The notes under the pieces: generated by a model
The model's database searches: none
What the model was told of the DNA's origin: nothing
What the model saw: the letters and a program-made list of their open reading frames with translations, nothing else
In this document: positions 1 through 47,839 of the stretch, in pieces
Numbering within the stretch: the first letter of the stretch is position 1
Layout: each line of letters opens with the position of its first letter
Assembly (NCBI RefSeq): GCF_017432245.1
Contig: NZ_JAFRJO010000046.1
Location: 1-47,839, forward strand
Reading direction: 5' to 3'
Source of the DNA: Methanobrevibacter sp.
GTDB lineage: Archaea; Methanobacteriota; Methanobacteria; Methanobacteriales; Methanobacteriaceae
Length of the DNA stretch: 47,839 bases
Made by a program: the position numbers and the translations under genes

Positions 1-76
1 AAGAAAAAAAAAGAAAAAATTGAAAAATTAAAAAAATATTAATAAATGAATTTTAAAAAACAATGAATAACATAAT

Positions 77-547
77 CTATAAATCAGGAAGATTGTTGTT
101 TTGAATGGATCCATATGTTTTACCAAGAATCCAAATGCATTGAAGCTTTCCCTTAAAGACTTTCTTGATTGTTTTTATAAGAACATGTTTTGTAAGACCA
201 TCTTCAAAAATGTCTTCTGTTATTATGAATCTTGTCAATTGATCATTTGGATGTTCCAATTCAAAATCAAGAAGCATTTCATTCAATGAAAATCTTATCT
301 TCCAAATGAATTCCTGATTGAGATCTTTAGGACTGTTTTTAATAATGTGCTGCTCTTCCTGTGAAACTTCTGTTGCACAACCTACGATTAAAACATCCTC
401 TTTTGATTTAGGATTGATTATGTCCATTGCATTGTTGTTTGGAAAGTTAATAATGTAATGGAAATTAGCGTTTTCATCATAAATCTTTTCACGAATAAGG
501 TCCACTTCCATTAACCAGTTTCTGACTTGCTCTTCATCTATTGCCAT
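77..547 (-). CDS. DUF2299-like conserved archaeal protein
   Basis: This 156-residue soluble protein has no known function. It begins near MAIDEEQVRNWL and contains the stretch IREKIYDENANFHYIINFP, which I recall from the DUF2299 family of methanogens; that assignment is from memory. No signal peptide, membrane segment or catalytic motif is visible. The reading frame opens upstream to 580, but a GGATGAT site sits exactly three bases before the ATG at 547, the usual spacing in this genome, so I chose that start. It is transcribed divergently from cbiB. Confidence 0.6.
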   Translation of the reverse strand: MAIDEEQVRNWLMEVDLIREKIYDENANFHYIINFPNNNAMDIINPKSKEDVLIVGCATEVSQEEQHIIKNSPKDLNQEFIWKIRFSLNEMLLDFELEHPNDQLTRFIITEDIFEDGLTKHVLIKTIKKVFKGKLQCIWILGKTYGSIQNNNLPDL

Positions 548-629
548 ATTATCATCCATAAAATAAACATAAAATTTCAAATTGTATTTACTGTAAAAAT
601 TCTAATTTTAATTAAATTTTTAATATCAA

Positions 630-642
630 TAAATTATATATA
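630..642 (+). promoter_or_regulatory. TATA-box promoter of cbiB
   Basis: An AAATTATATATAG box lies about 30 bases before the ATG at 666. Archaeal transcription starts about 25 bases after the box, so the mRNA would be leaderless or nearly so. This fits the absence of a ribosome-binding site before 666. Confidence 0.5.
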
Positions 643-665
643 GTTTGCTAATATATTTAATTTTA

Positions 666-1691
666 ATGATAACTGAACTTTACTCAAATTCAATTTACAT
701 GCTGCTTACAATACTATTGTTTGCATTGGCATTTGATTTGCTGATAGGAGAATTTCCTGCTAAAATACATCCTGTTGTATGGATTGGAAACATAATCAGC
801 TTTTTCAAGAAATATCTTATTAAATATGACAATAAGATATCCGGATTTATTATTTCAATATGTGTAATAGCAGTTTCTTCACTTATTGTTTTAGTGCCAA
901 TGTTACTCATAAAGCATTTCATGTACCTTAATGATGCAATGCTATACCTATTCAAATTAGTGGCTCTTTTATTGCTGTCATCAACTTTTTCAGTTAAATT
1001 GCTCCTTGATTCAGCACGAGATGTGGAAAATGATCTAAGGAACAATAATTTAAACAAGGCCCGTCAGGCAGTAAGTTATTTGGTAAGCAGAAAGACAAGT
1101 GAATTGAATAAGGAACATGTAATTTCAGCTGTAATCGAAACATTAACTGAAAACATTCCAGATTCTTATGTTTCAACTATTTTTTACTATTCAATTGTCG
1201 GTATCATAACATTCCTTTTAGGATTCAATGATTTAACTGTAGTGATATTGGCTCTACTTGCAGCATTGATTCATAGAACAGTTGACACTATGGATTCAAT
1301 GCTTGGATATAAAACTGATGAGCTTTACAATATAGGATTCGTGCCAGCCCATTTGGATGATATATTGAATTATATCCCAGCAAGAATTTCAGGATATTTA
1401 ATTGTGATTTCATCTGCATTCCTAGCCCTTAATTGGAAAGGTGCTTATTACATAATGGGAAGGGATGCCAGAAACTGTGACAGTCCTAATTCTGGTTATA
1501 CAATGGCTACAGTGGCAGGAGCATTGAATATTCAACTTGAAAAGGAGGGAGTTTATACCTTAGGTGATAACTTGCATTCGCTTAAGGTTGAATGCATTGA
1601 CAAGGCAATTGACATTGCAAGACTGACCATATTCTTGATTACAATATTTTTCTTTGTAGTGTTTATGGATTTGATTCTTCTTCAATTATAA
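666..1691 (+). CDS. cbiB: Adenosylcobinamide-phosphate synthase CbiB/CobD
   Basis: This membrane protein of 341 residues belongs to the CbiB/CobD family, which joins adenosylcobyric acid to the aminopropanol(-phosphate) linker in cobalamin synthesis. Visible family features are the N-terminal FDLLIGEFPAKIHPVVWIGN segment, the conserved central ENIPDSYVSTIFYY and HRTVDTMDSMLGYK stretches, and a late ARNCDSPNSGYTMATVAGAL motif. Several hydrophobic segments span the membrane, with the last at the C-terminus. A TTG start at 645 is possible, but the ATG at 666 fits the promoter spacing better. The last codons are the first unit of a 42-bp tandem repeat that continues past the stop, so the C-terminal residues MDLILLQL may have been altered by that duplication. 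Confidence 0.93.
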   Translation: MITELYSNSIYMLLTILLFALAFDLLIGEFPAKIHPVVWIGNIISFFKKYLIKYDNKISGFIISICVIAVSSLIVLVPMLLIKHFMYLNDAMLYLFKLVALLLLSSTFSVKLLLDSARDVENDLRNNNLNKARQAVSYLVSRKTSELNKEHVISAVIETLTENIPDSYVSTIFYYSIVGIITFLLGFNDLTVVILALLAALIHRTVDTMDSMLGYKTDELYNIGFVPAHLDDILNYIPARISGYLIVISSAFLALNWKGAYYIMGRDARNCDSPNSGYTMATVAGALNIQLEKEGVYTLGDNLHSLKVECIDKAIDIARLTIFLITIFFFVVFMDLILLQL

Positions 1692-1774
1692 ATCTTTTAG
1701 TGGTTTATGGATTTGATTCTTCTTCAATTATAATTCTTTCAGTGCTTTATGGATTTGATTCTTCTTCAATTATA
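1650..1774 (+). repeat. Three copies of a 42-bp tandem repeat at the cbiB 3' end
   Basis: The segment beginning TTTATGGATTTGATTCTTCT occurs at 1662, 1704 and 1746, a constant period of 42 bases (14 codons). Copy 1 encodes the end of CbiB and its stop; copies 2 and 3 are noncoding. The 29-base core is identical in all three, and only the linkers differ by a few bases. From the repeat to 1941 no gene is visible. Confidence 0.95.
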
Positions 1775-1941
1775 GAAGAACCTATTTTTCATGTAATCAA
1801 TCTTTTTTTAAAAAAAAGGAATATTTAATTTTTAAAAAAACCAATGGATTTAAAAAAGAGTATGGTGTAAAAGGATATTACTTTCTAAGTGGATTATTGA
1901 TGCAAAAAGAGTTTATAAAAATGAAAAATAAAAAAATGAAG

Positions 1942-2943
1942 TTAGATAATAACTTCATTAATTACAAAATCCTTGAAGAAAGTCATGTGAATCAATTCAT
2001 CTTCCCATAGGAGGCCAGAACCGGATCCGAAATCATTTGAAAACTTGAGATTGTCACCAAGTCCTATTGATTTTTTGGACTTGAACTTGCTATCTGAAAT
2101 GTTTTCCAAAACCTTCATGAGTTCCAATCTGTCAATATTGTCCACAGATTTCTTCTCAACTATGGCTTCTATGATATAGCTTCTGCAGAGCTTTTCATGA
2201 TACTGCTTGTAAATGCTATGATTGTAGAACAATTCAAATCCTTTGATTTCACCATTAACAATGAAGATAACACCATTTTGGCCATCTTCGATATGGAATT
2301 TGCTTAGGTAGTCATTTTGCTTATCCTTAAGGTTTTCATAGCTGTCATTCAATGCGCTGGTCATTGATTTGAAATTGGATCTTGATTCGAATTCACTGAT
2401 TGAATCCCAGACTTCTCCTTGATAGTCACGTTCCTCATAGGACGCTCTTGATTTTCTGCTTCTTGTACTGTGATTTGCAGAATACAATGATGGCTTGAAG
2501 GTTCTTGATGCTTCACCTTCTCCTCTAGTGTGCCATCTGCCGTGTTCAGTGCAGCTAACAGGAATATTGATTGTTGACTGGGCTGGAATTAGCAATGTGT
2601 CATTTATTATACGGTTTTGCATTGCACCGGTAATCTCATCTCCATCAATCAATATGAGTGGAACCACCGAATCGTTTTTGCATGAAACGGTATTTACTGT
2701 TGAATGTTCAAGTTCCTTGATTTCAACAAGGTTCATTTCATATCCTTTATTTAGGGTAAGGAAATCTTTCTTTCCAAAGGAATCAGTCTTTATTGGAATT
2801 GCTTCAACATTTTCATACTTTTGGCTATCCAATAGCTCAATGGCTATTTTAGTGCCGTTTATGTCAATGAATGCAATGTCTTCAATCTTTTTTAAATCTT
2901 CATTAATTTCATTGTTTTCAATTTTCTCATTTGTTTTTTCCAC
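1942..2943 (-). CDS. ARPP-1 family (DUF6569-like) domain protein
   Basis: This 333-residue soluble protein carries the ARPP-1 signature: an IDGDEITGAMQNRIINDT stretch followed by LLIPAQSTINIPVSC and TEHGRW. The family is found in bacteria and archaea in contexts linked to ADP-ribosylation and phosphatase or rhodanese genes, but its biochemical role is not established. A Ser/Arg-rich linker follows the signature, and a C-terminal half resembling the family core ends near the C-terminus. The frame opens to 2976, but GGGGTGAT lies three bases before a GTG at 2943, which I take as the start. The gene stands alone on its strand ahead of the cbiB 3' region. Confidence 0.75.
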   Translation of the reverse strand: MEKTNEKIENNEINEDLKKIEDIAFIDINGTKIAIELLDSQKYENVEAIPIKTDSFGKKDFLTLNKGYEMNLVEIKELEHSTVNTVSCKNDSVVPLILIDGDEITGAMQNRIINDTLLIPAQSTINIPVSCTEHGRWHTRGEGEASRTFKPSLYSANHSTRSRKSRASYEERDYQGEVWDSISEFESRSNFKSMTSALNDSYENLKDKQNDYLSKFHIEDGQNGVIFIVNGEIKGFELFYNHSIYKQYHEKLCRSYIIEAIVEKKSVDNIDRLELMKVLENISDSKFKSKKSIGLGDNLKFSNDFGSGSGLLWEDELIHMTFFKDFVINEVII

Positions 2944-3023
2944 ATTATCACCCCATATTTGTTTTATACTATTCAAACTAATTTAAATTAGATATTTATA
3001 ATTTTAATTTTTGATAAAATGAT

Positions 3024-3389
3024 TTAAATGAAATTAACATCATTTTCAGGATCTTTTCTAAGTTCAGCAAGCTCATCATCTTCGATGACTTTAGCAATTA
3101 CATTTTGATGAGAGATGAACTTTACGATTGCATATGCGTTCTCATCATCAATCTTGTCGTAAACCCTTCCTGAACTCATAGTGCCTCTAACAACAGTTTT
3201 AGTGCTGTTTGCCAAGTATCCCACTTTACCTGCATACCTCATTTCAACTCTGATCGCTTCTGAGTCGTGATTATTGTCAGGCTCTTTGATAAGTTTTAAA
3301 ATAGAACCAATTTTGAATATCTTCTTTCCATGGAATTGGTTAAAACAGATTACAGTTACATATTTTTCATTAAATTTTTCGTCGTTCAT
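3024..3389 (-). CDS. HIRAN-like domain protein
   Basis: This 121-residue protein is almost entirely one small domain with the HIRAN pattern: a basic beta strand (GKKIFKIGSILKL), then EPDNNHDSEAIRV and GKVGYLANS. HIRAN domains bind single-stranded or damaged DNA ends in helicases such as HLTF; stand-alone copies are common in methanogens and their role is unknown. GGGGTGA precedes the ATG at 3389 by five bases; an in-frame GTG at 3398 overlaps that site and is less likely. A TTTATAAG box with an upstream BRE-like AAACC lies near 3440-3452 on this strand. Confidence 0.75.
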   Translation of the reverse strand: MNDEKFNEKYVTVICFNQFHGKKIFKIGSILKLIKEPDNNHDSEAIRVEMRYAGKVGYLANSTKTVVRGTMSSGRVYDKIDDENAYAIVKFISHQNVIAKVIEDDELAELRKDPENDVNFI

Positions 3390-3683
3390 ACATTTCACCC
3401 CTTAAAAATAGCATGTACACTATGTTATGAAATCCGTTACTTATAAAGGTTTTTGATTTTGAAAAATTTTTGAAAAAAAATAAATAATTTAATACTAAAC
3501 TTTCTTAATTTTACACTTGAAATGCACGTCTAGGTTTAATGTAATTTGAGTTAATTGAAATAGCATTTATGAGAGTGTGTATAATCATTTTGAAAAATTT
3601 TACTCAAATGAAAAATAATGATAAATTATGTTAAAAATAGTTATTGATGTAAATTTAAAATTTTTAAAAAAAAGATAAAAGAA
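3390..3683. other. Intergenic region without a recognised gene
   Basis: The only recognisable elements are the promoter of the HIRAN gene near 3440-3452 (minus strand) and U-rich sequence behind the UPF0147 terminator. No open frame with coding character was seen on either strand. Confidence 0.6.
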
Positions 3684-3751
3684 CTTTTCACAATATCTGT
3701 GAAAAGAGTTTTGGTCCAGGTTTTACGAGCCAAAGGCGAGTAAAAGCTGGG
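3684..3751 (-). terminator. Two-hairpin 3' element after the UPF0147 gene (copy A)
   Basis: The element begins on the base after the UPF0147 stop codon. In mRNA sense, hairpin 1 has arms CCAGCTTTT and AAAACCTGG around a smaller inner stem with a UUU loop. A conserved linker GACCAAAA follows. Hairpin 2 has a perfect 9-bp stem (CTTTTCACA with TGTGAAAAG) and a 5-base loop at 3684-3706, followed by a U-rich tract. It matches the element after the histone gene at 23419. It probably ends transcription or protects the 3' end. Confidence 0.8.
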
Positions 3752-4006
3752 TTATACTGTGGTAGCTTCCAATTTAGATAAGATTTCCCAAATTAAGGTT
3801 CTTGCATGAACTGGGATATTTGGATCATTACTGATTTCATCTAACTTTAAGATTACAGCACTAGCTCTTACAGTTGGATCTTCACTTTCATCGTTTAATG
3901 TTTGGAAAGATTCATCTGCAGCTCTTCTGATATTACGTGGTACACTTGGGTTTTCCATAATATGTTTTAAAATTGCGGATACTTCTTCAAAAGTTTCGTT
4001 TACCAT
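3752..4006 (-). CDS. UPF0147 family protein
   Basis: This 84-residue all-helical protein matches the archaeal UPF0147 family (pattern [14 protein letters not shown], then [23 protein letters not shown]). Its function is unknown, but it is widespread in euryarchaea and usually well expressed. GGGAGG lies eight bases before the ATG at 4006. The transcript ends in the same two-hairpin element as the histone mRNA, which suggests it is also abundant. A TTTATACTT box lies near 4050-4060 on this strand. Confidence 0.9.
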
Positions 4007-4284
4007 AATAATTCCTCCCTATTCATCAATTTTTGAAAATATTATAAAAATAAGTATAAATCAGTTTCAAAAAAAGTAAATAGTCTATAACAATAAATGA
4101 TATGCTTTTTAAAGTATATATATTTATGGTATATTGTTAGTAAAATAAGAAATGATTATCTTTTTTAAGTTTTGATAAAAAGTTTATTTTTAATTAAGAA
4201 ATCGTTTTTATCCATGTTTTATAATTTCAAATAAAAAGTTTTTAATAATTTATAAATGATATATAATTTCAAAGAGGGTTTAAA

Positions 4285-4791
4285 ATGGACTTTGATAAGG
4301 ATAAATTCAAAAACGTATTGCATTTCATCATATACAAGTGCGGCTTTAAGAATACTGTTGGAAGAACAGTGCTTCACAAGCTGCTTTACTTTTCAGACTT
4401 CAATTATTATAAGGAGTTCAACCAATCCATCACAAATGAGTCCTACATAAAGAAGGAAAGAGGTCCTGTGCCGATTCATTTTGAAATGGCTATAGAGGAA
4501 TTGGTTGATGAAAACAAAATTAGCTTGGGAAAAAGAAGATTGCCATGCGGCAAGATAATGAACAGATACTTTTCCCTAAAAGGGCCTGAAATGGATTTCA
4601 AAAAAGAGGAATTGATTGTAATCAATAAGGTCATCAAGAAATTAAGTCATATGAATGGTATGCAGATTGGTGAGTATTCCCTTAGGGATGTGCCTGTAAA
4701 GAAAACTGAAGCTGATGAGATTATTGATTATGATTTGGTCTTTTTCCGCAAATCAAATAATCATGATAAGGTTTATGTGAAAATCAGTTAG
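4285..4791 (+). CDS. Panacea (DUF4065/SocA-like) domain protein
   Basis: This 168-residue protein has the Panacea pattern: RTVLHKLLYFSDFNYYKEF near residues 29-47, then the basic, Pro-containing IKKERGPVPIHFEMAIEELV. Panacea domains neutralise unrelated toxins in many toxin-antitoxin pairs, and a related protein is found in phages. No partner toxin is visible: the next gene (trmO) is convergent and 278 bases upstream hold no gene. It is therefore an orphan, a solitary antitoxin or a protein with another adaptor role. GAGGGTTT precedes the ATG. Confidence 0.75.
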   Translation: MDFDKDKFKNVLHFIIYKCGFKNTVGRTVLHKLLYFSDFNYYKEFNQSITNESYIKKERGPVPIHFEMAIEELVDENKISLGKRRLPCGKIMNRYFSLKGPEMDFKKEELIVINKVIKKLSHMNGMQIGEYSLRDVPVKKTEADEIIDYDLVFFRKSNNHDKVYVKIS

Positions 4792-4800
4792 ATGATAAGT

Positions 4801-5292
4801 TCATTTTATGAATCTGTCATCTGCCTTTTGGCTTTTAGCCTTTTGATGGTTGTTTTCAAACCATCCTATTTTTAAATCATCAACCAAAGTGTCTTCAAAT
4901 AGCTGAGGAACGTATGGCTTGATGTCAAGAAGTGGAGTTCCATCAAGTATGTCAACATTGGAAACGTATAATATGCCGTCTTCCACCTTATCTAATTTTA
5001 CAGTAGTCATTCCAATATTGTTAGGCCTTTTAGGAGATCTTGTTGCAAAGACTCCATGTGTATTGTTGTCCATAAAAGGCTTGACTTCCAGTGCATGACC
5101 ATTTGTCTTATGCAAGTGATAGATAAGTATCAGATGTGAAAATCCATCAATATCCTTTAATCCTGCCTTGAATTCATCCTTAATGCATATTTTTCCTTTA
5201 ATTCCCTTTGCACCAGTTGGTTGGATTGGCATTCCCTCTAACTCCTTGAATGGAGAATGGATTGTTCCAATACTTTCAAATTCAATTTTCAT
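4801..5292 (-). CDS. trmO: tRNA (N6-threonylcarbamoyladenosine37-N6)-methyltransferase TrmO
   Basis: This 163-residue protein is of the TrmO/TsaA (YaeB) family, which adds a methyl group from S-adenosylmethionine to t6A37 in tRNA. Family signatures are IGTIHSPF at the N-terminus, DGFSHLILIYHLH, the GVFATRSPKRPNNIGMTTV core and the DILDGTPLLDIKPYVP loop. It is a single-domain archaeal-length protein without the C-terminal extension of the Escherichia coli enzyme. It converges with the Panacea gene, with only nine bases between their stops. TGAT three bases before the ATG at 5292 is a weak ribosome site. Confidence 0.88.
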   Translation of the reverse strand: MKIEFESIGTIHSPFKELEGMPIQPTGAKGIKGKICIKDEFKAGLKDIDGFSHLILIYHLHKTNGHALEVKPFMDNNTHGVFATRSPKRPNNIGMTTVKLDKVEDGILYVSNVDILDGTPLLDIKPYVPQLFEDTLVDDLKIGWFENNHQKAKSQKADDRFIK

Positions 5293-5375
5293 ACTATCAT
5301 ATTAATTTTTGATATATATAAAATTTTACAACGATGAATTATTTAAAATAAAAAATTATATAGCATTGACTTATT

Positions 5376-5957
5376 TTAATCTATTGAGTTCAAGACATGA
5401 GTCACAAATTGGGTTTTAGCTATTTCCTCAACGAATTCAACGAGAGCAGCAGCTTCCTTAACTGTTTCTCCAGTTGCTATGACTCCATGGTTTTTCAAGA
5501 TGATTGCATCCTCTGTTTTTAGAGCTTCACTAGCAGCTTCTGCAAGTTCCTTGCTTCCAGGCTTGAAGTACTCAATGTCCTTTAGGTATTCTGATTTTAT
5601 TTCTCCAAATCCTTCAAGACGCTTTATTTTCTTGTTAGAAAATGCAAATCCTGTAGCATATGGTGAATGTGTATGTGCAATTCCGTAAACATCCGGCTTT
5701 TCTCTGTATATTGCCAAATGCATTCCCACTTCAGATGATGGCTTTCCTTTTGTTAGGATTTCGCCCTTTTCATTTACAAGAACAATGTCCTCTTCCCTCA
5801 AGTCTGCAAGGGATTTCAAGGTAGGTGTAATGGCTACAATGTCGCCGCTTTCACCCTTGAATCTTGCGCTTACATTTCCAGCTTTTCCAGAGACAAGTCC
5901 TCTTTCAAATACATAAGCTGACATTTCCACAACGGATTTTACAATTTCCTTTTCCAT
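5376..5957 (-). CDS. Class II aldolase/adducin family protein (fuculose-phosphate aldolase-like)
   Basis: This 193-residue protein has the class II aldolase fold: GLVSGKAGNVSARFKG near the N-terminus, PTLKSLADL, a metal-binding HTHSPYATGF, and a late KNHGVIATGETVKEAA with the third zinc histidine. In methanogens such enzymes are annotated as L-fuculose-1-phosphate aldolase; the true substrate cannot be told from sequence. GGATGAT lies three bases before the ATG at 5957, so I discard the hydrophobic extension that would begin at 5996. The gene lies 78 bases downstream of the DP1 stop on the same strand and could share its transcript. Confidence 0.85.
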   Translation of the reverse strand: MEKEIVKSVVEMSAYVFERGLVSGKAGNVSARFKGESGDIVAITPTLKSLADLREEDIVLVNEKGEILTKGKPSSEVGMHLAIYREKPDVYGIAHTHSPYATGFAFSNKKIKRLEGFGEIKSEYLKDIEYFKPGSKELAEAASEALKTEDAIILKNHGVIATGETVKEAAALVEFVEEIAKTQFVTHVLNSID

Positions 5958-6035
5958 TTTATCATCCTTAATAAATATTAAAATTAAAAAAAGCAAGATA
6001 ACTAATAAATAGCTAGATTATTCATAAAAATTGAT

Positions 6036-7739
6036 TTAATCAATGAATTTCAATTGCTTGTATATTCCACCTACATCAATGATAGGAACCTCTGCAGGTG
6101 TCGGCACAATGTTGTAAATCTTCTGGAACTCTGTTTGAGTCTGAAAAGTACCTGAATTTATGCAGTGAATTCCCTTATAGTTTGTATAAGTGTTAATGTG
6201 AACATGGCCTGTATGCAATACATCAGGTACAGTGTCAATAACCAAATGGTCCTCAAGCTCTGAAGCAAGGGGGGTTCTCTCACCATACAATGGAGCCAAA
6301 TGCCTTTTTCTTAGGAATTCCTTCATGACAAGGTCATTGCGCTCATGTGAGAAATCATTTGATCCCATCACCATGTCATCTATTCCTCTTCCATGGTAAA
6401 TCAATACCTCAAGGCCATCCAAGCTGACAGTACTTGGATTTGACAGGAACTCTACATTATTTAGCTTGTATAATGATTTAGCATACTTTTCAGGAACAGC
6501 CGGCTGTGGCTCAGCAACCCTTGAAGCATCGTGGTTTCCAGGAGTAATGATGATTTTGATGTCGCTTCTGATATCACCAACCAAACGAGCAGCCTCATCA
6601 TATTGGGCTGTAATGTCCTTAATGGCCAATTCCTTATCCTGGTTTGGATAAACACCAATTCCATCTACAATGTCTCCACCAATAATCATATACTTAACGT
6701 TATTTGCCATTTCCCTCTGTTCTTCATTTCCATAGTCACCATTAAGCCATTTTGTAAATCTGACAAATGCATCTTCAAGGAATGTTGAACTTCCTATATG
6801 AATGTCTGATGTAAATACAGTACCGAAATCAACTTCCTTCCTATCCTTTCTTGGAACATCAGGGTCAATGAGGTTTTGACAAATTGCCAATTGGTTTTCA
6901 CTTTGGCCAGCTCTTTTCTGAGCAATTACTCCAATGACTTCATCTTTCATCAGGTTTCTTGCAGCTCTTAAAAGCTCTTCATTGTCTTTGCTTACAAGGA
7001 TAGGCATGGAACCTGTATCATCCTCCACTTCAATCAGATAATGGCCATTTTTAGTGCTTCTGATATCTGTAATCATTACGATTAGGTTCAAGTCAGTCTG
7101 GTTTTCAGTGATTTCATTGATCTTTTGCCAGGTTCTAAGTTCAGGCCTCTTTTCCAATATTCCGGATAATTTCTTGTATCTGTTTTGGAAGTATTCAATT
7201 AGATTTCCAATCTCACCGCTTGTGTATGATTTATTGCTTGTGTCCTTAAGGACTTTGAATTTATCAAAATTGACTTTGGATTCAGTGAGGTTTCTTTTAT
7301 ATTTTATTTCAACATCCTTTGAAACTTCCTCATCTTCAATTTTTACTACATGCTCACTTGCATAACCTGGATTTGATTGTGGATTTTCAGGTTTTGCACC
7401 TTCTTCTTTGATTTCAGGCTTTTGAAGTTCCATGGCTGTTTGCTTATTAGTTGGAGCTATTGTTTCAGGCGCTTTTGCTTGAATAGGCACCGGCTTTTCT
7501 TCTGCCTTAGCTTTATTATCTTGAATAGGACCTTCCATTTCTAAATTGAGCCCTTCCATTTTTTTAATGGTGTCTACATCAACTGGAACCATCTCATTAG
7601 AATAATTTCCGCTTTTCAATTTCACTATAATTTCTGAACTTAAATTTATAGGATTTTTAGAGTTTTTGATTAAATCATAAGCTTCTGGAGATAATATTAT
7701 CCCTTTCCTTGCAAATTTAATAAGAATTTCAGCAGTCAT
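6036..7739 (-). CDS. polB: DNA polymerase D (pol II) small subunit DP1
   Basis: This 567-residue protein is the exonuclease subunit of archaeal replicative polymerase D. After a helical N-terminus (1-70) and a low-complexity Pro/Glu-rich linker (about 75-140) come an OB-fold region and a calcineurin-like phosphoesterase domain. The metal-binding motifs are [37 protein letters not shown] and [10 protein letters not shown], all intact, so it should be an active Mre11-like 3'-5' exonuclease. It acts with the large subunit DP2, which is not in this window. GAGGATT precedes the ATG at 7739. Confidence 0.95.
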
Positions 7740-8069
7740 ATTTAATCCTCTTGTCTTTTTTTGAGTAAGTCCATATTCTTTAGGATTTACTTATTGAAAC
7801 AGTTCCATTACATTCGTATAAAAATTTCTTAATCCAATTTTATATATCTTTTTATTAGTTAATAAAATAATCTATATTTCCTTCTTTTTCGATAATTTTA
7901 TTATATATAAATAATAAAAATTCTATTATTATAAGATACTAACTATATGTCTTCATCACATTTAAAATTAATTGTAGAGCTTGAAAAGTTTGTTTTGTGA
8001 GGAGACATAACGATTGCTTATAAAATGATTTAGAAACGTTTTAAAAATTAATTCAAAAAGGTATGTAAA
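7740..8069. other. Divergent intergenic region between polB and a surface-protein gene
   Basis: TATA-like AT-rich stretches around 7890-7920 probably serve the rightward gene. A 17-codon frame beginning at ATG 7947 (MSSSHLKLIVELEKF...) ends before GGAGAC at 8000; it may be an upstream minicistron but has no independent support. Nothing else was recognised. Confidence 0.35.
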
Positions 8070-8861
8070 ATGAAAATTTCAAGAATAATACTTATAATAT
8101 TGTTATTTTTTGTATTTTTTGAAATAGGGCTATTCAGTTCCTATACTTTAGCAACTGGAGAGGTTCCTGATCCAGGAGAATTAATAAATATGCAAGTCAG
8201 CACTGTAACTTCATTTTTCAGTCCTGACAATGTTGGTGGATTGCTTATTAAAGATCCAGACCAAATCAATGTAACAAATAAATATGAATTGGCTGATAAG
8301 CTATCAGAGGTGGCAGATGTCGATGGGGTCAATGTGGAAAACATGACCATCACAACCGTTGACGATACTGATAAGGATGAATTCAATGTAACTATAACCG
8401 CTTTCGGATATTCCAAGCCTAGCGGAAAATCAGGTTCAATCATCATCAATGGTGAGCCAGATTATAAGATTATTGCTACAGCAAGTGCTGAACATACTAT
8501 AAATGGTATTGAAGTCAAGTTGGACACATTAAAGGTTGATTCAATCTTGAAAATATTTGATGCTGAGGACAATAGCTATTCCATATTGGAGGATGACTAT
8601 AATTCAAGTTCCAAATCCAGTTCAAGCTCAAAATACAAATCAAGTTCCAGCAGTTCCAGTAGTTCCAGTTCAAGCTCTAGCAGTTCCAGTTCCAGTTCCA
8701 GTTCATCTGATTCAGGATCAAGCTCTTCATCCGAAGGTTCTTCTTCTGGTGGTTCTAGTGGCGGTTCATCATCTGGAGGTTCATCATCTGGAGGTTCTTC
8801 TTCTGGTGGTTCTAGTGACTCTACAAGTGAACTATTAGCACCTTTATTCTATCTGTTTTAA
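8070..8861 (+). CDS. Secreted or anchored protein with a long serine-rich tail
   Basis: This 263-residue protein has a hydrophobic signal or anchor at residues 5-27, a globular beta-rich region of about 160 residues (30-185) with NVTI and NVTN sites, and then an almost pure Ser tract followed by Gly-Ser-Ser repeats (about 190-254). It ends with a short hydrophobic stretch, LLAPLFYLF. The globular part resembles small export proteins of Methanobrevibacter, but I recognise no named domain. The tail looks like a flexible, possibly O-glycosylated stalk through the pseudomurein wall. The repeated AGTTCC-type serine codons make it prone to slippage. Confidence 0.6.
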   Translation: MKISRIILIILLFFVFFEIGLFSSYTLATGEVPDPGELINMQVSTVTSFFSPDNVGGLLIKDPDQINVTNKYELADKLSEVADVDGVNVENMTITTVDDTDKDEFNVTITAFGYSKPSGKSGSIIINGEPDYKIIATASAEHTINGIEVKLDTLKVDSILKIFDAEDNSYSILEDDYNSSSKSSSSSKYKSSSSSSSSSSSSSSSSSSSSSSSDSGSSSSSEGSSSGGSSGGSSSGGSSSGGSSSGGSSDSTSELLAPLFYLF

Positions 8862-8862
8862 G

Positions 8863-8882
8863 TTTAGCTATTTTTAGCTAAA
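8863..8882 (+). terminator. Hairpin after the Ser-rich protein gene
   Basis: Arms TTTAGCTA and TAGCTAAA form a perfect 8-bp stem with a TTTT loop, starting one base after the TAA stop codon of the preceding gene. Confidence 0.5.
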
Positions 8883-8946
8883 TCACTTATATTTTAAAGG
8901 TATTTTCAAAAGATAAAAAATAAGCATGTCCTTTAAAGGTGATATG

Positions 8947-10083
8947 ATGATTAATCTTATTAATATGGGTTCTGATATAGGAAACATGACTATAAATGCA
9001 TTCAATGCAATAATTGAATCTGATATCATAATCAATTATGACAATATTGACTTATCTGATTTAGATACATATTTGAAGGATAAGGAAATCATTGCTAAGG
9101 ATTTAGATAAGTCCAATGATGATGTGATTATTGGTTTGGATGAATCAGAGTCTATTGAAGAGACTTGTGATATCTATTCCAAGCTTGAGGAATACTATTC
9201 AAAAATAGAAATGGCCATTTCACGGTCTTCTGGCAATAATGTAGCACTAATCTGTTCTAACGAGAGAAACATTCATGGCATTGCCAATCTTTTGATTCAA
9301 TTTAGTTCAAAATATAATGGTCTTGAATTAAAGATTTATCCTGCTGTTTCTCCAATAGATTACAGTTCAGCTGTATTAGGGGCTCCATTAAATGATTTTG
9401 TAGCTATTGATTTAAACAATCCAATAGTATCAGATAAAGAGCTTAAAAATAAGATTAGCTTTGCTTTAAAAAATGATTTTGTATTGTTCATTCACAATCC
9501 AATTGGTGAAAATGATGAAAGGACCAATTTCAATAAGCTTAAGGAAATAGTCAATGATTACAATGATGAATTATTGCTTGGTATTGTTAATGAGACTTAC
9601 ACATATGAAATCTCCAAGTTCAAGGACATCAATGACGAAAGTGTTAAAGAAAATTCCACATTGATCATTGGAAACAAATTGTCTTACAAGCTTGAGGATT
9701 ACATGGTCACTTCATCTGACTATATTGTCAAGCCTAAGTTCATTTCACAAAACATAGATTTCTTTGAAAGGTACTTGAAGGATGAAACACCTAAAGGACT
9801 TGACTATGACTGTGAATACTTGCCATGCCATAAGGAATTGGAGGCATGTGATTTCTGCTATTGTCCTTTCTATCCATGTGCTGATGGATTGACTGGAGGC
9901 GAATGGATCAAGGACAAGGATGTTTGGAGTTGTCAACACTGTGACTGGGTTCACCTTGAAGAGCCATGTCAAGCCATAAGAAAAGGACTTGAAAACATTC
10001 TGGAAGACAAGAATGACTTGATAAGCAAGCATATTGAATTGTTGAAATTAAGGCGTGAATGTCTATTGGAAACTTTAAAATAA
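8947..10083 (+). CDS. Degenerate CbiH-like tetrapyrrole methylase with C-terminal Cys-rich metal-binding domain
   Basis: This 378-residue protein has two parts. The N-terminal 240 residues follow the layout of cobalamin tetrapyrrole methylases of the CbiH/CobJ type (MINLINMGSDIGNMT..., then a PAVSPIDYSSAVLGAPLNDFVAIDL stretch), but the Gly-rich S-adenosylmethionine motifs are poorly kept. The C-terminal part has a Cys-rich small domain: CHKELEACDFCYCPFYPCADG, then WSCQHCDWVH and a final Cys. Fusion of these two parts is known in methanogen CbiH-like proteins. It may take part in cobalamin ring synthesis or have become a metal or corrinoid sensor. GGTGAT lies three bases before the ATG at 8947; the frame opens to 8926. 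Confidence 0.65.
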   Translation: MINLINMGSDIGNMTINAFNAIIESDIIINYDNIDLSDLDTYLKDKEIIAKDLDKSNDDVIIGLDESESIEETCDIYSKLEEYYSKIEMAISRSSGNNVALICSNERNIHGIANLLIQFSSKYNGLELKIYPAVSPIDYSSAVLGAPLNDFVAIDLNNPIVSDKELKNKISFALKNDFVLFIHNPIGENDERTNFNKLKEIVNDYNDELLLGIVNETYTYEISKFKDINDESVKENSTLIIGNKLSYKLEDYMVTSSDYIVKPKFISQNIDFFERYLKDETPKGLDYDCEYLPCHKELEACDFCYCPFYPCADGLTGGEWIKDKDVWSCQHCDWVHLEEPCQAIRKGLENILEDKNDLISKHIELLKLRRECLLETLK

Positions 10084-10185
10084 ATTTTAATAATTTTTTT
10101 AACGGATAGATTTTAAAATTTTTAACTCAGATTATTGAATTGAATTATACTTATTTATTACATATTAATTAAAGAAGGTTTTAAA

Positions 10186-10794
10186 ATGCCAAGTGTAAAA
10201 GATATTTTAATTGAAATGAAAGATATGTCGGAATTGATGGTCGATTTAGCTTATTCTGCTGTTTTATTCAATAACAAAGCTGCAGCAGAAGAGGTATTGA
10301 CCCTTGAAAACAGACTCAACAGCATGAATTATGAAATCAAGAAGCAATCTCTTGTAGCTGCACGTTCACTTGAGGATGCTGAAAAATTGACTACCTTGCT
10401 TGAGATTGCAGAAGCTGCTGAATCCATGGGTAATGCTGCAAAGGATTTAGCTGATTTGACACTAAAAGGATTCGAACCACACCTTGTTTTCAAAATGGTT
10501 ATGGAAGAATCCGAAAGGAACATCATTCGTGTGAATGTTGAAGACAGTTCAGTTTTAGCAAATCAATCTTTAGGAGAATTGTTGCTCCTCAACCGTACTG
10601 GTATGAGAATCATTTCCATCAGACGTGGAGATTCCTGGATTTACGGTCCGGATAAAAATACAGTTATCCTTGCAGGTGACGTCTTGATTGCTAAAGGTTC
10701 TGAAACAGGAACTGAAATCATTGAAAAGCTTGCTGATGGAGAAATGCATTTAGAGGATTTAGGAAATATTGAAGAGTTTATTGATGATGATTAA
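10186..10794 (+). CDS. PhoU-like plus TrkA-C (RCK_C) regulatory protein
   Basis: This 202-residue cytosolic protein has an all-helical PhoU-like half (1-110) and a TrkA-C domain (about 112-185: [20 protein letters not shown], then [34 protein letters not shown]). This fusion (COG3273 type) is typically encoded beside MgtE-like cation permeases in archaea, as here, and probably gates the transporter in response to a ligand bound by the TrkA-C domain. GAAGGTT precedes the ATG. Ninety-odd bases separate it from the permease gene and a second TATA-like sequence lies between, so the two may be one or two transcription units. Confidence 0.85.
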
Positions 10795-10894
10795 TTATTT
10801 ATTGGTATTTTAGATTTTATACGAATTTGATTTCAATTAAATTATTTATTTAATATGTATGGATGTGACACAATGATGAGCGGAGGTGAACCAA

Positions 10895-12235
10895 TTGAAA
10901 AGTCTAATGAAGATGATACGTCAATTTGGGGAATCTCTCATCACATTGGTTGTTAGCATCATTCTATTTTTATTCAATGCTGTAAAGTTCATTGTTTCAC
11001 TTCCAGCACGTCTTGTCGGCTATATTAGGGAATTTTTAGCTGACACTGATTCTGTTTTAAAGGAAAGTCTTATTGCCCTTTCCATTTGTGCTGTCGGTGA
11101 CTTGTGTGCAGGTATCATTTTAGGAAACATGGAATTCTTCCTACAGACCTATCCTGGTCTTATGGTAATCATTCCAGGAGCTATTGGAATGAGAGGAAAC
11201 ATCTTCGGATCATTCGGTTCAAGGTTAAGCACTCACCTCCACATTGGTACCATTTCCCCTGAATTCAAAAGGTCAGACCTTTTGGATGAAAACATTACAG
11301 CATCCATAATCTTGACTATGGTCCTTTCCGTTTTGCTTGGAGCTATTGCGAAGGTAATCTGCATAATATTCAATTTCCCAAGCATAAGCCTTTTTGACTT
11401 TGTATTGATTTCCTTTATAGCAGGATTGATATCAACAGTCATCATGCTTCCTATTACCATGTTCATTTCACTTAAGAGCTTTGAAGGTGGTTGGGACCCA
11501 GATAACATCACAACACCCTTCATTGCAGCAGTAGGAGACTTCTTTACATTACCTGCAATCATTTTAAGTGTTTTGATTGTCAATCTCATTGGCTTTGATC
11601 CAATAGTCAAGATGATATTGTTTGCAATCATAATCTTGATTACACTTGTATCCTTGATTTCAGGATATACCTCTGACAATGAGGTAAGGCATATCGTAAG
11701 GCAATCCACTCCAGTATTGTTCTTCTGTTCCATATTGGGAACCGTTGCAGGTGGAATATTGAACAACTCACTTAGCACACTCTTGAAGAATCAAACATTG
11801 CTGACCTTGGTACCATTGTTCTCAGGTGAAAGTGGTGGTTTGGTAAGCATTTTAGGTGCAAGATTGTCCTCTGGTCTTCACTCCGGTTTAATCGACCCAG
11901 TATTGAGACCTAAAAAGCACACCATGGAAAACTTCATAGCTATTGTTACATTAGCTATTGTAATGTATCCTTTAATAGGATTCTTGGCAGAATCCTCTAC
12001 AATAGCTTTCAATAACATTGGTGTCGGATACCTTCAATCAATTTTGATAAGTCTTGTTGCAGGTATGATATTGATTTTAGTCATGTTGCTTGTAGTCTTC
12101 TATATCTCTACAATTTCATATAGAAGAGGGCTTGATCCGGATAATATTGTCATACCATTATCTACAAGCCTAACAGATTCAATATCCACATTGATTTTAA
12201 TTGTAGTGTCCTTAGGTCTTTTGAGTTTTATTTAA
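10895..12235 (+). CDS. MgtE/SLC41-type divalent cation permease (COG1824-like)
   Basis: This 446-residue integral membrane protein has two repeated MgtE-type halves. Each has the signature of a Gly/Pro-rich turn followed by GxxGNIFGSFGSRLSTHLHIG (first half, about residues 95-125) or SGGLVSILGARLSSGLHSGL (second half), and a DPDN loop (WDPDNITTPFIA and LDPDNIVIPLSTSLTD) that binds cations in the SLC41 fold. The N-terminal cytosolic domains of bacterial MgtE are absent; the PhoU-TrkA-C protein next door may replace them. GGAGGTGA lies just before a TTG at 10895, so I prefer that to the GTG at 10886, which is inside the ribosome site. Mg2+ is the likely substrate. Confidence 0.85.
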   Translation: MKSLMKMIRQFGESLITLVVSIILFLFNAVKFIVSLPARLVGYIREFLADTDSVLKESLIALSICAVGDLCAGIILGNMEFFLQTYPGLMVIIPGAIGMRGNIFGSFGSRLSTHLHIGTISPEFKRSDLLDENITASIILTMVLSVLLGAIAKVICIIFNFPSISLFDFVLISFIAGLISTVIMLPITMFISLKSFEGGWDPDNITTPFIAAVGDFFTLPAIILSVLIVNLIGFDPIVKMILFAIIILITLVSLISGYTSDNEVRHIVRQSTPVLFFCSILGTVAGGILNNSLSTLLKNQTLLTLVPLFSGESGGLVSILGARLSSGLHSGLIDPVLRPKKHTMENFIAIVTLAIVMYPLIGFLAESSTIAFNNIGVGYLQSILISLVAGMILILVMLLVVFYISTISYRRGLDPDNIVIPLSTSLTDSISTLILIVVSLGLLSFI

Positions 12236-12283
12236 GTGGATTAAAAAAAGAGTTTGATGAAAAGACCTATACTTTTTTTATTA

Positions 12284-14641
12284 TTATTTTTTATTCCAGG
12301 ACTTTTCCATTTCGCTTTTAAAGAACTTATAGACATTTTCAGAACCGAAAATCTCATCTTCCAATGACCATTCGCTTGGATATAGGATAAATGGATATTG
12401 CTGGTTTCCTCCAGCTCCTCCATGGGTTCCAATCAATTCCTCAAAGGCATAGACTTCATCATTTTCCTCATCATATGCACTATTGACTAAAATGTCCGGC
12501 ACATGTGCGAATCCGTCTGTTCTCTTGAGCTTTCTGATTGTGTTCTTTCCAAATCTGTCCAGGAAATGATTTCCATAATACTCTTCAGTGTCGAGGTAAA
12601 GGACATCATCGTTTGACAATACTATTGTATCATATATGTCAGACTTTACCATAACGAATCCTATTCCATCATGATGAGCTAATCCACTGATAAGTCCAGG
12701 AAATGCGTCTTCTATCTGTTCATATGTCATTCTATCGGACCAGTCTGTAAAATAGATCAATCCTAAATTTCCAGAGGCAAGAACTATTGCTTGAGGGGTT
12801 TCCTTGCTTACAGTTGTCTTGCTTGAGAATTTGATGTTCAAGTTCAAGTCAGTTGAAATATTGTTCAATCTTTGGCTTAATGGCTCTTCGCTATTTAAAA
12901 AGCTTCTTTCACTTTTCAACTTATTGAAATACTCTAATGTTGAAGAGTTGTTTTTTATTTCATTGAACCTTTCACGTGGGCTTATTTCAAAGTCAAGTCT
13001 GGAATCTATTCTTTCTCTTGTGTTGTCTATTCTGGTGTCTAGTTTTTCTTTGGTGTTGTCTATTCTTTCCTTTGTATTGTCTATTCTGGTGTCTAGTTTT
13101 TCTTTGGTGTTGTCTATTCTTTCCTTTGTATTGTCTATTCTGGTGTCTAGTTTTTCTTTGGTGTTGTCTATTCTTTCCTTTGTGTTGTCTATTGATCTTT
13201 CAATCCTTCTATCCATCTTTTCTAAGTTGTCTTCAACGTATGGCTTTAGAGAGTATTTTTCCCTAAAGTGGTCATCGTTTGAATGAAGTATACTGTGAAT
13301 TGTAATGTCGTCAGGCAAGAGCTCTTTCACCAAGTCATTCAAGCTTTCACCATATTTTTCCTTGAAAGTCAATCCTTTGCTTTGGCCATGGTCTGACAAT
13401 ACAATTAGCTTGTAGTTTCTGTCAGATTTTTGTATTGCATTATTCAAGCGCTTGAATTGCCTGTCTATTTGCCTGAGTGAATAGAATGAGTCATAATCCT
13501 CAACTCCTGAATGGTGAGCTATTTCATCATAGCCCATGTATGTTGCATAAATCACATTGTAGTTTCCTGCAAAGATATCCCCGATTAAGGTGAATGTTGT
13601 AGCTTCCCTCATAACCACGTTTGTACCTGCACGTGCAACATAGTAAGCCAGTCCTCTCCATTTCAATCTAGGCTTTATATTCTTGAATAAATGCCTTATC
13701 CTTGATGCAAGTTCCATAAGCATATCAAACATGAAGAGTATCAGGATTCTTGTAATGACATAAGGCTTTGAGTAGAGATAATACCAGCTGTTTGATCCTA
13801 TGCTTTCGGATTTTGAGAATTTGCTGAATGTAAGTATGTGGTCTTTAGCATCACCTGAAAATAGATTGCTTCGGCTTGCTCCATTATTTGAAAGAAGCCC
13901 TTTTCCATTTGATATTCTTCTTTCAATGAGTTCAGAGTTATCCCTTCCATTGGAAGATATTAAACGATTGTCATTTTCCTTTTCAAGCCAACGGAATGCT
14001 GGAATGTTATTGTTGTTTCCATGAAGAATCCCTGCTTGGGATGATGATGTCTGGCTTGAAAGGTCTGTTTCCCATTTTACAAGCTCATGGCTTCCATCTT
14101 CCATCCATTTGGATAAGGTAGGCATGTCACCATTATCCAATGCCTTTCTTAATGTATTGTAGGAAAGGCCATCTATTTCCAGAAATATGAAGCCGACCTT
14201 ATCACTAGGTTTAGTGTAGATAGCTTTCATTTCCTTTTCAAGAATGTTGTGGTAGTAGCTATTGTCGTCATCAATATTCAATACAAGTGAGACAAGTGAG
14301 GATATGAGTCCGATTAGAAGTGGAACTGAAAACAAGGATATTCCGCTGATGTAAACTCCTGGAATGAATAGGCTTATGATGTAAAGGAGCATTCCGTCGA
14401 TAAGGAAGGTTCCGAATCCAAGTGTCACTACAATGAATCTAAGTGAAAAATAGCTTAGGATAGGCCATAAAATGGCGTTTACTAAAGACAGGAGTATTAT
14501 GACTAAAAAAGCGGTTCTGAAGTTTGGTATTGTTATTCCTCCAAGGGTTTTGGTTATAAGGAAGAAGATGCTTACTTCTAGAATTAAGTAAACTATAAAC
14601 AAAATGCCTTGCTTTATATCTTCCCTTATTGAGCTTGTCAT
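12284..14641 (-). CDS. Membrane-anchored alkaline-phosphatase-superfamily enzyme with holin-like N-terminal domain
   Basis: This 785-residue protein starts with four membrane segments (about 12-30, 42-63, 66-92, 101-121) of the phage-holin-4/PF04020-like type, then an alkaline phosphatase superfamily domain. Metal ligands and nucleophile region are visible: FLEIDGLSYNTL (D157), SSQTSSSQAGILHG, YMGYDEIAHHSG, LSDHGQSKG and a C-terminal THGGAGG. The enzyme is probably a phosphodiesterase or phosphotransferase acting on lipid or cell-wall polymers. Between the DHG motif and the THGG motif it carries an insertion (about 478-560) with three exact 18-residue units RIDNTKERIDNTKEKLDT, predicted coiled coil. 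No clear ribosome site precedes the ATG. Confidence 0.82.
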   Translation of the reverse strand: MTSSIREDIKQGILFIVYLILEVSIFFLITKTLGGITIPNFRTAFLVIILLSLVNAILWPILSYFSLRFIVVTLGFGTFLIDGMLLYIISLFIPGVYISGISLFSVPLLIGLISSLVSLVLNIDDDNSYYHNILEKEMKAIYTKPSDKVGFIFLEIDGLSYNTLRKALDNGDMPTLSKWMEDGSHELVKWETDLSSQTSSSQAGILHGNNNNIPAFRWLEKENDNRLISSNGRDNSELIERRISNGKGLLSNNGASRSNLFSGDAKDHILTFSKFSKSESIGSNSWYYLYSKPYVITRILILFMFDMLMELASRIRHLFKNIKPRLKWRGLAYYVARAGTNVVMREATTFTLIGDIFAGNYNVIYATYMGYDEIAHHSGVEDYDSFYSLRQIDRQFKRLNNAIQKSDRNYKLIVLSDHGQSKGLTFKEKYGESLNDLVKELLPDDITIHSILHSNDDHFREKYSLKPYVEDNLEKMDRRIERSIDNTKERIDNTKEKLDTRIDNTKERIDNTKEKLDTRIDNTKERIDNTKEKLDTRIDNTRERIDSRLDFEISPRERFNEIKNNSSTLEYFNKLKSERSFLNSEEPLSQRLNNISTDLNLNIKFSSKTTVSKETPQAIVLASGNLGLIYFTDWSDRMTYEQIEDAFPGLISGLAHHDGIGFVMVKSDIYDTIVLSNDDVLYLDTEEYYGNHFLDRFGKNTIRKLKRTDGFAHVPDILVNSAYDEENDEVYAFEELIGTHGGAGGNQQYPFILYPSEWSLEDEIFGSENVYKFFKSEMEKSWNKK
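13010..13198 (-). repeat. In-frame 54-bp tandem repeat encoding a coiled coil
   Basis: The unit repeats with a period of exactly 54 bases (starts at 13031, 13085 and 13139 on the plus strand), nearly identical at DNA level, with partial units on both sides. Each encodes 18 residues made of a heptad-like RIDNTKE plus an 11-residue RIDNTKEKLDT, a 7/11 pattern typical of long helices. Confidence 0.95.
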
Positions 14642-14968
14642 AATAAAACCTGTATAATTTTAGAATATTGAATGAGTTTTTTGATTCTATTTTATATTTA
14701 TTTTTTAATTATTTAAAGATTTTTTAGTTGAATAGATTAAGTATATTAAGCATTTTTACTATAATAGTTAATATAAGTTTTTCATTGTTTAAAAGCTTGT
14801 ATAAAACATTTAAGGAAAATTATAATTCATTCGAATTTTAAGATAATTTTTACATGCTATAATATTTTGGCATACCTAAATATTTATATAATTTAAAATA
14901 TAAATTATATGCTGATAATATTTAATTTGAAATATCATCTTGCTTAATCATTTTTTTAGAGGGTTGAC
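14642..14968. other. Divergent promoter region, phosphatase gene / ABC exporter
   Basis: The region holds the ABC-operon promoter near 14881-14890 and a DtxR-like inverted repeat just upstream (see the separate entry). No coding frame was seen. Confidence 0.55.
14865..14890 (+). promoter_or_regulatory. TATA box with abutting DtxR-like inverted repeat
   Basis: TTTTGGCATACCTAAA (14865-14880) is an imperfect palindrome with TTTWGG half-sites, resembling metal-dependent DtxR/IdeR-type operators, and it abuts a TATTTATATA box (14881-14890). A repressor bound here would overlap the BRE. This is pattern resemblance only. Confidence 0.4.
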
Positions 14969-15673
14969 ATGTCAACAATGATAGAATTTGAAAACGTATC
15001 AAGAATCTATAAAAGCGGAGACCATGAATTGAAGGCTTTGGATAACTTAAGCCTTAAAATCGATAAAGGTGAATTCGTTGTTATTTTAGGCCCATCAGGT
15101 GCAGGAAAATCCACCTTATTGAACTTGCTTGGTGGATTGGATTCTGCTACTAGCGGAAAGATAGTGGTTGATGGGCAGAATATTGTAGATTTCGATGATG
15201 ATGAATTGACAAAATACAGAGCCAAAAGCGTTGGCTTCATATTCCAGTTTTATAACCTGATTCCAAACTTGACTGCAAAGGAAAACGTTGAATTGATGGG
15301 GGATATCACAGATGTGGATGTGAATGGTGATGAGATCCTTGAATCCGTTGGCCTTACAGGCCATGGAAATCAATTCCCAGCTCAACTTTCAGGTGGTGAA
15401 CAGCAAAGGGTATCAATTGCAAGGGCTTTGGCAAAGGAGCCTGCAATGCTCTTATGTGATGAGCCGACTGGAGCTCTTGATTCCAATACTGGTGTATTGA
15501 TTCTTTCATTGCTTCAAAAAAAGTGTCATGAAAAGGACACAACTGTAGTGATTGTAACCCACAATTCAAAGCTTGCTGATGCAGCTGACAAGCTGATTAG
15601 AATTAAAAACGGAAAGATTGAAAGTGTTACTGTCAATGAAAATCCTTTAGATGTTAATTTGATTGAATGGTAG
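14969..15673 (+). CDS. ABC transporter ATP-binding protein (MacB/LolD family)
   Basis: This 234-residue ATPase has Walker [10 protein letters not shown] (about 41-49), Q-loop [10 protein letters not shown], signature LSGGEQQR, Walker [12 protein letters not shown] and the H-loop VTHN. These place it in the MacB/LolD class that powers FtsX-type permeases for export or extraction of lipids, lipoproteins or peptides. It is the first gene of an operon with the large permease. Its last codons and stop are the first unit of a 48-bp tandem repeat. The ribosome site is weak (GAGGGTTGAC before ATG). Confidence 0.93.
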
Positions 15674-15797
15674 GAATGCCTTTCTTTTTATAAGTGATAA
15701 TTTAATTTGATTGAATGGTAGGAATGCCTTTCTTTTTATAAGTGATAATTTAATTTGATTGAATGGTTGGAAAACTTTTCATTTTAAAAGTGATAAT
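15656..15797 (+). repeat. 48-bp tandem repeat spanning the ABC gene junction
   Basis: Units begin at 15656, 15704 and 15752 (period 48). Units 1 and 2 are identical; unit 3 has diverged. Each holds the last codons of the ATPase gene, a TAG (mutated to TTG in unit 3) and a GTGATAAT ribosome-site segment; only unit 3 is followed by the real permease ATG. Confidence 0.93.
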
Positions 15798-18092
15798 ATG
15801 AAAATGCTATTTAGGAAAATGCTACGTGATTTTAAGGATCATAAGGCCCAATTTCTCTCTATTTTTTTAATGGCTCTTATAGGAGTCTTTGCATTTACAG
15901 GAATCAGCGGTGAGGCTGTAGGATTGGTGGAGGTGTCAAGCAGCTATTATGAAGACACCAACCTTGCCGATGGATGGATCTATGGAGAGGAAATAGATGA
16001 CGATGTATTTTCCGATATTAAGTCCATGGATGAAATCAAGGATGCCCAAAGGGAGATGGTAGTGAGCACGGTTGCCAACTACTCTTCAGACCCTGACATC
16101 ACTCTCCATATTGTAGAGGGAAAGCAAAACATCTCTAAATTCTATCTTTTCAAAGGGGAAGACTTTGACCATAATGATGAGGAAGGAATCTGGATTGATA
16201 AAAGGTTTGCAGATGGCCGTAATTTGGATATTGGAGATAAGATCACCTTAAAGTTCGATGGAAAGGAAGTCTCTAAAACAGTTAGGGGCATAATGTATTC
16301 ACCGGAATATGTCTATTATATCCAAGAAGGCAGCTTGCTTCCAGACTTTTCTCAAGTGGGCTTTGCCTATATGCCATCTAAAGGTGCTGATTTTGACATT
16401 GTATACAATACAATAGCTCTTGATGCACACGAAGACTTGGATGAGAAGGATTTCAAGTCTGCATTGGAAGAGAAATTAGGCCAAAAGGCATATGTTCAGT
16501 ATGTCGACCGTGACAATAATGTTGGAATTAAGACCTTGCAGGATGAGATAGATCAGCACAAGATGTTTTCAGGAATTTTCCCTGCGATATTTGTCCTTGT
16601 ATCACTCTTGACTTTAGTTACAACCATGTCCCGTGTCATTTCAGCTCAAAGGATGCAGATAGGTACCTTAAAGGCTATGGGCTACAGCAACAAGTCAATA
16701 ATCCTTCACTATCTCTCTTATGGATTCGTATTGTCCTTGACAGGTTCAGCTATTGGGCTTGTAATAGGGCCTTTGACCATACCGTATCTATTCTACCCTA
16801 CAATGTCTTCAACTTATTCTCTTCCACGTTGGGGACCTTCATGGGACATCAGCTTCTTTGTCGTAGCAGGACTTATGGTAGTCTCTTCAGTATTGATTAG
16901 CTACATTTCAGTGAAGGGAATCAGCGATGAGAATCCTGCAGAAACAATCAGGCCAAAAGCTCCAAAGCTTGTAAGTTCAGGCCTTATTGAAAGAACCAAG
17001 ATATGGAAAAGGTTCAGCTTCAATGAAAGATGGAACTATAGGGATGCTAAAAGGAACAAGACCAGAGCAATCATGAGTGTCTTTGGAGTCTTTGCATGTG
17101 CCCTTTTGGTGATGTCTGCATTTGGAATGGTGGATTCAATCAATGATGTAGAGGATTGGCAGTACAATCAGATCTATAACTTCAATTCTAAGCTGATATT
17201 GGAGGAAAACATCACCGATTCACAATTGGATCATATCCTGGATGAGACCGATGGTGAAGGAATCAGGGAAGAGGCAATTGAATTGAAGTACAAGGGAATC
17301 AAGAAGACAGGAACCCTTACGGTAATGAATGATTCTGAGTATTACAAGGTCACAGATGCCAATAGAAATTATATAAGCTTGGATCCTAAAGGAGTGGCCA
17401 TTTCAGACAAGATGGCTGAAGTTTTGGGATTGAAGGTTGGAGATAAGGTAAGGTGGCATGTTGCAGGAAACCCTAAATGGATTGACTCTGAGATTACAGA
17501 AACCTATTCAATTCCTTTTGGCCAAGGATTGATAATGTCTCCTGAAGTCTTTGATGAGATTGGAGGGGATGACTACAACTACAGCACAAATGTTGTCTTG
17601 ACTAAGCAAAATGTAAAAAAGAATTACACTGGAGTAAGCAGCGTTACAACAAGTGAAGACATCAGAAAGGGATGGAACACCATGACTGAAGCATTGGATA
17701 TGATGGTCAGTGTTCTCACTACCTTTGCAATTGTATTGGCAGTTGTGGTATTGTATAATCTTGGGCTGTTGTCATTCACTGAGATTCAAAGGGAACTTGC
17801 GACCCTCAAGGTTCTTGGATTCAATTCAAAAAGCTTGAGAAGGCTTTTGCTCACTCAAAACCTATGGTTCTCAACCATTGGATTTATTCTAGCTATTCCT
17901 GGAGCTTATCTCTTGATAAGCATTATGATGGGGTCAACTGGGGATGACTATTGCTTCCCAATCAACATTTACTTATGGAACTTCGTTCTTAGTTTCCTGA
18001 TTACCTTTGGATTGTCTGTTCTTGTTAATCTAGCATTTTCTAGAAAGATCAAGAAGGTAAATATGGTTGAATCCTTGAAGAGCAATGAATAG
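15798..18092 (+). CDS. ABC transporter permease, two FtsX domains
   Basis: This 764-residue membrane protein has an N-terminal membrane segment (about 20-42), an extracellular MacB-type domain rich in charged residues, a first FtsX domain near residues 250-370 (ISAQRMQIGTLKAMGYS), a second amphipathic and membrane segment (ALLVMSAFGMVDS), a second extracellular domain, and a C-terminal FtsX domain (FTEIQRELATLKVLGFNS). It forms the exporter with the ATPase upstream. AAGTGAT three bases before the ATG at 15798 sets the start; the frame opens to 15759 inside the duplicated junction. The substrate cannot be inferred. Confidence 0.9.
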   Translation: MKMLFRKMLRDFKDHKAQFLSIFLMALIGVFAFTGISGEAVGLVEVSSSYYEDTNLADGWIYGEEIDDDVFSDIKSMDEIKDAQREMVVSTVANYSSDPDITLHIVEGKQNISKFYLFKGEDFDHNDEEGIWIDKRFADGRNLDIGDKITLKFDGKEVSKTVRGIMYSPEYVYYIQEGSLLPDFSQVGFAYMPSKGADFDIVYNTIALDAHEDLDEKDFKSALEEKLGQKAYVQYVDRDNNVGIKTLQDEIDQHKMFSGIFPAIFVLVSLLTLVTTMSRVISAQRMQIGTLKAMGYSNKSIILHYLSYGFVLSLTGSAIGLVIGPLTIPYLFYPTMSSTYSLPRWGPSWDISFFVVAGLMVVSSVLISYISVKGISDENPAETIRPKAPKLVSSGLIERTKIWKRFSFNERWNYRDAKRNKTRAIMSVFGVFACALLVMSAFGMVDSINDVEDWQYNQIYNFNSKLILEENITDSQLDHILDETDGEGIREEAIELKYKGIKKTGTLTVMNDSEYYKVTDANRNYISLDPKGVAISDKMAEVLGLKVGDKVRWHVAGNPKWIDSEITETYSIPFGQGLIMSPEVFDEIGGDDYNYSTNVVLTKQNVKKNYTGVSSVTTSEDIRKGWNTMTEALDMMVSVLTTFAIVLAVVVLYNLGLLSFTEIQRELATLKVLGFNSKSLRRLLLTQNLWFSTIGFILAIPGAYLLISIMMGSTGDDYCFPINIYLWNFVLSFLITFGLSVLVNLAFSRKIKKVNMVESLKSNE

Positions 18093-18145
18093 ATATCCAT
18101 AATTTTCTTTTTTTATTTTTATTATAATTTTTAAATTTTCTCATG

Positions 18146-18164
18146 GTTTACTATATAAAACTAT
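18146..18164 (+). promoter_or_regulatory. GTTTACTATATAAAACTAT promoter motif, HEPN operon
   Basis: These 19 bases are identical to 26014-26032 upstream of the AspBHI-like endonuclease. They contain a TATA box, and a second TTTACTATAT copy lies at 18186-18195. The first gene of the HEPN operon starts at 18321. Confidence 0.5.
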
Positions 18165-18320
18165 ATCTGTTAAAATCACTCTAATTTTACTATATCATTA
18201 TAAAATTGATTCAATTTTGTTAAAAAGACTTTTTAATTTAGTTATCTTTAAATATAACTTTTTTTATACTATTATTTAAGAAATAAAGATTTTTAATTAA
18301 TTTTTAAAAAAGGTGATATT

Positions 18321-18659
18321 TTGTTAATTCATGAAAACAATAAGGGGTGTGTATTGGATAATTTTAAGTTAGTAAATCGTGATGAAATAATAAATTTTAT
18401 TAATTCTCACAATGGCTTATTGGAATTAATAGAAAAAGCATATCCTTTGCTAAAAATCTATTTTCCAAAATATTCTTATTGTTTATTATATTCAATAGAT
18501 CCTGAAATTATCAATCTCGAGCATATCATGCTATTTATCAATGGTGATGAAAAGGTTTATGATGAGGATTGTTTGAGGTTAAAAGAATTGGAAAATGAAA
18601 TAGAGAAATTGAAAGTTTCTAATTGCAATGTTAAGCCATTACTTTTAGTTGATATATGA
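18321..18659 (+). CDS. Small protein, first of two paralogues upstream of a HEPN gene
   Basis: This 112-residue soluble protein has no family I can name with confidence. It has a helical first half (GLLELIEKAYPLLKIYFPKYSYCL) and a DPEI motif followed by a predicted beta-alpha segment, with SNCNVKPLLLV near the end. A protein of this sort (an FPxY/DPE pattern) is often encoded directly before HEPN-domain proteins in bacteria, which I recall but cannot verify. GGTGAT lies three bases before TTG at 18321, supporting a TTG start. The next gene is a paralogue with roughly half its residues identical. Confidence 0.65.
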   Translation: MLIHENNKGCVLDNFKLVNRDEIINFINSHNGLLELIEKAYPLLKIYFPKYSYCLLYSIDPEIINLEHIMLFINGDEKVYDEDCLRLKELENEIEKLKVSNCNVKPLLLVDI

Positions 18660-18677
18660 TTTGATACAAGTGATAGT

Positions 18678-19022
18678 ATGTTAATTGAAGAAAATAAAAG
18701 AGATTGCATATTAGATAATTTTAAATTAATCAATCAAAAAGAGATTATTGATTTTATTCGTTCTAATACTGGATTATTGGAGTTAATTGAGAAAGTCTAT
18801 CCTTTGCTTGAATCTTATTTTCCAGATTATTTCTATTCATTATCATATGCAACTGATCCTGAAATAAAGGATTTGGAAGATCTGATGCTATGCATTCATG
18901 GTGATGAAAAGGAATTTAAAAGCAATCGTAAGAAGTTGCATGATTTAGAAAGGGAAATCGATTGTTTGAAAGTCTCTAACTGCAAGGTAAAGCGTTTGCT
19001 ATTAGTGGAGGTATTGTTTTGA
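18678..19022 (+). CDS. Small protein, second paralogue upstream of a HEPN gene
   Basis: This 114-residue paralogue shares the pattern NGLLELIEKxYPLL, the DPEI motif, GDEK and the C-terminal SNCxVKxLLLV with its neighbour, so the pair arose by tandem duplication. AAGTGAT lies three bases before its ATG, and only 18 bases separate it from the first copy. Its stop overlaps the HEPN start by four bases, so translation of the two is probably coupled. As the partner nearest the HEPN protein, it is the better candidate for a cognate antitoxin-like or adaptor protein. Confidence 0.65.
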   Translation: MLIEENKRDCILDNFKLINQKEIIDFIRSNTGLLELIEKVYPLLESYFPDYFYSLSYATDPEIKDLEDLMLCIHGDEKEFKSNRKKLHDLEREIDCLKVSNCKVKRLLLVEVLF

Positions 19023-19387
19023 CTTTCACTTGGGATAAATTTTATGATGTTGGAAGCTGCATGAAAAATATTTCCAAAAAGGAAGAGTATCAACGTTCTG
19101 CTGTAGGCCGTTTTTATTATGCAGCTTTTGGATTAGTGAAGAATTATTATGAAGATAAATATCAAAAAACAGTTCCTTCTAATGATTCTCATTCATTTTT
19201 AATAAATGAATTGGAAAAATCTTATGGTGATGAGAAGGCCTTAGGTGAAAACTTGAGAAAAATTAGAAGATTTAGGAATTATGCTGATTATGACAATAAG
19301 TTCTATATTAAAAATGTTGGAGTCAGCGAAGAAATATATAATGAAATTGTTCAATTATTGAATAATTTGAATAAAAAAAGTAAATGA
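19019..19387 (+). CDS. HEPN-domain protein
   Basis: This 122-residue helical protein has HEPN features: RSAVGRFYYAAFGLVKNYYEDKYQ in the first helices and RKIRRFRNYADYD near the C-terminus. HEPN proteins include many RNase toxins with an Rx4-6H motif; here the histidine is missing from the RNYADYD segment, as in the R-ADY subclass, so RNase activity is doubtful. GGAGGT lies six bases before a TTG start that overlaps the previous stop. The three-gene operon looks like a toxin-antitoxin or conflict module with a duplicated partner gene. Confidence 0.75.
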   Translation: MTFTWDKFYDVGSCMKNISKKEEYQRSAVGRFYYAAFGLVKNYYEDKYQKTVPSNDSHSFLINELEKSYGDEKALGENLRKIRRFRNYADYDNKFYIKNVGVSEEIYNEIVQLLNNLNKKSK

Positions 19388-19388
19388 T

Positions 19389-19410
19389 ATTACTCATACC
19401 TATGAGTAAT
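19389..19410. terminator. Palindrome between the convergent HEPN and pyrB ends
   Basis: ATTACTCATA and TATGAGTAAT form a perfect 10-bp stem with only two central bases. It covers the final codons and stop of pyrB and lies two bases past the HEPN stop, so it may act on both converging transcripts. Confidence 0.5.
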
Positions 19411-20313
19411 CAAGTTTCTTAAGATAGCCATTCTTACTGGAATTGCATTTGCTGCCTGTTCAAAGTACTTATTGTACTTTGTATCATCAACATCATATGC
19501 AATCTCATCAATTCTTGGAAGCGGGTGCATGACAATAAGGTCCTTTCCTTCAAGCAATTCCTTATTGATTAGGTAAGCTCCCTTGATTTTTTCATATTCC
19601 TCTTCATCAGGGAATCTTTCCTTTTGGATTCTTGTAACGTAGAGAACATCAACATCATCAATGACATCCTTAATGTTATTGGTTTGCTTGAACTTGATGT
19701 TGTTCTCTTCAAGGTCATGCAATGTTTCCTTAGGCATCTTAAGCTGGTCTGGAGAGACAAAGGTCATCTCCACATCATACATTCCCAAAGCGTATGAGAG
19801 GGAATGGACTGTACGCCCATATTTCAAGTCTCCAAGAAGGGCAATGTTCAATCCATCTATCTTTCCAAAGTGCTTTTTGATTGTGTAAAGATCCAATAAT
19901 GTTTGGGTTGGGTGTTGGCCAGCACCGTCACCTGCATTAATGATTGGAACATCCACCATATCGGATAGGAAACGTGATACTCCTTCAAGGTCATGCCTTA
20001 TCACAATTGCATCACAGTATGATTCAAACATCTTAGCTGTATCAGCAATGCTTTCACCTTTAGCGACTGAACTGATTGAAATGTCTCCAAGTTCAATGCA
20101 TTCCCCTCCAAGTCTTTTCATGGAGGCTTCAAAGGAAAGTCTTGTTCTTGTGGAAGGTTCATAGAATAAGAGTCCTAATATTTTTCCTTCAAGCTCTTTA
20201 GATAGCTTTTTTGATTTAGCAACATCTTCAAGCTTGCTTGCTTCCTCTAAGATGAATTCAATTTCATCCTTTTTAAAATCCTTTAATGAAATAAGGTTTT
20301 CATGGCCAAATAT
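19390..20313 (-). CDS. pyrB: Aspartate carbamoyltransferase catalytic chain, apparent non-canonical start
   Basis: PyrB condenses carbamoyl phosphate with aspartate in pyrimidine synthesis. The first ATG (20121) would give 243 residues and omit the carbamoyl-phosphate loop, but the same frame continues upstream with clear PyrB sequence: [21 protein letters not shown], then [13 protein letters not shown] directly before that methionine. No ATG, GTG or TTG exists between 20121 and the in-frame stop at 20353. An ATA at 20313 lies nine bases after GGAG and gives 307 residues, the usual length. Downstream motifs HPTQTLLD and HPLPRIDE are intact. So either AUA is used or the start was lost by mutation or error. 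No pyrI is in the window. Confidence 0.85.
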
Positions 20314-20350
20314 AGTATTACGCTCCTTAGATTTACAGTTGAAACACTGT

Positions 20351-20359
20351 TTTTATAAA
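20351..20359 (-). promoter_or_regulatory. TATA box of pyrB
   Basis: TTTATAAAA on the minus strand places transcription start near 20330, just ahead of the GGAG at 20326-20323. This argues that translation begins near 20313 and not further upstream. Confidence 0.5.
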
Positions 20360-20404
20360 TAAAAAGAAAAAAATAGATATGAATTTTATTTTAAAAAAAA
20401 ATGA

Positions 20405-20436
20405 AAAAAGTTTTTAATTTAGATTAAAAACTTTTT
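20405..20436 (-). terminator. Perfect 14-bp hairpin after small membrane-protein genes
   Basis: Arms AAAAAGTTTTTAAT and ATTAAAAACTTTTT flank a four-base loop. It lies 19 bases after the stop of the gene at 20456 and ahead of the pyrB promoter, fitting a terminator. Confidence 0.65.
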
Positions 20437-20455
20437 AATTCAATTCATCATATTA

Positions 20456-20599
20456 TTAGAATATGTATCCTAATAATGCCATTATGATGAATACAAGAAT
20501 AGCGATGATAAACACTTTCATGCCTATCTTCATCATCCATTTCAATAGCCCAAATATAATCATCAATAGTATAGCTATTATAATAATCTCTATAATCAT
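20456..20599 (-). CDS. Small membrane protein, 47 residues
   Basis: The protein (MIIEIIIIAILLMIIFGLLK..., ending MALLGYIF) is almost wholly hydrophobic with two predicted membrane helices separated by a short basic turn (KWMMKIGMK). GGTGAA lies three bases before the ATG at 20599. It follows another small membrane gene by 28 bases, probably in one operon. I recognise no family. Confidence 0.6.
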   Translation of the reverse strand: MIIEIIIIAILLMIIFGLLKWMMKIGMKVFIIAILVFIIMALLGYIF

Positions 20600-20627
20600 T
20601 TTTTCACCAGGCTATAAAAAAGGATAC

Positions 20628-20792
20628 TTAAGGAGCGATTTCGTCTCCTTTGAACCATCCAATAATTCCCACAATTACGGAAATGATAATACCAAGAATT
20701 AATGCTTTCCAGAAGTGGTGCATAAAGAATCCTACTATTGGGATTAAAAAGAATAATACGATTGCACATAAACAAACTTTATTTAATTCCAT
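20628..20792 (-). CDS. Small membrane protein, 54 residues
   Basis: The protein (MELNKVCLCAIVLFFLIPIVGFF...) has two hydrophobic helices around an MHHFWKA turn and a charged tail GWFKGDEIAP. GAGGTG precedes the ATG at 20792 by five bases. It is the first of two tiny membrane genes between the FAH-family gene and pyrB. No known family is recognised, but start, ribosome site and composition support a real gene. Confidence 0.6.
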   Translation of the reverse strand: MELNKVCLCAIVLFFLIPIVGFFMHHFWKALILGIIISVIVGIIGWFKGDEIAP

Positions 20793-20914
20793 ATTTTCAC
20801 CTCTTTTTCAGAACTCCTTTTTTAAATAAAGGATATTCTATTTTATAATATATTGTTAAGTATTATAATAATTTATCTATTTTATTCAAGTTTTTTATTC
20901 TTTTTAAGCATTTA

Positions 20915-21742
20915 TTAAATATTTAATTCATCAATCATTTCCTTGATTAGATAGTTCTTTAATGTTCCAATGTCTTCTATTGTCACTTCAACAATGGAAT
21001 CTGCCTTCATTTCACCTACACCTGGAGGTGTTCCTGTAGCTATTACATCTCCAGGATTCAATGTCATGGTCTCGCTTACATAGGATATGATTTCCTGAGG
21101 GGAAAAGATCATTTGTGAAGTGTTTGAGTTTTGCCTTGTTTCTCCATTTACCTTGGTTATGATGTTTTGATTCAATGGGTCAAGGGCTGTTTCTATATAT
21201 GGTCCTATTGGAGCAAATCCGTCACAACTTTTTCCTCTTGTCCATTGGCCATCTCCAAGGGTGAAGTCCCTTGCTGTAACATCATTTATTATTGTGTATC
21301 CGAAGATGTAATCATCCGCTTCTTCTATACTAACTTGTTTTGTTGTTTTTCCTATTACAACAGCAAGCTCTCCTTCATAATCTATTTGCTTGGAGACTTT
21401 AGGATAGACGATTATGTTGTCTGTTCTATTTACTGTAGTGGATGGCTTTATGAATATCACTGGACTTTCCGGTAGCTCTAGATTCAATTCCTTTGCATGA
21501 TCCTTGTAATTGAGGCCAATGCAGACTATCTTTGATGGTTCGGTAGGCGAATATATTTCAATCTCATCTAAGCTGTGTGATGCCACCATATTGTCTAAAA
21601 TGAATTTTATGTCATTATTGAAGTAGTCTAAGATGTCTCCCTTTAGTTCGATGACTTTACCTTCATCGTCTAGGAAACCTGATTTGATTTCTCTATCTTC
21701 ATTTAGACTGTCTGCCTTGTTTTTGAATCTTAGGAATTTCAT
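20915..21742 (-). CDS. Fumarylacetoacetate hydrolase (FAH) family enzyme
   Basis: This 275-residue protein has an N-terminal cap region and an FAH fold: CIGLNYKDHAKEL near residue 75, the metal-binding YEGELAVVIGK, NDVTARDFTLGDGQWTRGKSCDGFAPIGP, and the C-terminal GDVIATGTPPGVG. The family cleaves or hydrates acylpyruvates, decarboxylates oxaloacetate, or isomerises keto acids; the substrate in methanogens is not settled. GTGAT lies three bases before the ATG. It is downstream of hisG on the same strand, and its start region is partly duplicated in the 70-base gap. Confidence 0.9.
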   Translation of the reverse strand: MKFLRFKNKADSLNEDREIKSGFLDDEGKVIELKGDILDYFNNDIKFILDNMVASHSLDEIEIYSPTEPSKIVCIGLNYKDHAKELNLELPESPVIFIKPSTTVNRTDNIIVYPKVSKQIDYEGELAVVIGKTTKQVSIEEADDYIFGYTIINDVTARDFTLGDGQWTRGKSCDGFAPIGPYIETALDPLNQNIITKVNGETRQNSNTSQMIFSPQEIISYVSETMTLNPGDVIATGTPPGVGEMKADSIVEVTIEDIGTLKNYLIKEMIDELNI

Positions 21743-21807
21743 TTAATCACTGAAATGATTATTTTTTTCATATTAAAATCTTCATATTAGGAATTTCATT
21801 TAACCAC
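21731..21807 (-). repeat. Partial duplication of the FAH gene start region (57-bp offset)
   Basis: About 20 bases (plus-strand TAGGAATTTCATTTAA plus YCAC) occur at 21731 and again at 21788. The upstream copy creates a spurious ATG followed by five codons and a stop just ahead of the true start. Confidence 0.7.
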
Positions 21808-21812
21808 ATAAT

Positions 21813-22676
21813 TTATTGAATGATCCTTTCTATTGGAACTACAAGAATGTCACGTGCACCTGCATTTCTTAGCTTGTTTACAAGCTCGAAGACTTCTTCC
21901 TCTCCAACCACTGCCTGAACAGCCATTGTTTCCTCTTTTGACAAGACTTCAGATACAGTTGGTCCGCTCATTGCAGGCATGACCTTTTGAACTTCGCATA
22001 GGTCCTTTTTAGCTACATTCATCATAATCAATTTCTTTCTTCCAGCTTCAAGCACACCTTGAATTGATGTGCTTACCGCTTCCACAAGGTTTTTCTTTTC
22101 CTTGTAGGAATCCTTGTTTGCAATTAATTTGATTGAGCTTTCAAGTATTGTATCAACTATCTTCAAATGGTTCATGTTGAGAGTTGTTCCTGTGCTTGTA
22201 AGGTCTGTGATTGCATCAGCTATTCCAATGAATGGAGCTATTTCAGTTGATCCTGTAAGCTTTACGATTTTTATGTCTAAGTTGTTTTCTTCCAAGTATT
22301 TCCTTGTAAGTTTAGGGAATTCTGTAGCTATTGTCATTCCATCCTTTAGGTCATCCTTTGATTCTATTTCACTGTCATCAGGTGAAGCCAAGACAAGCTT
22401 GGTTGCACCGAACTGAAGGTCTAAAAGGATTTCAACATCTGCATCGTTTTCCTCTATGAGGTCGTATCCTGTGATTCCCATGTCACAGATTCCTTCATCC
22501 ACAAATTCAGGTATGTCTGCAGCACGTGCAAACATCACGTCTATATCTTCATTGTAAGTCTGTGAGAATAATTTTCTGTTTGTGCTGTCCTTGAGGCGAA
22601 GTCCTGCCTTTTCCAATATCCTTACTGCAGGATCACTGATTCTGCCCTTTGACGGCACCGCAATTTTGAGTTTCAT
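21813..22676 (-). CDS. hisG: ATP phosphoribosyltransferase HisG, long form
   Basis: HisG makes phosphoribosyl-ATP, the first step of histidine synthesis. The 287-residue length marks the long form, which has its own C-terminal regulatory PII-like domain for histidine feedback and needs no HisZ. Motifs are KIAVPSKGRISDPAVRILEKAG at the N-terminus, DMGITGYDLIEE, and the phosphoribosyl-binding DAITDLTSTGTTL. The C-terminal domain (about 210-287) ends in ARDILVVPIERII. GGATGA four bases before the ATG at 22676 favours it over the ATG at 22688. Confidence 0.93.
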   Translation of the reverse strand: MKLKIAVPSKGRISDPAVRILEKAGLRLKDSTNRKLFSQTYNEDIDVMFARAADIPEFVDEGICDMGITGYDLIEENDADVEILLDLQFGATKLVLASPDDSEIESKDDLKDGMTIATEFPKLTRKYLEENNLDIKIVKLTGSTEIAPFIGIADAITDLTSTGTTLNMNHLKIVDTILESSIKLIANKDSYKEKKNLVEAVSTSIQGVLEAGRKKLIMMNVAKKDLCEVQKVMPAMSGPTVSEVLSKEETMAVQAVVGEEEVFELVNKLRNAGARDILVVPIERIIQ

Positions 22677-23212
22677 GATTTCATCCATATTGTTTTATCT
22701 AAAGATTAGCTTATTATTGAAGCCATTGATATTTTTTATCTACAATTATTTTAGTTTTATTTCTATATAATATTAATCAATTTATGAAATTTTTCGACAT
22801 GTTTGATTATTAAATAATTTCAATATTTTTTCATCGTTTGTAATATATTTAAAAATAAATTTTACTTTTGTTTAGTTTCAGTTTTGATGAACTAATTTTT
22901 TATATGCTATATGAATAGCTAGAATTTTATTTGTTGTATATATAGTTTATGATTTTTAATTATAAATCATTACAATTACTGAATTCAAATTCTGTATTGT
23001 AATATATCATATTTTGTTAATTAAGGGCGTTATAAGGGCTATTTTTTAGAAACCTTTATATACTAGTAAATTATAAGATAATATTGTACTTATGAAAAAA
23101 AGCTTGTTCAGCTAGTATTTTTTAAAAATATGAAGTCTGAATAAGTTTACACTAATTATTGCATTAGTAATAAGTATAGTTTTTTAAAATAAAATTATGG
23201 AGAATGATATTT
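22677..23212. other. Divergent region between hisG and the histone gene
   Basis: The right end holds the histone promoter and a leader of about 125 bases. The leader contains an 8-codon frame at 23092 (MKKSLFS, stop) close to the predicted transcript start and a weak hairpin (ACTAAT/ATTAGT near 23149-23166). The left 350 bases are AT-rich with no visible gene. Confidence 0.45.
23050..23064 (+). promoter_or_regulatory. Strong BRE/TATA promoter of the histone gene
   Basis: AAACC followed by TTTATATACT gives a good archaeal BRE plus TATA box. The predicted start near 23085-23090 leaves a leader of roughly 125 bases, long for this genome. Confidence 0.7.
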
Positions 23213-23416
23213 ATGGCAATTCCTGTAGCTCCTATCGGAAGAATCATTAAAGATGCTGGTGCTGAAAGAGTAAGCGAAGACGCTAAAAAAGAATTAAACG
23301 CTTACGTAGAAGCACAAGCTGCTAAAGTTGCTAAAAAAGCTATCAAATTCGCAGAATTAGCAAAACGTAAAACCGTTAAAGCTGAAGACATCGAATTAGC
23401 TATTAGCGAATTATAG
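23213..23416 (+). CDS. Archaeal histone (HMf family)
   Basis: This 67-residue protein is a single histone fold: MAIPVAPIGRIIKDAGAERV, a central helix EDAKKELNAYVEAQAAKVAKKAIKFAELA, and the KRKTVKAEDIELAI loop-helix. It dimerises and wraps DNA as in HMfA/HMfB and is expected to be very abundant. GGAGAATGAT precedes the ATG at 23213; an upstream in-frame codon at 23204 adds only three residues. Codons are strongly biased and regular (GCT, AAA, GAA), fitting high expression. A two-hairpin 3' element follows the stop. Confidence 0.97.
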   Translation: MAIPVAPIGRIIKDAGAERVSEDAKKELNAYVEAQAAKVAKKAIKFAELAKRKTVKAEDIELAISEL

Positions 23417-23418
23417 AT

Positions 23419-23488
23419 CCCAGCTTTTCCAGCCCTTCGGGCTGCAAAACCTGGACCAAAACTCTTATCACTACGTGTTAGTGATAAG
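23419..23488 (+). terminator. Two-hairpin 3' element after the histone gene (copy B)
   Basis: Two bases after the stop, hairpin 1 has arms CCAGCTTTT and AAAACCTGG, identical to copy A at 3684-3751, but a different inner stem (CAGCCC/GGGCTG, loop UUC). The linker GACCAAAA is identical. Hairpin 2 (CTTATCACTA/TAGTGATAAG, 5-base loop, 23464-23488) keeps a long perfect stem with a different sequence. A T-rich tract follows. Confidence 0.85.
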
Positions 23489-23554
23489 GTTTTTACTTTT
23501 TACTGTTTTTTTATATTTTTTTTACATTTTTTTCAAGATCTAATTTTTTCAGAT

Positions 23555-24415
23555 TTATTTTGAGCATTGTTGTTTTAGTTTTTCATACTCTTTTTGGTTT
23601 AATTTTGTTATTCTTTTTATTGTTTCATCGTCTAGTCCTTCGTTTATGAGGTCTTTTGCTACTTCATAGTTTCTTGATTTTTGTCCTTCTTCATAGTATA
23701 TTCGGTCTCTTCTTCCTAGTATTCCTTTAAAATCCAGTGCACTTTCATCTATCATTTTCATCACTTCCTTATATTCTTCACTATCCGTTATGAATTTTTT
23801 AGCTAAAAATGATTGGAGAACTGCTGTGTGTAACTTATCTGTTTCATTCATTTTTGCATGGCATGTTAACTCGATTGATTTGATTAGCAATTCTTTAGGT
23901 GATCTTTTTGATTTCATGAATGTAAGTATTCTTAAATCCCCTATTTCCGATTTGCTAAGCTCTTCGTTGTTCTTATTTTTCAAACTTATATTATTTATAG
24001 TTTTATCTCCATCAAAGCTCTTAAACGATTTATAAGGTATAGTAAACCTGTCATTGTTGTGCCAATTCAAAATAAACTCATCATTGTCCTTATAATGAGT
24101 GCTAAGGATTAATGTGTGGACTTTTCTTCTATATTTGGTGCTCATATAACATGCATAGTCAAAAAATTTTTCCTTATCTTCCTTTCTTATTGCCGTTGAA
24201 TGTGCTTCTAGACTAATTATGTCATTATTGTCCAATTGCCCAAAGAAATCTGCCCTTCTTTCCTTTCCATCATATGTCACGATCTTGGTTGGACAAGGTC
24301 TCACTATTTTATATGGAAATCCAAATTTTTCAAGAATGGAATTTATTCCAGGATATAGAAGGCAAAAGTATTTGTCTTCAATTTTTTCCAAATCTATTTT
24401 TTCATTATTTTTCAT
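23555..24415 (-). CDS. Rpn/PD-(D/E)XK nuclease family protein
   Basis: This 286-residue protein resembles the Rpn (PDDEXK_2-type, formerly transposase_31) family of recombination-promoting nucleases. The nuclease core is near residues 50-110: ERRADFFGQLDNNDIISLEAHS, then a helix and a strand RRKVHTLILST. The usual ExQ or ExK is EAH here, so the catalytic lysine or glutamine is replaced. The C-terminus has the family tail GLDDETIKRITKLNQKEYEKL, a small helix-turn-helix. No strong ribosome site is seen. Such genes are multicopy in Methanobrevibacter and often sit beside mobile or defence genes. Confidence 0.7.
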   Translation of the reverse strand: MKNNEKIDLEKIEDKYFCLLYPGINSILEKFGFPYKIVRPCPTKIVTYDGKERRADFFGQLDNNDIISLEAHSTAIRKEDKEKFFDYACYMSTKYRRKVHTLILSTHYKDNDEFILNWHNNDRFTIPYKSFKSFDGDKTINNISLKNKNNEELSKSEIGDLRILTFMKSKRSPKELLIKSIELTCHAKMNETDKLHTAVLQSFLAKKFITDSEEYKEVMKMIDESALDFKGILGRRDRIYYEEGQKSRNYEVAKDLINEGLDDETIKRITKLNQKEYEKLKQQCSK

Positions 24416-24938
24416 TGTTTCGCCAAAATAATCTATAAATAATCCTAGTTTAAAGTTTATGTTATTTAAATTGATTAGTTTTTTTAAATATTGGATTTTA
24501 ATTGTTTTTTAATATTATAACGAAATTAAAACAATCTTTCAATCTGATATTTATTTTCCGAAACATTTAAATATAACAATTGTTATATTATAGTATAGAG
24601 AAATATAACAATCGTTATATTTTTTCTAAAGAAGAAATTTTAATCATTTCTAAAATTTCTTTTTTTAAAAATAAACCCTCCTTAAATGCAATTTTAATTG
24701 CTACAGACATTTATTTATCGCTCTTAAAACACAAATCAAACACACACAACACATATGATTAAAATAATGTAATCTCCTAAAAAATAAATAATTTCTTCTA
24801 CAAGTCTTTAAATCTCAATCATTTTATTATTTTAATCATATTTACTACTTTTTTTATTTTATTTTATTCATTTTTTATAGCTGATTTTATAAAAATTTAT
24901 TAAAAACAAATAATAAATTCTAAATTAAAGGTGATTAA
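24416..24938. other. Intergenic region with paired palindromes
   Basis: Apart from two near-identical palindromes at 24570-24622 (separate entry) the region is AT-rich. A 60-codon frame from TTG 24580 starts inside the first palindrome and has no ribosome site, so I do not call it a gene. The ribosome site for the next gene (GGTGAT) is at 24930-24935. Confidence 0.5.
24570..24622. promoter_or_regulatory. Two 20-bp palindromic operators, about three helical turns apart
   Basis: ATATAACAATTGTTATAT is a perfect palindrome within 24570-24589, and ATATAACAATCGTTATAT with one mismatch lies within 24601-24622. Their centres are 31 bases apart, placing them on the same DNA face. The form resembles MarR/TetR-type sites. 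No regulator gene is adjacent. Confidence 0.6.
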
Positions 24939-25412
24939 ATGAGGTTTAAATATTTGTTTTTATGCGCAATCTTTATTGTCTTGGCATCTAGCATAGCAGT
25001 TGTTTCAGCCGAAGATGCAGAAATAGGCGATTATACCTTTACCATTCCGGAAGACTTTAACATTACAAATCAAAGTGATGAAGGAATTTTTCTAGAGGAT
25101 GATTTAGGATTTTATACCATTACACTCTCTATGGCAGACGTCAAAATGAGTCAGGACCAAGCCATTGAAAATCTAAAGTTACAAGGATGGGATTTGGAAA
25201 AAGATCAAAACACAAAGGAAATTGGAATTTTCAATGTAACCCAATATGTTTATAACTATAAGAATGCTTATTGTGGATTCTTTTTCTTCTGTGAAAACGA
25301 TGATGATATGTTAATGATCACTCATGGAACTTCAGGACAAGACGATTTGTTCCTTGAAAGCGCCAGAGACTCTGATGTAGAGGATTTGATAGAATCCTTT
25401 AAGGAAAAATGA
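24939..25412 (+). CDS. Small secreted protein, paralogue 1
   Basis: This 157-residue protein has a signal peptide (MRFKYLFLCAIFIVLASSIAVVSA, cleavage near residue 24) and a mature domain beginning IGDYTFTIPEDFNI. It shares this start and the pattern NLKLQGWDLEK / FNVTQYVYNY with the next gene. No known domain is recognised; families of this kind are common in Methanobrevibacter genomes. GGTGAT lies three bases before the ATG. Confidence 0.7.
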   Translation: MRFKYLFLCAIFIVLASSIAVVSAEDAEIGDYTFTIPEDFNITNQSDEGIFLEDDLGFYTITLSMADVKMSQDQAIENLKLQGWDLEKDQNTKEIGIFNVTQYVYNYKNAYCGFFFFCENDDDMLMITHGTSGQDDLFLESARDSDVEDLIESFKEK

Positions 25413-25477
25413 GGCTATAGACTACAAAATTTTAATGCTCATTATTGAGGTAATCAAAAATAGTTTTAGGTGATAAA

Positions 25478-25936
25478 ATGAAATTTAAATATTTGTTTTT
25501 AGGGGTTATGCTTTTGATATTGGCAGGAAGCATGACAGCTATTGCAGCTGCAGATGACTATGAGTCTGTAGGAGATTATACCTTTGATATTCCAGATGGA
25601 TATCAAGTTGTTGACAAGGATGACGTTTCTGTTGGCATGGAATTGGATGAAAACCATACTGTTCTTGTTTATCAGTTAGATGCAGTAAGTGACATCAATT
25701 TTTTCAAGTCAATGCTTGAATCTGCTGGATGTGAATTCGGTGATGCACAAGAATTGAAAGTAGGAAATTTCGAAGCAACCCAATCCACTTACAAATTTGA
25801 TGAAACCCAAGGATATTTCTATATTTGCAGTGATGGTGGAAAACCTATTGTAGTAGCTGATGGAATGCCTGCAAGCGAAGAGCTTCCAGCAGCTGAAGAT
25901 AGTCCTGCTTATCAGGTTATTAATTCTTTAGAATAA
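25478..25936 (+). CDS. Small secreted protein, paralogue 2
   Basis: This 152-residue protein has a signal peptide (MKFKYLFLGVMLLILAGSMTAIAAA) and the same mature start, VGDYTFDIPDGYQV. GGTGAT three bases before the ATG matches its neighbour, 65 bases upstream, so the pair arose by tandem duplication. The mature regions have diverged considerably. The protein lacks membrane segments after the signal and probably acts outside the membrane or in the pseudomurein layer. Confidence 0.7.
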   Translation: MKFKYLFLGVMLLILAGSMTAIAAADDYESVGDYTFDIPDGYQVVDKDDVSVGMELDENHTVLVYQLDAVSDINFFKSMLESAGCEFGDAQELKVGNFEATQSTYKFDETQGYFYICSDGGKPIVVADGMPASEELPAAEDSPAYQVINSLE

Positions 25937-26013
25937 GTTAATTCTTATTCTCTTTTTTTCTTTTTTTAACTATTTTTAATTTTCAAACCCTATTTTTTTT
26001 TAAAATTTCACGA

Positions 26014-26071
26014 GTTTACTATATAAAACTATTTATGAAAAAATTTTATATTTTATAAATAGTAAACTATA
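26014..26071 (+). promoter_or_regulatory. Promoter and inverted-repeat operator of the AspBHI-like gene
   Basis: The segment starts with GTTTACTATATAAAACTAT (identical to 18146-18164) and ends with ATAGTAAACT, the inverse complement of its first ten bases including 26013. Bases 26038-26071 (34 bases) are identical to 39439-39472 before the mcrB-like gene. A TTTATAAAT box at 26052-26060 fits the start at 26125. Confidence 0.65.
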
Positions 26072-26124
26072 CATTAAAAGATAAAAATTTTAAATTTAAT
26101 AATTCTAGTTTTTGGGGTGTATAA

Positions 26125-27336
26125 ATGAAAAAAAGTTTTGATGATTTGGAAGGAGCAGACCTTATAATTGATTGTATTTATGAGGGAGGTAATCAAGGAG
26201 GAACCCGTGCTGATCCTTTATCTAAATTATTTCCTAAGTGTGGGAATTTAGGTGGCTTTAGAAAAGTTAATAGGGCTGATGGTAGTGGTAAACCTGCTTA
26301 TGTTGTTTTAACTACTACAATGTCTGAATTGGAGTGGCCTGACTACATTGATGAGGAAACAGGTATTTTTAGATATTATGGAGATAATAGAAAATCTGGA
26401 AGAAGACACACAGATACAAAACCTAATGGAAATAAATTATTGGAGCATGTTTTTGCCATGTTAAATTCTAATGAATCTTTAGAAGACATGCCTCCTTTTT
26501 TTGTTTTTAAAAGTACTGGGACTGGTAGAGATTTTAAATTTTTAGGTTTAGCAGCTCCTGGAAATCCGAACATATCCCCAGATAGAGATTTGGTTGCTAT
26601 ATGGAGAACAATGGAAGGAAATAGATTTTTAAATTATGAATCTTATTTTACTATATTAGACACTGGCACTGAACCAATTACTCAGGACTGGTTAAAAAGC
26701 CTGATTGATAATCATGAAAATAATTTAAGATATGCCCCTTTGGTTTGGAAAAATTTTATAGCAAAAGGCCGTAATGGAATTCAAGCACTTAAAGCACCAA
26801 GGATTCATCAAGTTCCTTCAAAAAACGACCAAATGAACTGTGATAGGGAAGGAGAAAGGTGTATTGAGATAATATATAATCATTATAAAGAAAATCCTTT
26901 CGGCTTTGAAGCTTGTGCAACTGAGCTTATAAAAAACATGGATACAAACTTTGTAAAATTTGAGCTTACTAGGCCTTGGCGTGATGGTGGTAGGGATGCA
27001 TTTGGTGAATATCATATAAATTCAGAAAGCAGTGCAAATTATCCTTTAACTATAGAATTTGCTTTAGAGGCAAAATGCTTTTCACCTGATACTGGAGTAG
27101 GTGTTAAACCAATGTCTAGATTAATATCTAGAATAAAATATCGTCAATTTGGAATATTAGTTACTACAAGCTATGTTAGTAAACAAGCTTATAAAGAAGT
27201 TCATGAAGATGGGCATCCTATTTTAATTATTACAGCATCTGATATTGCATCAATTCTAAGATCTAATGGAATAACTACAAATAATATAGAAGAATGGTTA
27301 GAAAATATTGATCAGAATGTGACAAGATTATCATAA
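26125..27336 (+). CDS. AspBHI/MspJI-type modification-dependent restriction endonuclease
   Basis: This 403-residue protein has an AspBHI-type N-terminal recognition domain: EGADLIIDCIYEGGNQGG, DPLSKLFP, GNLGGFRKV, EWPDYIDEETGIFRYYGDNRKSGR, PPFFVFKSTGTGRDFKFLGLAAPG and AIWRTMEGNRFLNYESYFTILD. The C-terminal Mrr-like nuclease has DGGRDAFGEY (about 285) and EAK (about 315), a complete PD-(D/E)XK site. AspBHI cuts DNA containing 5-methylcytosine in a defined sequence context, so this protein should restrict modified invading DNA. It shares a promoter element with the mcrB-like gene. GGGTGT precedes the ATG at 26125. Confidence 0.88.
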   Translation: MKKSFDDLEGADLIIDCIYEGGNQGGTRADPLSKLFPKCGNLGGFRKVNRADGSGKPAYVVLTTTMSELEWPDYIDEETGIFRYYGDNRKSGRRHTDTKPNGNKLLEHVFAMLNSNESLEDMPPFFVFKSTGTGRDFKFLGLAAPGNPNISPDRDLVAIWRTMEGNRFLNYESYFTILDTGTEPITQDWLKSLIDNHENNLRYAPLVWKNFIAKGRNGIQALKAPRIHQVPSKNDQMNCDREGERCIEIIYNHYKENPFGFEACATELIKNMDTNFVKFELTRPWRDGGRDAFGEYHINSESSANYPLTIEFALEAKCFSPDTGVGVKPMSRLISRIKYRQFGILVTTSYVSKQAYKEVHEDGHPILIITASDIASILRSNGITTNNIEEWLENIDQNVTRLS

Positions 27337-27515
27337 TATTATTTTATCAAAAAATTGTTTTAATTTTGCTTTTATTTTAATCAATTACATAGTTGATTAA
27401 AATAATTGTACTATTTTTTCTATTATTTTAATAAAAGCTACATTTAATTAAATTAAATCTAAATTAAAAAATATAATTTCTAATCTACAACATGTAGATA
27501 AAAATTTATTTTTTA

Positions 27516-28148
27516 TCAAAATTTCCTCCTTCTACCAACCACTCTACCAAACTGATTGTTCTCTTTAATCAAGTCACCATCAATATAATACTTAGGCCTT
27601 CCATACATTTCTTCTCTTATATAGTTGCCGTCTATTCTATATGCTGGCCTTCCGAATTGATTGTTTTCCCTAATTATGTCTCCATCGATGTAGTATTTTG
27701 GCCTTCCATACATTCCTTCAACTATAAAGTTTCCTTCTGTGGAAGCCATTGGCTTTCCGAACATTCCTTCTACAATAACTTCTTTTCTAGGCTGGTCTTC
27801 ATCTGCATTGCTTATTTGTTCATATGGGATATCATCTTCCCTTTCTGATTTAGGATAGTTTATTTGAGGATTGTTTTCCTTATATGTTTTGAGAGGGTCA
27901 TAGTCAATGTAATCTTCTTTTTCCTTTTCGATTTCCTCTTCAGTAGCTATTTTGTCCTTTAGCGGTGAGTTGATCCTTTCAAGGTAATCGTTATAGGATT
28001 CCCCTTCCCTTTTATTGTATTTGCTGTGGGATTGCCTTAGGTAGTCCTTGTATTTATCTTCGTGTTCGACTAATTTGGTTCCGCATTTTATGCAGAACTT
28101 TTGATTTTTTTCTATTAGTTTAGCTCCACAGTTGAAACAGTAGTTCAT
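27516..28148 (-). CDS. Double-CxxC zinc-ribbon protein with GRPxYxIDGxxI repeats
   Basis: This 210-residue protein begins with a zinc ribbon (CFNCGAKLIEKNQKFCIKCG), then a charged linker (about 28-125), then five tandem 16-18-residue repeats with the core FGRPKYYIDGDIIRENNQ. The repeats predict short beta hairpins and form the whole C-terminal third. Zinc-ribbon proteins with such tails are typical of methanogens and their roles are unknown. GGGGAA lies before the ATG at 28148. It sits inside the defence island but nothing ties it functionally to its neighbours. Confidence 0.65.
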   Translation of the reverse strand: MNYCFNCGAKLIEKNQKFCIKCGTKLVEHEDKYKDYLRQSHSKYNKREGESYNDYLERINSPLKDKIATEEEIEKEKEDYIDYDPLKTYKENNPQINYPKSEREDDIPYEQISNADEDQPRKEVIVEGMFGKPMASTEGNFIVEGMYGRPKYYIDGDIIRENNQFGRPAYRIDGNYIREEMYGRPKYYIDGDLIKENNQFGRVVGRRRKF

Positions 28149-28212
28149 GATGATTCCCCTAAATATCTTCCTAGTCTATCCTCTCATGTAAATTTTTCTG
28201 TTGTTTTCAGTT

Positions 28213-28278
28213 CTAAATTGCATTTAGGTCATTACCCTTTTCTACATATTGTTGGTAACATTGAGGGCAGGTTTTCAT
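28213..28278 (-). pseudogene. Possible zinc-ribbon remnant
   Basis: A 21-residue frame, MKTCPQCYQQYVEKGNDLNAI, ends at a stop codon just upstream of the zinc-ribbon gene. The CPQC pair matches the start of Methanobrevibacter zinc ribbons, but the second CxxC pair is missing. It may be a truncated copy or chance. Confidence 0.3.
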
Positions 28279-28365
28279 TTCTGAGGTAGTTTAACTCCAT
28301 GATTATATATAATTTTCTTAAATTCTTATTTCAGTACTTGAAGACTATTTCCATCATTTTTCTTT

Positions 28366-29718
28366 TCATAGGTATAATTTTTCATTTAAAAATTCTTTTG
28401 TTAATGCAAAGGAAATTACTTTATCTTTTTCTAAAAATAAGTCATATGTATTTTTACCTTTACTTCTTTTTGGTGCAATTTCTATTATTTGCCCATCAAA
28501 AGATTTAGGCTTAGGTAATAAATTTAAATCTTCTTTTTCTATTGTTTCTTTAATCATATTGTAAGATTTTTCAATTGATTCTAAATCATCATCATTAAAA
28601 CTAATTCTTTTTACACCATCTAAAACCCTGTAACCATTTTTTGTCTTTTCTTTAGTAGGTTGTTTATAGCAAATAACTAACAATGTTGTTTCTTCAAAAT
28701 ATTTTTTCCAATCGGAATCTTCCCAATCATCAACGAAATCCTCTTTACTCATTGTCCTAAAGGTCATTCTTTCTTTCGGATAACCAGTACATAATAAAGG
28801 TAAATTTTTAATTATAAAACTTGATTTCTTAAATAAATCATTTTTTTCTTCCAATTCTTCATCTTTTCCAATTAAAATATTAGCTATTTGTTTATTTATA
28901 TCATAACGGACTATTTTTCCTCTTTCAAAAGTAACTCCAGTTAATTTTTCATATATTTCCACTTGTGTTTGCCCTAAATATGGTTCAATTTTATCGTAAA
29001 TATAATCTTCAGCTGTTTTATATCTAGTTTCAAATGTTAAGGTAGTTTGTTTGTGGTCTTCAAATCCATCTCTCAAAATCCAAGTCATATATTTTTGTTT
29101 CAATGAAAAAGCTCTAGTTGGAGCAAGAACATCAGAGTTTGGTTGAGTAGTAGTACTAGATCCGTCTGCTCCTTTCCTACAAGCACCTAAATAAGTTGTA
29201 TCTCCTTCTGATAAATCTTCGGCATGCCCTTTTAAAACTTTTTCTTGAATTGTATAAAAATCATTTTTAAAGATTTCTTTGTCAGTATCCATATCAAATA
29301 GCTGATAGTGTGTAATAACAAAGTCTTTAACCATTTTACCTTTTTCATAAACATACCAAATAAACAATATTTTTTGGTTTTTACTGATTAAATGGCTTCC
29401 TTCATAGTCTTCTTCAACGATTTCGTTAAAATTTATTTGATTTAAAGAAACTCTTTCTTTTGCTGATATGGTTCCATTTTTATTTTTTTTATATCCAGTA
29501 ACTTTTAATTCCACACCAATATTATCAAAATCAGCTTTAGAAATATTGTTGTTGGGATATTTGTAAAAACCAGTTTCAACTAACTTTCCTAAATCTCCTC
29601 TTCCTCCAACTAAACTGGTTCTATCCCCTAAAATGTCATCTTCATCAAATTCTTTAAATGTTTTACCTTTAATTGCTTCTGTATAGTTAAGTAATTCCTC
29701 AATTGTATTGAATTTCAT
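28366..29718 (-). CDS. Sau3AI/MutH-like type II restriction endonuclease (likely GATC)
   Basis: This 450-residue protein matches Sau3AI. The N-terminal MutH-like catalytic domain has GGRGDLGKLVETGFYKY (K45, E48) and KADFDNIGVELKVTG, giving the D63-x6-E70-x-K72 active site with the same spacing as MutH. The second half (about 240-450) resembles the inactive second MutH-like domain that binds another site in Sau3AI. It diverges from a C5-cytosine methyltransferase gene with 147 bases between, the expected layout of a GATC system in which the inner C is methylated. GGGGATT precedes the ATG. GATC specificity is inferred from family. Confidence 0.85.
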   Translation of the reverse strand: MKFNTIEELLNYTEAIKGKTFKEFDEDDILGDRTSLVGGRGDLGKLVETGFYKYPNNNISKADFDNIGVELKVTGYKKNKNGTISAKERVSLNQINFNEIVEEDYEGSHLISKNQKILFIWYVYEKGKMVKDFVITHYQLFDMDTDKEIFKNDFYTIQEKVLKGHAEDLSEGDTTYLGACRKGADGSSTTTQPNSDVLAPTRAFSLKQKYMTWILRDGFEDHKQTTLTFETRYKTAEDYIYDKIEPYLGQTQVEIYEKLTGVTFERGKIVRYDINKQIANILIGKDEELEEKNDLFKKSSFIIKNLPLLCTGYPKERMTFRTMSKEDFVDDWEDSDWKKYFEETTLLVICYKQPTKEKTKNGYRVLDGVKRISFNDDDLESIEKSYNMIKETIEKEDLNLLPKPKSFDGQIIEIAPKRSKGKNTYDLFLEKDKVISFALTKEFLNEKLYL

Positions 29719-29865
29719 ATTTTAATCCCCTTACTCAATATTTTGTTATATAGTTAATTATACATAAAACTATTAGTTTTCATTTGCTCCCATTCATTGT
29801 TTAAATATGAAAATTAAATTAAATATATAAATCAAAATTTATAAAATATTATAAGAGGAATTTTT

Positions 29866-31158
29866 ATGGATAAAACAGTAGTAGAATTATTTGCAGGTGT
29901 TGGTGGGTTCCGTTGTGGATTCAATCATGTTAGCCTAAAGGATGGAAAAGTCCACGAAGAGGATAATTGGGACTTTGTTTGGGCAAATCAATGGGAACCT
30001 TCCACTAAATCACAAGCTGCATTTGATTGTTATGTTGAAAGATTCGGAGAATCTGAGAATCATGTAAATGAGGACATAGCTACTGTTGATAAAAAGACAA
30101 TTCCTAATCACACTCTTCTTGTAGGAGGATTCCCTTGCCAGGATTATTCAGTTGCTCGTTCTTTATCTGGTGAAAAGGGAATTGAAGGTAAAAAAGGAGT
30201 GCTTTGGTGGCAAATAGCTGAAGTTTTAGAAGAAAAAAGGCCTCCTTTTGTTCTTTTGGAAAATGTAGATAGATTATTACGTTCACCTGCTAGCCAAAGA
30301 GGAAGAGACTTCGGTGTAATGTTAAGGACACTTCTCGACAACGGTTATTCCGTGGAGTGGAGAGTAATCAATGCTGCAGAATATGGATTCCCACAAAAGA
30401 GAAGAAGAGTATTTATTTTTGCTTATCATGAGTCTACTAATTATTATAAAAAGATGGATAAGGTAGATTATGAGGATTTAATTTACAAGGAAGGAATTTT
30501 TGCTAAGAATTTCCCAATTCAATATAATACAGATAAGAATTTGGATGGAAAAGAAGTTTCCATTGATGAATTTGGACAAACATCAATCAAAAAGAAAGAT
30601 TTTGATGATCTTGTAGCTATTAGTGATGATTTTGATTTCCATTTCTTTAATTCTGGACTTATGCATAAAGGAAATATTTACACCTTTAAGACCTCTCCTG
30701 TTGAATGTGAGAATATGACCACTTTAGGGGACATTATAGAAAAAGGAGAAGTTGATGAGAAATATTATCTTTTAGATGAAAAATTGGAAAAATGGAAGTA
30801 TTTAAAAGGATCTAAAAAAGTTCCTAGAAAAAGACCTAATGGTGAAACTTACTATTTTTCAGAAGGTAAAATTGCATTTCCTGATAAATTAGATGTTCCA
30901 GCTAGAACTATGCTAACTAGTGAAAGTACAACAAATAGAAGTTCTCATGTAGTTAAAGATGTTAAATCAGGCAATTTAAGAACTTTAACTCCAGTTGAGG
31001 CTGAAAGGATTCAGATGTTCCCAGATGATTGGACCAATATTGAATCTAAAGCGATGACTGAACGTAGAAGATACTTTATGATGGGTAATGCACTTGTTGT
31101 TGGTGTTGTAGAGCGTTTAGGTGATCATATTTCAACTATTGTTGAAAAGGAAGACTAA
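29866..31158 (+). CDS. DNA (cytosine-5)-methyltransferase, partner of the Sau3AI-like enzyme
   Basis: This 430-residue enzyme has ordered C5-methyltransferase motifs: I (ELFAGVGGF, 7-15), IV (GGFPCQDYS, catalytic Cys near 90), VI (LLENVDR), VIII (QKRRRVFIF), a variable target-recognition region (about 205-345), and IX/X (ARTMLTSES, RTLTPVEAERIQMFPDDW, MMGNALVVGVV). It transfers a methyl group from S-adenosylmethionine to cytosine and should protect host GATC sites from the divergent endonuclease. GAGG lies eight bases before the ATG. Its product, 5-methylcytosine, is the type of mark that the AspBHI-like and McrBC-like enzymes recognise in other contexts. Confidence 0.93.
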   Translation: MDKTVVELFAGVGGFRCGFNHVSLKDGKVHEEDNWDFVWANQWEPSTKSQAAFDCYVERFGESENHVNEDIATVDKKTIPNHTLLVGGFPCQDYSVARSLSGEKGIEGKKGVLWWQIAEVLEEKRPPFVLLENVDRLLRSPASQRGRDFGVMLRTLLDNGYSVEWRVINAAEYGFPQKRRRVFIFAYHESTNYYKKMDKVDYEDLIYKEGIFAKNFPIQYNTDKNLDGKEVSIDEFGQTSIKKKDFDDLVAISDDFDFHFFNSGLMHKGNIYTFKTSPVECENMTTLGDIIEKGEVDEKYYLLDEKLEKWKYLKGSKKVPRKRPNGETYYFSEGKIAFPDKLDVPARTMLTSESTTNRSSHVVKDVKSGNLRTLTPVEAERIQMFPDDWTNIESKAMTERRRYFMMGNALVVGVVERLGDHISTIVEKED

Positions 31159-31220
31159 TTTTTTAATTTACTTTTTAATTTTTTCCCTTTATAGTTTTTT
31201 TAGAAAGTATTTTATTCAAT

Positions 31221-31239
31221 AAATTATATACTATATTTA
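31221..31239 (+). promoter_or_regulatory. TATA-rich promoter of the seven-gene operon
   Basis: AAATTATATACTATATTTA lies 40-57 bases before the proposed start at 31278. It contains a TTATATA box and the predicted transcript would start near 31250. Confidence 0.45.
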
Positions 31240-31277
31240 AAGGTATTATATTATTTATGTAAAAATGGGGGATTTTT

Positions 31278-32225
31278 ATTTTAACTAATTCTGAAAATTT
31301 AGATATTTGTCCATTCTGTAAGAATGTTATTCCACATGGTCCTGCTTATTTTTGTCCTACTTGTGGAAAGAGATTGGATGAAAAATATTCTAAAAGGCAA
31401 ATTATTTTAGAAAATACAGACATTTTAATGGATGAAACTGATTTTGAAGACTCTTCTATTGATGAATTAGAAGACATTACTAGTTTAATTCAGTCTAATA
31501 GTTCATATTCTAATGATTTTACCTCAGATATAAATCAAGATGAAAAATCAGATGATATTGTAAAAAGTACTGATGAGAATGAACAGGGGACTATTGAAAA
31601 TATCGAAGAGGACTCATTAGATTCTGAAGATGACATCAATGAAAATTCAAGCGAAGTTAACTTAAAATCACAAAATAATTCTATTAAATTAGATCTATTC
31701 CTAAAATATTGTGTAGATGAAGAGTTCTCTTATAATTTCTTAAGATTTAAAATTGTTGATGCAGATGGTGATAAGGACACTTTAGTGAATAGGATTATAT
31801 CTAATTTTAATTTAAGAGACATTATTAATTACAAGTATAAGTATAGATCTTCTAAATTAGAAGAAATTTTTGATTCATTTGTTAAACCGTTAAAAGTTGT
31901 TGATTTAGTTAGCATTGCCGAAAAATATGATGTTAAGGTTTCTTTAAGTAAAAGCGCTTTAAAAAATAATTTTTTCGAAAAATTTGATTCTTATGATTTA
32001 ATTCTTGTTTTAAATAATGAAGGATTAGACATTTACCATTATGCAAAAATTTCGGTTTTAGAGCAAATTTATCTCTTAAATGACAAGAAATTAATAAAAG
32101 AGGCGGGTAAATGTCCAAACATTAATCATTCCAGGCATGAAATGATTTCTTGTCTAGTTAAAAATTTCAGTGAAGGATTCTTAATAAGCAACAATAAGTT
32201 TGAAAGAGGGGAGGATACTAAATGA
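31278..32225 (+). CDS. Zinc-ribbon protein, first gene of the seven-gene operon, apparent AUU start
   Basis: This protein of about 315 residues starts with a zinc ribbon (ICPFCKNVIPHGPAYFCPTCGKRL), then an acidic low-complexity linker rich in Asp, Ser and Glu (about 45-130), and a helical C-terminal half with SAP-like short helices (VNRIISNFNLRDI, SALKNNFFEKF). No catalytic motif is seen. The first canonical start, TTG 31374, would remove the zinc ribbon. Upstream there is no ATG, GTG or TTG before a stop at 31260; ATT at 31278, seven bases after GGGG, is the best start. The stop overlaps the next gene by four bases (ATGA), so the two are coupled. Confidence 0.65.
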   Translation: MLTNSENLDICPFCKNVIPHGPAYFCPTCGKRLDEKYSKRQIILENTDILMDETDFEDSSIDELEDITSLIQSNSSYSNDFTSDINQDEKSDDIVKSTDENEQGTIENIEEDSLDSEDDINENSSEVNLKSQNNSIKLDLFLKYCVDEEFSYNFLRFKIVDADGDKDTLVNRIISNFNLRDIINYKYKYRSSKLEEIFDSFVKPLKVVDLVSIAEKYDVKVSLSKSALKNNFFEKFDSYDLILVLNNEGLDIYHYAKISVLEQIYLLNDKKLIKEAGKCPNINHSRHEMISCLVKNFSEGFLISNNKFERGEDTK

Positions 32226-35044
32226 AACTAAGACTGTATACTGCTAAGGAGGATTCTGAAAATTTCAGCAGATCTTTTTCAACAAAATTATATCCTAAAT
32301 TTGAGCGCAGCACTTTCTTATTTGTAGATTTTAGTATCAATGAATCTCAAAAAGATGTTTTTAAAATACAAGTATTTTACTCAGAAAATGGATTTTTTTA
32401 TACTAAATTTAATTCAAAAGAGATTATTAGGCATGCTTTTGGAAAATGGGATCAACTAAATTTTATATTGGCAAGTGATAAAAACAAGCCTTTAAATCCT
32501 TTATTTATTTTTGATTTTCCATTAAATAATTCTAAATCCCCTTATGATGCAATGTTTGCGAATGTAAATGGTGAATTGCATATTTTATCTAAAATTTACA
32601 ATTTATCTGATGAACATTTTAAATTATTGAGAAAATCCTATAAGTTATATAAAACTAAGGGTGCTGATTACACTTTATTTGATTTTGGAAATTGCTTTAG
32701 TTTCATTGATAAATTTTTAAATAATCTTGAAACTATTCTAGATGATGTAGATTTCAAATTAAACGATTCTAATGAATTAATTATTAATCCGATTCCTTTA
32801 GATTCAATTAGAAAAAGGGAAGATAATTATAAATTCTGCATGATTTGTGGTAAAAAATTAGAATCTACTCTTAATAAGAATTTATTGGAGCTTTCTCGTA
32901 AATTCCCTGCAAGATGTGAAAATTGCTTAAAGAAAATTTATGCATTAGATCTTTATTATAAACTAAATGAAGGTTCTATTTCAACTAATATGCTTTCTAC
33001 ATCTGAATTGGAATATATGTGGGATGAAGAAGGATTATTTGAATATAATTTTAAATTATTAAAAGATTATGGATTTTTAAAACCATTTTCCGATGATATT
33101 TATAAATTATATCTCAATGATGATATAAATGAAGCTTTTGGTTCTTTATTAAATCCTATTGAAGAAAAAGGAGAGGAATCTAAATCAAAATCCGCACTTG
33201 ATGATTACTTTGGCTTTACTGATGATAAAGAAAAACCTAAATGCAGAATTTGTGGAAAGGAAATTGAAGAAGAGGATGGAACTGATATTTGTTCTAATTG
33301 CTTTGATAAGCAAATGACAATTGAACAAATCCACAAGTTTTTAGAATATGTAAAACCTGGAACAGGATTTAGTAAATCTTCTTTGATTGAAAAAGGTTTT
33401 AATATTATTGATTTGGATATAACTATTGCAGATTTAGAAGATAATGGTTTATTAAGATATGATTCCGATGATCTCATCATTTTAGCTAATAGAACCAAAT
33501 TAAACGAATTTATTAGGGAATATTCTGATTCTGAAGAATATATTATTCAAATAAAGGAAGAAGAAATTCCTAAATTAAATATTTATGACGAATATTTGAA
33601 AAGTGAAGAAACCTTAGATAAAGCAATAAATCTAATAGATTATCAAAACTTTGTTGAATGTTATTATAATCATGAAAATTCTGATTGGATTGTTACTCTT
33701 AAAAAGGAAGGCCATATTTTCCTAAGTCAAAATTTTGTCACTCCATATCAAGCTAAACTGATGGCTGTAAGATATTTGGGAGAAATTGGCGTTGTAAACA
33801 TTATTAAAAATAATTTTGATTCGAAGTTTGAGAATAATCATGTATTAAGGGGACCTACAGAAATTAAAGATGCAAAAACCGAAGCAAATCTAGATTTATC
33901 TGAAGAATCGAAAGATATTGGACCTAAGAATGATTCGGATGTTTCCATTAAAACTAATGTATCTGCTAATAAACATAAAAAATGTCTCATATGTGGAAAT
34001 GAGATTATTCACAAAGATTATGCTACAAATAGGAAATATTGTGATGAATGCAAAAATAAATATAAACCTTCAGAATTAAGTGCTTTAGTTGGTATTAAAG
34101 AGGGGAAATACACTGAAGAAACAGTGAATTCTATTAAGAAATTAAAAATGGAAGGAAAAACTAATACTCAAATTGCATATAAATTAGGCATACCTAATCC
34201 TCTAATTACTCCTATTTTAAGACATTATCCTACAGATAATGCTTCATCATTATCATTTGTTCCAGAGAATAATAAGGAGAGCAATAATAGTAAAGTGTGC
34301 CCTATTTGTAAAAAAACTTTTGAAGAAAAAAAGAGAGGGTCTGGCCAAAAGTATTGTGATGATTGTAAAAGCAAATTTACTCCAACTGAAATTCAAGTGT
34401 TAATCGGAATTAATGAAGGAAAATACACCACAGAACTAGCTATTAGACTTAAAGATTTAAAAGAACAAGGGTTTACAAATACTTTTATTTCCTCCGAAGA
34501 AAATATTCCATTAACTCTAGTAACTCCTATTATCCATATTTTATTAGATGATGATAAAAAAATTGATGGAATTTCTTTCAATAAGAAATTATCAAAATGG
34601 TTTGTATATACAAAAGTTAATAATGAATATATTAATCTAGGTTTTTACAAAACAAAAGAAGAAGCTATTTTAGCTAGAAATAAATATTATGATGTCCACC
34701 CTTATAAAGAAAACTTTGACAAATTGGATTTATCTGTAGAAGAAGCTGAAGAAGAAATTGAAAAAATTGATGAGGAAACTCAAAATGAATCATTAAAACA
34801 ATTATTCCAAAAAGATTGCGGAGATGATTATTCAAAAATTTTCTTAAAAGGCATAATTTCAGAAAAGGATCGAGTGTCTATCTTCAATTTTATTTCATTT
34901 ATAAATTGCAATTTAAATAAACTCCTTTGTGAAAAACTAGAAGATAATAATTATGATTTCATGTTAGACATTGATATAGAAAAAAGCCGTTTAAAATCAG
35001 CTTTAAAAGATTTAAAATTATTAGGTTGGGAAAATGCAAAATAG
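32222..35044 (+). CDS. 940-residue multi-zinc-ribbon, HTH and AP2-like DNA-binding protein
   Basis: I do not recognise the whole protein. Zinc-binding pairs are visible near residues 206/231 (CMIC/CENC), 341/357 (CRIC/CSNC), 588/607 (CLIC/CDEC) and 694/712 (CPIC/CDDC). The last two belong to a tandem repeat of about 100 residues, each a zinc ribbon followed by an HTH-like stretch (SIKKLKMEGKTNTQIAYKLG; RLKDLKEQGFTNTFI). An AP2-like domain follows (about 781-826: GISFNKKLSKWFVY, then NLGFYKTKEEAILARNKY), with a weaker one near 473-513. There is no nuclease or ATPase motif. It looks like the DNA-recognition subunit of the operon. It overlaps the previous gene by four bases and the helicase gene by eleven. 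Confidence 0.75.
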   Translation: MKLRLYTAKEDSENFSRSFSTKLYPKFERSTFLFVDFSINESQKDVFKIQVFYSENGFFYTKFNSKEIIRHAFGKWDQLNFILASDKNKPLNPLFIFDFPLNNSKSPYDAMFANVNGELHILSKIYNLSDEHFKLLRKSYKLYKTKGADYTLFDFGNCFSFIDKFLNNLETILDDVDFKLNDSNELIINPIPLDSIRKREDNYKFCMICGKKLESTLNKNLLELSRKFPARCENCLKKIYALDLYYKLNEGSISTNMLSTSELEYMWDEEGLFEYNFKLLKDYGFLKPFSDDIYKLYLNDDINEAFGSLLNPIEEKGEESKSKSALDDYFGFTDDKEKPKCRICGKEIEEEDGTDICSNCFDKQMTIEQIHKFLEYVKPGTGFSKSSLIEKGFNIIDLDITIADLEDNGLLRYDSDDLIILANRTKLNEFIREYSDSEEYIIQIKEEEIPKLNIYDEYLKSEETLDKAINLIDYQNFVECYYNHENSDWIVTLKKEGHIFLSQNFVTPYQAKLMAVRYLGEIGVVNIIKNNFDSKFENNHVLRGPTEIKDAKTEANLDLSEESKDIGPKNDSDVSIKTNVSANKHKKCLICGNEIIHKDYATNRKYCDECKNKYKPSELSALVGIKEGKYTEETVNSIKKLKMEGKTNTQIAYKLGIPNPLITPILRHYPTDNASSLSFVPENNKESNNSKVCPICKKTFEEKKRGSGQKYCDDCKSKFTPTEIQVLIGINEGKYTTELAIRLKDLKEQGFTNTFISSEENIPLTLVTPIIHILLDDDKKIDGISFNKKLSKWFVYTKVNNEYINLGFYKTKEEAILARNKYYDVHPYKENFDKLDLSVEEAEEEIEKIDEETQNESLKQLFQKDCGDDYSKIFLKGIISEKDRVSIFNFISFINCNLNKLLCEKLEDNNYDFMLDIDIEKSRLKSALKDLKLLGWENAK

Positions 35045-36371
35045 TAACTCAAATATTAAACTAAGAGATTATCAAATAGAAGCTATCGATTCTTGGTTTA
35101 ATAATGATTGTAGAGGTATTTTTGAAATGGCTACAGGTACAGGAAAGACTTTTACAGCTCTTTCTTGCTTTAAGCAACTTTCAGATACTAAAGACAGATT
35201 ATTAACAGTTATTGCATGTCCTCAATCTCATTTAATAGATCAATGGATAAATGAATTAAAAAAATTTCATGATGGCCCAATTATAACCGCATCTGGAAAG
35301 AATTATAAATGGAAAAAAGATTTTAAAAATTTATATACAGATTATTATTTAGGGCTAGTTGATAAAGCAGTTGTTTTAACAACACATATTTCTTTATCTT
35401 CAGATTATTTCCTAGATACAATTCAAGAATTTGAAGTAGAAATATTGTTAATTGTTGATGAAGTTCATGGGATAGGTTCAGAAAAACAAATGATTGCATT
35501 AAATAATCGTTATGATTATCGTTTAGGCTTAAGTGCAACTCCTGCAAGATGGTTTGATGATTTTGGAACTCATGTTATTGAAGAATTCTTTGGTGGAGTT
35601 GTATTTGAATTTGACATAGAAAGAGCTTTAAATGAGTTTAATCCAGATACTGGAAAGACTTATTTAACTCCTTATATTTATAAACCGATTCTCGTTGATT
35701 TAACTTATGATGAATTTGAAAAATATTCTAATTATAGTAGGAAAATCGCTGTTATGATGGAGGCGGATGAAGAAAAGGATGAAAATGGTGTAAGTTTAGA
35801 GACATATTTCTTTGCTCGTCAGAAAATAATTAACAATGCTGAAGAAAAATACAAAGCATTTATTGATATACTAGAAGAAAAACCAGACATTGATAAATTA
35901 ATTGTATTTTGCTCTCCACAGCAAATAGACAGAGTTCAGGAAATTTTAAATGAAAAAAGGATTATTCCTCAACATAGATTCACTCAAGAGCAATCGGCTA
36001 CAAAGAAGAAAAATGACATATATTCAGAAAGGGAATATTTGCTTAAAAAGTTTGAAGATGGATCTTATAAGGCTTTAGTGGCTATTAAATGTTTAGATGA
36101 AGGTGTTGATGTTCCTTCAGCTGAAAACGCAATTATTATGTCAAGCACTTCAAATCCAAGAGAACACGTCCAAAGAAGAGGTCGTATTTTAAGAAATTCT
36201 CCTGGAAAGGAAAGAGCTATTATTTATGATATTTTGGTATTTCCAAAAGAAACAACTAAAATAGGAGAAAAGATAAGAGAAAAGGAAATCAATAGATACA
36301 TGGGATTTGCATCTAATGCAGAAAATTCATGGGAATGTATTAAATTATTGAAGAAATTAGGAGAATGGTGA
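35034..36371 (+). CDS. SF2 DEAD/DEAH-type helicase
   Basis: This 445-residue helicase has motif Q/I (LRDYQIEAIDSW, ATGTGKTFTAL at 33-43), motif II (VDEVHG near 141), motif III (LGLSATP), motif V (KCLDEGVDVPSA) and motif VI (QRRGRILR). It is a compact ResIII/XPB-like translocase without nuclease or extra domains. It probably couples ATP hydrolysis to movement on double-stranded DNA after recognition by the 940-residue protein, whose gene it overlaps. The stop is followed by GGTGAT and the next small gene within five bases. Confidence 0.92.
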   Translation: MQNSNSNIKLRDYQIEAIDSWFNNDCRGIFEMATGTGKTFTALSCFKQLSDTKDRLLTVIACPQSHLIDQWINELKKFHDGPIITASGKNYKWKKDFKNLYTDYYLGLVDKAVVLTTHISLSSDYFLDTIQEFEVEILLIVDEVHGIGSEKQMIALNNRYDYRLGLSATPARWFDDFGTHVIEEFFGGVVFEFDIERALNEFNPDTGKTYLTPYIYKPILVDLTYDEFEKYSNYSRKIAVMMEADEEKDENGVSLETYFFARQKIINNAEEKYKAFIDILEEKPDIDKLIVFCSPQQIDRVQEILNEKRIIPQHRFTQEQSATKKKNDIYSEREYLLKKFEDGSYKALVAIKCLDEGVDVPSAENAIIMSSTSNPREHVQRRGRILRNSPGKERAIIYDILVFPKETTKIGEKIREKEINRYMGFASNAENSWECIKLLKKLGEW

Positions 36372-36375
36372 TTGT

Positions 36376-36549
36376 ATGGCTTTAAAAGTAGGAAAAAAAC
36401 TAATAGAAGATATTCAGAATTCTGAATATGATGAAAAAACCAAAGCATTCATAATTCAAGCTTTGAGGTTGGAATTTAAAAGAGAAAAAGAGGATATAAG
36501 CCATTATTTTAAAAAATATGATAGTTTAATTGAAAATTTCGTAGATTAA
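36376..36549 (+). CDS. 57-residue operon protein between helicase and SMC genes
   Basis: The protein (MALKVGKKLIEDIQNSEYDEKT, then IIQALRLEFKREKEDISHYF) is charged and wholly helical, with no known domain. GGTGAT lies three bases before the ATG and overlaps the helicase stop region; the next gene starts nine bases past its stop behind GGTGG. These signals and its codon pattern support a real gene. It may bridge the helicase and the SMC ATPase. Confidence 0.75.
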   Translation: MALKVGKKLIEDIQNSEYDEKTKAFIIQALRLEFKREKEDISHYFKKYDSLIENFVD

Positions 36550-36558
36550 GGTGGGAAA

Positions 36559-38535
36559 ATGATACTTAATAGGGTTTCTATTCGTAATTATCGCCAATAT
36601 CGTAATGTTGATATTGATTTTGCCCAAGGTGATGGTAAAAATTTCACAATTATTCAAGGAAATAACGGAACAGGAAAAACCACACTATTAAATTGTTTAA
36701 GTTGGTGTCTTTATGGTTCTGAAATTCATGACTATAAGGATGATTCTTCAATGGAAATATGTAATAATAAAACTGCTAATTTGGCAGTAATTGGAGATAA
36801 AATAAAAGTTAGTGTGGAATTAGAATTTTTAGATGAAGGAGAGATTTTAGCTTTCCATAGAGTAAAAGGGTTCCGTAAAACAGAAACAGGCTTAGTATCA
36901 CAACCTAGTTTGGATAAATTTGAGGTTAAAACACAAGAAGGCAATGATATTAAAGTAAAGGCAAATGATTCATACACAATTGAACGTAAAATTCCTCAAG
37001 CTATTGAAGATTATTTCTTTTTTGATGGAGCTCGTTTAAGCGAATACTTCCAAAAGGAAAAGACAAAAAAAATTAGAGAAACAGTATTTAGCTTATCTCA
37101 ATTAAACTTACTTGAAAATGCTAGTAAAAATTTGATAAAAGTGAAAGATCAGTATATTTCTAAAATAAAGCAATTAGAGCCTAAAATTGGAGGGGCTAGT
37201 GAAAAAGTAAGTGAATATGATAAACAGATTAAAGAAGCAGAAGAGGACTTAGAAAAAACAGAAAACGATCTTAAAGAAATTAAAATAGAAATTGACAACA
37301 TTAATGATGAATTAGTCAACAAAAAATCAACTGAAGTTAGAAAAGATGCAGAAAGAAATATAGTGCTTGATAATGCAATAGACTCAAATAATAAAAAACT
37401 GTCAAAATTAGAAGCTGAAAGAAAAAAGCATGTATTAACTAAATACCCATTCATTTTATCTTATGAGTCTTTTTTGAGTTTTATGGAATTAGGTGAAAAA
37501 TCTAGACAAAAAGGTTATATTCCACCTAAATTTAAAAGAAGTTTCATTCAAGATTTATTAGATGAAGGTAAATGTATTTGTGGTACTGATTTATCAGTTG
37601 ATATAGAACACAGAAAAATGTTAGAACAACTTTTGGAAGAGACTAATCCTTTAACTGATCATGCTGAAGAACTTACAGTTGCTTTAAATCAAGTTAAAGA
37701 AGTTATCATGAAAGACATTCAAAAATTCAAATCTAGATCTTTTGAGATTCATTCCGAGATTCGTTCTATAAATGAAGAGCAAGAAAAATTAATCATTGAA
37801 AAAAGAGATGTGGAGTCTAGATTAACTGATAATCCTCTTGAAGGTATTGAAAGATTAACCAATCGTAGAAAACAATTAAGAACATCAAAGGATAGTAAAG
37901 AAACTAAAATTAAAAATTTAAAATCTCATATAGAAAAATTAGAAGGAGAACGAGGGGAACAACGTAAATTAGTTAATAAAGAGGCACGCTACTCAAAAGA
38001 AATTGAAGAATTCAGAATTAAAAAGGAATTCTGTGAAAATATGAGTAAGTCTACTGAAACTATTTACAAAGATTTAAAAGAAAAAATGAGGGCAAATGTT
38101 CAAGAATTAACTAAAGAAAAATTCATCAAAATCTCTTGGAAAGAAGATGAGTTTGTTGATATAATAATTGACGAGGATTATGAAGTTTTCATTCAAAATA
38201 GGTTAGGTGATTTAGAAAGACCTGGAGATTTATCAGATGGTGAAAAATTATGTTTAGGTCTTTGTTTTATGTCTGCATTACACAATATTTCTGGATTTGA
38301 ACTGCCTATTATTATGGATACTCCTTTAGGTAATTTAGATGTTGATATGAGGCATAACATTGCAGAATTTTTACCTCAATTTGTAGGTGATAAACAAACA
38401 GTTTTACTTGTAACTGGAACCGAGTATACTGATGACTTTAGGGACACTATACATGGTTCAGTTGGAAAAGAATATATGATTGAGTGGAATAATTCTGATG
38501 AAGGTAAAGAGTCTAAGGTGGTTTTAAATGGCTAA
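36559..38535 (+). CDS. DndD-like SMC/Rad50-type ATPase
   Basis: This 658-residue protein has an ABC-type head with Walker A GNNGTGKT (34-41), a DndD-like YFFFDGARLSEYF segment near 154, long coiled coils (about 190-290 and 365-500) around a CICG turn at 339-341, signature LSDGEKLCLGL, and Walker B LPIIMDTPLGNLD near 582-594. It resembles DndD of phosphorothioation systems and other SMC-like defence ATPases. DndA and DndC are absent, so DNA sulphur modification is unlikely. The hook is CxC where Rad50 has CxxC. It overlaps the next gene by eight bases. Confidence 0.9.
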   Translation: MILNRVSIRNYRQYRNVDIDFAQGDGKNFTIIQGNNGTGKTTLLNCLSWCLYGSEIHDYKDDSSMEICNNKTANLAVIGDKIKVSVELEFLDEGEILAFHRVKGFRKTETGLVSQPSLDKFEVKTQEGNDIKVKANDSYTIERKIPQAIEDYFFFDGARLSEYFQKEKTKKIRETVFSLSQLNLLENASKNLIKVKDQYISKIKQLEPKIGGASEKVSEYDKQIKEAEEDLEKTENDLKEIKIEIDNINDELVNKKSTEVRKDAERNIVLDNAIDSNNKKLSKLEAERKKHVLTKYPFILSYESFLSFMELGEKSRQKGYIPPKFKRSFIQDLLDEGKCICGTDLSVDIEHRKMLEQLLEETNPLTDHAEELTVALNQVKEVIMKDIQKFKSRSFEIHSEIRSINEEQEKLIIEKRDVESRLTDNPLEGIERLTNRRKQLRTSKDSKETKIKNLKSHIEKLEGERGEQRKLVNKEARYSKEIEEFRIKKEFCENMSKSTETIYKDLKEKMRANVQELTKEKFIKISWKEDEFVDIIIDEDYEVFIQNRLGDLERPGDLSDGEKLCLGLCFMSALHNISGFELPIIMDTPLGNLDVDMRHNIAEFLPQFVGDKQTVLLVTGTEYTDDFRDTIHGSVGKEYMIEWNNSDEGKESKVVLNG

Positions 38536-38947
38536 AGTAAATGAAAGAAGGATTAATTATAATGAAGATGATTATGAAACTTTAAAAAGATTAATGGTTG
38601 AAGAACCTTTTAGAAGTTTAAATCTCATAGATATTTTTGCAATTTCCTTAATATATGGGAAAAAAGCAGGAATAAGAACTCCTTTGGATAAGAAAAAAAC
38701 TGGCCGTATACGTCAAACAACAATTGAAAATTCTAATGTTCATTATTTAATGATGGCCGTTGCTGTTGAGGAAACAGGGAGTTTTGAAGTTTTAGCTAAA
38801 CGTAATGATTACTTTAAAATATGTGAAGAATATGCAAAAACTGGCCTATCTCTTTTAGAAGAAGATTTCATTGAAAATCCTAAAGGATTATTAGATGATT
38901 TAGAGCTTGAAGCATTAAAATATTTTGATAAGTTTATAAAACAATAA
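38528..38947 (+). CDS. 139-residue helical operon protein
   Basis: I do not recognise a family. The protein (MAKVNERRINYNEDDYETLKRL, LNLIDIFAISLIYGKKAG, TIENSNVHYLMMAVAVEETGSF) is basic at the N-terminus and helical. Size, position after the DndD-like gene and a conserved-looking helical core recall DndE, but the sequence does not show DndE motifs, so equivalence is only a structural guess. AAGGTGG precedes its ATG, which lies inside the SMC gene end. Confidence 0.7.
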   Translation: MAKVNERRINYNEDDYETLKRLMVEEPFRSLNLIDIFAISLIYGKKAGIRTPLDKKKTGRIRQTTIENSNVHYLMMAVAVEETGSFEVLAKRNDYFKICEEYAKTGLSLLEEDFIENPKGLLDDLELEALKYFDKFIKQ

Positions 38948-38968
38948 TTTTTATTTTAAAGTGATTTT

Positions 38969-39391
38969 ATGTCCGAATTTAAAGATTTCTATGATACTTT
39001 AATAGAAAACTTAGAGGGATACGAGGGTGAATACGCATACTTTATCAATTGTGGCCCTAATTTATTTAATCTCTTATGCGACCTTCTTTCGCAAGAGGAA
39101 ATTAATAGACAGATGAGATTAGAAATTAGTGCAGCTATTGCATATTATGTTGCTCCAGATGATATCATCCCAGAGGAAATATATGGCCCTTATGGTTATA
39201 TTGATGATATCTTCGTATCTGTTTATGTTTTAAGAAAAGTAGCCAAACAATTTGGCTATGATTTTCTTCAAAATTTATGGAATCATGAAACTGATGTTAA
39301 AGAAGTTATGGATGATTGTTATGATAATTCTTTAGAATTATTGGAAGACAAAGTTCACCCAGTCTTATCTTATGTTGGTTTGATGGATTAA
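38969..39391 (+). CDS. YkvA/DUF1232 domain protein
   Basis: This 140-residue protein has the DUF1232 signature near 50-85: SAAIAYYVAPDDIIPEEIYGPYGYIDDIFVSVYVLRKV. In many YkvA proteins the segment is hydrophobic and membrane-associated; here it is only mildly so. DUF1232 genes recur beside restriction and helicase genes, but the function is unknown; a membrane-directed effector is one possibility. AAGTGAT is three bases before the ATG. It is the last gene of the operon, followed by a 139-base gap with a promoter. Confidence 0.8.
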   Translation: MSEFKDFYDTLIENLEGYEGEYAYFINCGPNLFNLLCDLLSQEEINRQMRLEISAAIAYYVAPDDIIPEEIYGPYGYIDDIFVSVYVLRKVAKQFGYDFLQNLWNHETDVKEVMDDCYDNSLELLEDKVHPVLSYVGLMD

Positions 39392-39438
39392 CTTTTTTTA
39401 TTTTTTATTTTTTTTAAATTGATATCATCTTTTTTTTT

Positions 39439-39472
39439 AAAAAATTTTATATTTTATAAATAGTAAACTATA
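39439..39472 (+). promoter_or_regulatory. Promoter of the McrBC operon, identical to that of the AspBHI-like gene
   Basis: All 34 bases equal 26038-26071, and after one mismatch five more match. It includes a TTTATAAA box and ATAGTAAACT. Its end lies 58 bases before the proposed start at 39531, against 53 bases before the ATG at 26125. Confidence 0.75.
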
Positions 39473-39530
39473 TATTAACTGTTAGTTAATTAACAAATAT
39501 TTTTATTATAAACATAAAGGGGACTTACTT

Positions 39531-42500
39531 ATTTTAAAACAAGATATAAGACAAATATTAGATGAATATCTAGTATCTAGGAAAACTTATGATTCTTCAA
39601 AAAATCCTATTTTTAAATTTATTAAAAATGATTTTAAACGAGATTTAGAACGTGCTTTAGGTGAAAATTTTTCTATAGATTCCTATTCTAGAACTAAAGA
39701 TTTAGGAACCATTCCTCGTGTAAAAATTATTGATAACACTGTTGCTGATCAAGATTTTTACTTAAATCTAATGTATTATTTTAAAGCGGACATGTCTGGA
39801 TTATATTTAATATTAAAAGTTCCATATGAAAGAAAAACTAAAACCAAATATGGTAAATATTATGCTAATTATCTTAGAAATAAATCAAATTACATTAGGG
39901 AGTTTTTAGAAGAAAACGGTAAACTTGAAGAAAATTTAGTTTTCAGTGTAGATTTAGCTGAAAACAGAGTTAAATCAAAGTTACATGATAGTGCAACAAT
40001 AGTGGCTAAATATTATGATAAGTATACTATTCCATCTACAGAGGATTTAGTTTTGGATATAAAACGATTTTCAGATTTACGTAAATTTGTTTTAAATAAT
40101 TATACAGATCAAATTGACATCTCTGTTGATGAATGGGTCTCTGCTTTAGAAAATAATACTGTAATTGATAATAAAATGTTCAGTATTCTTGAAATCATGT
40201 ATGATATAGTAGATTATCAAGTTACTACTGGTCAATTAATTAAAATAAGAGAAAAATTAGGTTTTAGTAATGAGAAATCCTATAACAGTACAATTATTGC
40301 TAATTCAAATAGAGTAAAGAATTTTTTAAACAAGAAAGCAGTTTATAATAAAGACGGGACTGAAAATTATTGGATGAGATTTTTTTATGGATCAGAGGTC
40401 AGAGCAAGGAATAAAGGTAAAACAGGAAAAGCATTCCAGTTCACATTAAAAGATGAATTGATAGAAGCTTTAGGAAAAGCTAATAGAAATAAGGATGAAG
40501 TTGATGTATTTGAAAATGTTTATGATAATGATATAGAAGAAGATTTTATTGAAACTGAAAGGGTAGATGATATGGCTGAAGAAAAATTATTTAATTCATT
40601 TTATGATTATCTTTTGTATAAAGGATATTTCTTTGATAAGGAAACAATTGAAAATTACTTATTGTCTTTAAAAGCTAAACCATTTGCTATTTTGACAGGT
40701 AATTCAGGGACTGGAAAAACCAAATTGTCTCAGCTATTTGCTCAATATCTTACAGATAATCATCCCTTAGAAAATGAAGACACTATCAGTTCTATTAATA
40801 CTGAAGTTTTAGTTGGAAAATCCTCTGAAAGTGGGGGATGGTCTTTAAATAGAAATGATATAAAAGATTTAATTCCAATTGATGAACTTGAGAATAGTTA
40901 TTCAATTGTTGTTGATGGTGTTCCTGCAAATGCAAATTTAAAATTAAATCCTCGTTTATTCTACAAAGGAGATGAATTAAAGCGACATCTTGCGGAATTG
41001 GCAAATGAAGATGAGAAGCAAAAGGTTCCTTTAGAAATATTATTAGATGAGGATATCACAAATTTTAAAGCCGATAAAAATTATAATAATGAAGATTATT
41101 TTTATACACAACATTTTCAAAAAGGTAATGATTTTGGGGAATATTATGTAGAATTGACCAAGAGTTCAAAACAATTTGCAAAAAACTTTGAAGATGAATT
41201 TAGTAAAACTCTTTATCCCTTTGATGAATATTATGGTACTTGCCTTGTTGAATTAAATCGTAAAGTACAAATGGCGGATGTTGTATATGAACCTTGGATT
41301 AGTTTTAAAGAAAATGAGGAGATAATAGAATATATAAAAAGTAATTATCCGAAAGGCAATGACTCAAATATTAATATTAAATTCAATTCCAAAGATATTT
41401 CAAAATGTTTAATAGAAGATTTTATTAAAAGTAATGAAATTTTGGAGGGTTTTTTAGAAAACAATAATTTAAAAAGAATAAAATTACCGCTTAAAAGAAA
41501 AGATTTCCCTGGAGATATATCTGATTTTGTTCCATTAAGGCACGAAACTCGTTGTAGGGTTATTGTTGATGACAAAATATTTGGTGAAGCAATTTTTAGA
41601 TTATACATCATGTTTAAATTAAATGATGAGAATTCAATTGGTGAAGGCAAATCTGTTTATGTAAGAATACATCCTAATACTTTTGAATATAAAAAAAATA
41701 GAACATCTAATTTTGTTACTTTTGGAGAATTTATTGATTATGTAACCTATAAAAATAAAACAGGAATTGATTTATTATTTGGCCATCAAGAAGATTTGAA
41801 GAGAGATATTTTAGAAAAAAGGGGTGGAAATAATTATAAACAAAATAGTCCTAATTATAAAATAATCCCAGTAGGTGCTAATTGGACGGAAAACAGACAC
41901 ATAATAGGCTATTACAATGTAATTACAAATGAATACCAATCCACACCTGCATATGATTTAATAAAAGCTGCAAATAATTCTACAGAACCATATTTCCTCA
42001 TACTAGATGAAATGAACTTATCTCATGTAGAACGTTACTTTGCTGACTTCCTATCAGCTATTGAAAGTGGAGAGAAAATCCCACTATATGGAGAAAAAGA
42101 ACTCACTCTACCTGAAAACCTATTCATCATAGGTACGGTGAATGTAGATGAAACCACTTACATGTTCTCTCCAAAGGTTTTGGATCGTGCTAATGTTATT
42201 GAGTTTGAGACTTATTCTGCTTCTGATTACATGAATAATAAAATCAATCTCACAGCACCAAGTGGAAACATATCCTACTTGGAAAATCCATTGGCAGGAA
42301 ATGAGATTCGTTCTTATGGAATAGATGAACTAAGGAATCTATTCGATGAAGTGGAATATGAAGGAGAAGCATTCTGGAATTTATTGACTAATGAAATCTA
42401 TGAGTTCCAAAAAATATTAAAGGAATCTGGGTTTGATTTTGGATTCAGAGTCATCAATGAAATAGTACGTTTTATGGCTGTAGCATGGGAATATGAAGGT

Positions 42501-42737
42501 GAACCTGATGAGTTTGTTAATTGGACTCGCTACTTTGATGCATGCATAAAGCAAAAGTTACTTCCTAAATTACACGGTTCTGAAAAAATTATTGGAGAAA
42601 CCTTAGATAAATTATATGCTAAATCTGTAGGTAATCATTTAACATATGAAACATCCAAATATCCTGAATCTGCTCGTAAATTAAAAGAAATGAAGGATAT
42701 TTTAACTAAACAACGCTATGTATCATTTATTAATTAG
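39531..42737 (+). CDS. McrB-like AAA+ GTPase with DUF3578 N-terminal domain, apparent AUU start
   Basis: The protein of about 1068 residues starts with an MrcB/DUF3578-type domain (DIRQILDEYLVSRKTY to FYLNLMYYFKADMSGLYLIL). It continues with a Walker A GNSGTGKTKLSQLF near 390, an unusually long insertion of about 400 residues, then VGANWTENRHIIGYYN, Walker B FLILDEMNLSHVERYF near 822 and the McrB-type GTVNVDETTYMFSPKVLDRA. The first canonical start, ATG 39771, would cut off 80 residues of the N-terminal domain. No ATG, GTG or TTG lies upstream before a stop; ATT 39531, eight bases after GGGG, is the best start. It should form the motor of a modification-dependent restriction complex with the next gene. 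Confidence 0.85.
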   Translation: MLKQDIRQILDEYLVSRKTYDSSKNPIFKFIKNDFKRDLERALGENFSIDSYSRTKDLGTIPRVKIIDNTVADQDFYLNLMYYFKADMSGLYLILKVPYERKTKTKYGKYYANYLRNKSNYIREFLEENGKLEENLVFSVDLAENRVKSKLHDSATIVAKYYDKYTIPSTEDLVLDIKRFSDLRKFVLNNYTDQIDISVDEWVSALENNTVIDNKMFSILEIMYDIVDYQVTTGQLIKIREKLGFSNEKSYNSTIIANSNRVKNFLNKKAVYNKDGTENYWMRFFYGSEVRARNKGKTGKAFQFTLKDELIEALGKANRNKDEVDVFENVYDNDIEEDFIETERVDDMAEEKLFNSFYDYLLYKGYFFDKETIENYLLSLKAKPFAILTGNSGTGKTKLSQLFAQYLTDNHPLENEDTISSINTEVLVGKSSESGGWSLNRNDIKDLIPIDELENSYSIVVDGVPANANLKLNPRLFYKGDELKRHLAELANEDEKQKVPLEILLDEDITNFKADKNYNNEDYFYTQHFQKGNDFGEYYVELTKSSKQFAKNFEDEFSKTLYPFDEYYGTCLVELNRKVQMADVVYEPWISFKENEEIIEYIKSNYPKGNDSNINIKFNSKDISKCLIEDFIKSNEILEGFLENNNLKRIKLPLKRKDFPGDISDFVPLRHETRCRVIVDDKIFGEAIFRLYIMFKLNDENSIGEGKSVYVRIHPNTFEYKKNRTSNFVTFGEFIDYVTYKNKTGIDLLFGHQEDLKRDILEKRGGNNYKQNSPNYKIIPVGANWTENRHIIGYYNVITNEYQSTPAYDLIKAANNSTEPYFLILDEMNLSHVERYFADFLSAIESGEKIPLYGEKELTLPENLFIIGTVNVDETTYMFSPKVLDRANVIEFETYSASDYMNNKINLTAPSGNISYLENPLAGNEIRSYGIDELRNLFDEVEYEGEAFWNLLTNEIYEFQKILKESGFDFGFRVINEIVRFMAVAWEYEGEPDEFVNWTRYFDACIKQKLLPKLHGSEKIIGETLDKLYAKSVGNHLTYETSKYPESARKLKEMKDILTKQRYVSFIN

Positions 42738-42753
42738 ATTTATGGGTTAAAGT

Positions 42754-44553
42754 ATGGAACAGTATATTAAAATAAAAGCTCATAATGATGAAGGAGAGCT
42801 TTTAGGAACTATCAAACTTTCAATTGGACTGGAACGTTCTACTAAATCCACAAGGACTATTGTAGATTTTAATAAGGAAATCAAACTAGACAATTCCATA
42901 TACAATATACCTTCTAATGCCTCTCTTATTTTATATAATGTTCCATTAGTATATGAATATGACAATAAGACTCCAATTCAATTTTACAAAAACAGTGAAA
43001 ACAATATCAATATAATGCTGTTAGAGGAATTCAGATATAACTTAAGTTTTAAGCCAAACTATAAGTTGGATAAGGAATTCAAGGATTTAGATGTTTTCCA
43101 CTCCATATTGAAATTTGAAGCTACAGTTTTAGAGCTCTTTCCGCATAGTTATAATGGATTCTTATCCTTTGGGTCTTATGTTGGAAAAAGCTATTTTGAT
43201 ATTTATGAAAACAATAAATCCATTTTCAAAATTCCATTTGAAGTTCGTTCTCGCAAAATCGATTATGCAACTGAATATGCGGCTATGATAGGGGATTTGT
43301 CCAAATACTCTCAAAGTCTGATATACGAATCATCTTCACCATTATCCCAACTTTTTGATTTAGATAGTATACAGGATAAGTCAAGCTATGAGGAATTCAT
43401 GCTGCTTGAATACTTATTTAAGGATGAAAACTTGCCATCCACTATCGAATATCTTTCCCGAAACTTGTATTCAGCACTAATTGATACAAAAGAGGAAGTT
43501 CCTACATCATTTGCATCCAATATAAATCCAAGTGATTTGATAGATGTATTCTCTAATTCTGATAATTTGACAAAGACAAATGATCCTGATTCCATATGGC
43601 ATAAGCGAACAAAAGGTCATATTCCACTAAAGATTAATGAGACAAAATACATTGATAATATTGATGTTCCTGAAAATCGTTTTTATAAGAACTTTTTGGA
43701 ATCAATTGAGAATTTAATCAATCAATTATTGAAAAAAGTCCCAGAAGGATACATTAAAGACAAGCTTCAAGTATACAAAGAAACAATAAGCGCATATCTA
43801 TCACAGAGATACTTTAAGGATATCGGCATGATGGATTATGTGCCTTTAAATTCACAGCTTCTTCAAAAAAAGGAGGGGTATCGTGATATCCTCCAATACT
43901 ATCTGATGTTTGAGTTAGGTTTCAAGCTGAAATGGGATGAAGTCACCGATGTATTCAAAGGAAATGAGAAAAAGGTCTTTGAGCTTTATGAGTATTGGTG
44001 CTATTTTGAACTGGCAGACATGATTAGCAATATTTGTGATTCTACAATAGATTTCAATGACATTTTCTCCCTTAGTGAAGATAATATGACAATATCATTA
44101 AGAGAGGGTATTGTCAAGAAATTCTTTTTCAATGCAAATTATGATAGTATAAGAATAGATTTATTGTATAACAAAACTTTTAGAAAAAGCAAATTCAGTG
44201 ACTATAATTCTTATTCAGTCAATTTAAGGCCAGATTACAGTTTAGTAATTCATATTGGAGAAGAAAGATACATTATTCATTTTGATGCAAAATACAAGTT
44301 GAACATCAATGAGGAATCCTTCAAGAATGAGGATGTTGTAAAGATGCATGCCTACAAGGATGCTATTGCAGATACAATTGGTGCTTATGTTCTTTATCCT
44401 GGAGAAAAAAAGAGATTATATCATGAAGATGAAATGAAATTGAAGTCAGTAGGGGCATTTCCATTAAATCCCGGAAAAACATCAGACAATAGAAAAGAAT
44501 TGGTTGATTTTATTCATAATAAGATTTTGGATTTAAGCGATTTAAACAATTAA
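42754..44553 (+). CDS. McrC-like DUF2357/PD-(D/E)XK nuclease subunit
   Basis: This 599-residue protein has a beta-rich N-terminal region (1-230) of the DUF2357 type, a helical middle (NRFYKNFLESIENLINQLL), and a C-terminal nuclease: a WCYFELADMI helix, LRPDYSLVIH, then IIHFDAKYKL, giving the D-x(n)-DAK active site. This is the architecture of McrC partners of large McrB-like GTPases. Sixteen bases separate it from the mcrB-like gene. With it, the pair should cleave modified DNA; target modification is unknown. Base composition is visibly less AT-rich than in the first two thirds of the partner gene. Confidence 0.85.
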   Translation: MEQYIKIKAHNDEGELLGTIKLSIGLERSTKSTRTIVDFNKEIKLDNSIYNIPSNASLILYNVPLVYEYDNKTPIQFYKNSENNINIMLLEEFRYNLSFKPNYKLDKEFKDLDVFHSILKFEATVLELFPHSYNGFLSFGSYVGKSYFDIYENNKSIFKIPFEVRSRKIDYATEYAAMIGDLSKYSQSLIYESSSPLSQLFDLDSIQDKSSYEEFMLLEYLFKDENLPSTIEYLSRNLYSALIDTKEEVPTSFASNINPSDLIDVFSNSDNLTKTNDPDSIWHKRTKGHIPLKINETKYIDNIDVPENRFYKNFLESIENLINQLLKKVPEGYIKDKLQVYKETISAYLSQRYFKDIGMMDYVPLNSQLLQKKEGYRDILQYYLMFELGFKLKWDEVTDVFKGNEKKVFELYEYWCYFELADMISNICDSTIDFNDIFSLSEDNMTISLREGIVKKFFFNANYDSIRIDLLYNKTFRKSKFSDYNSYSVNLRPDYSLVIHIGEERYIIHFDAKYKLNINEESFKNEDVVKMHAYKDAIADTIGAYVLYPGEKKRLYHEDEMKLKSVGAFPLNPGKTSDNRKELVDFIHNKILDLSDLNN

Positions 44554-44557
44554 CTTT

Positions 44558-44679
44558 TCTATCAAATATCTATCAAATAGATATTAAATATCTATCATAT
44601 ATCTATCACTTATCTATCAATTATATATCTAATATCTATCATATATCTATCACTTATCTATCAAATTACTATCATTTGC
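44558..44679 (+). repeat. Array of about eleven 11-bp units directly after the mcrC-like gene
   Basis: Units of the form TCTATCANNTA follow one another in an 11-base register from 44558; most match closely (TCTATCAAATA, TCTATCATATA, TCTATCACTTA), with two degenerate units, and a larger 44-base period (44587 and 44631) overlays it. It begins five bases after the stop codon. Confidence 0.9.
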
Positions 44680-44799
44680 ATATCGATACTTTCAAAATAT
44701 TATCAAAAATCCCCCATTTTAATCAATTCTTAACTCAATTAAGTATTTATAACCAAAATAAAAAACTTAATATACTCATTTTTACAAAAATTATTATTG

Positions 44800-44819
44800 T
44801 AATAAAGTATACTTTATTA
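44800..44819. promoter_or_regulatory. Perfect 20-bp palindrome TAATAAAGTATACTTTATTA
   Basis: The half-site ATAAAGTATA also forms the arms of an inverted repeat at 46152-46188. It could be a repressor operator or a replication or recombination site; no adjacent gene explains it. Confidence 0.5.
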
Positions 44820-45078
44820 AATAAAAGGGTTGGTTACAATTATCCTTGTATTTCAAAATGACTGATTCTCTAGGAACATATAATAATTATTAATAGTCTT
44901 GAAATTGAAACCTTAATTATCTTAAAGGGGTTTGATTAATTGTTTCTCTTTTATCAGATCATTAATGCAAAATTATTATATTGGGGGTTGGATCTGAATT
45001 GATTATAAGGGTAATTTTCTATGATTAGAAAATGTTAGTTCCTTTAAGCTAATATTGTAGGGGTTGGTTATCTTTTAT

Positions 45079-45103
45079 TAATTGTCAAATAATTTGACAA
45101 TTA
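45079..45103. other. Perfect 11-bp inverted repeat
   Basis: TAATTGTCAAA and TTTGACAATTA flank three bases. The loop is too short for a good RNA terminator and no T-run follows on the plus strand, so a protein-binding site is as likely as a terminator. Confidence 0.4.
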
Positions 45104-45143
45104 GCTAATTTTTATTTATCAAGTTTTTTAAAAAAAGAGTAAA

Positions 45144-45164
45144 GTACTGATTAATAATCAGTAC
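45144..45164 (-). terminator. Terminator hairpin of the Ig-like protein gene
   Basis: GTACTGATT and AATCAGTAC form a 9-bp stem with a three-base loop over the last codons and stop; on the minus strand a seven-T run follows. Confidence 0.6.
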
Positions 45165-45733
45165 CCATAAGTCAAGATGTTTCCATCTTCATCAACTATT
45201 CTAAAGTATCCGTCATCGTAGGTTATTCTGTATGTTCCATCTCCAAGATCTTCTCTGGAAACCTCATGCTCTGATGGATTCCACCCATCAATGACATCAT
45301 CCACCTTATTGTCTGTTTTGTATTTGTCACTGCTTGATGATTGAGCGATTTTCTTCACATATATGATTCCGCTAATCATAGCCGGTTTGTAATCCTTGTT
45401 TCCATTGAACTTAGCACTAAGTGTGAAGTTGTCTGCTATAAGATCCTCTAGTCTGCACTCTCCATTTCCATTTGTCTTGAGAGTGAAGTTTTCAGTGACT
45501 CCATTAGATGCATGGGTGAGGTTTATCTCGATCTTTTCACCTGAAATCGCGTTTCCATCCTCATCAGAAAGCTTTAGTATCAGGCTGTCCCCTTCATAAA
45601 GATGTTGGCTGCTTTCCATAGTTAGAATTGCAGTTTCACCAGCACCTCCAAAAGGATTGGACAATACAAAGACTCCAATAGCAAGAATAATGATTATTGT
45701 AGCGCATATGTATATAATATCTCTTGTATTCAT
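45158..45733 (-). CDS. Membrane-anchored Ig-like domain protein
   Basis: This 191-residue protein has an N-terminal membrane anchor (about 5-26, DIIYICATIIIILAIGVFVLS), then an extracellular Ig-like beta domain (TAILTMESSQHLYEGDSLILKLSDEDGNAISGEKIEI... to FNGNKDYKPA) of the type used in methanogen surface proteins. A Ser-rich linker and a C-terminal segment with YRITYDDGYFRIVDEDGNILTYGY complete it. It probably faces the wall. GGGGTT lies three bases before the ATG at 45733; a TTG at 45745 is inside that site. Adhesive or wall-binding roles are possible. Confidence 0.7.
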   Translation of the reverse strand: MNTRDIIYICATIIIILAIGVFVLSNPFGGAGETAILTMESSQHLYEGDSLILKLSDEDGNAISGEKIEINLTHASNGVTENFTLKTNGNGECRLEDLIADNFTLSAKFNGNKDYKPAMISGIIYVKKIAQSSSSDKYKTDNKVDDVIDGWNPSEHEVSREDLGDGTYRITYDDGYFRIVDEDGNILTYGY

Positions 45734-46151
45734 ATTAACCCCCAAAATTGAATTTTTGATTTTTAGATAATTAATATTATTATTTCATTCTTATTTTATT
45801 CTTTTCTATTTTGGTGTGGTGATTTTTTCTATAAGTAATTTTTTCATTCATTCCTATTTTTTATTGGGCTGATTTTTTCATCCATTTCCATTTATAATCA
45901 TAAAATACTTAAATGACTTATTATAAATCATATCTTGTGATATTTCTAATATCTTAAATTAGAATACATATCACTTTAGTTATCAAATCATGTTAAGGCA
46001 GTATAATCATTTGGTTATACTGCTCTACTTTTTAAAAATTTAATCAAAAATCAGTACTAATTTTCAACTTTTTTTAAAATTTTTAATAATTTTACAATTT
46101 TTATCAATCCATTATTAAAAAAATTTATATTAGATAAAAAACATATATTAC

Positions 46152-46188
46152 ATAAAGTATAATGGATATTTTTTCAATTATACTTTAT
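46152..46188. promoter_or_regulatory. 12-bp inverted repeat sharing its half-site with 44800-44819
   Basis: ATAAAGTATAAT and ATTATACTTTAT are exact inverse complements separated by 13 bases. The core ATAAAGTATA is the same as in the palindrome 1.3 kb upstream. Confidence 0.4.
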
Positions 46189-46468
46189 ATAGATTTTTAG
46201 CTAAAGATGTGAGATTAAATTACCCTAAAACTATATAATTAAAAAATTTATTAAAACTATCAAACTATATTATTTTTCCTAAAATATATGTTTAACGAAA
46301 CCCCTTTACTAACCTATTATTTGGTTTTTTTAAACAATTTTATTGTTCGTATATTTTAGTCTTAATCTTTCTTTAGCTATTAATCTATATTTGCCGCTAT
46401 TTTTTTAAATAAAGATTATTTTCTTCAATCATTCCCAATAATAAAAATCTTTAAATTTAATCTAATCA

Positions 46469-46480
46469 AAAATATATATA
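46469..46480 (+). promoter_or_regulatory. TATA box of the deaminase gene
   Basis: AAAATATATATA lies about 55 bases before the ATG at 46532, giving a predicted leader of about 25 bases that carries the GGTG ribosome site. Confidence 0.5.
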
Positions 46481-46531
46481 GATTATAAATAAATTAAAAA
46501 ATTTCATAATTACTAATTCATAGGTGTTTCA

Positions 46532-47839
46532 ATGGAAAGTCAAAACATATTAATCAAGAATGCAACTATTTTAAATCCATTGGGAAATGGAAAAACAGAA
46601 GAGAAATCTGCAGATGTATTGATAGTTGAAGATAGGATTGCAGAAATCAACGATACAATCGATGAATCAAATGCAGAAAAGATAATAGGTGCAACAGACA
46701 AGATCCTAATGCCAGGGCTCATCAACACTCACACTCACATTTCAATGTCACTTTTACGTGGAATCGCTGATGACCTTGAATTGGACACTTGGCTTAACGA
46801 TCACATCTGGCCTATGGAAGCACACCTAAGCAGGGAATACTGTTACATAGGTGCACTTCTTGGTGCAGCTGAAATGATCAAGAGCGGTACAACCACATTT
46901 TCAGACATGTACTTCTATATGGATGGTGTCGCACAGGCAGTTGAGGAAATCGGTATGAGGGCAGTGTTGTCATATGGTATGATTGATTTCGGCATTGAGG
47001 AAAAACGTGAAAATGAATTCAAGGAAAACATATCTTTAATAAAAAATCACAACAATACTGCAGATGGAAGAATCACTACAATGTTTGGTCCACACTCAAT
47101 TTACACCACTTCAAGTGAGCTTCTAGAGAGGGTCAGAAAGGAAGCTGATAAGTACCAAGTTGGTATCCACATTCATATGAATGAGACAATGAAGGAAATT
47201 AATGACTGTAAGGAAGCACATCAAAATAAAAGACCCTTCGAGTATTTAGATGACATTGGCATATTAAATGATGATATTGTGGCTGCTCATTGTGTATGGT
47301 TAGATGCAAATGAGATAGATTTAATCAAAAAGTATGATGTCAAGGTTTCACACAACCCATGCAGTAACATGAAACTTGCATCAGGTGCAGCACCTATAGG
47401 TGAACTATTAAGTCAAGGTGTATGTGTTGGATTAGGTACTGATGGTGCATCAAGCAATAACAATCTTGACATGTTCGATGAGATGAAGTTTGCAGCACTT
47501 CTTCAAAAGGTTTCAACTCTCAATCCGAAACTTGCTACTGCTGATGAAGTGATTAACATGGCAACATTCAATGGTGCAAAGGCATTAGGCATTGATGCAG
47601 GTTCAATTGAAGTTGGCAAGAAAGCGGATCTTATTCTTGTTGACACAAACGCTCCTAACATGACTCCAATGAGCAATGCACTTTCATCCAACTTGGTCTA
47701 TTCCGCTAACGGTTCCAATGTTGACACCACTATCTGTAACGGTAAGATATTGATGGAGAATAGAAAGCTTCTCACTGTGGATGAAGGCCATATCTTAAGT
47801 GAGGCAAAAAGAGCTATTGCAGAAATGAAAGAGTTAAGG
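46532..47839 (+). CDS. dadD: 5'-Deoxyadenosine/S-adenosylhomocysteine deaminase (amidohydrolase), 3' end cut by window
   Basis: The 436 visible codons encode a metal-dependent amidohydrolase of the MtaD/DadD/TrzN type. Metal and substrate motifs are PGLINTHTHISMSLLRG (first His pair), HIHMNET, AAHCVW, HNPCSNMKLASG and LGTDGASSNNNLDMFDEMK. In methanogens such enzymes deaminate 5'-deoxyadenosine, S-adenosylhomocysteine and methylthioadenosine, recycling products of radical-SAM and methyl-transfer reactions. GGTG lies eight bases before the ATG. Family members have about 420-440 residues, so only a few C-terminal residues lie outside the window. The gene symbol follows the Methanocaldococcus enzyme and is a family-level assignment. 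Confidence 0.88.
   Translation, partial: MESQNILIKNATILNPLGNGKTEEKSADVLIVEDRIAEINDTIDESNAEKIIGATDKILMPGLINTHTHISMSLLRGIADDLELDTWLNDHIWPMEAHLSREYCYIGALLGAAEMIKSGTTTFSDMYFYMDGVAQAVEEIGMRAVLSYGMIDFGIEEKRENEFKENISLIKNHNNTADGRITTMFGPHSIYTTSSELLERVRKEADKYQVGIHIHMNETMKEINDCKEAHQNKRPFEYLDDIGILNDDIVAAHCVWLDANEIDLIKKYDVKVSHNPCSNMKLASGAAPIGELLSQGVCVGLGTDGASSNNNLDMFDEMKFAALLQKVSTLNPKLATADEVINMATFNGAKALGIDAGSIEVGKKADLILVDTNAPNMTPMSNALSSNLVYSANGSNVDTTICNGKILMENRKLLTVDEGHILSEAKRAIAEMKELR

What the first reader, a model, noticed from the sequence alone, without database searches (positions are those of the whole stretch)
31278..39391. Seven-gene operon that may be an undescribed defence system
Seven overlapping or closely spaced genes encode a zinc-ribbon protein, a 940-residue zinc-ribbon/HTH/AP2-like protein, an SF2 helicase, a 57-residue protein, a DndD-like SMC ATPase, a 139-residue protein and a YkvA/DUF1232 protein. 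Coupled translation (ATGA overlap, 11-base and 8-base overlaps) shows they are one unit. They sit between a Sau3AI-like system and McrBC. DndA and DndC are missing, so it is not phosphorothioation. No nuclease motif is visible in any gene, so the effector step is unclear: the SMC ATPase, the YkvA protein or a hidden nuclease could act. I cannot match this gene set to a named system.
Basis: partly seen in the sequence, partly recalled or inferred. Interest (0 to 1): 0.88.

Follow-up and report, generated by a model that had tools for sequence, protein, structure and literature searches.

The report
Nuclease-less PbeABCD defence locus variant
The seven-gene operon is an archaeal antiviral system built on the known PbeABCD genes, but it has lost the usual DNA-cutting domain, has no DNA-sulphur-marking genes, and has gained extra DNA-binding genes; the missing cutter makes it a natural test of how Pbe stops viruses.

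Summary
The operon is real. Four of its seven genes are PbeABCD (the CxC-ATPase/DndE system) in canonical order: pbeA helicase (35034-36371), pbeB (36376-36549), pbeC (36559-38535, CIC zinc hook), pbeD (38528-38947). So the core is not undescribed. It differs from the haloarchaeal prototype in three ways. (1) PbeA lacks the N-terminal PLD/HKD nuclease that 35 of 38 relatives in the order carry; a supported tree shows secondary loss. (2) No phosphorothioation genes were found in the (87% complete) genome. The adjacent Sau3AI-type (GATC) C5 methyltransferase is the only candidate self-mark; this pair recurs beside Pbe-type genes in five relatives. (3) The operon adds a 940-aa zinc-ribbon/wHTH/AP2 protein and a YkvA protein; relatives of these sit together beside BrxD-SngB/BrxHI-SngC genes without Pbe, so they look like a transferable accessory pair. 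P0001 is an orphan. Best explanation: GATC methylation marks self; PbeCD and the helicase block replication of unmarked DNA without a nuclease of their own. A separate cutter is not excluded. New variant of a known kind; it makes the published dispute (replication block versus cleavage) directly testable.

The parts
28366..29718 (-). Sau3AI-like restriction endonuclease (GATC family), divergent from the methyltransferase; possible partner or independent R-M nuclease
   Evidence: PDB 4pxg Sau3AI E 5.6e-45; homologues beside Pbe-type genes in L059, L062, L071, L085, L086
29866..31158 (+). DNA cytosine-5 methyltransferase, Sau3AI type; candidate self-marking gene
   Evidence: Only one of four kinds of Pbe-linked modification gene found in the own genome; 6 of 18 close homologues in the order lie within 10 kb of a PbeC-like gene
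31278..32225 (+). P0001, zinc-ribbon protein of 315 aa (ATT start likely); orphan
   Evidence: Weak DZR match; no homologue beyond the zinc ribbon in 151 genomes of the order
32222..35044 (+). P0002, 940 aa: N-terminal domain (1-195, fold unknown), zinc-ribbon/wHTH units, AP2-like DNA-binding units, C-terminal ACT-like domain
   Evidence: core homologues just upstream of pbeA in L059, L061, L062
35034..36371 (+). pbeA, SF2 helicase without the N-terminal PLD nuclease
   Evidence: PADLOC PbeA 2.8e-154, matching only profile positions 246-667 of 672; PLD with HxK..D absent by alignment; nested among PLD-bearing PbeAs
36376..36549 (+). pbeB, 57-aa small protein
   Evidence: phmmer 4.5e-18 to the small gene at the same place in L057; similar small genes at the same place in many loci
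36559..38535 (+). pbeC, CxC-type ABC ATPase with CIC zinc hook
   Evidence: PADLOC PbeC 1.8e-187 over the full length; C339 and C341 conserved in Pbe rows, absent in the true DndD of L096
38528..38947 (+). pbeD (clade-2 DndE according to the literature)
   Evidence: TIGR04062 dnd_assoc_4 8.8e-12, below its cut-off; 39-53% identity to the pbeD of nine close loci
38969..39391 (+). YkvA/DUF1232 protein, accessory
   Evidence: PF06803 1.8e-8; homologues beside P0002-like proteins near BrxD-SngB/BrxHI-SngC genes and beside Pbe

Best explanation
The operon is a PbeABCD-type (CxC-ATPase/PbeD) antiviral system that uses GATC cytosine methylation, not phosphorothioation, as the self mark. The methyltransferase at 29866-31158 marks host GATC sites (inferred). 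The PbeC ATPase with PbeD scans DNA for the unmarked site, with PbeB as a small regulator or linker (inferred from the Pbe literature). Recognition of unmarked DNA engages the PbeA helicase, and invading DNA is stopped at replication without cleavage by PbeA, because its PLD nuclease has been lost (the loss is shown; the mechanism is inferred). The zinc-ribbon/wHTH/AP2 protein P0002 and the YkvA protein are an accessory pair that probably adds DNA or replication-fork recognition in place of the PLD domain (inferred). A cleaving step, if any, would come from another protein such as the adjacent Sau3AI-like nuclease.
For: Core identity. Canonical gene order and a small gene at the pbeB place; PMC6459918. 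PLD loss nested among PLD-bearing PbeAs, 97/99 support, one of three separate PLD-less cases; no PLD domain elsewhere in the genome (best match E 0.01 with a stop inside). No DndC, no B12-radical-SAM gene, no D12 methyltransferase in the own genome. C5 methyltransferase beside Pbe-type genes in 6 of 18 cases against a rough chance expectation of about 0.06 (my arithmetic: about 45 loci of 22 kb in about 317 Mb). GATC is the phosphorothioate motif of four haloarchaea with Dnd (PMC6459918); GATC is at 0.48 of expectation in 304 kb of the own genome. Published data that the A29 system blocks replication with viral DNA intact, and that pbeB, C and D are essential but pbeA only partly so, fit a nuclease-less form. 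P0002/YkvA as a shared pair.
Against: No experiment exists on this locus. The published system depended on phosphorothioation and its pbe genes were inactive without it, so the locus could be non-functional. Sau3AI plus methyltransferase is a complete R-M system on its own, and a T-rich gap of 119 bases separates it from the operon. In L059 and L062 a D12 methyltransferase is present too, so the C5 enzyme need not be the Pbe mark there. GATC avoidance is explained by Sau3AI alone. Defence genes cluster in general, so the chance figure is too generous. A nuclease in the unresolved N-terminal domain of P0002 (pLDDT about 41) is not excluded. PbeD-DndE homology was not recovered by my own profile comparison.
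Confidence: 0.5

Rival explanations
1. A complete cleaving Pbe-type system: a hidden nuclease in P0002 (N-terminal domain), or the Sau3AI-like enzyme recruited by the Pbe complex, replaces the lost PLD, so that unmarked DNA is cut.
For: The other two PLD-less PbeAs come with another module: L068 with DndFGH and L066 with a fused zinc-ribbon/HEAT region. The Sau3AI pair lies beside Pbe in L059 and L062. PMC10853773 argues that cleavage is part of Pbe action.
Against: No nuclease family, motif or solved relative for P0002; L059 and L062 keep both PLD and Sau3AI, so Sau3AI is not a specific replacement; published Southern blots of the A29 system show intact viral DNA.
Confidence: 0.25
2. Degraded or solitary Pbe: the pbe genes are remnants or inactive without phosphorothioation, and the Sau3AI R-M and McrBC do the work in this island.
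For: Solitary PbeAC are common and were suggested to be possibly inactive; the PLD is lost; the genome lacks DndC.
Against: All frames are open and coupled, helicase and ATPase motifs are kept; 36 of 151 genomes of the order have a PbeC match of 100 bits or more while only one has DndC above the cut-off, so Pbe without Dnd is maintained in this lineage.
Confidence: 0.15
3. A chimera of two independent defence units: PbeABCD plus a P0001/P0002/YkvA system that acts by itself and only shares the promoter.
For: P0002-like plus YkvA pairs occur without Pbe in L077-L080, L082, L087-L089, L091.
Against: The pair flanks Pbe in one coupled operon, P0002 overlaps pbeA by 11 bases, and the zinc-ribbon/wHTH core of P0002 sits immediately upstream of pbeA in three relatives.
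Confidence: 0.1

Closest known systems
PbeABCD of Haloterrigena jeotgali A29 (PMC6459918)
   Same: Same four genes in the same order: PbeA helicase, small PbeB, CxC ATPase PbeC, PbeD
   Different: No DndC in the genome; PbeA lacks PLD; three extra genes in the operon; a C5 methyltransferase instead of phosphorothioation genes next door
CxC-ABC ATPase/DndE systems with cytosine methylases (PMC10853773)
   Same: CxC zinc hook, PbeD, small protein, C5 methyltransferase nearby without PT genes
   Different: That paper finds the HKD nuclease fused to the helicase in the vast majority; here it is absent. No mention of zinc-ribbon/wHTH or YkvA partners in its main text
Pbe locus of G022 (L059), same genus
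   Same: Sau3AI, methyltransferase (89% identical), zinc-ribbon/wHTH protein, pbeABCD in the same order
   Different: PbeA keeps PLD; a D12 methyltransferase and an AP2-like gene lie between; no YkvA
Shango/BREX-like genes BrxD-SngB and BrxHI-SngC with YkvA and P0002-like genes (L087 and others)
   Same: Same YkvA family and a protein with the same C-terminal domain
   Different: No Pbe genes there; the SngB/SngC-type genes are not in the window
Sau3AI restriction-modification
   Same: Nuclease homologous to Sau3AI beside a C5 methyltransferase
   Different: Lies next to Pbe; whether it works with it is untested

Membership tests
PbeABCD | PbeA helicase homologue | tested here: met
   PADLOC PbeA 2.8e-154
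PbeABCD | PLD nuclease domain fused to the PbeA helicase | tested here: not met
   Absent from pbeA; present in 35 of 38 PbeAs compared; no PLD homologue of note in the genome. Hence 'variant', not standard member
PbeABCD | CxC-type ABC ATPase PbeC | tested here: met
   PADLOC PbeC 1.8e-187; CIC hook conserved in Pbe and missing in DndD of L096
PbeABCD | Small PbeB between A and C | tested here: met
   57-aa gene at that place, with detectable similarity to the small genes of other Pbe loci
PbeABCD | PbeD (DndE cognate) after PbeC | tested here: met
   TIGR04062 8.8e-12, below its cut-off; clear homologues in canonical Pbe loci. The DndE homology itself was not recovered
PbeABCD | Associated DndCDEA phosphorothioation genes | tested here: not met
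   No DndC in the 87% complete genome; rare in the order. The literature shows that more than half of PbeAC pairs lack dndCD nearby
PbeABCD | Antiviral activity that depends on a DNA self mark | not testable with these tools
   Needs experiment
CxC-ATPase system with cytosine methylase | C5 methyltransferase in the neighbourhood | tested here: met
   29866-31158; recurrent beside Pbe-type genes
Dnd phosphorothioation | DndC present | tested here: not met
Shango | SngB and SngC genes | tested here: not met
   Only a weak SngC-type helicase hit (E 3.9e-4) to pbeA; no SngB

The most novel reading that the evidence does not exclude
P0002 and the YkvA protein are a transferable two-gene module, attached to Pbe here and to BrxD-SngB/BrxHI-SngC loci elsewhere, that replaces the PLD nuclease and gives Pbe a nuclease-free way to recognise and stall invading replication forks, with GATC C5 methylation as the self mark.
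Probability: 0.25. Interest if true: 0.7.

Novelty: new variant of a known kind. Interest (0 to 1): 0.5.

Why it matters
Two published views conflict: PbeABCD was reported to block viral replication without cutting DNA (PMC6459918), whereas a later analysis argued that its PLD nuclease implies cutting (PMC10853773). A natural PbeABCD without the PLD domain, in an operon with intact frames, separates these views. It also offers a case in which the self mark would be GATC cytosine methylation, so that one core may accept different marks on the same site. In Methanobacteriales, Pbe loci nearly always carry a methyltransferase or a B12-radical-SAM gene instead of DndC.

Tried and rejected
Undescribed system: rejected for the core. 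DndD or SMC identity of the ATPase: rejected; CxC hook and PbeC profile. PLD domain moved to another gene or elsewhere in the genome: not found. Hidden nuclease in P0002: no family, motif or solved relative. Its full-length model is confident only in about 340-530 and 860-940; the PDB fold search gave no match at E 0.001 or better, with ACT-like hits at E 0.03 that fit the size of the C-terminal domain. The N-terminal model is poor, so that point is inconclusive. Homologues of P0001 in the order: none beyond a zinc ribbon. Profile comparison of PbeD with the DndE of L096: no signal; the assignment rests on TIGR04062 and the literature. The genome-contig scan with PbeC alone gave only two close loci. 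Solved-structure searches for YkvA and PbeD: nothing meaningful. PADLOC gave no match for PbeB or PbeD of canonical relatives either, so their absence there says nothing about the window. Paper searches for DUF1232 in defence and for a radical-SAM link to Pbe found nothing relevant in the open library.
Full report
What is there. Seven genes run from 31278 to 39391 on the + strand, with overlaps of 4, 11 and 8 bases and gaps of 4, 9 and 21 bases. The first has no standard start; ATT at 31278 follows GGGGGA. Upstream is a C5 methyltransferase (29866-31158) divergent from a Sau3AI homologue (PDB 4pxg, E 5.6e-45); downstream are McrBC-type genes. The window's own name is not given, but two genomes of the same family are recognisable from record titles as Methanobrevibacter and Methanosphaera, so the order is taken as Methanobacteriales.

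Identity of the core. Genes 3 to 6 are PbeABCD. PADLOC gives PbeA at 2.8e-154 and PbeC at 1.8e-187 over the full length. NCBIfam gives dnd_restrict_1 for the helicase and dnd_assoc_4 for the 139-residue protein, both below the curated cut-offs. The order is that of Haloterrigena jeotgali (PMC6459918). The ATPase has the CIC zinc hook that defines the CxC clade (PMC10853773); C339 and C341 are conserved in the Pbe rows and missing in the true DndD of G025. The 57-residue gene is at the place of pbeB and resembles the small genes there in other loci. PbeD is called a DndE by the literature; I could not recover that homology with my own comparison.

What is unusual, 1: no nuclease. The window's PbeA matches PADLOC's PbeA only from position 246; the N-terminal PLD with its HxK..D motif, seen in the full-length relatives, is missing. 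Of 38 PbeA rows from the order, 35 keep the PLD. The three without it (window, L066, L068) fall in separate places of the tree, and the window row lies inside a supported group (97/99) of PLD-bearing PbeAs. So the PLD was lost here secondarily. The other two PLD-less cases carry something else: L068 has DndFGH downstream, and L066 has about 1750 residues of zinc-ribbon/wHTH units and HEAT repeats fused in front. No convincing PLD homologue was found elsewhere in the own genome.

What is unusual, 2: the mark. DndC is absent from the own genome and above cut-off in one of 151 genomes of the order, yet 36 of the 151 have a PbeC match of 100 bits or more (my count). In the loci mapped, Pbe sits with a C5 methyltransferase, a D12 methyltransferase or a B12-binding radical-SAM gene; loci with none of these are mostly cut by contig ends, apart from L060 and L121 (L121 has a cysteine-desulfurase-like gene, and a weak DndC match lies beside it). 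Counting places: the radical-SAM family has 28 copies, 26 of them beside a PbeC-like gene; D12 copies 15 of 46; Sau3AI-type C5 copies 6 of 18. The six are the window, G022, G104, G036, G076 and G103; the G103 locus is a DISARM-like drmA/B/E set followed by PbeB, C and D. The own genome has no radical-SAM and no D12 homologue, which leaves the C5 methyltransferase. The phosphorothioate motif in four haloarchaea is GATC (PMC6459918), the D12 gene of L063 is followed by a DpnII homologue, and GATC is at 0.48 of expectation in 304 kb of the own genome. That Pbe reads GATC and accepts different marks is an inference; GATC avoidance is also expected from Sau3AI alone.

What is unusual, 3: the accessory genes. 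P0002 is a modular DNA-binding protein: zinc-ribbon/wHTH units, AP2-like units and a C-terminal domain of ACT-like topology. The confident parts of the model are about 340-530 and 860-940; the first 200 residues are not resolved. Its core is related to 456-595-residue proteins directly upstream of PLD-bearing pbeA in L059, L061 and L062. Its N-terminal domain recurs in seven genomes, its C-terminal domain in a set of large zinc-ribbon/HTH proteins. YkvA homologues stand beside such proteins in L077-L080, L082, L087-L089 and L091, several of them next to BrxD-SngB and BrxHI-SngC type genes (tested by profile in L087), and beside Pbe in the window, L060, L083 and L084. The pair is thus shared by unlike defence loci. 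P0001 is an orphan.

Most likely mechanism. Shown by sequence: PbeABCD core, helicase and ATPase motifs kept, no PLD, no DndC, methyltransferase and Sau3AI nearby, zinc-ribbon/wHTH and YkvA genes in the operon. Inferred: methylation at GATC protects host DNA; PbeCD senses unmarked DNA; PbeA and the accessory proteins stop replication of the invader. The published A29 system left viral DNA intact, needed pbeB, C and D and only partly pbeA, which a nuclease-less PbeA fits. Against: that system needed phosphorothioation, and PMC10853773 holds that cleavage is part of it. The locus may be inactive, or a different protein such as the Sau3AI homologue may cut.

Verdict. Ordinary in its core, unusual in its form: a new variant of a known kind.

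Noticed in passing
L061:6945-8306 and 27 other copies in the order: A B12-binding radical-SAM protein lies beside a PbeC-like gene in 26 of 28 copies in Methanobacteriales; the two Pbe papers I searched do not mention it. It could be an unrecognised self-marking enzyme. Absent from the window's genome.
   Followed up: partly
L071:7386-20000 (G103:C24): A DISARM-like set (DrmA, DrmB, weak DrmE) runs straight into PbeB, PbeC and a PbeD-like gene, with the Sau3AI-type methyltransferase upstream.
   Followed up: partly
L087:8987-15821 and similar places in L078-L080, L082, L088, L091: YkvA plus a large zinc-ribbon/HTH protein sits beside BrxD-SngB and BrxHI-SngC type genes in several Methanobacteriales.
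   Followed up: partly
L068:8421-19900 (G121): PLD-less PbeA with PbeBCD followed directly by DndF, DndG and DndH.
   Followed up: partly
L066:5182-11805 (G140): PbeA helicase fused behind about 1750 residues of repeated zinc-ribbon/wHTH units and HEAT repeats.
   Followed up: no
window 31278 and 39531: Two genes (P0001 and the upstream part of McrB) seem to start at ATT TTA codons shortly after a G-rich ribosome-binding site; ATT starts are rare.
   Followed up: no
window and L124-L143 (304 kb of the own genome): GATC is at 0.48 of the expectation from trinucleotides; CTAG 0.52, CGCG 0.38.
   Followed up: partly
L121 (G053:C132): A PbeA/PbeC locus with a cysteine-desulfurase-like gene and a weak DndC-like match beside it, so a possible phosphorothioate type in this order.
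   Followed up: no
window 26125-27336: A 403-aa protein just before the Sau3AI-like gene with GGRDAFG...EAKC by eye, as in Mrr-type restriction endonuclease domains; not searched with profiles.
   Followed up: no

What the first reader, a model, noticed from the sequence alone, without database searches (positions are those of the whole stretch)
39531..39770. mcrB-like gene appears to start at AUU
The 80 codons before the first ATG (39771) encode the DUF3578-type domain start with clear coding character, yet contain no ATG, GTG or TTG. ATT 39531 lies eight bases after GGGG, the spacing used elsewhere in this window (GGAG plus eight bases before the TTG starts at 10895 and 19019). The shared 34-base promoter gives the same distance to 39531 as to a canonical ATG at 26125, which independently supports a start there.
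Basis: partly seen in the sequence, partly recalled or inferred. Interest (0 to 1): 0.8.

Follow-up and report, generated by a model that had tools for sequence, protein, structure and literature searches.

The report
Conserved AUU start codon in archaea
A restriction-enzyme gene in a Methanobrevibacter-like archaeon really does seem to begin at AUU, a codon thought almost never to start proteins, and the same kind of unusual start is conserved across whole archaeal groups in at least two essential pyrimidine genes that standard gene finders would misread.

Summary
In the window (G000, a Methanobrevibacter-like MAG) the mcrB frame has no ATG, GTG or TTG from its upstream stop to 39771, yet the MrcB_N domain (PF12102) fills that stretch from its first position. 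ATT 39531 lies 8 nt after GGGG. Two intact orthologues (G014, G005) and a damaged one (G012) from separate same-genus assemblies have the identical ATT TTA AAA (C/G)AA after a GGGG motif, with an in-frame stop touching that motif. Two more distant homologues have ATT and ATA there; two others have ATG at that residue. This rules out a sequencing error and a start at 39771.

The larger finding is that mcrB is not alone. In the same window pyrB starts at AUA (20313, minus strand), and AUU/AUA is conserved in 29/29 family loci. CTP synthase (pyrG) starts at CUG in 43/43 loci of the class. An unbiased scan finds ATT enriched after orphan Shine-Dalgarno sites.

The best functional guess is that weak AUU initiation keeps full-length McrB scarce relative to a short form made from an internal AUG (40572). 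That part is inference. No protein data exist here.

The parts
39531..42737 (+). mcrB-like gene (MrcB_N + AAA+ motor, 1068 aa) with inferred AUU start codon at 39531-39533
   Evidence: no ATG/GTG/TTG before 39771; MrcB_N from model position 1; ATT conserved in G014, G005, G012
39519..39522 (+). Shine-Dalgarno-like GGGG (AAGGGG), 8 nt before ATT 39531
   Evidence: SD score 14 at the modal spacing; in G014, G005 and G012 an in-frame stop abuts or overlaps it
39439..39472 (+). 34-base promoter-like element shared with 26038-26071; contains the inverted repeat ATAGT-AA-ACTAT
   Evidence: also upstream of mcrB in G014 and G005
40572..40574 (+). candidate internal AUG (codon 348) for a short McrB made of the AAA+ part only
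   Evidence: joint highest SD score (11, tied with TTG codon 175) among the in-frame canonical codons before Walker A; the matching linker ATG is the top scorer in G014, G005 and G080
39771..39773 (+). first in-frame ATG; rejected as the start (weak SD score 7, removes model positions 1-77 of MrcB_N)
42754..44553 (+). mcrC-like partner (DUF2357 + PD-(D/E)XK nuclease), ATG start
19390..20313 (-). pyrB, aspartate carbamoyltransferase, inferred AUA start at 20313-20311 after AAGGAG + 9 nt; first ATG is 20121
   Evidence: a start at 20121 loses 60 model positions including the STRTR loop; AUU/AUA at this place in 29/29 placed family loci
31278..32225 (+). zinc-ribbon protein gene with candidate AUU start after GGGGG + 6 nt; the first canonical start (TTG 31374) would cut off the CPFC...CPTC ribbon
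   Evidence: no homologue in 100 genomes, so unsupported by comparison
26125..27336 (+). AspBHI-like modification-dependent restriction endonuclease, ATG start, sharing the 34-base promoter with mcrB

Best explanation
ATT 39531 is the genuine translation start of a McrB-type restriction gene: the archaeal ribosome, held in place by a GGGG Shine-Dalgarno site, initiates with Met-tRNAi on the near-cognate codon AUU. It is one of a set of near-cognate starts kept by selection in this lineage: AUU/AUA in pyrB, CUG in pyrG, and several AUU starts elsewhere. Shown by sequence comparison: the position, the lack of any alternative start, and the conservation. Inferred: that initiation at AUU is weak, as it is in bacteria, so that little full-length DNA-reading McrB is made, while an internal AUG (40572) with its own Shine-Dalgarno site makes more of a short AAA+-only form, as internal initiation does for E. 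coli McrBL and McrBS. I put the start codon itself at about 0.9 and this role at about 0.35.
For: Orthologues G014, G005 and G012 have ATTTTAAAA(C/G)AAG after a GGGG motif with an in-frame TAA/TAG abutting or overlapping it, leaving only GGG GAC TTT CTT, GGG GGT TTA ATT or GGG GGA CTA CTT before ATT. G051 (ATT) and G030 (ATA), in other genera, likewise have no canonical start in the open frame before the domain, after GGGGG. G080 and G076 have ATG at the aligned residue. In a tree of MrcB_N domains the AUN starts lie in one supported subclade. The leader up to the start is 84-95% identical between species, whereas codons 6-80 are 61-66%. Unbiased test: of 9 coding ORFs with a strong SD but no canonical start at it, 6 have ATT and 1 ATA at SD spacing against a 6.5% ATT background, P about 6e-6. 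pyrB AUU/AUA 29/29, and in a wider pattern search 82 AUU/AUA and 4 ATG of 86. pyrG CUG 30/30 in the family and 13/13 in the rest of the class. The internal linker ATG has the top or joint-top SD in four orthologues. E. coli McrBS arises by internal initiation (PMC12602166, PMC12707154).
Against: No peptide or ribosome-profiling data were available. The window is from an 87%-complete MAG. The mcrB cases are few (three same-genus species besides the window, one with an indel-damaged N-terminus, plus two other genera). AUG occurs at the same place in G080 and G076, so AUU is not obligatory for function. The internal-start idea rests on SD scores only, ties with a TTG codon in the window, and the pattern is not clear in G051 and G030. 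aIF1 in G014 starts at ATG, so there is no sign of an infC-like feedback loop.
Confidence: 0.85

Rival explanations
1. The protein starts at ATG 39771, or another downstream canonical codon, and the upstream 80 codons are untranslated remnants.
For: 39771 is the first canonical codon in the frame.
Against: The upstream 80 codons are stop-free, score as coding and encode model positions 1-77 of MrcB_N. They are conserved as protein in G014 and G005. 39771 has a poor SD (score 7). G080 starts with ATG at the residue of 39531.
Confidence: 0.04
2. ATT is a sequencing or assembly error for ATG.
For: One base separates ATT from ATG, and the window is a MAG.
Against: The same ATT stands in three other same-genus assemblies, and ATT or ATA in two other genera. 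pyrB shows the same in 29 genomes.
Confidence: 0.01
3. Initiation is in this leader but at a neighbouring codon such as CTT 39528 or TTA 39534.
For: TTA follows ATT and is also conserved; exact codon choice is not proven by sequence.
Against: CTT is not conserved (ATT in G005 at that place). ATT sits at the modal SD spacing. ATG in G080 and G076 and ATA in G030 replace the ATT position itself. Orphan SD sites elsewhere select ATT.
Confidence: 0.06
4. The AUU start is real but has no regulatory role: a strong Shine-Dalgarno site makes near-cognate codons good enough, and they drift in and out.
For: ATG replaces it in G080 and G076; pyrB and pyrG also show occasional ATG or TTG; GGGG or GGAG sites are strong.
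Against: CUG in pyrG held across a whole class, and a leader more conserved than the coding sequence, suggest selection. AUG is normally strongly favoured: 1 switch to AUU and 2 to CUG among 61,358 ancestral AUG starts (PMC5622118).
Confidence: 0.4
5. Translation starts in another frame or upstream, and frameshifting or RNA processing joins it to the mcrB frame.
For: None found.
Against: No ATG occurs between the promoter and ATT 39531. In the relatives an in-frame stop abuts the SD. No conserved slip site was seen in the leader alignment.
Confidence: 0.02

Closest known systems
infC (IF3) AUU/AUC start in bacteria
   Same: A conserved near-cognate AUN codon used as the genuine start after a Shine-Dalgarno site (PMC5472188).
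   Different: Archaeal restriction and pyrimidine genes rather than the initiation-factor gene; archaea use aIF1 rather than IF3; aIF1 here starts at ATG, so no autoregulatory loop is indicated.
Streptomyces sigR GTC start
   Same: A near-cognate start conserved to keep one protein scarce relative to a partner (PMC5472188).
   Different: Bacterial, codon GTC, shown by experiment; here the ratio argument (full-length versus short McrB, or McrC) is inferred only.
E. coli McrBC with McrBL and McrBS
   Same: McrB motor plus PD-(D/E)XK McrC partner; internal initiation gives an AAA+-only form that limits activity (PMC12707154, PMC12602166).
   Different: The start of the long form is AUU; the N-terminal domain is MrcB_N (PF12102); sequence similarity to solved E. 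coli McrB is very weak (6hz4, E 0.0067); the short form is only predicted.
CUG-starting small ORFs in Methanosarcina mazei
   Same: Archaeal initiation at a near-cognate codon, seen by Ribo-seq (5% of unannotated small ORFs; PMC11456600).
   Different: Those are short unannotated ORFs in another class; here conserved full-length and essential genes use such codons.

Membership tests
Genes with a conserved near-cognate start codon | no ATG/GTG/TTG available at the 5' end of the conserved frame | tested here: met
   none between the upstream stop and 39771; in G014, G005 and G012 only 4 codons lie between the in-frame stop and ATT
Genes with a conserved near-cognate start codon | Shine-Dalgarno site at normal spacing from the near-cognate codon | tested here: met
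   score 14-18 at spacing 7 (the modal value for ATG genes) in G000, G014, G005, G051; 15 in G030
Genes with a conserved near-cognate start codon | same codon position conserved across species, exchanging with AUG | tested here: met
   ATT x5 (one in the damaged G012), ATA x1, ATG x2 at the aligned residue
Genes with a conserved near-cognate start codon | initiation shown by N-terminal peptide, toe-print or ribosome profiling | not testable with these tools
   no expression data for this organism
McrBC type IV restriction system | McrB-type N-terminal DNA-reading domain plus AAA+ motor | tested here: met
   MrcB_N 57.6 bits (cut-off 25), AAA_5 24.4 bits (cut-off 22); conserved Walker A GNSGTGKT and LDEMN motifs
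McrBC type IV restriction system | adjacent McrC nuclease | tested here: met
   DUF2357 and PDDEXK_7 in 42754-44553
McrBC type IV restriction system | GTP-dependent cleavage of modified DNA | not testable with these tools
   biochemical property
McrBL/McrBS dual translation | internal start with its own SD at the linker before the AAA+ domain | tested here: inconclusive
   linker ATG top SD in G014 (14), G005 (11), G080 (20) and joint top in the window (11); not clear in G051, G030
infC-type autoregulation by the initiation fidelity factor | the fidelity-factor gene itself has the near-cognate start | tested here: not met
   aIF1 gene in G014 starts at ATG after AAGGAG

The most novel reading that the evidence does not exclude
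Methanobacteria routinely use AUU, AUA and CUG as true start codons in a small fixed set of genes (about 1-2% of genes, including pyrB, pyrG and mcrB), held by selection over very long times as a translational control layer that acts through aIF1 start-codon stringency: an archaeal counterpart of the IF3/infC logic, missed because gene finders allow only ATG, GTG and TTG.
Probability: 0.3. Interest if true: 0.88.

Novelty: new variant of a known kind. Interest (0 to 1): 0.74.

Why it matters
Near-cognate start codons conserved across species are known from very few genes, chiefly bacterial infC and sigR. Finding them fixed in essential metabolic genes across an archaeal class means start annotations are likely wrong there, that archaeal initiation is less strict than assumed, and that start-codon choice may be a regulatory device in archaea. 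It is directly testable: PyrG and PyrB are essential enzymes of culturable methanogens, so N-terminal peptides should be easy to find.

Tried and rejected
A single-protein scan of genome contigs found no relatives; the alignment query worked. A pattern search for the leader plus ATTTTAAAACAAG gave exact or one-mismatch hits only at the mcrB genes of G000, G005, G012 and G014; the two-mismatch hits are treated as chance. The coding-upstream scan also returned gene fragments and repeats that are not start-codon cases, for example G000_C9 17360 (proline-rich) and G014_C17a 51802 (continuation of a broken or overlapping frame). The zinc-ribbon candidate at 31278 could not be tested because no homologue was found in 100 genomes. 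Autoregulation through aIF1 was looked for and not found. NCBIfam has no model for this McrB or McrC. Structure prediction was not used: it does not bear on the start codon. In G043, G132 and the out-group G153 the orphan-SD test did not give the clear ATT excess seen in G000+G014, so the genome-wide rate cannot be extended beyond the window's genus.

Full report
WHAT WAS CLAIMED AND WHAT IS THERE. The window is G000:C3, a 1.69 Mb, 87%-complete MAG; its closest relatives with names are uncultured Methanobrevibacter (G014 = RUG020, G005 = Rep2_Bin008). The frame 39486-42737 has its first ATG/GTG/TTG at 39771. The 80 codons before it are stop-free, coding only in that frame, and in 2000 shuffles of the same bases none lacked both stops and canonical starts. 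They encode model positions 1-77 of MrcB_N/PF12102, the former DUF3578. GGGG lies 8 nt before ATT 39531.

THE START CODON IN RELATIVES. Orthologues in three other same-genus assemblies read: G014 TAA GGG GAC TTT CTT ATT TTA AAA CAA; G005 TAG GGG GGT TTA ATT ATT TTA AAA CAA; G012 TAA GGG GGA CTA CTT ATT TTA AAA GAA. The in-frame stop abuts or overlaps the Shine-Dalgarno site, so no canonical start exists and the protein cannot begin further upstream. G012's copy is damaged by indels after the start, so it counts for the leader only. In other genera G051 has GGGGG TATAATT ATT and G030 has GGGGG AATAAAC ATA, again with no canonical codon between the in-frame stop and the domain. G080 and G076 have ATG at the aligned residue. 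In an IQ-TREE of MrcB_N domains the six AUN rows all fall in one supported subclade, with the two ATG rows nested among them, so the codon has changed more than once within it. G078a, at the base, has ATC and ATT side by side and an in-frame GTG inside its SD, so its start is ambiguous. Between species the 87-nt leader is 84-95% identical while codons 6-80 are only 61-66% identical: the initiation region is the best conserved part of this 5' end.

NOT AN ISOLATED CASE. A codon-usage scan of 662 kb of G000 and G014 (498 coding ORFs) showed a handful of ORFs coding far upstream of any canonical start. They include pyrB in this same window (minus strand, AAGGAG + 9 nt + ATA at 20313; first ATG 20121, which would lose 60 model positions of aspartate carbamoyltransferase including the STRTR loop) and pyrG in G014 (GGAG + 8 nt + CTG). 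Surveying homologues found by protein search, with no codon imposed: pyrB has ATT (22) or ATA (7) at this residue in 29 of 29 placed Methanobacteriaceae loci, 16 of which have no canonical codon at all between the upstream stop and that residue; pyrG has CTG ACA/ACT AA(A/G) in 30 of 30 family loci, and CTG in 13 of 13 loci from two other families of the order and one other family of the class (G132, where only TGG GGT GAT AAA lies between the in-frame TGA and CTG), while the out-groups examined carry ATG or other sequence there. In wider pattern searches, which impose HTG and ATN, pyrG shows CTG 88, TTG 6, ATG 4 and pyrB shows ATT 75, ATA 7, ATG 4, ATC 0 (my tallies of the listed rows). Ordinary Leu and Ile codons in these genomes are CTG 9.7% and ATC 26.5%, so fixed CTG and absent ATC are not what coding positions would show. 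Genomes are related, so these counts are not independent events.

UNBIASED TEST. Among the 498 ORFs, 42 have no canonical start with a decent Shine-Dalgarno match; 9 of these have a strong match upstream, and the codon at normal spacing is ATT in 6 and ATA in 1, against an ATT background of 58/887 (P about 6e-6). New candidates include window 31278 (zinc-ribbon protein), three secreted or adhesin-like genes and a transporter. The same test in 400 kb each of G043, G132 and out-group G153 was not clearly enriched, so the general rate is established only for the window's genus, while pyrB and pyrG are established by homology for the family and class.

MECHANISM. Shown by sequence: the position of the start, the Shine-Dalgarno site, the lack of alternatives, the conservation. 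Established knowledge: aIF1 disfavours non-canonical start codons in archaea (PMC6237735); in bacteria IF3 does the same, and this is exploited by infC (AUU) and sigR (GTC) to hold a protein down (PMC5472188). AUG-to-AUU and AUG-to-CUG switches are exceedingly rare in prokaryotes: 1 and 2 in 61,358 (PMC5622118). Inference: the AUU keeps full-length McrB low. In E. coli, internal initiation in mcrB is favoured and yields McrBS, which lacks the DNA-reading domain and withdraws McrC from active complexes (PMC12707154, PMC12602166). Here an in-frame ATG in the linker just before the AAA+ part (40572, codon 348) has the top or joint-top internal Shine-Dalgarno score in the window, G014, G005 and G080, and many relatives in the family carry only the AAA+ part starting at an ATG or other canonical codon at this place. 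A weak AUU for the long form and an AUG for the short form would set a restraining ratio. This is a proposal (about 0.35); neutral tolerance of AUU under a strong Shine-Dalgarno site is the main rival.

KNOWN OR NEW. Near-cognate starts are a known kind. I found no report of conserved AUU/AUA/CUG starts in pyrB, pyrG or mcrB of archaea in the open-access library; subscription papers and database annotation could not be checked. I therefore call it a new variant of a known kind: archaeal, multi-gene, conserved over a class. The main limits are the lack of protein-level evidence, MAG quality, and a partial genome-wide scan.

Noticed in passing
window 19390-20313 (-); G000:C61:30331-31950 (L241): pyrB and pyrG of the window's genome start at AUA and CUG; conserved as AUU/AUA (family) and CUG (class). 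Both are pyrimidine genes; whether that is coincidence is unknown.
   Followed up: partly
window 26038-26071 and 39439-39472: The 34-base promoter with inverted repeat ATAGT-AA-ACTAT is shared by mcrB and an AspBHI-like modification-dependent endonuclease (26125), and near-matches occur 1-4 times per genome in several same-genus species: a possible shared operator for modification-dependent restriction genes.
   Followed up: partly
L002 (G014:C17:64250-67225): G014 mcrB has two in-frame TAA codons in the variable middle region without frameshift, so that copy may be inactive although its leader and AUU are conserved.
   Followed up: no
window about 40750-41850: A large insertion between Walker A and the rest of the AAA+ domain with repeated GxxW / RxDL.DLIP motifs, present in G000 and G014, shorter in G005 and absent in G080.
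   Followed up: no
window 28366-38947: Dense defence island: Sau3AI-like endonuclease, C5 methyltransferase, PbeA/PbeC-like phosphorothioation genes next to McrBC and the AspBHI-like enzyme.
   Followed up: partly
G000:C11 -2934, G000:C10 -18436, G014_C17b -29788: Three secreted or adhesin-like genes with GAGGTG followed at normal spacing by ATT and then a signal-peptide-like sequence: probable further AUU starts.
   Followed up: partly
G153:C1 near 49083 (-): Out-group archaeon: a phosphorylase-like protein (IGIIGGTGIS...) appears to start at ATA after AGGTGAT-like sequence.
   Followed up: no
L186 5547 (+) (G014:C18): aIF1 gene starts at ATG after AAGGAG, so no infC-like near-cognate start in the archaeal fidelity factor.
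   Followed up: yes
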